A stretch of 29,484 nucleotides of DNA, from positions 1 through 29,484 of IMG/VR virus record IMGVR_UViG_3300033143_001136. The stretch is one strand, 5' to 3'. The notes under the pieces were generated by a model that made no database searches, had not been told where the DNA came from, and worked only from the letters and a program-made list of their open reading frames with translations. This document shows, piece after piece, positions 1-29,484 of the stretch. Numbering within the stretch: position 1 is the first letter of the stretch; every line of letters starts with the position of its first letter. The translations under genes and the position numbers were made by a program. The DNA comes from a virus.

Positions 1-1
1 A

Positions 2-193
2 AGTCAACTAGCTGGTGAAGATTCAGGAGCAACTACAGGTGGTGATGAAGCCGCAGCGGCTGAAGAAACTGGAGCCGCAGAAGCAATGCGTAATGAATTT
101 ATAGAAGGAGCTGGTGATATATCTGGTAACGCTATTGGCAAGAATAGAGGAACTTTGCCAACAGCTACGGATCTTGTAAACCCAGAAGGTTAA
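2..193 (+). CDS. C-terminal fragment of an unidentified phage protein
   Basis: An open frame enters from the left edge (first complete codon at base 2) and stops with TAA at 191-193, giving 63 residues. The visible part is rich in Ala, Glu and Gly (GATTGGDEAAAAEETGAAEA), then continues with a Gly/Asn-rich stretch and ends in LPTATDLVNPEG. No catalytic motif is visible. The Ala/Glu run looks like a flexible or helical tail rather than an enzyme core. It is followed by a 78-base gap and then the A-rich leader of the next gene. The product may be another virion protein, but that rests only on neighbourhood. Confidence 0.6.
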   Translation, partial: SQLAGEDSGATTGGDEAAAAEETGAAEAMRNEFIEGAGDISGNAIGKNRGTLPTATDLVNPEG

Positions 194-250
194 TAAAATA
201 ACAGTAGAGATCTGTAATAAAACTCACATAAAACAATAACATAAACATTA

Positions 251-271
251 ACAAAAACAAAAACAAAAATT
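251..271 (+). promoter_or_regulatory. A-rich translation leader with tandem ACAAAA repeats
   Basis: Three perfect tandem copies of ACAAAA occupy 251-268 and end three bases before the ATG at 272. The gap 194-271 holds no Shine-Dalgarno-like sequence and no convincing terminator. Unstructured A-rich leaders are a known substitute for Shine-Dalgarno pairing in Bacteroidota, and the following gene looks like an abundant structural protein. I infer that this is a strong initiation leader. Confidence 0.5.
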
Positions 272-751
272 ATGGCGAAATTTATTAAATTTAACATCGC
301 AAACAATGCTACTTTAGCAAGCGGTACAGGATCAAGATCAGTATTATTAGATGTTGACAAAATTGAAAGCATATCAGATGCAGTATCTGGTGGTGGTGCT
401 TACAGTGTAGTTATTACATTAAGTGAATACGTAGGATTAGAAGCAGGACATGCTGATGGCGCTACAGTACCAGCTGGAACAGTAGGTGGAAGAATACTTA
501 CTTTACTTGTAGGTACTAGCACTATTTCAGATCCAGCAAATACACAAGGAACAGGAGCAGTTGCTATCGTTAATCCTTCTGCGATAACTGTAGCAGGTAA
601 CATGCCTTCTCAAGTAATTAATAGAGCTCTTACTGCTAACCCAGGTGGAGTATCTTCTACTTGTCAATTAGGTAAAGATGGAGCTGGATTATTAGCTGAC
701 GATCAAATGTACTGGAACCAAGCAACATTCTCATCTTTAGCTTCTCTATAA
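272..751 (+). CDS. Putative small structural (head decoration or fibre-like) protein
   Basis: The 159-residue protein begins MAKFIKFNIANN and is dominated by alternating Val/Ile/Thr/Ser/Gly segments (for example SVVITLSEYVG and RILTLLVGTS). This suggests an all-beta fold with no membrane helix or catalytic motif. One Cys lies near residue 131. The start is set by the A-rich repeat leader just upstream. Codons such as AAC, ATC and GAC are used more often than in the neighbouring basic-protein genes, a trend also seen in the capsid gene, which hints at high expression. Short beta-rich proteins of this type are common beside internal virion genes of uncultured marine phages. The exact role, decoration or tail-associated, is not determined. 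Confidence 0.5.
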   Translation: MAKFIKFNIANNATLASGTGSRSVLLDVDKIESISDAVSGGGAYSVVITLSEYVGLEAGHADGATVPAGTVGGRILTLLVGTSTISDPANTQGTGAVAIVNPSAITVAGNMPSQVINRALTANPGGVSSTCQLGKDGAGLLADDQMYWNQATFSSLASL

Positions 752-758
752 TACATAG

Positions 759-914
759 ATGAAGTCTAGGGGATTAGGCGACGATGTTGCTAAGTTTACA
801 AAAAGAACAGGAATTAAGTCCGTTGTAGATAGAATATCTAGCGGACTTAACGTCCCCTGTGGTTGTGATAAAAGACAAACAACATTAAATAAAATGTTTC
901 CTTATAAAAATTAA
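759..914 (+). CDS. 51-residue conserved CGC-motif phage peptide
   Basis: A short frame runs from ATG at 759 to TAA at 912-914, filling the space between its neighbours (7-base gap before, 1 base after). The product starts MKSRGLGDDVAKFTKRTGIK and carries a CGC pair (C34, C36) followed by DKRQTTLNKMFPYKN. This layout (GLGD, a TGIK segment, CGC, R, LN-x-MFPYK) matches a small family I recall from Bacteroidota and marine phages; its function is unknown. Two closely spaced Cys residues could bind metal in a dimer or form a disulfide, which is inference. The tight packing and family-like pattern make it a real gene despite its size. Confidence 0.7.
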   Translation: MKSRGLGDDVAKFTKRTGIKSVVDRISSGLNVPCGCDKRQTTLNKMFPYKN

Positions 915-915
915 T

Positions 916-1245
916 ATGGCGTTTAAAATGAATTCACCATTTCCTTTGTTTAGCACTCCTGTGTATGAAAGAGAATTACCAGAAGGTATCTTGGGGAAGG
1001 GTAATAAAAACGGTACAATATTAATTTCAGAAGACATAACTAAAGATCCAGAGCAAACTAAAAGTATAATTGATCATGAAGAAGTTCATATAGATCAAAT
1101 AAAAAGAGGTGATTTGGATTATGACGATAAAAACGTTTACTGGAAAGGAAAAACATATTCTCGTTCAACAATGAAAGAGGGTAATCCTAATTTACCATGG
1201 GAAAAAGAAGCATATAGTAAAACAGATAACTACGAAAAATATTAA
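916..1245 (+). CDS. Small HExxH protein, putative zinc metallopeptidase-like
   Basis: The 109-residue protein contains a zincin signature HEEVH at residues 54-58, preceded by a hydrophobic pair (SIIDHEEVHIDQ). A downstream LPWEKEAY segment (residues 93-100) offers Glu96 or Glu98 as a possible third zinc ligand. The first residues (MAFKMNSPFP) resemble the short Phe/Lys/Ser-Pro starts of small basic proteins in this phage group. No signal peptide or transmembrane segment is seen. It sits between the CGC peptide and the basic proteins. Possible roles are processing of a virion protein or cell-wall-related action; neither is shown. The motif is directly visible; peptidase activity is inferred from the motif alone. 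Confidence 0.6.
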   Translation: MAFKMNSPFPLFSTPVYERELPEGILGKGNKNGTILISEDITKDPEQTKSIIDHEEVHIDQIKRGDLDYDDKNVYWKGKTYSRSTMKEGNPNLPWEKEAYSKTDNYEKY

Positions 1246-1250
1246 AAAAA

Positions 1251-2096
1251 ATGGCATATAATCAAAAATTTGGACCAAACAGAAAAGGTTCAAAACACGG
1301 AAAAGACATGATCTCAAGAATCATGAGTGGACAAGACACCGCAATGTCTCCACTAAGTAATTCTGTTCAATACCTGAAAGGAATGTCAGGTGCCATGAAC
1401 GGACAAAAAGGTATGGATGGGTATTCATATGGGGTGCCTGCAGAAAAACTAAGTAGCATACAAGGTTCAGAAGGTATGTCTAGAAAAACTAAAGGTCAAG
1501 CTGCATTAGATAACATAGGTGGTGGAATGTCAAGACACACGTCTGAACATTCTACTGAAGAGTATATGGATAGAAAAGATGCTGCAATTAAAAAGTCTAA
1601 AGCTGATAAAGGCATTTCAAGACATAAAGCTGGGCATCAAGGATATAACGACAAGCTTGATGAGTCTTTAGCTAAAGACGGTAAAGAATCTACTAAGAAA
1701 CAATCTATGAAAGATCGTAGAGATGAGTCTAAAGGTATGAAAAAAGGTGAAGGAAAAAGAGCTTATTCATCTGATCCGGATATGGATATTAGCCAAGGAG
1801 CAAAACGAAAAAAACGTGTGGCTAGACCTCCTTCGCGCCCCAAAGCCAAAGCCAAAGGAAAAAGTAAGTTTCCACCAGGAATAAATCCAAACGCTAAAAA
1901 GAAGGACAAAGGACAAAAACAGTTTGAAGGTAAAACGGTTTCAAAAAAAAAATACGATAAAAGACAAGACAGAGCTAAGGAGTTAGACAAAAAATCTTTT
2001 GATAAAGATAAAAAAGGTGGTGACGGATCTAAACTTAGAACGCGAGCTGGTAGAGTTAGAACAAGAGCCGGTAGTGTTAACAACGTGAAAAAATAA
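1251..2096 (+). CDS. Lys/Arg-rich low-complexity protein, paralogue-like N-terminus
   Basis: The 281-residue, strongly basic protein begins MAYNQKFGPNR, almost the same as the next gene's start. It carries a Ser-Pro-Leu motif near residue 33 (AMSPLSNS). The short motif (M/I)SR(H/K) recurs around residues 76, 93 and 122. The second half is almost entirely charged, with a basic Pro-rich stretch (RVARPPSRPKAKAKGK) and a repeated RTRAG near the end. No enzyme motif or membrane segment is visible, and most of it is probably disordered. Such a protein could bind DNA or RNA or be packaged in the head. These roles are inferred from composition and location among virion genes only. Confidence 0.55.
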   Translation: MAYNQKFGPNRKGSKHGKDMISRIMSGQDTAMSPLSNSVQYLKGMSGAMNGQKGMDGYSYGVPAEKLSSIQGSEGMSRKTKGQAALDNIGGGMSRHTSEHSTEEYMDRKDAAIKKSKADKGISRHKAGHQGYNDKLDESLAKDGKESTKKQSMKDRRDESKGMKKGEGKRAYSSDPDMDISQGAKRKKRVARPPSRPKAKAKGKSKFPPGINPNAKKKDKGQKQFEGKTVSKKKYDKRQDRAKELDKKSFDKDKKGGDGSKLRTRAGRVRTRAGSVNNVKK

Positions 2097-2107
2097 ATAA
2101 TAAAATT

Positions 2108-2848
2108 ATGGCTTATAAACAAAACTTTGGCCCTTCTAGGATGTCGGGCTATAAAAAGACAGAGCAAGTTGCTAGTAAATCTTCTTTGTTTAGACTAGGT
2201 TCTTCGCCTTTAAATCATGACATGGATTTTGATCATGAACATGAAGAAGGTAAAGACAGATATACTAGGCAAGTACCTGTTAAACCAGGAACTAAAAGAC
2301 AAAAAGGTAGTAGCAGAAGAAAATTATCAAAAGAAATGGCTAATTTTGCTAACACTAGAGACGCTGACGGAGAAGCTGTAAACACTCAAGGTTATATGAG
2401 AGGTGGTAGTGGTAGTAAAGTTAAAGTAGGTGGAAAAAATTTACTTGAAGTAAAAACAGGTACGCGAGGAGGTGGAGGCGCTCAAGGTACCTCTTATACT
2501 GATAAAAAATATGATGATGTAAATTGGAGAGATATTAACAAGCAAATAAAAAAGACTGGTTCAGCTAGTGTGGTTGATGGTAAAGTATCTAGTGGAACTA
2601 CTCAAACTAAAACTGCTTATGGTTTTGTGTCGAGAGATAATAGAAAGAAAGAAGTTGCAGCTCAAAAAGCTAAAAGAGCAGAAGATCTTAAAAATAAAAA
2701 AGCTACTAGACAAAAGACTAAAGACGAGATGCAGCAAAAGCTGAAAACGAAGAGAGATGCAGCACAAGCTAAAAGAGATCAATCTGTTGCAGAACTTGTC
2801 AAAAGAAGAAAAGAACAAGCCGCTAATAGAAACAAAAATAAAAAATAA
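2108..2848 (+). CDS. Basic protein with MAYxQxFGPxR N-terminus and C-terminal coiled coil
   Basis: This 246-residue protein starts MAYKQNFGPSR, matching the upstream gene's first eleven residues at eight positions. It then has SSPLNHD (residues 32-38), comparable to SPL motifs in both neighbours. The middle is Gly/Ser/Lys-rich. Residues 178-246 are a continuous run of Lys, Arg, Glu, Ala and Gln, likely a long basic helix or coiled coil. The rest of the sequence diverges from its neighbour, so only the N-terminal tag seems shared. The start is preceded by AATAAAATT-ATG with no Shine-Dalgarno. Function unknown; a nucleic-acid-binding or head-internal role is a guess from charge. Confidence 0.55.
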   Translation: MAYKQNFGPSRMSGYKKTEQVASKSSLFRLGSSPLNHDMDFDHEHEEGKDRYTRQVPVKPGTKRQKGSSRRKLSKEMANFANTRDADGEAVNTQGYMRGGSGSKVKVGGKNLLEVKTGTRGGGGAQGTSYTDKKYDDVNWRDINKQIKKTGSASVVDGKVSSGTTQTKTAYGFVSRDNRKKEVAAQKAKRAEDLKNKKATRQKTKDEMQQKLKTKRDAAQAKRDQSVAELVKRRKEQAANRNKNKK

Positions 2849-2853
2849 ATATT

Positions 2854-3477
2854 ATGTTTAGAATGAGTATGGGATCTAAATCCCAAAAACAACACAGAAC
2901 TCCTTTTGGTGGTATTTCAAGAGTTATGAGTCCGCTTGACGCTGGTCCTTGTGGAACTCCAGGTAATCCTCCTTGTGATGTAGAAAGAGAAACTGGTAAG
3001 GAAACTTATAAGGGTACAAAAGACGGTGTGTCAGGAACATATACAAAAACAAGTTATCAAACTGACTTTGAGATTCCTGGAAAACCTGGTGGCAAAAAAC
3101 CTGGTAAGCCACCCAAGACTGGACCTAGAACACCTTTTAAAAATCCGAAAGTTCCTGGTCAAACTTATGAGGAATTTCAAGCAGCACCGTATGGATCTCC
3201 AGGAAAAACTGCTGAAAAATATAAGCCTAAAACCAAAACTTATGGTGAGAAAAAAAGATCAAATTTAACATTTGTTCCTGATAAAACTCCACCACCTAAG
3301 ACACCACCACCATCAACACCACCAAAACAAGAAAAGAAATTGCCTTCAATTAAGGTGTCAGGTAAAGGTAGAAAAAGTATAAAAATTGGAAAACCTGATT
3401 TATCTTCTGGACCTAGAACTAAAAGCGGTGGCAGTAAAAGAAGTGGTAACTCTTGTGGTTGTGCGGTAAACAATTAA
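2854..3477 (+). CDS. Pro/Lys-rich basic protein with SPLD motif and C-terminal CGC
   Basis: The 207-residue product has a Met/Ser-rich start, an RTPFGGISRVMSPLDAG segment (residues 15-31) and a second Cys pair in GPCGTPGNPPCD. Proline-rich tracts follow, including PPPKTPPPSTPPKQ near residue 145. The end is NSCGCAVNN, echoing the CGC motif of the 51-residue peptide upstream. It is highly basic, with no membrane helix or catalytic motif. It is the third in a row of basic, probably disordered proteins sharing an SPL element near the N-terminus. The leader AAATAAATATT-ATG matches that of the giant gene at 24408. Function unknown. Confidence 0.55.
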   Translation: MFRMSMGSKSQKQHRTPFGGISRVMSPLDAGPCGTPGNPPCDVERETGKETYKGTKDGVSGTYTKTSYQTDFEIPGKPGGKKPGKPPKTGPRTPFKNPKVPGQTYEEFQAAPYGSPGKTAEKYKPKTKTYGEKKRSNLTFVPDKTPPPKTPPPSTPPKQEKKLPSIKVSGKGRKSIKIGKPDLSSGPRTKSGGSKRSGNSCGCAVNN

Positions 3478-3484
3478 GTATATT

Positions 3485-3889
3485 ATGAAAAAAATTCTTG
3501 AACTAATAACAGGTAGCCTTATAAAAGATGTTGGTAAAGTTATAGACAACCTAACAACTTCTGACGAAGAGAGACTTTCTGCTAAACAGAAGCTTCAAGA
3601 GTTATTAGAACAAGCTGATAGAGATGCTCAAAGTCAAGTTACTGCTAGGTGGGAGTCAGACATGAAGTCTGATTCTAAGCTAGCTAAAAATATAAGACCT
3701 ATGGTTCTTGTATTTTTAACTGTCATCTTTGTTATATTAGCATTTTTTGATGGTAACATTGGTGAGTTTAGAATAGCAGAACAATACATACCGATATTTC
3801 AATCATTATTAATAACAGTTTATGGCGCTTATTTTGTAGGTCGAACCTGGGAAAAAGGTAAAAAAATAAGTAATAATAATAATAAGTAA
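3485..3889 (+). CDS. Holin (GTA_holin_3TM-like)
   Basis: The 134-residue protein has an amphipathic N-terminal segment, a charged helix, then two clear hydrophobic helices at about 72-89 (PMVLVFLTVIFVILAFFD) and 101-118, separated by a short loop, and an Asn/Lys tail. The arrangement LAKNIRPMVLVFLTV followed by LLITVYGAYFVGRTWEK is characteristic of the GTA_holin_3TM phage holin family as I know it. Holins form membrane lesions that let the lysin reach the cell wall and set lysis time. No recognisable endolysin lies beside it in this window; the HExxH protein at 916 is the only nearby hydrolase-like candidate. Confidence 0.8.
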   Translation: MKKILELITGSLIKDVGKVIDNLTTSDEERLSAKQKLQELLEQADRDAQSQVTARWESDMKSDSKLAKNIRPMVLVFLTVIFVILAFFDGNIGEFRIAEQYIPIFQSLLITVYGAYFVGRTWEKGKKISNNNNK

Positions 3890-3917
3890 AAACAATTAAT
3901 TAATTAAATCAAATCAA

Positions 3918-4169
3918 ATGGCAAAAAAAGTTAATAAAATTACAGAAGACGAACTTAAAAGTATAAAAGAAGCTAACGTAAAATACCAAGGCTTATTAAG
4001 CGAATTAGGTTTTAGAGAACTTCAAAAATCAAGTTTAATTGAGCTAGCTAAAAAAGAAGCTGACGGTATAGATGTTATCAAAAAAGAACTTGAATCTAAG
4101 TACGGGCAAGTTAATATAGATCTACAAAGCGGGGTTTATACTGAAATAGAAAAAGAAGATGCCAAGTAA
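3918..4169 (+). CDS. Conserved small phage protein, helical
   Basis: The 83-residue acidic/lysine-rich protein is predicted helical through most of its length (ITEDELKSIKEANVKYQGLL, then a second helix ending in ELESKYGQ). It closes with a short VNIDLQSGVYTEIEKEDA segment that reads as a beta hairpin. This shape recurs upstream of terminase genes in uncultured marine phages as I recall it, with no known function. It overlaps the next gene by 11 bases (4159-4169), so the two are probably translated together. The leader AATTAAATCAAATCAA-ATG contains no Shine-Dalgarno. Confidence 0.65.
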   Translation: MAKKVNKITEDELKSIKEANVKYQGLLSELGFRELQKSSLIELAKKEADGIDVIKKELESKYGQVNIDLQSGVYTEIEKEDAK

Positions 4170-4386
4170 TATTAGAAAAATTAGCATTGGTTCTGATTAT
4201 AAAAACGATGCTATGCATTATTCTGTAGGTCAGCAAGTCTATGGAGGTCACGAAATATCTCATATACTTTTTGAAGAATCTGACAACTCCTATAATATAC
4301 ATATAAAGAAAAACAACGAGGTATTGCCATGGAAAAAGTTTAATTCTAACATGGCAATATCAGTTGAATATGATTTAGAATATTAA
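4159..4386 (+). CDS. Conserved small phage protein of unknown function
   Basis: The 75-residue product (start MPSNIRKISIGSDYKNDAMH) has a central YSVGQQVYGGHEISHILFEE segment and a hydrophobic end (NMAISVEYDLEY). It looks like a small mixed alpha/beta domain with no catalytic signature. It overlaps the upstream gene by 11 bases and its stop TAA shares one base with the next ATG (TAATG at 4384-4388), so it sits in a tightly coupled run leading to the terminase genes. The pattern resembles a family I have seen next to terminases in marine phage contigs; its role there is not established. Confidence 0.65.
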   Translation: MPSNIRKISIGSDYKNDAMHYSVGQQVYGGHEISHILFEESDNSYNIHIKKNNEVLPWKKFNSNMAISVEYDLEY

Positions 4387-4991
4387 TGAGATCTGTATAT
4401 GATTTTATAGTAAAACCTTTAGGTAAAGAGTATTCTAACGATATAAAAATAGGTGGAATAAAACTTATATTAAACACTAAGATAGAAAGTTTTAAGTTTG
4501 TTAATAATTTAGCTGTTGTAGTTAAAACACCCATAGCTTACAATACACCAATTAAAACAGGTGATATTATAGTTATACACCACAATGTGTTTAGAACTTT
4601 TTACGATATAAGAGGTAATAAGAAAAAAAGTAGATCTTGGTTTAAAGAAGACTTATATTTCTGTTCTTTAGATCAAATATATTTATATAAAAACAAAGAT
4701 GATTTTAAGTCGATAAACAACAGATGTTTTATTAAGCCGTTAAAGTCAAAAAACAAGTTTAGTGTAAATAAAGAACAAAAGCTTATTGGTATATTAAAAA
4801 TAGGTAATAGTTCATTAGAAGCCGCGGGTGTGAGCGAGGGAGACATTGTAGGTTATACCCCTTATGGAGAGTATGATTTTATTATAAATGATGAAAGATT
4901 ATACTGTATGAAATCAAATGATATTGTAATTAAATATGGAAATAAAGAAAACCAAAAAGAATATAATCCAAGCTGGGCAAATAGCTGTTGA
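4386..4991 (+). CDS. Tandem GroES-like (Cpn10-fold) co-chaperonin candidate
   Basis: The 201-residue protein reads as two consecutive GroES-like units. Unit 1 (about 4-103) has FIVKPLGKE, a GG-hydrophobic element (IGGIKL, 22-27) where GroES has its mobile-loop GGIVL, TPIKTGDIIVIHH (53-66) like the GroES VGDKVLF strand, and YFCSLDQIYLYK like the closing DDILAV strand. Unit 2 (about 114-185) has CFIKPLK, AAGVSEGDIVGYTPYGEYDF and LYCMKSNDIVIKYG, the same order of strands, but no GG mobile-loop element. GroES-type proteins cap the chaperonin; T4 gp31 is a phage example needed for capsid folding. The assignment rests on motif order, not on a search. No chaperonin gene is in the window. Confidence 0.65.
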   Translation: MRSVYDFIVKPLGKEYSNDIKIGGIKLILNTKIESFKFVNNLAVVVKTPIAYNTPIKTGDIIVIHHNVFRTFYDIRGNKKKSRSWFKEDLYFCSLDQIYLYKNKDDFKSINNRCFIKPLKSKNKFSVNKEQKLIGILKIGNSSLEAAGVSEGDIVGYTPYGEYDFIINDERLYCMKSNDIVIKYGNKENQKEYNPSWANSC

Positions 4992-5208
4992 AGAGCTAAT
5001 AAAGGTTGCTAAAGAACCTATTGTAGACACTGCTGAAGATATATCTGCGGATAGATTAAAAAACGCAGCTGCAACAAAAAAACTAGCTATATTTGATGCT
5101 TTTGAAATTTTGCAAAAAATACAAGAAGAAGAGAATATTATAAATGAAAAACCAAAAGAAGTAAAAGAAAAAAGCTTTAAAGGTTTTGCAGAAAAAAGAT
5201 CTAAATAA
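4936..5208 (+). CDS. Probable terminase small subunit
   Basis: The 90-residue helical protein contains AGQIAVEELIKVAKEP and ISADRLKNAAATKKLAIFDA, then an acidic helix and a basic tail (EKSFKGFAEKRSK). The pattern SxDRLKNAAxxKKLAIFDAFEIL is one I associate with small genes directly upstream of large terminases in marine phages. Small terminases recognise the genome and load the large subunit. The gene overlaps the GroES-like gene by 56 bases and touches the large terminase by one base (TAATG at 5206-5210), indicating translational coupling. No clear helix-turn-helix can be singled out by eye, so the call leans on position and length. Confidence 0.6.
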   Translation: MEIKKTKKNIIQAGQIAVEELIKVAKEPIVDTAEDISADRLKNAAATKKLAIFDAFEILQKIQEEENIINEKPKEVKEKSFKGFAEKRSK

Positions 5209-7415
5209 TGTATAAGCAAACCTTATATAAAGTTTTAGAAAATTACATTGATTCTAATATATTAAAAAGAAACAATAGAAATAAAAAATGGGAGTATGGT
5301 TATAATGATAAGTACGATATTATTATAATTAGTAAAACAGGTGAAATAGGTGAGATATATGAAATACAAAATCTAAAAATAGCATTACCAAAAAAAGAAG
5401 ATGTAGTTAGATTTGAAAACAACACATGGCAGCGCTCTATTATACCTGACGAGTTAAAAAAAATAAAAACAAGATTTGATTGGGAAAAATATCCAGTTGA
5501 CTTTAAAGAACACTGGTATGACTACATTGATAAAGAATTTATTAGAAGAGAGCAAGGTTTTTGGTTTTATAACAAGAACACTCCTACTTATATTACTGGT
5601 ACTCACTATATGTACCTGCAGTGGTCCAAAATTGATGTTGGGAAACCAGACTTTAGGGAAGCAAATAGATTATTCTATATTTTCTGGGAAGCTTGCAAAG
5701 CAGACAACAGGTGTTATGGAATGTGCTATCTTAAAAACCGCCGAAGCGGATTTTCGTTTATGGCCTCAGGAGAGGTGGTTAATCTTGCAACTATTAATTC
5801 CGATTCACGATACGGCATATTGTCCAAATCTGGGCCCGATGCAAAGACAATGTTCACAGATAAAGTCGTACCAATATCGGTCAATTATCCGTTCTTTTTC
5901 AAACCGATACAGGATGGTATGGACCGTCCCAAGACCGAACTCGCATATAGAGTACCAGCATCAAAGTTCACCCGAAGAAAACTCGACACCAATGAGACCG
6001 CGGCCGATCTTGAGGGACTCGATACAACGATCGATTGGAAAAACACGGGTGACAACTCCTACGACGGGGAGAAACTCAAGCTCCTCGTCCACGATGAATC
6101 GGGCAAATGGGAAAGGCCGAACAACATCCTCAACAACTGGAGGGTTACGAAAACAACACTACGATTAGGTAGTAGAATTATTGGTAAATGCATGATGGGA
6201 TCAACTTCTAATTCATTAGATAAAGGAGGTGATAATTTTAAAAAATTATATTATGATTCAGATGTTACAAACAGAAACGCCAACGGACAGACTCGCTCGG
6301 GATTATATAGTTTGTTCATACCTATGGAATGGAACTACGAAGGATACATTGATTCTTATGGGATACCTGTATTCGACACTCCAAACAAACAAACGAAAGA
6401 CTCCCATGGTATACCTATAAAGTTAGGTGTAATAAATTATTGGCAGAATGAAGTTGATGGTTTAAAAACCGATCAAGACGCTTTAAATGAATTCTATAGA
6501 CAGTTCCCAAGAACTGAAGAACACGCTTTTAGAGATGAAGCTAAAGCTTCTTTATTTAATCTTACTAAGATATATGAGCAAATAGACTGGAACGGTGATT
6601 TAAGAAACAGTAACTTAGTTACACAAGGTAATTTTCATTGGGAAAATGGAATAAAAGATACAAAAGTAATATTTGTTCCTCATAACAAAGGAAGATTTTT
6701 TATTACTTGGACACCACCTGTTAACATACAAAATACTGTTTTAGTAAAAAGAGGATTAAAATATCCTGCTAACGAACATATAGGTGCTTTTGGATGTGAT
6801 AGTTATGACATATCAGGAACAGTGGACAAAAGAGGTTCCAAAGGTTCTTTACATGGATTAACAAAATTTAGTATGGAAAACGCGCCAGCGAATCATTTTT
6901 TCTTAGAATATATAGCTAGACCTCAAACGGCTGAGATATTTTTTGAAGATGTTTTAATGGCTTGTATTTTTTATAGCATGCCCATACTAGCAGAAAATAA
7001 TAAACCTAGATTATTATATCATTTTAAAAGAAGAGGATATAGAGGTTTTGCTATGAATAGACCAGATAAATTAAAGTTATCTGTGACAGAAAGAGAAATA
7101 GGTGGTATACCTAACTCATCAGAAGATATAAAACAAGCCCACGCTGCTGCTATAGAATCTTATATAGAAGATTTTGTTGGGATTAAAAGTAATGGAGAAT
7201 ATGGTCAAATGTATCTTCAAAGAACTTTAGAAGACTGGGCTAAGTTTAATATAAACAATAGAACAAGTCACGATGCTTCTATTAGTTCTGGTTTAGCCAT
7301 AATGGCTTGTAATAAAAATAAGTATAGACCTGTGGCTCAAATACAAAGAAAAGTATACGACATAGGAATAAAAAAATATAACAATAAAGGTACATTGTCA
7401 AAAATAATTGAATAA
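5208..7415 (+). CDS. terL: Terminase large subunit (packaging ATPase/nuclease)
   Basis: The 735-residue protein packages DNA into the prohead through the portal and cuts the concatemer. In the ATPase half, KNRRSGFS (176-183) occupies the Walker A position in a degenerate form lacking the usual GK[ST], LLVHDE (292-297) is the Walker B plus catalytic Glu, and MGSTSN (330-335) fits the coupling motif. In the nuclease half, GCDSYD (529-534) and SHDA (688-691) supply RNase H-like acidic residues, with IFFED near 578-581 as another. It is followed immediately by the portal gene (TAA then ATG, no gap). Residues about 178-319 are encoded by an abruptly GC-richer segment with different codon choice; the frame stays open across it. 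Confidence 0.92.
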   Translation: MYKQTLYKVLENYIDSNILKRNNRNKKWEYGYNDKYDIIIISKTGEIGEIYEIQNLKIALPKKEDVVRFENNTWQRSIIPDELKKIKTRFDWEKYPVDFKEHWYDYIDKEFIRREQGFWFYNKNTPTYITGTHYMYLQWSKIDVGKPDFREANRLFYIFWEACKADNRCYGMCYLKNRRSGFSFMASGEVVNLATINSDSRYGILSKSGPDAKTMFTDKVVPISVNYPFFFKPIQDGMDRPKTELAYRVPASKFTRRKLDTNETAADLEGLDTTIDWKNTGDNSYDGEKLKLLVHDESGKWERPNNILNNWRVTKTTLRLGSRIIGKCMMGSTSNSLDKGGDNFKKLYYDSDVTNRNANGQTRSGLYSLFIPMEWNYEGYIDSYGIPVFDTPNKQTKDSHGIPIKLGVINYWQNEVDGLKTDQDALNEFYRQFPRTEEHAFRDEAKASLFNLTKIYEQIDWNGDLRNSNLVTQGNFHWENGIKDTKVIFVPHNKGRFFITWTPPVNIQNTVLVKRGLKYPANEHIGAFGCDSYDISGTVDKRGSKGSLHGLTKFSMENAPANHFFLEYIARPQTAEIFFEDVLMACIFYSMPILAENNKPRLLYHFKRRGYRGFAMNRPDKLKLSVTEREIGGIPNSSEDIKQAHAAAIESYIEDFVGIKSNGEYGQMYLQRTLEDWAKFNINNRTSHDASISSGLAIMACNKNKYRPVAQIQRKVYDIGIKKYNNKGTLSKIIE
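5740..6165 (+). other. GC-rich mosaic segment inside terL ATPase core
   Basis: Hand counts of the five 60-base lines from 5821 to 6120 give 147 G/C in 300 (49 %). Line 5281-5340 gives 13/60 and line 7021-7080 gives 15/60. Arg is written CGC/CGA/CGT here (for example the two Arg of NRRSG are CGC CGA), while flanking Arg codons are nearly all AGA; Leu CTC, Pro CCG/CCC, Ser TCG/TCC and Gly GGG also appear. The edges lie near 5740 and 6165. The segment covers the Walker A-like to just past Walker B region and keeps the reading frame, so it encodes a working version of the same domain from another source. Confidence 0.75.
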
Positions 7416-9791
7416 ATGAATTTATACACAAACTCTAATAGCGCTTTTCCGAGTCAGGTAGTACCGGATGCAGAAAAAGCTTCATGGGAATATGGTTCGC
7501 AAGTAGCATCAGCTATTGAGACAGAATGGTTTAATCAAGGCAGAACTAACGGCAATAGGTATTTAACTAGTTGGAATAACTATCATCATCTACGTTTATA
7601 TGCTAGAGGAGAGCAGCCTGTTCAAAAGTATAAAGATGAACTATCTATAAATGGAGACTTATCATATTTAAATTTAGACTGGAAACCAGTTCCTATATTA
7701 TCAAAATTTGTTGATATAGTAGTTAATGGTATTTCAAGTAAAGAATATGATATTAAAGCATACTCTCAAGATCCTGAATCTGTAAAAGAAAGAACTCAAT
7801 ACGCTACTAATGTTGCTAGAGATATGTTTGCTCAAGCTCAAATACAAAAAGCTCAACAACAATTAGGTATAAACATGTCTCAGTCTAATGTTGCAGCAGA
7901 TGAGTTACCTAAAACTAAAGAAGATTTAGAGCTTCATATGCAGTTATCATATAAGCAAGCTGTAGAAATAGCAGAAGAAGAAGCAATATCTCAAACGTTA
8001 GCTCAAAACAAATGGGAGTTAACTAAGAGAAGACTTAATCACGATTTAGTAGTTTGTGGTATAGCATGCGCTAAAACTAATTTTAATAAAGCAAATGGCA
8101 TAACATTAGATTATGTAGACCCTGCTTATTTAATATACTCTTACACAGAAGATCCTAACTTTGAAGATATTTATTATGTTGGAGAAGTTAAATCAATAAC
8201 AATACCTGAGCTTAAAAAAGAGTTTCCAGACATCTCTAATGAAGAACTTCAGAGAATACAAGAGATGCCAGGTAATAGACAATATATAACTGGTTGGGGA
8301 AATTACGATAATAATACAGTTCAAGTATTATATTTTGAATATAAAACTTATATGAACCAAGTTTTTAAATTGAAAAAAACAGAAAACGGTTTAGAAAAAA
8401 TAATTCAAAAGACTGATGAGTTCGATCCTCCACCATCTGATACATATGACAAAGTAGGTAGAAGTATAGAGGTTTTATACAGCGGTGCAAAAGTTTTAGG
8501 AACTAACACTATTTTAAAATGGGAGTTAGCAGAAAACATGACTAGACCTTATGCTGACACTACAAAAGTTGAAATGAATTACACTATTGTAGCTCCAAGA
8601 ATGTACAAAGGTAAGATAGAGTCTATAGTTAGTAGATGTACAGGTTTTGCTGATATGATACAAATCACGCATTTAAAAATGCAACAAGTATTATCACGCA
8701 TGGTACCTGACGGTGTATTTTTAGATATGGACGGATTAGCTGAGGTTGATCTTGGTAATGGTACAAACTACAATCCAGCTGAAGCATTGAACATGTATTT
8801 TCAAACAGGTTCTATTGTAGGTAGATCATTAACACAAGAAGGCGATCCAAACAGAGGAAGAGTTCCAATACAAGAATTACAAACATCAGCATCTGGAGCT
8901 AAATTAGGTTCTTTAATACAAACTTATCAGTACTATTTACAAATGATAAGAGATGTGACAGGATTGAACGAGGCTAGAGACGGTAGTTTACCAGATAAAG
9001 ATGCTTTAGTAGGATTAGCTAAATTAGCAGCTAATCAATCAAATATAGCAACTAAACACATAAACAACGCTAGCTTATATTTGGCTTTACGTATATGTGA
9101 AAATATATCTTTAAAATTAGCAGACGTTTTAGATTTTCCATTAACAGCTAATAGTTTAATAGAAAGTATATCTTTATACAATGTTGAAACATTAAAAGAA
9201 GTAAGCTATTTAAATTTACATGATTTTGGTATATTCTTAGAACTAGAACCAGATGATGAAGCTAAAGCTCAACTAGAACAGAACATACAAATTGCTTTGC
9301 AGTCAGGAGGTATAGATTTAGAAGACGCAATAGATGTCAGACAAATAAAAAATCTTAAACTAGCAAATCAATTATTAAAGCAAAAACGTAGACAGAAATT
9401 AGCTAGAGAAGCAAATAATGCTAGAGCTAATATACAAGCTCAAGCCCAAGCAAATGCTCAACAAAATGAACAAGCTGCTTTAGCTGAAGTTCAAAAGCAA
9501 CAAGCATTAACTGAGCAAAAAGTTAATTTAGAAAACGCTAAGTCTCAGTTTGAAATACAAAGAATGCAAATTGAATTAGAGGGTAAAAAACATTTAATGT
9601 CTCAGCAGTTTGAATACGATAGACAACTAGCTGAATTAGATATTAATAGACGCACGATTAAAGAACAAGAAATTGAAAATCGTAAAGATAAAAGAATTAA
9701 AATGGAGGGTACTCAACAGAGTCAAATGATAGATCAAAGACAAAATGATTTATTACCTATTGACTTCGAGCAACAACAACCTCTTGCTTAA
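7416..9791 (+). CDS. Portal protein
   Basis: The 791-residue protein follows the large terminase directly and precedes the scaffold-like and capsid genes, the standard portal position. N-terminal residues include a Trp/Tyr/Arg-rich region (WNNYHHLRLYARGEQP) and WKPVPILSKFVDIVVNGI typical of portal cores. The middle has long helices and APRMYKGKIESIVSRC. From about residue 655 to 770 it becomes a Gln/Ala/Lys/Glu-rich run (for example RANIQAQAQANAQQNEQAA) that should form a long coiled coil or barrel-like tail inside the capsid, as in podovirus portals. The large size fits a portal with a C-terminal barrel extension. Portals form the 12-subunit DNA entry and exit vertex. Confidence 0.85.
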   Translation: MNLYTNSNSAFPSQVVPDAEKASWEYGSQVASAIETEWFNQGRTNGNRYLTSWNNYHHLRLYARGEQPVQKYKDELSINGDLSYLNLDWKPVPILSKFVDIVVNGISSKEYDIKAYSQDPESVKERTQYATNVARDMFAQAQIQKAQQQLGINMSQSNVAADELPKTKEDLELHMQLSYKQAVEIAEEEAISQTLAQNKWELTKRRLNHDLVVCGIACAKTNFNKANGITLDYVDPAYLIYSYTEDPNFEDIYYVGEVKSITIPELKKEFPDISNEELQRIQEMPGNRQYITGWGNYDNNTVQVLYFEYKTYMNQVFKLKKTENGLEKIIQKTDEFDPPPSDTYDKVGRSIEVLYSGAKVLGTNTILKWELAENMTRPYADTTKVEMNYTIVAPRMYKGKIESIVSRCTGFADMIQITHLKMQQVLSRMVPDGVFLDMDGLAEVDLGNGTNYNPAEALNMYFQTGSIVGRSLTQEGDPNRGRVPIQELQTSASGAKLGSLIQTYQYYLQMIRDVTGLNEARDGSLPDKDALVGLAKLAANQSNIATKHINNASLYLALRICENISLKLADVLDFPLTANSLIESISLYNVETLKEVSYLNLHDFGIFLELEPDDEAKAQLEQNIQIALQSGGIDLEDAIDVRQIKNLKLANQLLKQKRRQKLAREANNARANIQAQAQANAQQNEQAALAEVQKQQALTEQKVNLENAKSQFEIQRMQIELEGKKHLMSQQFEYDRQLAELDINRRTIKEQEIENRKDKRIKMEGTQQSQMIDQRQNDLLPIDFEQQQPLA

Positions 9792-9808
9792 TTTGAATTA
9801 AACAATAA

Positions 9809-9824
9809 ATTATATTATATTATG
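9809..9824 (+). repeat. 16-base AT leader, copy 1 (before scaffold-like gene)
   Basis: ATTATATTATATTATG runs into the start codon of the scaffold-like gene at 9822. The identical 16 bases precede the gene at 12628. No Shine-Dalgarno is present at either site, so the shared leader is the only initiation-related feature seen. Confidence 0.5.
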
Positions 9825-11048
9825 TCAGAAAAAAAAGAAGAAGCTGTAAAGCAAGAAGGTGATTTTAGTTTAAAATCTAAAAAAACTAAACCTAAACAGT
9901 TAGGTAAAAAAACAAATGAAATAACTAAAGTTGATTTAACTAAACCCGAAGCAACAGGAGAAATAGTTCCAGACGTTGTAAAGGTTGAAGTTCCTAAAGA
10001 AGCATTAAAACAAGAAGAAGATGCCATTCAAATCGGAGAAACAACGGAGGTGGCTGTGGGCGAACAAACCGGAGATAGCACTAAAGTGGACGAACAAGTA
10101 CAGCAGTCCAGCCAAGATGATAAAGATCAAGAAAGCCCACTCCAAGAAATAACAAAAGAAGAGGTAAAAGAAATAAAGCAGGAAATTAAAGAAGCTGTAA
10201 GAGACGAAAAAATTCTTGGAAAACCTTTACCAGAAAATATTGAAAAACTAGTTTCATTCATGGAAGAAACTGGTGGCTCTGTAGAAGATTACGTAACTTT
10301 AAATAAAGATTATGAAAAATTAGACAGTGCTCAATTACTCCATGAGTTTTACAAAAAAACTAAACCACATCTCGACTTAGATGAAATTAACTTTTTATTA
10401 GAAGATAATTTTAACTTTGACGAAGACGTGGACGAGGCAAGAGATATTCGAAAGAAAAAACTTGCTTACAAAGAAGAAGTTGCAAAAGCAAAACAATACT
10501 TAGAAAGCTCTAAGAAAAAATATTATGACGAGATCAAGTTGAGACCGGGCGTAACAAAAGAGCAGCAAGAGGCGTTAAGTTTTTACGACAAATATAAATT
10601 GCAACAAGAAACCGCAACTAGATTACATGGTGATTTTAGAGACAATACTAAAAAATTATTTAACTCAGATTTCAAAGGTTTTGATTTCAACGTGGGTGAT
10701 AAAAAATTTAGATATGGAGTAAAAGATCCTGTTAAGGTTGGTGAAACTCAAATAGATGTACAAAACTTTATTAGTAGATATTCTAATGATGAAGGACAAA
10801 TTGTAGATCCAGCTGGGTATCATAAGGCTATGTATGCTGCAATGAATGCTGATAAAATTGCTCATCATTTTTATGAACAAGGAAAAGCTGATGGTGTTAA
10901 AAACATTATCAACACTTCTAAAAATCCCTCTAAAGACGCCCCAAGGCAAGTTGCAGACGGAAATGTTTTTATAAATGGATTAAAAGTAAAATCGATTAGT
11001 GGATTAGACTCAACAAAATTAAAAATCAAAACAAAAAAGTTTAACTAA
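9822..11048 (+). CDS. Scaffold-like head assembly protein
   Basis: The 408-residue, highly charged protein lies between portal and major capsid genes, where scaffolding proteins are encoded. The first 130 residues are Lys/Glu/Gln/Val-rich and likely disordered (QEEDAIQIGETTEVAVGEQT and following acidic tract), then EITKEEVKEIKQEIKEAVRD starts a long helical part. The C-terminal half has a KRDL-like helical region and FKGFDFNVGDKKFRYGVKDP, perhaps a capsid-contacting domain. A scaffold directs capsid assembly and leaves or is degraded before packaging. No protease motif is visible here. Bases 10021-10140 are much GC-richer than the rest of the gene (58 of 120 by hand). Function is inferred from position and composition. 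Confidence 0.6.
   Translation: MSEKKEEAVKQEGDFSLKSKKTKPKQLGKKTNEITKVDLTKPEATGEIVPDVVKVEVPKEALKQEEDAIQIGETTEVAVGEQTGDSTKVDEQVQQSSQDDKDQESPLQEITKEEVKEIKQEIKEAVRDEKILGKPLPENIEKLVSFMEETGGSVEDYVTLNKDYEKLDSAQLLHEFYKKTKPHLDLDEINFLLEDNFNFDEDVDEARDIRKKKLAYKEEVAKAKQYLESSKKKYYDEIKLRPGVTKEQQEALSFYDKYKLQQETATRLHGDFRDNTKKLFNSDFKGFDFNVGDKKFRYGVKDPVKVGETQIDVQNFISRYSNDEGQIVDPAGYHKAMYAAMNADKIAHHFYEQGKADGVKNIINTSKNPSKDAPRQVADGNVFINGLKVKSISGLDSTKLKIKTKKFN
10021..10140 (+). other. GC-rich patch in scaffold-like gene
   Basis: The two lines 10021-10080 and 10081-10140 hold 31 and 27 G/C in 60. The patch encodes residues about 67-106, the acidic linker before the long helix. It uses GCC, GGC, GTG, ACC and AGC codons rarer nearby. 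It could be a recombination remnant, but the segment is short and the encoded stretch is low complexity. Confidence 0.4.
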
Positions 11049-11063
11049 TTAAAATTATTTATT

Positions 11064-12551
11064 ATGGCTATAAGTCCACAATTTGGTACAATAGTTCCTT
11101 CGCAGGCTCAACAAACTCTTGCGAGCAACTATTTAACTTTTGACGGTGCTGCTGGCGGAAACTTTGCACAACAATACTTACCTGAGCTTTATGAGCAAGA
11201 GGTAGAAAGATATGGTAACAGAACGTTATCAGGATTTTTACGTATGGTTGGAGCAGAAATGCCAATGACATCTGATCAAGTAATTTGGTCTGAACAAAAC
11301 AGACTACATATTTCATACGAAAACTGTGTAGTAGCAGGAGCAGCTGGTGCTGCCGCAACTATCACAATTCCTGTTACAGCTGCTAACGCTGCTGTGCCAA
11401 TCTTAAACGTTATATCTCCACTATCAACAATAGTTGTAATGGACGACTTTGGAAACGAAGTAAAATGTTTAGTAACATCATCTAACACTAACCCTGCAGG
11501 TGGTGCTGGTACTCCAGGACAATTAATTGTTGAGCCTTATCAAGGAGCTAACTTAGCTGCTAGTGGTATCGTTAACGGTAACCCGGTTAAGATCTTTGTA
11601 TACGGTTCTGACTTTCAAAAAGGAAGTAACACGTTAAACGCTCCTCAAGGAGTTAACGTTGGAGCTTCAGCAAATAACCCAATGGTTACTGTTGATCCTG
11701 CATTTACTACTTTTTCTAATTCTCCAATAATCTTAAGAAGCCAATACACGATCAATGGTTCTGACACTGCTCAGATCGGTTGGGTAGAAGTTGCTACTGA
11801 AGACGGAACTGGAGGTTATTTATGGTATCTAAAAGCTGAGTCTGAAACAAGACTACGTTTTGAAGATTACTTAGAAATGGCGATGGTTGAAGGTGAACTT
11901 AATGCAGGCGCTGCTGGTGTACCAGCTGCTAATCCTGGAACTGAAGGTTTATTCGCAGCTATTCAAAACGGTGGTAACGTTGAAGTAGGTTTCACTGCTG
12001 CTGCTGGTTTAGACGCTTTTGATGATATTCTTAAAAACCTTGACACTCAAGGAGCTATTGAAGAAAACATGTTATTCTTGAACAGATCTACTGCTCTTGA
12101 TTTTGACGATATGTTAGCTTCTATCTCTGGAGGTTTTGCAGGTGGTGTAGCTTTCGGTTTATTCGAAAACTCTGAAGAAATGGCATTAAACTTAGGATTC
12201 TCTGGATTCCGTAGAGGTTCTTATGATTTCTATAAAACAGATTGGAAATACTTAAACGATGCTTCAACGCGTGGTGCAATGACTGGTCCTGCTTCTATTG
12301 AAGGAGTATTAGTTCCTGCAGGTACTTCTACTGTTTATGACCAAATCTTAGGTACAAACATTAGACGTCCTTTCTTACATGTAAGATATAGAGCTTCTCA
12401 AGCAGATGACAGACGAATGAAATCATGGTTAACTGGTTCAGTTGGCGGTGCATTTACTTCTTCTTTAGATGCTATGGAGGTAAACTTCTTATCTGAAAGA
12501 TGTTTAGTAACACAAGCTAGAAACAACTTTGTATTATTCAAAGGTATCTAG
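11064..12551 (+). CDS. Major capsid protein
   Basis: The 495-residue protein (start MAISPQFGTIVPSQAQQTL) lies downstream of terminase, portal and scaffold-like genes. It combines an N-terminal helix with LPELYEQEVERYGNRTLSGF, several Gly/Ala/Val-rich beta regions, and a long central helix region around ETRLRFEDYLEMAMVEGELN. These fit the HK97-type major capsid fold as used by large podovirus-like phages. Codons are biased toward AAC, GAC, TTC and GGT/GGA, stronger than in neighbours, consistent with high expression. It ends in TAG, unlike most genes here (TAA), and a hairpin terminator follows 17 bases later. The call depends on context and length; no search was possible. Confidence 0.8.
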   Translation: MAISPQFGTIVPSQAQQTLASNYLTFDGAAGGNFAQQYLPELYEQEVERYGNRTLSGFLRMVGAEMPMTSDQVIWSEQNRLHISYENCVVAGAAGAAATITIPVTAANAAVPILNVISPLSTIVVMDDFGNEVKCLVTSSNTNPAGGAGTPGQLIVEPYQGANLAASGIVNGNPVKIFVYGSDFQKGSNTLNAPQGVNVGASANNPMVTVDPAFTTFSNSPIILRSQYTINGSDTAQIGWVEVATEDGTGGYLWYLKAESETRLRFEDYLEMAMVEGELNAGAAGVPAANPGTEGLFAAIQNGGNVEVGFTAAAGLDAFDDILKNLDTQGAIEENMLFLNRSTALDFDDMLASISGGFAGGVAFGLFENSEEMALNLGFSGFRRGSYDFYKTDWKYLNDASTRGAMTGPASIEGVLVPAGTSTVYDQILGTNIRRPFLHVRYRASQADDRRMKSWLTGSVGGAFTSSLDAMEVNFLSERCLVTQARNNFVLFKGI

Positions 12552-12567
12552 TACATTAATGTAATTT

Positions 12568-12594
12568 TTACCCTCGTTATATTGACGGGGGTAA
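12568..12594 (+). terminator. Hairpin terminator after the capsid gene
   Basis: A 10-base-pair stem pairs TTACCCTCGT (12568-12577) with ACGGGGGTAA (12585-12594) around a 7-base loop, with one G-U pair. A/T-rich sequence with T runs follows (ATTATTACTTTTATTAATTTT). It lies 17 bases after the capsid stop codon, where it could end or attenuate transcription of the packaging/head operon. Confidence 0.75.
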
Positions 12595-12614
12595 TTATTA
12601 CTTTTATTAATTTT

Positions 12615-12630
12615 ATTATATTATATTATG
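12615..12630 (+). repeat. 16-base AT leader, copy 2 (before gene at 12628)
   Basis: ATTATATTATATTATG is an exact copy of the sequence at 9809-9824. Both end in the start codon of a gene that flanks the capsid gene. Downstream of the capsid terminator, this leader would need its own transcript or read-through. Confidence 0.5.
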
Positions 12631-13395
12631 AAAAAAAACAAAGAAGTTCCCACTGTTGAAAAAAACTGGGAAATAAAAGATAGACATTATTATTTAACGG
12701 GTAATAAAAGTCCGTTAACATTAACAATACCTAGTAAGCATACAAAAAAACACGCTTTGCTTTGGTATGACGAAGAAAAAGGAATGCAGAGAGAGTTGCG
12801 TTATGCAACAAATCAATCATCCGTTTTTGTAGATGAACAATTAGGTGAAGCTACAATGGGTCATATTACTTTTAAAGATGGTGTTTTGTTTGTTAAAAAA
12901 AATCAACAAAACTTACAAAAAATGCTTTCTCTTTATCACCCATTATTAAATGGTTTATATAGAGAACACGATAGGGTCGAAGTTGCAGAAGATGAACTAG
13001 AGAATATAGAACTAGAAATATCTGCTTTAAATGCTGCTAAACAAATGGATATAGAACATCAAGAAGCTATTTTAAGAGTTGAGATGGGAAGTCAAGTAAA
13101 TAAAATGAGTTCAAAAGAAATAAAAAGAGATTTACTTTTATTTGCAAGAAATAATCCTAAAACATTTATTGCATTAGCGAACGATGAAAATGTTCAATTA
13201 AGAAACTTCGCTATAAAAGCAACTGAATCTAACATAATTAAATTATCGTCAGATCAAAGAACTTTTACTTGGGGCTCAAATGGTAAAAAACTAATGAACG
13301 TTCCATTTGATGAAAACCCTTACTCTGCTTTTGCTGCTTATTTAAAGACAGATGAAGGCGTAGAGGTTTATAAATCTATAGATAAAAAACTATAA
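12628..13395 (+). CDS. Conserved unknown protein flanked by terminators
   Basis: The 255-residue charged protein starts MKKNKEVPTVEKNWEIKDRH. The first part is beta-like (PLTLTIPSKHTKKHALLWYD, then QSSVFVDEQLGEATMGHITF). Residues about 120-160 form a probable helix (ELENIELEISALNAAKQMDI). A helical, possibly HEAT-like stretch follows (RDLLLFARNNPKTFIALAND). No catalytic motif or membrane segment is seen. It lies immediately after the capsid gene and is set off from both neighbours by hairpins. Position suggests a head completion or capsid-associated protein, but I do not recognise a family with a known function. Confidence 0.6.
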   Translation: MKKNKEVPTVEKNWEIKDRHYYLTGNKSPLTLTIPSKHTKKHALLWYDEEKGMQRELRYATNQSSVFVDEQLGEATMGHITFKDGVLFVKKNQQNLQKMLSLYHPLLNGLYREHDRVEVAEDELENIELEISALNAAKQMDIEHQEAILRVEMGSQVNKMSSKEIKRDLLLFARNNPKTFIALANDENVQLRNFAIKATESNIIKLSSDQRTFTWGSNGKKLMNVPFDENPYSAFAAYLKTDEGVEVYKSIDKKL

Positions 13396-13413
13396 AAACA
13401 AGTGATTATTAAT

Positions 13414-13441
13414 GATAGGTGGTCATTTGTGATCACCTATC
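13414..13441 (+). terminator. Hairpin terminator after the 255-residue gene
   Basis: A 12-base-pair stem pairs GATAGGTGGTCA (13414-13425) with TGATCACCTATC (13430-13441) around a TTTG loop, with one G-U pair. CTTAATATAATAAAAACTT follows, so there is no long T run and strength is uncertain. It lies 18 bases after the stop codon and about 20 bases before the next ATG, so it could also act as a processing or leader structure. Confidence 0.65.
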
Positions 13442-13460
13442 CTTAATATAATAAAAACTT

Positions 13461-14672
13461 ATGGCAATTAACGTAAATACAGTATACACTACTGTTCTTT
13501 CTATTTTAAACAAAGAGCAGAGAGGTTATATAACTCCTGATGAGTTTAATAAATTAGCCACACAGGTACAGTTAGAAATATTTGAAAATTATTTTGAAGA
13601 CTACAACCAGTTGTTGAGAGTGCCACAAACAGACACCGAATACGTTGATAGACAGAAAAATATTAATACAGCAATATCAATATTTAAACAGTTTGGTGAA
13701 ACAACTATTATTCCAGCAGGATTTGTTACATTATTAACTATAACTAACCCAGGTGTAGGTTATGTAAGCGCAACTAATGCAACCACAACAGGTGGTAATG
13801 GTAATGGCTTAACTGTTGATACTACAGTTGCGTCGCCTGGTTTTAATATAGTTGCAGGAGGAGTTAGCTATACACAAGGTATAAATATACCAACTTCTTC
13901 TTCTACAACTGGTACTTCTTTGACTGTAGATATAAACAGCGTAAGTGGTAGTGGAGAAATAACTGGTTTAACTATAAATAATCCTGGAACAGGTTATATT
14001 AATGGTAATGAATTATTAACTGTAATACAAGGTGCAAATTCAACTGCTCAAATACAATTAACTTCAACTAGTATTGGAGCTTTACAAAGTGTAAGTATAA
14101 ATAATGGTGGATCTGGATATGCTGTTGGAGACGTAGTTAGTATTGCTGGTGCAAACCCAACATTTGCTACGGCTACAGTAGGTTCTGTTAATTCACTTTT
14201 ATATTTCTTACCCCCATCAAATACACACAGAATAGGTACTGTTATTTTTAAAAATAAAGAAATACAAAGAGTTGATAGAAACGAACTTCTTTATTTAAAC
14301 CTTTCCCCTATAACAAAGCCTTCTAAAACTTTCCCTGTTTATACATATGAGCAATCTACTGTCGGATCTAATGGTAACGACACGGGTCAACAACATATAT
14401 ATATTTATCCTGAATCAATAACAACAGCTAGTGATGTGACCGTGAGTTATATAAGAAAACCTAATGATGTTAGTTGGGGTTTTACAGTAGGAACTTTAGG
14501 TCAATATATTTATAACAAAGCTACATCAACACAATTTGAGCTGTCAAGCGTAGAGCAAACAGAGGTTATTATAAGAATACTAGCATATGCTGGTGTTGTC
14601 ATAAGAGACCCACAAATAGTACAAGTAGCAACACAAGCTATACAAGCAGAAGAAACAAACTCTAAATCATAA
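13461..14672 (+). CDS. Head-tail connector/neck protein with inserted Gly-rich repeat domain
   Basis: The 403-residue protein has an N-terminal helical part (1-85) with the look of a phage adaptor (ITPDEFNKLATQVQLEIFEN). A beta-rich insert at about 91-243 is built from short repeats: ITNPGVGYVSATN (94-106), TINNPGTGYINGNELLTV (171-188) and INNGGSGYAVGDVVSIAG (213-230). The C-terminal part resumes with HRIGTVIFKNKEIQRVDRNE and PITKPSKTFPVYTYEQ. The outer parts read as a continuous structural protein, so the repeats look like a domain inserted into a loop. Position after the capsid gene and before the tail genes supports a connector or neck role. The repeat function, possibly surface decoration or carbohydrate contact, is inferred. 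Confidence 0.65.
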   Translation: MAINVNTVYTTVLSILNKEQRGYITPDEFNKLATQVQLEIFENYFEDYNQLLRVPQTDTEYVDRQKNINTAISIFKQFGETTIIPAGFVTLLTITNPGVGYVSATNATTTGGNGNGLTVDTTVASPGFNIVAGGVSYTQGINIPTSSSTTGTSLTVDINSVSGSGEITGLTINNPGTGYINGNELLTVIQGANSTAQIQLTSTSIGALQSVSINNGGSGYAVGDVVSIAGANPTFATATVGSVNSLLYFLPPSNTHRIGTVIFKNKEIQRVDRNELLYLNLSPITKPSKTFPVYTYEQSTVGSNGNDTGQQHIYIYPESITTASDVTVSYIRKPNDVSWGFTVGTLGQYIYNKATSTQFELSSVEQTEVIIRILAYAGVVIRDPQIVQVATQAIQAEETNSKS

Positions 14673-14678
14673 TAAATC

Positions 14679-15929
14679 ATGAGTGTAATAAAACCTCCAA
14701 CTAATGGACTAATAACAGAAACTGGTCAACAATATTACCAAGGTGCTCAACCATTTAAAGGAGATAACACTGCAAACCAAGTATTAAAAACAACTTTCAA
14801 TACAGATTTATATTTAGGCGATATAAATCCTAATAACGCTGATTACGCTTTAAATAACTTTAAAATATATACAAGCACATCGGCAACTCCAGGATCTTGG
14901 ACTGAGTTAACTTCAGGTTACAGTGTTAATGGTAATGATATAACTATAACAGCTGCTACAACAGATTATATAGTTGTTCAATTAACTATACTTGATGGTG
15001 GTAAATATGGGAACACACCATCTGATAAAGCTTATGGTCAAGCTGTAGAAGATAATTATGGAGGATACCAATACATAAAACTTGAAGATATTGTAAATAA
15101 TTTTATGGTAGCGTATGTTGGTGCTGGTAAATTAATACTAGATGTAAAGAGAACTGATATAGTTTTTCATGCGAAAAGAGCTATACAAGAATTTAGCTAT
15201 GATACATTAAAAAGCATTAAGTCCTCTGAGTTAACAATACCTGATGGCTTGACACTAGTGCTACCTCAAGATTATGTTAATTATGTTAAGTTTTCTTGGG
15301 TAGATTCTTTAGGTGTTTTACATCCTATATACCCAACTAATAATTTAACAACAAGCCCTTATAATACACAAATTCAAGATAGCCAAGGTATACCTACTCA
15401 AGATAATTTTGGTAATGATTTAGAAGGATCATCTATTACTCAAGAAAGATGGCATGAAGCAAATGATAAGTTTATAAACGGTAATTTTAATACAAATGAC
15501 TTTACAAACGACATGTGGGCTTATAACTGGGATTACACTGGCTCGTGGTTTGGCGCTAGTTGGGGGCGTATGTATGGGTTAGAACCTCAAACATCGCAAG
15601 CAAACGGATGGTTTAATATGAATGAAAGAGAAGGTAAAGTTTCTTTTTCTAGTAATTTAAAAGATAAGTTAATTATATTTGAATATATATCTGATGGCTT
15701 AGCAACAGACATGGATACTAAAATACCTAAGCTAGCTGAAGACGCTATGTATTCTTATATATCTCACGCTATTTTAGCTAGTAGAATAAACCAACCAGAA
15801 TATATTGTACAAAGATTTAAAAGAGAAAAGAGCGCAAAACTTAGAAATACAAAAATAAGATTATCTAATATAAAGCTTGATGAAATAGTACAAGTTATGC
15901 GTGGTAAATCTAAATGGATAAAACATTAA
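14679..15929 (+). CDS. Neck/tail adaptor structural protein
   Basis: The 416-residue protein contains a beta-rich N-terminal region (YLGDINPNNADYALNNFKIY) resembling the head-to-tail adaptor start, then a helical YIKLEDIVNNFMVAYVGAG, an IVFHAKRAIQEFSYDTLKSI segment and LPQDYVNYVKFSWVDSLGVL. These are the kind of conserved blocks I associate with tail-tube-A-like or adaptor proteins of uncultured marine phages. A Trp/Gly-rich loop (WDYTGSWFGASWGRMYGLEP) may be surface exposed. A basic tail ends the protein. It follows the connector gene by six bases and precedes the large tail gene by five. The exact position in the virion is not shown. Confidence 0.65.
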   Translation: MSVIKPPTNGLITETGQQYYQGAQPFKGDNTANQVLKTTFNTDLYLGDINPNNADYALNNFKIYTSTSATPGSWTELTSGYSVNGNDITITAATTDYIVVQLTILDGGKYGNTPSDKAYGQAVEDNYGGYQYIKLEDIVNNFMVAYVGAGKLILDVKRTDIVFHAKRAIQEFSYDTLKSIKSSELTIPDGLTLVLPQDYVNYVKFSWVDSLGVLHPIYPTNNLTTSPYNTQIQDSQGIPTQDNFGNDLEGSSITQERWHEANDKFINGNFNTNDFTNDMWAYNWDYTGSWFGASWGRMYGLEPQTSQANGWFNMNEREGKVSFSSNLKDKLIIFEYISDGLATDMDTKIPKLAEDAMYSYISHAILASRINQPEYIVQRFKREKSAKLRNTKIRLSNIKLDEIVQVMRGKSKWIKH

Positions 15930-15934
15930 ATTAA

Positions 15935-18900
15935 ATGGCTGAAGTTAAAAATGCTTTTGTAGGCTCTAAAATGAATAAAGATCTTGAAGCAAGACTTGTT
16001 CCTTCTGGAGAATACAGAAATGCTGTAAATGCTCAGATAAGTAGATCTGAAGGAGCTGATGTCGGTGCTCTTGAAAATGCATTAGGTAATAGTCTAAAAG
16101 TAGATTTTTCAGTAAAAGAAGGACTAGCGGCAGGCACACTAAGTGTAATAGGCGCACACGTAGATGAAATTAACAATTTTATCTATGTTTTTTTAACAGA
16201 CTATAGTGGATCAACTTATAGCACATCTGCTAATAACTATATATATAGATACAATACAATTTCTAATATAGCTGTTAAATTAGTTCAAGGAGCTTTTTTA
16301 AATTTTTCTACAAGAAACCCAATATATGGTATAAATATATTAGAAGACTTTTTATTTTTTACAGATAACAGAAATCAACCTAGAAAAATAAATGTACTTA
16401 GAGCTCAAGAAGGTTTTGCAGGTTTTTTTTATGATTCAGAAGATAAAATATCTGTAGCAAAAATAAGTCCTTTTCAGCCTATAGAACTATATGAAGAAAT
16501 AACTGCTGCTATTGCAGCTGACTTTAAAGCACCGTCAACTAATCAGGGTATTGGAGAGTATCAAACAACAATGTTTAATGTATCAGATGAGTTTTTACCA
16601 TTAAGCACGAACCCTACTAACCCGTATTACGAAGAGAATTACTCTGGCGATAGAGAGTTTCTTGATGATAAATTTATTAGATTTTCTTATAGATTTAAAT
16701 TTAAAGACGGTGAGTATTCTGTATTAGCGCCTTTTACGCAAATAGCTTTTGTTCCAAAACAAGATGGTTATTTTATTTATGATGACTCTATTCCTTCAGA
16801 CATTCAAGACGATATGAAAGATGGTTATCAAACCACCATAATTAAATTTATGGAAAACAAAGTTGATAAAATAGGAGCTATTATACCAATGCCTTTAAAA
16901 TCTGATGGAACACCTTCTCAAGCAGGACAAATTCGTACGTTATTTGATATAGATGAAATAGAAATAATAGGTAAAGAATCTAGTAACTTATCTTTACAAT
17001 TAATAGATACTATACCAGCAAGTGAAATAACTGGAAATAATACTTTTATTAAGTATATATATGAATCTACAAAGCCATTTAAAACACTTCCTTCTTCTGA
17101 GATAAGTAGAGTTTTTGACAAAGTTCCAGTTAAAGCGTTAGCTCAAGAGGTTTCAAGTAATAGAATTATTTATGGAAACTATCAAGATAAACATACATCA
17201 CCAGAAGGATTAGATTATAACGTTACAGCAAGCAACAAGTCGGCTTTCGCTACTTATACTGGAAGTGATGTTGTAAAAAATACTACAAGCATTGTAGAAT
17301 ACCCTAACCACACTTTAAAGCAAAACAGAAATTATCAAGTAGGTTTTGTTTTATCAGACAGATACGGTAGATCTTCTTCTGTTATATTATCTAATACAAC
17401 TCAAACAGTAACAATAGGTGGTGTCACATATGGCGGATCAACGCTTTATCACCCTTATGCTAGTTACTCAGCGACAAGTGGCGCTGATAACTTTCCTGGT
17501 GATTCTTTAAAAGTAATATTAAATAGTTCTATAGGACCATCAGCTCCTAATGCTTCTACTAATTGGCCTGGGTTATATAATGGAGATACTACATCTTCAG
17601 CCTATAATCCACTAGGATGGTATTCTTATAAAATAGTAGTAAAGCAAACTCAGCAAGAATATTACAATGCATACTTACCAGGTATAATGGCAGCTCAACC
17701 TATAATAGATAACGCTTCGCCTGACGCAATTCAGGGTAGTATATCTAATACAGTTTTAGTAGGTGATAATATAAATAAAATACCTAGAGATTTATCTGAA
17801 GTAGGGCCACAGCAAAGACAGTTTAGAAGTTCTGTAAGGTTATTTCCAAGAGTTATAAACACAAACACAGTACCCACAAACAATGCTTCAAACCAACAAT
17901 ACGGAGTAGGTTTAGGTAATGAACAAATATTACCAGATATAGAAGGTATTACTGTAAACACTATATCTAATCTTAGAGATTTATTTGATTATAATCCTGC
18001 AGATCCTCCTATACCTGATAACTTCCCTCAGTTTTATTTATATGATTCTAATCCGTTAATAGCTCAGTTAGGTGTAAATTCTAAACTAGGTCAAAGAGCT
18101 AGTTTTTCAACACCAAGCGGCAACGCTTCGTACACTAGCATAACAATGAAGTTTGGACATCCTTTTTATCCAAACAGTACGAGTTGTACTACTGGTACTT
18201 GGTCTAATGCTGTTAATACTTACTATGTACCTTCTAATACTTTAGTTTATGTAACAGATGTGCAGGGTGTTACTTTTTCTACATCTTTCACAAGTTCTAA
18301 TCCATATCAAGCCAACTGGGCTGGTGGACCTACAAATGTCCCGGTTTCTGGTTGGGATTTTAGTTGCGTTGGTACAGGTGATGGGGCTAATCCTCCTGAA
18401 ACACCAAAAAAACAATATGTAAATTTTGATGACGATGTGGATGTTCCTGTTGGTAAACAAGTTGTTTTAACAGGATCAAGATCATCAGCGCCTCCAGGTA
18501 TACAACAATTAGCTGTTGTAGAAACAGAACCAACTGAATCAGTTATAGATATATATTATGAAACAACATCTGCTGGATTAATATCACAAATAAATAATGT
18601 TAATGATACAGATACTGGGGCCGCGTCATCTGTTCAAGATGACCAATCAAATTCATTTTTTGTAGAAGCAAATATGACTCAAGGCCAACAGTTGTTTAGA
18701 TTTAAAGCAAAAGACGCTGCGGGACAGATTATAAGAACAGCTAACACTACTCCAACAGGAAACAATGTAGTTGGTTTTGCTTTAACGAGTGTGTTTACAA
18801 ACGAGTCTACACCTCAAGACGTTACAAGTTATTTTGCTAATCTTTCTGTTTCTCCACCTGTAGATTTTGAAGGTAATCAAGATACTGGTTGGTATTTAAC

Positions 18901-19750
18901 TTTAAGAAATGGTTATGATGCTAACGTGTGGTATGGCAGCGATGCGGGTAAAAGAAGTTTTACTTTTAACTTTGTAGTAACTGTAACGCCAGCTGGTCAA
19001 TCTCCAGCTAACACCTCATTTACAGTTACAAAAGATTTAATTAATTCAGCACCAAATATAGAAAGTGTTAATCCAGCTAGCCCTGTAGAGTTAACTTACG
19101 GCAATACATTCATAACTGATATTAGAGCTAATAATGGAGCTAATCAAAATAATGACAATAGAGGTAAAGATATTACTTGGAGTATTGTATCAGCTACAGG
19201 AGCCAACGGTTTTACTTACAATAATAAATTTGAAATTATAGGTAACTCTGGAAATCCAAGCGATTTATATAATATAGGTAGGTTACAAAGATCAACTGGC
19301 GGTGGTGGTACACAAGACAGTACGTTTATTGTTCAAGATTATACTATAGTTGTAAGAGCTTCTGATCCAGGTGCATCGACAGATCAAACCATACAGGTAA
19401 CTATGGGTAACATACCTACATATGTAAAAGAATACGAAGCGTATACAGGGTCAGGTAGTGATAGAGATGATATTATTTTTGTAATAATTAGAATACAAGA
19501 CAGTACCTCTGCTCAAAATGGTTATTATCTTTATGATAATCCATGGAGCACGTTAAATAATTCTAATCCTATCCAAATAGATTATACAAATGCATGTACT
19601 GGTAACTGTGCTAGTTATAATGGTGATTGGTTTTTTGCTTCTAGTGAAAGCGCTGTAATAAGTTTATATGAAGCTGCTCTAGGTCAAAGCCAAACTACAA
19701 CAGATATAACAACAATAAGCACATCAGCTTATCAGTTTATAATAGTATAA
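15935..19750 (+). CDS. Large tail protein (tail-tube-B/hub-like) with C-terminal Ig-like region
   Basis: The 1271-residue protein begins MAEVKNAFVGSKMNKDLEAR. Its first third contains repeated beta blades (NNFIYVFLTDYSG; NPIYGINILEDFLFFTDNRN), suggesting a beta-propeller like podovirus tail hub proteins. A conserved block around 455-480 (YPNHTLKQNRNYQVGFVLSD) and FPGDSLKVILN with YNAYLPGIMA are typical of this family in marine phages as I recall. Residues about 1038-1180 (from SAPNIESVNPASPVEL) read as an Ig/cadherin-like domain, and the last 90 residues with a CTGNC pair may be a host-contact tip. The stop overlaps the next ATG by one base. Receptor binding is inferred from size and domain order. 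Confidence 0.7.
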   Translation: MAEVKNAFVGSKMNKDLEARLVPSGEYRNAVNAQISRSEGADVGALENALGNSLKVDFSVKEGLAAGTLSVIGAHVDEINNFIYVFLTDYSGSTYSTSANNYIYRYNTISNIAVKLVQGAFLNFSTRNPIYGINILEDFLFFTDNRNQPRKINVLRAQEGFAGFFYDSEDKISVAKISPFQPIELYEEITAAIAADFKAPSTNQGIGEYQTTMFNVSDEFLPLSTNPTNPYYEENYSGDREFLDDKFIRFSYRFKFKDGEYSVLAPFTQIAFVPKQDGYFIYDDSIPSDIQDDMKDGYQTTIIKFMENKVDKIGAIIPMPLKSDGTPSQAGQIRTLFDIDEIEIIGKESSNLSLQLIDTIPASEITGNNTFIKYIYESTKPFKTLPSSEISRVFDKVPVKALAQEVSSNRIIYGNYQDKHTSPEGLDYNVTASNKSAFATYTGSDVVKNTTSIVEYPNHTLKQNRNYQVGFVLSDRYGRSSSVILSNTTQTVTIGGVTYGGSTLYHPYASYSATSGADNFPGDSLKVILNSSIGPSAPNASTNWPGLYNGDTTSSAYNPLGWYSYKIVVKQTQQEYYNAYLPGIMAAQPIIDNASPDAIQGSISNTVLVGDNINKIPRDLSEVGPQQRQFRSSVRLFPRVINTNTVPTNNASNQQYGVGLGNEQILPDIEGITVNTISNLRDLFDYNPADPPIPDNFPQFYLYDSNPLIAQLGVNSKLGQRASFSTPSGNASYTSITMKFGHPFYPNSTSCTTGTWSNAVNTYYVPSNTLVYVTDVQGVTFSTSFTSSNPYQANWAGGPTNVPVSGWDFSCVGTGDGANPPETPKKQYVNFDDDVDVPVGKQVVLTGSRSSAPPGIQQLAVVETEPTESVIDIYYETTSAGLISQINNVNDTDTGAASSVQDDQSNSFFVEANMTQGQQLFRFKAKDAAGQIIRTANTTPTGNNVVGFALTSVFTNESTPQDVTSYFANLSVSPPVDFEGNQDTGWYLTLRNGYDANVWYGSDAGKRSFTFNFVVTVTPAGQSPANTSFTVTKDLINSAPNIESVNPASPVELTYGNTFITDIRANNGANQNNDNRGKDITWSIVSATGANGFTYNNKFEIIGNSGNPSDLYNIGRLQRSTGGGGTQDSTFIVQDYTIVVRASDPGASTDQTIQVTMGNIPTYVKEYEAYTGSGSDRDDIIFVIIRIQDSTSAQNGYYLYDNPWSTLNNSNPIQIDYTNACTGNCASYNGDWFFASSESAVISLYEAALGQSQTTTDITTISTSAYQFIIV

Positions 19751-20139
19751 TGTATAATCAAATTGAAATAAAAAAACATATAGAAAATTTATTAAAACTC
19801 AACTGGGGTGATTATAAACTGTATTTAGTAGGAGGAGCTCTTCATAAAAAAGAAACAAAAGATATAGATATATGTATGATCGGTCCATATAATTCAAGTG
19901 TTATTTTTGAATTAATAGATAAAGGCACAAGGCTAGGGCCTTTTGATATTTTTTATATTAATGAAGATCAGCTTGGTGTTACAAAACCTTATACAGCTAA
20001 ATCATACGACAGAGGTTTTCCTAGAGCACAACAAAGAAAAGGAGAGTGGATTGATGGTTTGTTCTGGCAAACGTGGGACTTTCCTCAAATTTTAACCAAT
20101 AAACCACCTAAATTAATTTATAATAGTGTAATTATATAA
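19750..20139 (+). CDS. Minimal nucleotidyltransferase-like protein (pol-beta fold motif)
   Basis: The 129-residue protein shows the pol-beta superfamily nucleotidyltransferase pattern: hydrophobic-GG (LYLVGGA, 24-30), nine residues between the second Gly and Asp38, then DID (38-40) and a third acidic residue in PFDIFYI (Asp66). Catalytic Asp residues of the family are therefore all present. The length fits a single minimal domain without a C-terminal helical partner. It sits between two tail genes with TAATG coupling to the upstream one. Family members transfer nucleotides to RNA, proteins or small molecules. The substrate here is unknown. A structural role is possible, but conserved catalytic residues argue for activity. 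Confidence 0.6.
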   Translation: MYNQIEIKKHIENLLKLNWGDYKLYLVGGALHKKETKDIDICMIGPYNSSVIFELIDKGTRLGPFDIFYINEDQLGVTKPYTAKSYDRGFPRAQQRKGEWIDGLFWQTWDFPQILTNKPPKLIYNSVII

Positions 20140-20140
20140 C

Positions 20141-21622
20141 ATGGCAGCTATAATAGAAGTAAAGTATTTTAATTCTTTTCTGTTGAAAAAGACTAATCCA
20201 ATATCTCAAAACACGGCAAATAAAGAACCTCAATGGAATGGATCAAGAGGAGTACCTACAGGTGTTAATGGTTCTTGGCCCGTTGAGTCTACAGGTAGTG
20301 GCTCAGCATCTAACTGGTTTATAGAAGAATCTAGAATTAGAGGCGGCTTTAACAATACTACTGTTGATTTTGGACCTAGAGCTTTTTTAGTAGAAGAAGA
20401 ACTTAATGGAGTACAAAGAATAAACTCTTTGATATATTCAGGTATATTTAACTCTAGAACAGGTGTAAATCAAACAAATGTGTTTCCGGTTGGTGAGGAT
20501 ATTTCTAAAAGTTTAGACCCAGCACAGGGTAGTATACAGAAGTTATACGCAGAAAATACTAATTTAAATATATTTCAAGAAAACAAAGTTAGCTATGCTT
20601 TAATAGATAAAGATGCTATATATACAGCAGAAGGAGGAGGAACAGCTGTTAGTCAATTAAACTTGGTTATTGGTCAAATAGTTCCTTACTTGGGTAACTT
20701 TGGTATAAGTAAAAATCCAAATAGCTTTGCTACATATGGATTTAGAAAATATTTTGTAGACACTGATAGAAACGCGGTGTTAAGATTGTCTAGAGATGGT
20801 ATAACAGAAATATCTAACTATGGCATGTATGACTTTTTTAGAGATGAGTTTAGTAAAATAACTACTACAACTAGCGAAGGTGTAGTAGTAGGTGGTTGGG
20901 ATATACACAACAAACAATATGTTGTATCACTACAGAACACAGCAAGTAGAGATTACAATACACTAGCATTTGATGAACAAGTAAGAGGTTGGTCAAGTTT
21001 CTTTTCTTATAGACCTGATTTTATGGTTAGTTTAAGAAATGATTTTTATACTTTTAATGAAGGATCTTTATATAAACATTATAGTGAAAGCGTTAATAGA
21101 GGTAATTTCTATGGAGTAGATAATAGCACAAGTATAACCTTTATATTTAATCCTTCTGTTAGTTTATCTAAGAACTTTAAAACAGTTAATTACGAAGGTA
21201 GTAATGGCTGGCGAATTGACAGCTTCATATCAGATGCAACTGGACCAGATGAATATAACGGCCAATATACTAGCTTTAATGATACTACTAATACTATTCC
21301 AAGCTACATGGAAGGTGAGTACATTATAAACCCAGCAAATGGAGAAGCAGTATATCCTGCTCAATATGGTAGTGTTTTTGGAACTACAACACCTCCATAC
21401 AATAAACAATATGCTGGCTTTGTTAGAAAAGAAAATAAATATGTTGCAAATTTAGTAAGCTCTACACCTGCTAATCCAGGCGAGATTATATTTGGAAACC
21501 AAGTAACTGGAATAAAAGGTTACTTTGCAACAGTTACAATATCAACAGATAACACTACAAACGTAGGTGCTGCTAAAGAATTATTTGCAGTATCTTCTGA
21601 TTACGTGGAATCTTCATATTAA
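20141..21622 (+). CDS. Tail structural protein, propeller/stabilisation-like
   Basis: The 493-residue beta-rich protein contains YALIDKDAIYTAEGGGTAVS, then IVPYLGNFGISKNPNSFATY, RKYFVDTDRNAVLRLSRDGI and EISNYGMYDFFRD. This series closely resembles tail stabilisation proteins of crAss-like and related phages as I know them, where blades of a propeller form part of the tail hub. A Ser/Thr/Asn-rich C-terminal part with GEIIFGNQVTGIKGYF follows. No catalytic motif is visible. It is separated from the nucleotidyltransferase-like gene by a single base and from the GNAT-like gene by five. Its place in the tail ring is inferred from family resemblance. Confidence 0.7.
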   Translation: MAAIIEVKYFNSFLLKKTNPISQNTANKEPQWNGSRGVPTGVNGSWPVESTGSGSASNWFIEESRIRGGFNNTTVDFGPRAFLVEEELNGVQRINSLIYSGIFNSRTGVNQTNVFPVGEDISKSLDPAQGSIQKLYAENTNLNIFQENKVSYALIDKDAIYTAEGGGTAVSQLNLVIGQIVPYLGNFGISKNPNSFATYGFRKYFVDTDRNAVLRLSRDGITEISNYGMYDFFRDEFSKITTTTSEGVVVGGWDIHNKQYVVSLQNTASRDYNTLAFDEQVRGWSSFFSYRPDFMVSLRNDFYTFNEGSLYKHYSESVNRGNFYGVDNSTSITFIFNPSVSLSKNFKTVNYEGSNGWRIDSFISDATGPDEYNGQYTSFNDTTNTIPSYMEGEYIINPANGEAVYPAQYGSVFGTTTPPYNKQYAGFVRKENKYVANLVSSTPANPGEIIFGNQVTGIKGYFATVTISTDNTTNVGAAKELFAVSSDYVESSY

Positions 21623-21627
21623 ATTAA

Positions 21628-22035
21628 ATGGATTTAAAAATAAGATTATTAAACGAAGAAGACTATAGTCTTTTGGAAAAATGGTGGAAAGCCTGGGGCT
21701 GGCCAGCAGTTAGTAAAGATATATTACCTGACAATGGCACTGGTGGCATTATGGTAGAACACGAAGGAAAACCTATGGCAGCTGGTTTTATATACTGGAG
21801 TAACTCTGGTTTATGCTGGTTTGATTGGGTTGTGTCAGATCCAAAAGGTAATAAAAGAGTAAGGCCTTTTGCTGTTAAGTTTTTAATAGAAGCTGCAGAG
21901 CAAATGGTTAAAGATGTAGGTAAAAAATGCATTATGTCAATAAGCAGAAGTAATAGCTTATTAAAGATACATAAAAAATTAGGTTGGCACGTAGATGAAA
22001 AGCCATCTTATGAAATGATAAAAAGAATAAATTAA
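21628..22035 (+). CDS. GNAT-like acetyltransferase-fold protein
   Basis: The 135-residue protein has the overall order of a GNAT domain: an N-terminal strand and helices (KIRLLNEEDYSLLEKWWKA), a central strand region (GGIMVEHEGKPMAAGFIYWS, CWFDWVVSDP), a long helix (VRPFAVKFLIEAAEQMVKDV) and a closing SNSLLKIHKKLGWHVDEKPS segment typical of GNAT C-termini. The usual acetyl-CoA loop Q/R-x-x-G-x-G/A is replaced by KGNKRVRP (73-80), so binding may be altered. It lies between a tail gene and the ejection genes. A known possibility is modification of a virion or host protein; the target is not inferable. Confidence 0.65.
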   Translation: MDLKIRLLNEEDYSLLEKWWKAWGWPAVSKDILPDNGTGGIMVEHEGKPMAAGFIYWSNSGLCWFDWVVSDPKGNKRVRPFAVKFLIEAAEQMVKDVGKKCIMSISRSNSLLKIHKKLGWHVDEKPSYEMIKRIN

Positions 22036-22046
22036 AAAGTAATAAT

Positions 22047-22736
22047 ATGGCAGCAATAACAGCAGTAGCAGTAGGGGCTGTGGCAATGGGGGTCGGAGGA
22101 GCCGTATCTGCCAATCAAGCAAAGCAACAAGCTAAGGGCTTCAAGAACGAAAAAGAAAGAGCTCGATATGAAATAGAGCAAATTAAAGCGGCTAGAGCAC
22201 CTATAGTAAATCCATATAAAGGAGTTAGTGATCTTAGTGGCATGGTAAGTAATCCCTTTGCTAACTTATCAGTTGCCACACAAGCTGCTGAATTCCAAGC
22301 AGAACAAGCAGACATGTCTCTAGCTAACACATTAGATTTACTAGCTTCAACTGGTGCTAGTGCAGGTGGAGCTACAGCTTTAGCTCAAGCAGCTTTAGCT
22401 AGTAAAAAAGGTATATCTGCTAGCATAGAGCAACAAGAAGCTGCCAATGAACAATTAAGAGCTCAAGGTCAAAGTGAAGCTGATAAGTTAAAAATGAGTG
22501 AGCAAATGAGATTACAACAAGCACAAGCAGCAGGAATACAATATGAATTTTCAGCTAAAGAAGCTAGAACAAATGCCGATCTAGGTTTTGCCGCAGGTAC
22601 TATGCAGCAAGCTGCTCAAAATCAAGCCAATGCTAAAGCTGCTCAAGGTCAAGCTTGGGGTAGTGCTATAAGTGGAATTGGCGGAGCTTTAATGAGTGGT
22701 GGACTAGGTGGAATGGGTGGTGGTAGTACAGGTTAA
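22047..22736 (+). CDS. Internal virion/ejection protein (small)
   Basis: The 229-residue protein begins with a hydrophobic Gly/Ala/Val segment (residues 2-20, ITAVAVGAVAMGVGGAV), followed by a charged coil, then an Ala/Gln/Ser-rich helical middle and a Gly-rich hydrophobic end (GIGGALMSGGLGGMGGG). These features resemble T7 gp14-like ejection proteins that enter the outer membrane during DNA delivery. It is the first of three consecutive genes for proteins of 229, 550 and over 1692 residues, the ejection-protein layout. Its first 90 bases are GC-rich (33 of 60 in line 22081), but this partly reflects Gly/Ala codons. The function is inferred from sequence character and order. Confidence 0.65.
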   Translation: MAAITAVAVGAVAMGVGGAVSANQAKQQAKGFKNEKERARYEIEQIKAARAPIVNPYKGVSDLSGMVSNPFANLSVATQAAEFQAEQADMSLANTLDLLASTGASAGGATALAQAALASKKGISASIEQQEAANEQLRAQGQSEADKLKMSEQMRLQQAQAAGIQYEFSAKEARTNADLGFAAGTMQQAAQNQANAKAAQGQAWGSAISGIGGALMSGGLGGMGGGSTG

Positions 22737-22749
22737 AAAATAAATTAAT

Positions 22750-24402
22750 ATGAGCGCATACGATAATCCAAGAATAATAAATGACCAATCCGCAATGGCT
22801 TGGGCGAACGCATCTGCTAAGTTTAGTGAAACTATGGTTCAAGCTATACAGAACATGGTTAAATTTAGACAACAACAGCAGGCTGTAGCTAATGAAAAAC
22901 AAGATAGATTTAATTTAGCTTGGAATAAAGTTGCACTTGCCCAGAACAAAGACTTAAGAGAGACCTTAAAAGCTTCTAAAGAACAAGGTGTAGAGACGAG
23001 TTTAGTTAAACAGTTTCAAAACATACAAAAAACGCTAATGCAAGGAGGCGAAGGAATGATGGGTTCTATAGAAGCTGAAACATTATTGTTAACAAAATCT
23101 AACTTAAGTAGAGAAGAAAGAGCTAAACTTACAAACATAGTTGACAGAGCTAACGCAAACATTGATAGAATTATTGAAGGTGGTGGTAAAATAATGACAG
23201 ATGTAGAAATGATAAAAGGTTATGCTGGAACTAGTGGCCCTAATAAAGGTATGTTTTGGGAAGGTAAAACTACTCAAGAAAAAATAGCTGCTCAGTTTGC
23301 TGGTTTTGCATTAGCTGATATGAAACAAGATGGCGTAACAAGTACTAAAGAAGCTACATACACTGAAGATGGAAACTTTGTTACTGTAAAGAGTACATTA
23401 AAGAAAAATAATGATATAATAAAAGGATTAGATTTAGATCAAGACTTTATAACAGATAATGGAGACGGAACAGTTACTTTTCAGTGGCAAAAGAATTTAG
23501 ATCTTTGGGATGGTAATCTTCTAAATAAAACTGAAGATGCTACTGATTTTAACAAAATAGCTGAAGAGCAAAATTTAATAGGAAAATCAGGTGAATTAGT
23601 TGATTCATTAAGAACTAGACTAACGCCAAAAACTCAAGATGGAAACGGTTATAGAAATGTAATAAGTAGAGAGTTTGTAGATATACAAGCATTAGATTCT
23701 AAATTTCAAGCAACATTGCAAGGTAGAGCCGCAAACATATTAGGTCAAGATAACCCAGAAGCAATACAAGCTTATTTAGAACAAAGGCTAGGTATGGGGG
23801 AAGTAAAAATAGATGAGTTTTTAAAACTACCACAAGCTAAGAAAGTAGAAATAGTTACTGAGCTTGAAATGATAGCAATGAGAGAGCATTATGATTTAGT
23901 TCCACAAGTAGATGGAGTAGATGAGTTTGATGAAACGTCATTTAAAGGAAAAATTGACCCTAGAACAGGTGAAGCATATACGGATGATGATCTTAATAAA
24001 ATAATGCAACAAGGGCAAACTCCAGGCTTTAAATTAGTTATAAGAAAACTAGATCAAAACGATATAAAAGCACTACAAGATAGAGGTATAATGAATTATG
24101 TTGCTGGTCAAGAAGGTTATTTTTATGAAACAATAAGTACAACAGCAATACCAAAAGTTAGCCGAGGAGGTGGTGGTAGTAGTTCAGACGCCGCGACAAG
24201 ACAAGGTAGAAGATTGTATAAAATTTTAAACGTAGATAATCCTCTTGATGATAGTGTTTCATCGCAGTTTCAAGCAGCGGTTAAAATACCTAACTCAAGT
24301 TCAACTTTGAGTTTCAAGAATGGACAATATTTTATTACAGATAAAGATGATAATGTGCAAACTGTATCAAATCCCGCTGCGTTATTTTCTAAATATAAAT
24401 AA
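22750..24402 (+). CDS. Internal virion protein (mid-size)
   Basis: The 550-residue, mostly helical protein starts MSAYDNPRIINDQSAMAWAN with an Ala/Gln-rich helix and later coiled segments (REERAKLTNIVDRANANIDR). An Asn/Asp/Thr-rich middle (DLDQDFITDNGDGTVTFQW) could be a beta insertion. A Gly/Ser linker (RGGGGSSSDAA, near 470) is followed by a basic RQGRRLYKI segment. No membrane helix or enzyme motif is visible. It sits between the gp14-like gene and the giant gene, matching the middle ejection protein of podovirus-like phages. I cannot assign a precise partner. The gene ends five bases before the giant gene's start. Confidence 0.6.
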   Translation: MSAYDNPRIINDQSAMAWANASAKFSETMVQAIQNMVKFRQQQQAVANEKQDRFNLAWNKVALAQNKDLRETLKASKEQGVETSLVKQFQNIQKTLMQGGEGMMGSIEAETLLLTKSNLSREERAKLTNIVDRANANIDRIIEGGGKIMTDVEMIKGYAGTSGPNKGMFWEGKTTQEKIAAQFAGFALADMKQDGVTSTKEATYTEDGNFVTVKSTLKKNNDIIKGLDLDQDFITDNGDGTVTFQWQKNLDLWDGNLLNKTEDATDFNKIAEEQNLIGKSGELVDSLRTRLTPKTQDGNGYRNVISREFVDIQALDSKFQATLQGRAANILGQDNPEAIQAYLEQRLGMGEVKIDEFLKLPQAKKVEIVTELEMIAMREHYDLVPQVDGVDEFDETSFKGKIDPRTGEAYTDDDLNKIMQQGQTPGFKLVIRKLDQNDIKALQDRGIMNYVAGQEGYFYETISTTAIPKVSRGGGGSSSDAATRQGRRLYKILNVDNPLDDSVSSQFQAAVKIPNSSSTLSFKNGQYFITDKDDNVQTVSNPAALFSKYK

Positions 24403-24407
24403 ATATT

Positions 24408-27400
24408 ATGGAAGAAAAATATATGGTAGATGGCGTTTTAAAAACGCTAGAAGAACTTAAAATAGAAGCAGAAAGCTTTGGCTTAGATATTGAAAGCTTC
24501 TTGGCTTCTGTAGGCGCTGAACCTTATCAAGAAGAAAGTCAAGAACTAGATTTTCAACAGGGTGTTGTAGACGATGTGGATGCAACTGTAACACCCGAAA
24601 CTCCGGATGCATCCGAGGAAGAAAAAAGTTCTATTTGGGATTACATATCTGGCGCTGGTACTGCGGTTGGGTTATTGAATCCAATGACGGTCTTACCGAC
24701 TCTTGCAGGTACAGGTATTAATTATTATAGAAAAATAAAAAATGAAATAGACGTAAGTAAAAAGCAAGGCACTTCTGGTAAAGAAAAAGAAGAATATATA
24801 GAATTAGCAGAAACCTTTGAATCAATGGATCCAATGGATTTAACTGGAAATCAAGTTGATCAATTAAGAGCTTTTGCAAGAGAAGAATTATTAGAACAAA
24901 TACCTGAAGGGTATTCTACTGAAATAGCTGATTTAACTATAGATAAAAAAGCTATGGAATTGTTTAAAAGAATAAGCCCATATGGTGATTATGAAAAACA
25001 ATACTTAGCTGGATTAGATGCTGAAGGAGGTTTTTTTGATTTTATAGGCGACGTTGTAACATACATAAGAGGTGGTTTAAAAACTGGTAGTACCGTTGAT
25101 CCTCTAATAGAACTAACACAACAAGAAGAAGATGGTAGTTATGTAAATGCAGAAGAAATAGAAAAATTTTTAGAAGCCAATCAAGCGCAACAAGAAGTAG
25201 GTACTACTAATGAAATGCGTAAATTTGAAACTATTAAAAATAGAGCCTTAGAACTAGGCGCGTCTGAATCTGCTGCTTTTTTTGAAGGGATAATGGATAA
25301 CCCAAGTGTTATACTAGGTATAATAGCTCAAAGTTTTGCTACTCAAGTAAGCTCTCTTCAAAGTGATGAAGTTGCAGGAGGAGCAGCATTAGCAGCTGGT
25401 GGTGGTGCGGCTACGGGAGCAGCGCTTGGAACACTTGGTGGTCCACTAGCACCTGTAACTTCTACGGTAGGAGCTGTAAGTGGAGCAACAGTAGCTGGCT
25501 TAACAGCTCAATCAGCAATAATGGTAGGTGGTTTAACCTTTGGTGAGCTAATGCAAGAACACATGTTAGAAAACCCCGACGGGGGTTGGAAAGATGGACC
25601 TGTTTTTAATACAGAAAATTTAAATAAAATTTTATCTGACAGTAAACTAGTAGAAAGTTTGAAAGCTAGAGCTATTAAGAAGGGTATTACAGTAGGTGTA
25701 TTTGAAGGAATGATTGGGGCTGTAACCGGTGGAATCGGAGGTAAAATTGCTGGATCAGGATTAAGAGTTGGTGGGAGACTAATTAAATCAGCTCCGCTAG
25801 GAACTACAGTAGCTGGTGTAGGTGAAAGCTTAACTGGTATGGGTGGTGAGTATTTTGGTAGAAAAGCAGCTGATCAAAAAAATGATTTTAGCGAGGTTTT
25901 ACTAGAAGGTGTTGGTGGTAAAGACGTTGTAACTGGTCCGCTATCTTTCGCGGCAGAAATAGGTAATATAAATAATTTAAGTACGCGTATAGGTATTAAT
26001 AATGAACTAGCAATTGGTAAATATAAAAACGTAGCAGATGCGTTTAGAACAAAAGCACCAAGTGGTATTCAGTTTGAAACTCAAGTTAATATTGCTAGTA
26101 AAAAAGGTTCACAAAAAATAGTTGATCAAAAAGTAGACAAACTTGTTAAACAAAGTAGAATAACTATTAAGCAAGGAGAAAATATTAAAACAAATTTTAG
26201 AAATATTCAAGGCGCTACCAACGTGGCTGATAATCTAAATATAACAGGAGCTTTAAAACAAGAAACAGTAAATCTTATAAGTGAAAGATTAAGACTAGAA
26301 GCACGTATATCTAAAGCTGGAAAAAATAAAGCATTAGTATCTTCTGCTGTAGATAGAGTAAAAGAAATAGACAATAGGTTGTCTCAAATAAGCGCTGAAA
26401 ATAATCTAAATATTTCTGTAGAAACTGTAACTAATTTAGCTGAAAATGTAAAAGGATTAGATGTTATAACTGTAAACAACAAGCAAGAAGCAGAAGAATT
26501 ATCTAATGATCCTAAATTTAAAGATGTTGAAAAAAAATCTTTTGGAGAGCAAGGGTTTATATTGCAAAACAAAGAAACAGGTGAGCAAACTATAGTTATA
26601 AACAAATATCAATCAAACAAAGATCTAGCTGTTGATGTAGCTAACCATGAATTTTTACATGCTTTATTATTTAGAACATTAAAAAATAGTAAAGGCACGG
26701 CAATAAATTTAGGTAAAGAATTAAAAAAAGAATTATTTAAAATTGAAGGTATAGAAAATACCGAGTTTGCAGCTAGATTAGAACAATACAAAGCTGATCC
26801 TGAAGCTGTAAAAATGGAAGAAGTTTTAACTTTATTTTCTGGCGCCATACAGACAGGTGATATAAAATTCAATGAAAGTTTTTTTACTAAAGTAGGAGAT
26901 GTAATAAGAAGATTTTTACAAAATGCTGGATTAAAAAATGTTAAGTTTAACAAAGCTGAAGATGTTTATAATTTTATTAAAGACTACAACACAAGTCTAG
27001 AAAAGGGTAAACTAACAAAAGCACAAGAAAAATTATTTACTGAACGAGCTAAAGGTGATTTAGTTAAAAGAGAATATAAAACAAAAGATGATTCAACAGT
27101 TAAAGAATCTAAATCTTTTTACGACAGCTTATCACCTGAAGAGTTGGTTCAGATAAAAAAATCTCCATCAAGTCAGCCATCTCAAATAGCACAAGCTGAT
27201 CAGGCTTTATTAGATCAGTTTGATTTACTGGCTTTAAACGCTTTGAAGTATGATACTCGTAAAGGTGATTTTAGAAGAGAAGACGTATTGTCTGCTGCTA
27301 GAGAATTTTTACCAGGTATAGTAGAAAGATTTGATCCTAACACAGCTAAGTTTTCTACATTTGTAGACAACAACATAAGGCCAAAACAACAACAGATATA

Positions 27401-29484
27401 TGAAGAAGTTAAAGGATTATCTCGTGAAGCTGATAGGTTAGACTCTCCTGAAGCTAAAGAGGTTGTTGCTGAAGAAACAGTTGTAGAAGATAAACCAACG
27501 GTTAAAGAAACTAGAATCAACCCATTAAACTTTGATAAAGTAAATAAATCAGAAGTTGAATCTGTTGTTGATATAAAGGCAGAGGAGATACCTGCGTTGT
27601 CATTTAAAGAGGTTTCTGATAGATATGCAGGTAAAGCTGCGTCTAAAATATTTAATGTACCAGAAGCTAAAATTACTGATCCAAAGAAAAACCTAACATA
27701 TGCTAAAAAAATAGTAAATGGTATACCAGAACAATCAGAAGCTGGCAACATACAAGAATTTTTTAGATCAGGACAAAACGCTAAGAACTTTATAAAAATA
27801 TTACCACCTGAAAATGTTAGTAGTTCATCTGCAACTATAGACGAACAAGGTGAAAACATAGAGGTATCAAGAGATGTTTTAGGTAGAGCTTTAGGCTTAA
27901 ACAATAGACTACTTAATTATTTTTATAATAAAACAAATAGAAGATCTAAAGGTAAAACATCACAACCTGTTGTTTGGGAACTAAAAGAAGAATTTAAAAA
28001 CCCTACGCCTGAAGTTGTAGAGCAGTTTAAAACAGAACTAGGTATTACGCCTAGAGGTGAATTAAACTTATACAATAGAAACATTGGTCAACTATTAAAA
28101 GGCGCTGCTAAATTACAAGGTCAAAATACAGCTAATGTTATTGCTCGTGACAAAATAAAACAATCACCTGTAAAGACAGCTAAACCTACTAAACAAATAT
28201 TAGCTGATGTAGCTTCTAGTAAATCTAGAGTTATGGCTGCTAAAGCTAAACCTAAATCCTCTAAACAAACCTCTAACTATGTAGATAAATCTACAAAACA
28301 AACAAGATCTTTTGATAAAGTTTCTGTAACAAAAGCTAGAGAAGGAAATAAAAAAGGTAGAGCATATGATAGAGATGCTAAGCTACCTGAAACAGTTAGA
28401 AGTTTTGAAGGTGAAACAACTATACAGGGGTTTAATAGAGTTTTAAATAATTTTTCTGAAAGATTTCCAGGTTATAATTCTTATTTTAAAAATGCTTTAG
28501 TTTTTGGTGAAACAAGATCTCCATATGGAATAGTATCTAGATTTAAAGAAGGTGTTAAAAATGTTGGTAAACAATTTGATATTCGTAGAACTCCTATTAC
28601 TAAAGATAGAAAAATAACTAATGCTTATGCTAAGTCTATTTTTGAACCGGGTTATGTAGCGAAAGAAAAAGCTAAATTAAATGTACTAAAGGATTTTTAT
28701 ATGGCTGCAGAAGCTTACTTAAAAGATAATCCTAAAGACATCTGGGTGTTTGATGAAATAACTTCGGCTGCTACTAATTCTCAAAACGCACCTAACAGAG
28801 CTTTAGCACCTGCTCTTATAGTTCAAGTAGATGCAGACGGTAACCCATTAAGAGGTGTTAAAGGTATTGAAGAACACACTGAGCCTCAGAATAACATAGG
28901 CACTATGTTAACTCAAGCTGCCAAAGACGGTAGGGTAAAAGAAGTTTGGCCTATAGTTGAAGCATCATATATGCAGGGTTGGATAGATTTAAATAACAAT
29001 GACCTTTTAGACATAGATTTTAAAACATCTATGCCTGATGCTTATTATAAAGGCGTTGAATTATACTTAGATAATAAATTAAAATTAGATCAAGGTTTGT
29101 TATCTACAATAAGATTAAGTGAAGCAGGTATAGATTTATCTACTATGATGTATATACCTACTAAACAAACATTAGCTGAATACTTTTTTGAAACAAATGA
29201 AGTTCCTGTAGAATTACAGAAAAGTTTAATGAACGATTTATTCTCTGGTGAAAAAACATTAAGAGAAATAAAAGATGAAGCTCTGTTTAATAGAGATGTT
29301 ACTAATAGAGAAAATGAAACATTTAAGCCTGATGCTAAAAAAGTTGTAGTAAAAAACAACAATGCGGATAAAGCTATGGCTAATGCTAGAAGTAGTGTTA
29401 AATATTCTAAAAACAAAAAGAAAGCTAGAGTGTTTGACTTTGATGATACACTAGCAAGATCAAACAGCATGGTTATAGTTAACA
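24408..29484 (+). CDS. Giant internal virion protein with HExxH, sigma-2-like and HAD motifs (incomplete)
   Basis: An uninterrupted frame runs from ATG at 24408 to the window end: 1692 complete codons and no stop. Visible parts: an acidic N-terminus; three Gly/Ala hydrophobic stretches (about 79-107, 322-385 and 429-445) compatible with membrane insertion during DNA delivery; a zincin motif HEFLH (747-751) with EEVLTLF (804-810) as possible third ligand; a segment RFDPNTAKFSTFVDNNIRPK (974-993) recalling sigma-70 region 2; a Lys-rich linker; and, at the very end, a HAD motif I FDFDDTLAR (1676-1684). Such multi-domain giants ride inside podovirus-like heads and are injected with DNA. Start context AAATAAATATT-ATG equals that at 2854. 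Motifs are read by eye; activities are inferred. Confidence 0.7.
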   Translation, partial: MEEKYMVDGVLKTLEELKIEAESFGLDIESFLASVGAEPYQEESQELDFQQGVVDDVDATVTPETPDASEEEKSSIWDYISGAGTAVGLLNPMTVLPTLAGTGINYYRKIKNEIDVSKKQGTSGKEKEEYIELAETFESMDPMDLTGNQVDQLRAFAREELLEQIPEGYSTEIADLTIDKKAMELFKRISPYGDYEKQYLAGLDAEGGFFDFIGDVVTYIRGGLKTGSTVDPLIELTQQEEDGSYVNAEEIEKFLEANQAQQEVGTTNEMRKFETIKNRALELGASESAAFFEGIMDNPSVILGIIAQSFATQVSSLQSDEVAGGAALAAGGGAATGAALGTLGGPLAPVTSTVGAVSGATVAGLTAQSAIMVGGLTFGELMQEHMLENPDGGWKDGPVFNTENLNKILSDSKLVESLKARAIKKGITVGVFEGMIGAVTGGIGGKIAGSGLRVGGRLIKSAPLGTTVAGVGESLTGMGGEYFGRKAADQKNDFSEVLLEGVGGKDVVTGPLSFAAEIGNINNLSTRIGINNELAIGKYKNVADAFRTKAPSGIQFETQVNIASKKGSQKIVDQKVDKLVKQSRITIKQGENIKTNFRNIQGATNVADNLNITGALKQETVNLISERLRLEARISKAGKNKALVSSAVDRVKEIDNRLSQISAENNLNISVETVTNLAENVKGLDVITVNNKQEAEELSNDPKFKDVEKKSFGEQGFILQNKETGEQTIVINKYQSNKDLAVDVANHEFLHALLFRTLKNSKGTAINLGKELKKELFKIEGIENTEFAARLEQYKADPEAVKMEEVLTLFSGAIQTGDIKFNESFFTKVGDVIRRFLQNAGLKNVKFNKAEDVYNFIKDYNTSLEKGKLTKAQEKLFTERAKGDLVKREYKTKDDSTVKESKSFYDSLSPEELVQIKKSPSSQPSQIAQADQALLDQFDLLALNALKYDTRKGDFRREDVLSAAREFLPGIVERFDPNTAKFSTFVDNNIRPKQQQIYEEVKGLSREADRLDSPEAKEVVAEETVVEDKPTVKETRINPLNFDKVNKSEVESVVDIKAEEIPALSFKEVSDRYAGKAASKIFNVPEAKITDPKKNLTYAKKIVNGIPEQSEAGNIQEFFRSGQNAKNFIKILPPENVSSSSATIDEQGENIEVSRDVLGRALGLNNRLLNYFYNKTNRRSKGKTSQPVVWELKEEFKNPTPEVVEQFKTELGITPRGELNLYNRNIGQLLKGAAKLQGQNTANVIARDKIKQSPVKTAKPTKQILADVASSKSRVMAAKAKPKSSKQTSNYVDKSTKQTRSFDKVSVTKAREGNKKGRAYDRDAKLPETVRSFEGETTIQGFNRVLNNFSERFPGYNSYFKNALVFGETRSPYGIVSRFKEGVKNVGKQFDIRRTPITKDRKITNAYAKSIFEPGYVAKEKAKLNVLKDFYMAAEAYLKDNPKDIWVFDEITSAATNSQNAPNRALAPALIVQVDADGNPLRGVKGIEEHTEPQNNIGTMLTQAAKDGRVKEVWPIVEASYMQGWIDLNNNDLLDIDFKTSMPDAYYKGVELYLDNKLKLDQGLLSTIRLSEAGIDLSTMMYIPTKQTLAEYFFETNEVPVELQKSLMNDLFSGEKTLREIKDEALFNRDVTNRENETFKPDAKKVVVKNNNADKAMANARSSVKYSKNKKKARVFDFDDTLARSNSMVIVN

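Follow-up and report, generated by a model that had tools for sequence, protein, structure and literature searches.

Why do neighbouring genes of a phage, coding for otherwise unrelated proteins, start with nearly the same residues? The question is raised by a virus record of 29,484 bases, analysed over its whole length (hereafter the window), whose terminase and portal match PHROG families. The genes 1251, 2108 and 2854, named after their first positions, sit between the small metallopeptidase-like gene 916 and the holin-like gene 3485. This block has GroEL/ES-like genes on one side and, on the other, the holin-like gene, the terminase, the portal and virion structural genes. Further along are a scaffold-like gene (9822–11048) and a capsid-like gene (11064–12551). 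The features considered are the following:

1–193, plus strand: 3' end of the tagged gene MAYKQKGYYGQ..., a neighbour whose start lies outside the window, recognised by overlap with contig L132
759–914, plus strand: protein of 51 aa just 5' of gene 916, in the same neighbourhood and without the tag (untagged in 14 of 14 loci)
916–1245, plus strand: candidate zincin-like metallopeptidase with HExxH and the tag-like start MAFKMNSPF, marking the swap slot; H54, E55, H58, W95 and E96 are invariant in 45 sequences
1251–2096, plus strand: tagged basic protein of 281 aa (tag, SR/SPL element and basic body); genes in the same slot are tagged in 14 of the 14 window-clade loci counted
1251–1283, plus strand: N-terminal tag MAYNQKFGPNR of gene 1251, divergent at synonymous sites from the tag of gene 2108
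1311–1358, plus strand: second element ISRIMSGQDTAMSPLS, residues 21–36 of gene 1251; ISRIM is also found in same-slot genes of the relatives shown
1476–1625, plus strand: span in which gene 1251 has the SR motif three more times internally (MSRK at residue 76, MSRH at 93 and ISRH at 122)
2108–2848, plus strand: tagged basic protein of 246 aa, the ORF being as first described
2108–2140, plus strand: N-terminal tag MAYKQNFGPSR of gene 2108
2204–2215, plus strand: SPLN element, residues 33–36 of gene 2108
2854–3477, plus strand: basic protein of 207 aa without MAYxQ and with the second element; relatives on 8 viral loci
2914–2940, plus strand: second element ISRVMSPLD, residues 21–29 of gene 2854
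3485–3889, plus strand: holin-like protein that bounds the accessory block on its 3' side (phrog_3427, E=1e-28; Pfam GTA_holin_3TM, E=2e-7)
5208–7415, plus strand: terminase large subunit, the clade marker (phrog_6681, E=1.8e-163)

The N-termini of 1251 and 2108 are identical at 8 of 11 residues (MAYxQxFGPxR), a level of at least 8 of 11 that was reached by 9 of 19,110 control pairs from the called ORFs of six named related isolates, some of which may be orthologues. From residue 41 onwards, the bodies of 1251, 2108 and 2854 show no significant similarity to each other (best E 0.75), which speaks against the three genes being paralogues. SPL begins at residue 33 in 1251, 33 in 2108 and 26 in 2854, and none of 20,000 joint shuffles placed it within the first 40 residues of all three proteins. 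Their K+R fractions are 0.26, 0.24 and 0.20, with net charges of +39, +31 and +26, respectively, and no family was matched at E<0.05 in Pfam, PHROGs, NCBIfam or PADLOC. The preliminary description of this locus had noticed the two similar starts on unrelated bodies, the SPL element near the start of all three proteins, their very high Lys/Arg content and an SPF near the start of gene 916, and was right on each. It had also joined the three proteins by tag or SPL; the SPL is indeed common to them all, while the tag belongs to 1251 and 2108 and gene 2854 lacks MAYxQ. Among the identical tag residues with degenerate codons, 4 of 7 differ synonymously between 1251 and 2108 (GCA/GCT, GGA/GGC, CCA/CCT and AGA/AGG), and the bases upstream of the ATG differ as well. 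The shared N-terminus is thus not a recent DNA copy, and a recent duplication of the gene starts was ruled out.

The tagged genes continue beyond the window. The overlapping contig L132 (IMGVR_3300033155_001329) matches the left end of the window at 6,428 of 6,433 bases, extends 5 kb further upstream and carries two more tagged genes, MAYKQNFGPSRKSGKAMSMCGVSRIMSPLD... and MAYKQKGYYGQYSGNAKHSR..., with GroEL- and GroES-like genes located a few genes upstream. The MAYKQNFGPSR... gene (236 aa) is entirely outside the window, and the last 193 bases of the MAYKQKGYYGQ... gene (179 aa) are positions 1 to 193 of the window. Together with the three genes of the window, at least five neighbouring genes are therefore involved. 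The ISRVMSPLD of gene 2854 matches the VSRIMSPLD of L132:4023, a gene just outside the window in which SPL elements flank a phrog_20603 domain on both sides. L132 and a related locus, L135, share the tag of the gene that lies four places ahead of 916, and L135:4374 lacks the whole SPLD-domain-SPLN cassette; in their C-terminal parts, L132:4023 and L135:4374 are related (E 5e-13, with 33% identity in 111 columns).

By terminase, the nearest named relatives are the Manatee Spring phage ctfjg026 (62% identity) and the Flavobacterium elemo phages (43%), followed by Maribacter phage Panino (40%) and by Cellulophaga and Tenacibaculum phages (31–38%). Terminase-relative loci in MAGs are labelled Bacteroidota in 16 of 28 cases, and the 12 labelled as archaea or other bacteria are taken here as mis-binned phage contigs, a Bacteroidota host being putative. 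The tag-bearing group consists mostly of uncultured marine phages. Six named relatives, out of 87 records with this terminase, were inspected upstream of the terminase and showed no canonical tag; not every virion of this kind therefore needs it. A 20-aa tag query, short and of low power, had no named-phage match among 50,697 records, and one tag pattern had zero exact matches in prokaryote genome contigs. No description of the tag was found in the titles and abstract openings searched, a coverage that leaves out most subscription journals.

The relatives have FGPSR, FGLSR/WGISR and NNPLSRK versions of the tag, and SPL[NDK] mostly comes next, at a varying distance; SP[LIMF] occurs by residue 70 in 96 of 113 strict tags and is absent in 17. 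Enrichment was counted in terminase-fetched loci, leaving out those fetched by tag pattern. In these, 19 of 443 non-redundant ORFs start with MxYxQ versus 7 of 1,695 internal Met positions, and SPL[NDK] is found 20 times within the first 60 residues (shuffle mean 1.0, maximum 5 of 200); in the stretches of the six named isolates, MxYxQ starts number 1 in 196 and SPL[NDK] 0. The recurrence of MAYxQxFGPxR starts in related genomes, which had been put forward as a test when the two genes were first described, is therefore seen across the clade. Two tag-only DNA patterns retrieved 19 + 25 = 44 stretches from the viral collection (with the first pattern, two contigs gave two each), and genes of the clade, one or more, are present on every one of the 44, in some cases just 759 or 916. 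Within the reach of these patterns, then, the tag is confined to one clade. With the MxYxQxNNPLxRK DNA pattern, which leaves SPL unspecified, SP[LIF] follows within the first 30 residues in all of the 26 distinct ORFs, which indicates that the two elements belong together. Internal copies of the tag (L001:1657, at residue 36, and L010:5303) indicate that the N-terminal position is not strictly required. The longer [MILV]SR form has 32 matches in 66 tagged proteins (2.00 per kaa) versus 17 in 239 others (0.38 per kaa), with a shuffle mean of 2.3 (maximum 7 of 200) and 0 for the reversed form in the tagged ones; gene 1251 has four [MILV]SR sites in total.

The conservation of the tag was compared with that of the bodies, as had been proposed. 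In genes chosen by position only, pN/pS of residues 1–11 is lower than that from residue 41 to the end in slot -4 (0.02 vs 0.66), slot -3 (0.16 vs 0.51) and slot +1 (0.31 vs 0.60), based on 14 of 21 window-clade loci, several of them near-identical, with 7 to 12 distinct proteins per slot. Four loci (L097 and L147–L149) were left out since the 916 expression missed them and three others (L137, L142 and L143) because of short upstream sequence. All 14 loci have the tag in slots -4, -3 and +1, and none of the 14 has it in slots -2 or -1. In the slot -4 tag, synonymous sites vary and residues do not (pS 0.34, pN 0.008). The N-terminus of the untagged control slot -2 is also lower (0.40 vs 0.62), which means that conservation at the N-terminus is in part unrelated to the tag. 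Mean tag identity is 0.60 between different bodies of the same genome, 0.72 for the same body across genomes and 0.49 for unrelated pairs; tags within a genome are thus less alike than those on the same body across genomes, and homogenisation within a genome is weak at best.

The tag is modular and under purifying selection at the protein level. We found 96 strict tags in 46 contig groups, often several per contig, on 37 body clusters, of which 17 have a single member; without the pattern-fetched loci, there are 65 tags in 31 contig groups and 27 body clusters. The number of clusters depends on the cut-off: the 37 were obtained with 96 proteins at E<1e-8 and half coverage, 7 of them consisting only of proteins under 100 aa, and 23 remain with 113 proteins at E<1e-3 under single linkage. 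The slot directly 3' of 916 has 103 distinct occupants in 31 clusters. These comprise 38 MxYxQ-tagged proteins in 12 body clusters, 2 proteins with an SPL-type start, 41 members of one cluster like the holin-like protein of the window (the accessory gene being absent between) and 22 others untagged by the MxYxQ/SPL test, some of which are accessory genes. Without pattern-fetched loci, 88 occupants are left, of which 39 are holin-like, 26 tagged (10 clusters) and 2 of the SPL type.

Two of the bodies are also known untagged from other phages. A DUF6321 body carries MAYIQPDSPFLR in L069 and occurs untagged, starting at the body, in the Pelagibacter phages HTVC028P, Skadi-4 and HTVC027P; the L069 protein aligns from residue 10, and HTVC028P gp22 begins at about residue 11. 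Likewise, a phrog_20603 body carries MAFKQNNNPLSRKSSPLN in L150 and starts at the body, untagged, in gp111 of Thermus phage P23-45, to which L150 aligns from residue 20. In the alignment, several variants of the tag precede related domains, and S27-P28 is invariant. When 20 proteins of relatives, tagged or neighbouring, were scanned, only DUF6321 (PF19846) passed the Pfam gathering cut-off of 28.5 bits, in three proteins (L069:2599 with 41.5, L013:1592 with 35.1 and L022:4406 with 44.9), and the Pfam scan gave no DUF6321 match in the window proteins. The same 20 proteins matched PHROGs of unknown function, plus one weak holin match (E 0.05), and PADLOC gave one weak match in the relatives' proteins (L113, E 0.002, 15.6 bits). 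An AlphaFold model of the tag plus phrog_20603 domain has three helices, a mean pLDDT of 52.8 and values below 50 for tag residues 1–31, too weak for a claim on its fold.

Basic character is not what these bodies have in common. Net charge per residue ranges from -0.048 to +0.142 in 66 non-redundant tagged proteins, and the median of the tagged bodies is higher than that of other proteins of the same loci (+0.017 vs -0.026, p=7e-8). As acidic bodies are included, DNA binding is unlikely to be the common purpose, and the tag is the common denominator. The idea that the bodies bind DNA suits the strongly basic proteins of the window, but it can apply only to some of the tagged proteins. Acidic bodies would be compatible with delivered cargo and not with DNA condensation.

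We consider it somewhat probable that the shared N-terminus is a tag for loading cargo into the virion, given that its anatomy is the same as that of the T4 CTS, with a different sequence. A sorting or docking signal had been suggested before, and a modular tag under purifying selection, recurring on unrelated bodies, is what such a signal should look like; the step from the modular tag to the virion is one that we infer. No receptor for the tag was found. A linear tag, M[AGSP][YF]xQ-x-(FGP/NNPL/WGI)-SR...SPL[ND], would be recognised by a shared partner produced while virions assemble, most likely part of the head or scaffold, and otherwise unrelated small proteins would be packed into the virion (or the head interior) and presumably delivered with the DNA. 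The neighbouring 916 zincin, with its tag-like start, might itself be cargo, or might trim cargo or tag during maturation, which is a guess. The surroundings of the tagged genes appear to be a late/virion neighbourhood, and we counted this in favour of loading, as we did the annotation of gp080 of phi38:1 (with a 34% K+R ORF upstream of the terminase) as 'structural protein', assigned by similarity according to its record. A 2013 paper on Cellulophaga phages reportedly includes virion proteomics.

Gene 916 bears on another reading. Its relatives are encoded on 423 viral stretches, and among 29 terminase loci that have 4.5 kb or more of upstream sequence, 25 contain it. The protein has the HExxH of zincins and a later WE (W95-E96, in 45 aligned sequences), whose glutamate is a candidate third ligand. 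Its predicted structure (pLDDT 75.6) has its best matches in the zincins abylysin (Z 5.8), IrrE (5.9) and 6mdx, a DPC repair protease (5.6). Foldseek gave a best E of 0.13 in PDB and one viral predicted structure, a 301-aa uncharacterised protein (E 1.7e-11, 45% identity). With Z below 6 and PDB values of 0.13 or worse, only the general zincin arrangement is supported. The window protein had no match in Pfam or NCBIfam, and DUF6782 was matched by 27 of the 45 relatives, at a best E of 4.5e-4. From its conserved residues, modelled fold and position, 916 is a candidate protease. Its start, MAFKMNSPF, resembles the tag, with F3 invariant and P8 nearly so, and yet by the MxYxQ test it does not count as a tag in any of the 14 loci.

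The tag and SR..SPL could accordingly be cleavage signals, with 916 cutting tagged precursors and freeing bodies or splitting multi-domain proteins. We regard this as rather unlikely, even though tags and 916 tend to occur together in terminase-derived loci (tags in 20 of 29 loci having 916 vs 3 of 17 lacking it, p=0.0018, those three being non-canonical). In all loci, a set that includes those fetched by 916, tags occur in 46 of 56 with and 5 of 19 without; two of these five, L170 and L197, had been fetched by a 916 match, the ATG-only ORF caller having called none. The retained HExxH and WE also favour cleavage, as do the SPL elements flanking the phrog_20603 domain in L132:4023 together with the loss of the whole cassette from its slot equivalent L135:4374. 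However, the association may be shared ancestry, 916 is itself provided with a tag-like start and is more conserved than the tagged genes, and 9 of the 29 loci with 916 have no recognised tag. A fixed scissile motif is also absent, since the SR-SPL spacing varies.

A still less likely reading is that during infection the tag targets a non-virion partner, for instance a host target or the chaperonin that the phage encodes nearby, and that the proteins are intracellular factors. The GroEL- and GroES-like genes on the overlapping contig and the diversity of the bodies would agree with it. But an elemo phage and the Manatee Spring phage, both annotated with GroEL/ES, have no canonical tags in the stretches seen, and the tagged genes belong to a block leading to the terminase, portal and structural genes. 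It is very improbable that the shared N-terminus has no role at the protein level and is an element of translation or mRNA, or was left by recombination between gene starts: AT-rich leaders precede the genes and most tag copies are at gene starts, but synonymous sites of the slot -4 tag vary, internal copies exist, the SPL part reaches residue 33 and the bases before the ATG differ.

If the tag does load cargo, it offers a sequence handle by which the proteins that a mostly uncultured group of phages delivers can be listed, and the swap slot is a place where such cargo can be found by position. Known relatives are absent for most of the tagged bodies scanned. T4 internal proteins turned out to have anti-defence or takeover functions, and the tagged bodies would be candidates for functions of this kind. 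More doubtful is the wider idea of an open-ended cargo code, in which a clade of marine Bacteroidota phages would pack interchangeable effectors through an SR..SPL motif that has no relation to the T4 CTS. The effectors would come from a swap slot reserved for them beside a co-packaged zincin, and internal SR..SPL repeats would separate cargo domains that the zincin may cut.

Among known systems, the minigluzincin, IrrE and Spartan-type zincins share HExxH and a size of about 105–110 aa with 916, and the likeness is limited to the general arrangement. Encapsulins resemble the proposed loading, as short motifs on the cargo bring it into a shell that has the viral HK97 fold; according to the available excerpts, they are cellular compartments with nearly always one cargo. 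The crassvirus phi-crAss001, which infects Bacteroidota, has gp45, gp46 and other proteins as virion cargo in head and tail (PMC10172136, in the portion available). That cargo reaches 277 kDa, belongs to a different phage group and is described in that portion without mention of a shared tag. In phage P1, the first 30 residues of DarB are enough to direct a reporter to the capsid, as reported in a section of PMC9024508, and they are thus a short N-terminal packaging signal in another phage; DarB is one protein of 250 kDa, whereas here a set of small motif-sharing proteins is known from genes alone. The closest parallel in anatomy is T4, whose ipII and ipIII are adjacent, rich in K+R and share the 11-residue MKTYQEFIAEA on different bodies. 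In the text available of PMC3012670, the T4 internal proteins are a highly diverse set in which only the CTS is conserved and which is loaded into the precursor scaffolding core. Unlike the CTS, the present tag consists of two elements, with internal repeats and many bodies, and is recognised in the genes only; ipII and ipIII fail the MxYxQ, SPL and SR motif tests, which reveal no sequence relation. What both share is a short N-terminal peptide common to otherwise unrelated proteins of one phage.

The small gene directly 5' of the predicted metallopeptidase gene 916 is listed here with three other features of the window:

759-914, protein of 51 aa that includes a CGCxKR-like stretch
19750-20139, nucleotidyltransferase-like (phrog_1614, E 2e-4)
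21628-22035, small GNAT-like ORF, recognized by eye
24408-29484, very long ORF of at least 1,692 aa, open at the window's right end

The 759-914 gene keeps its place beside 916 in the loci of the window clade and in many relatives, and its product has its top match in phrog_32048 (E 1.6e-5), a family of unknown function. The nucleotidyltransferase-like and GNAT-like ORFs are both inserted between structural genes.

One small protein (ORFs L028:1854, L132:3264 and L150:2614) is recognizable by its VGESxxWDGPL core; it starts with MKKSPL[NK] in some relatives and is found without this start in the window's own lineage. In two other ORFs, L001:1657 (at residue 36) and L010:5303, the MGYNQSF tag is internal, being preceded by another N-terminus common to both.

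Terminase relatives L218, L221, L232, L242 and L245 come from MAGs labelled as archaea, Pelagibacter and others, and are probably mis-binned flavophage contigs.

On L132, the contig overlapping the window, GroEL-like (524 aa) and GroES-like genes, assigned by eye, are found at 995-2813; the tagged block follows a few genes further downstream. The GroEL/GroES labels for such genes are annotations in relatives, and window 4386-4991 occupies the same place as the GroES-annotated gene of an elemo phage (Flavobacterium).
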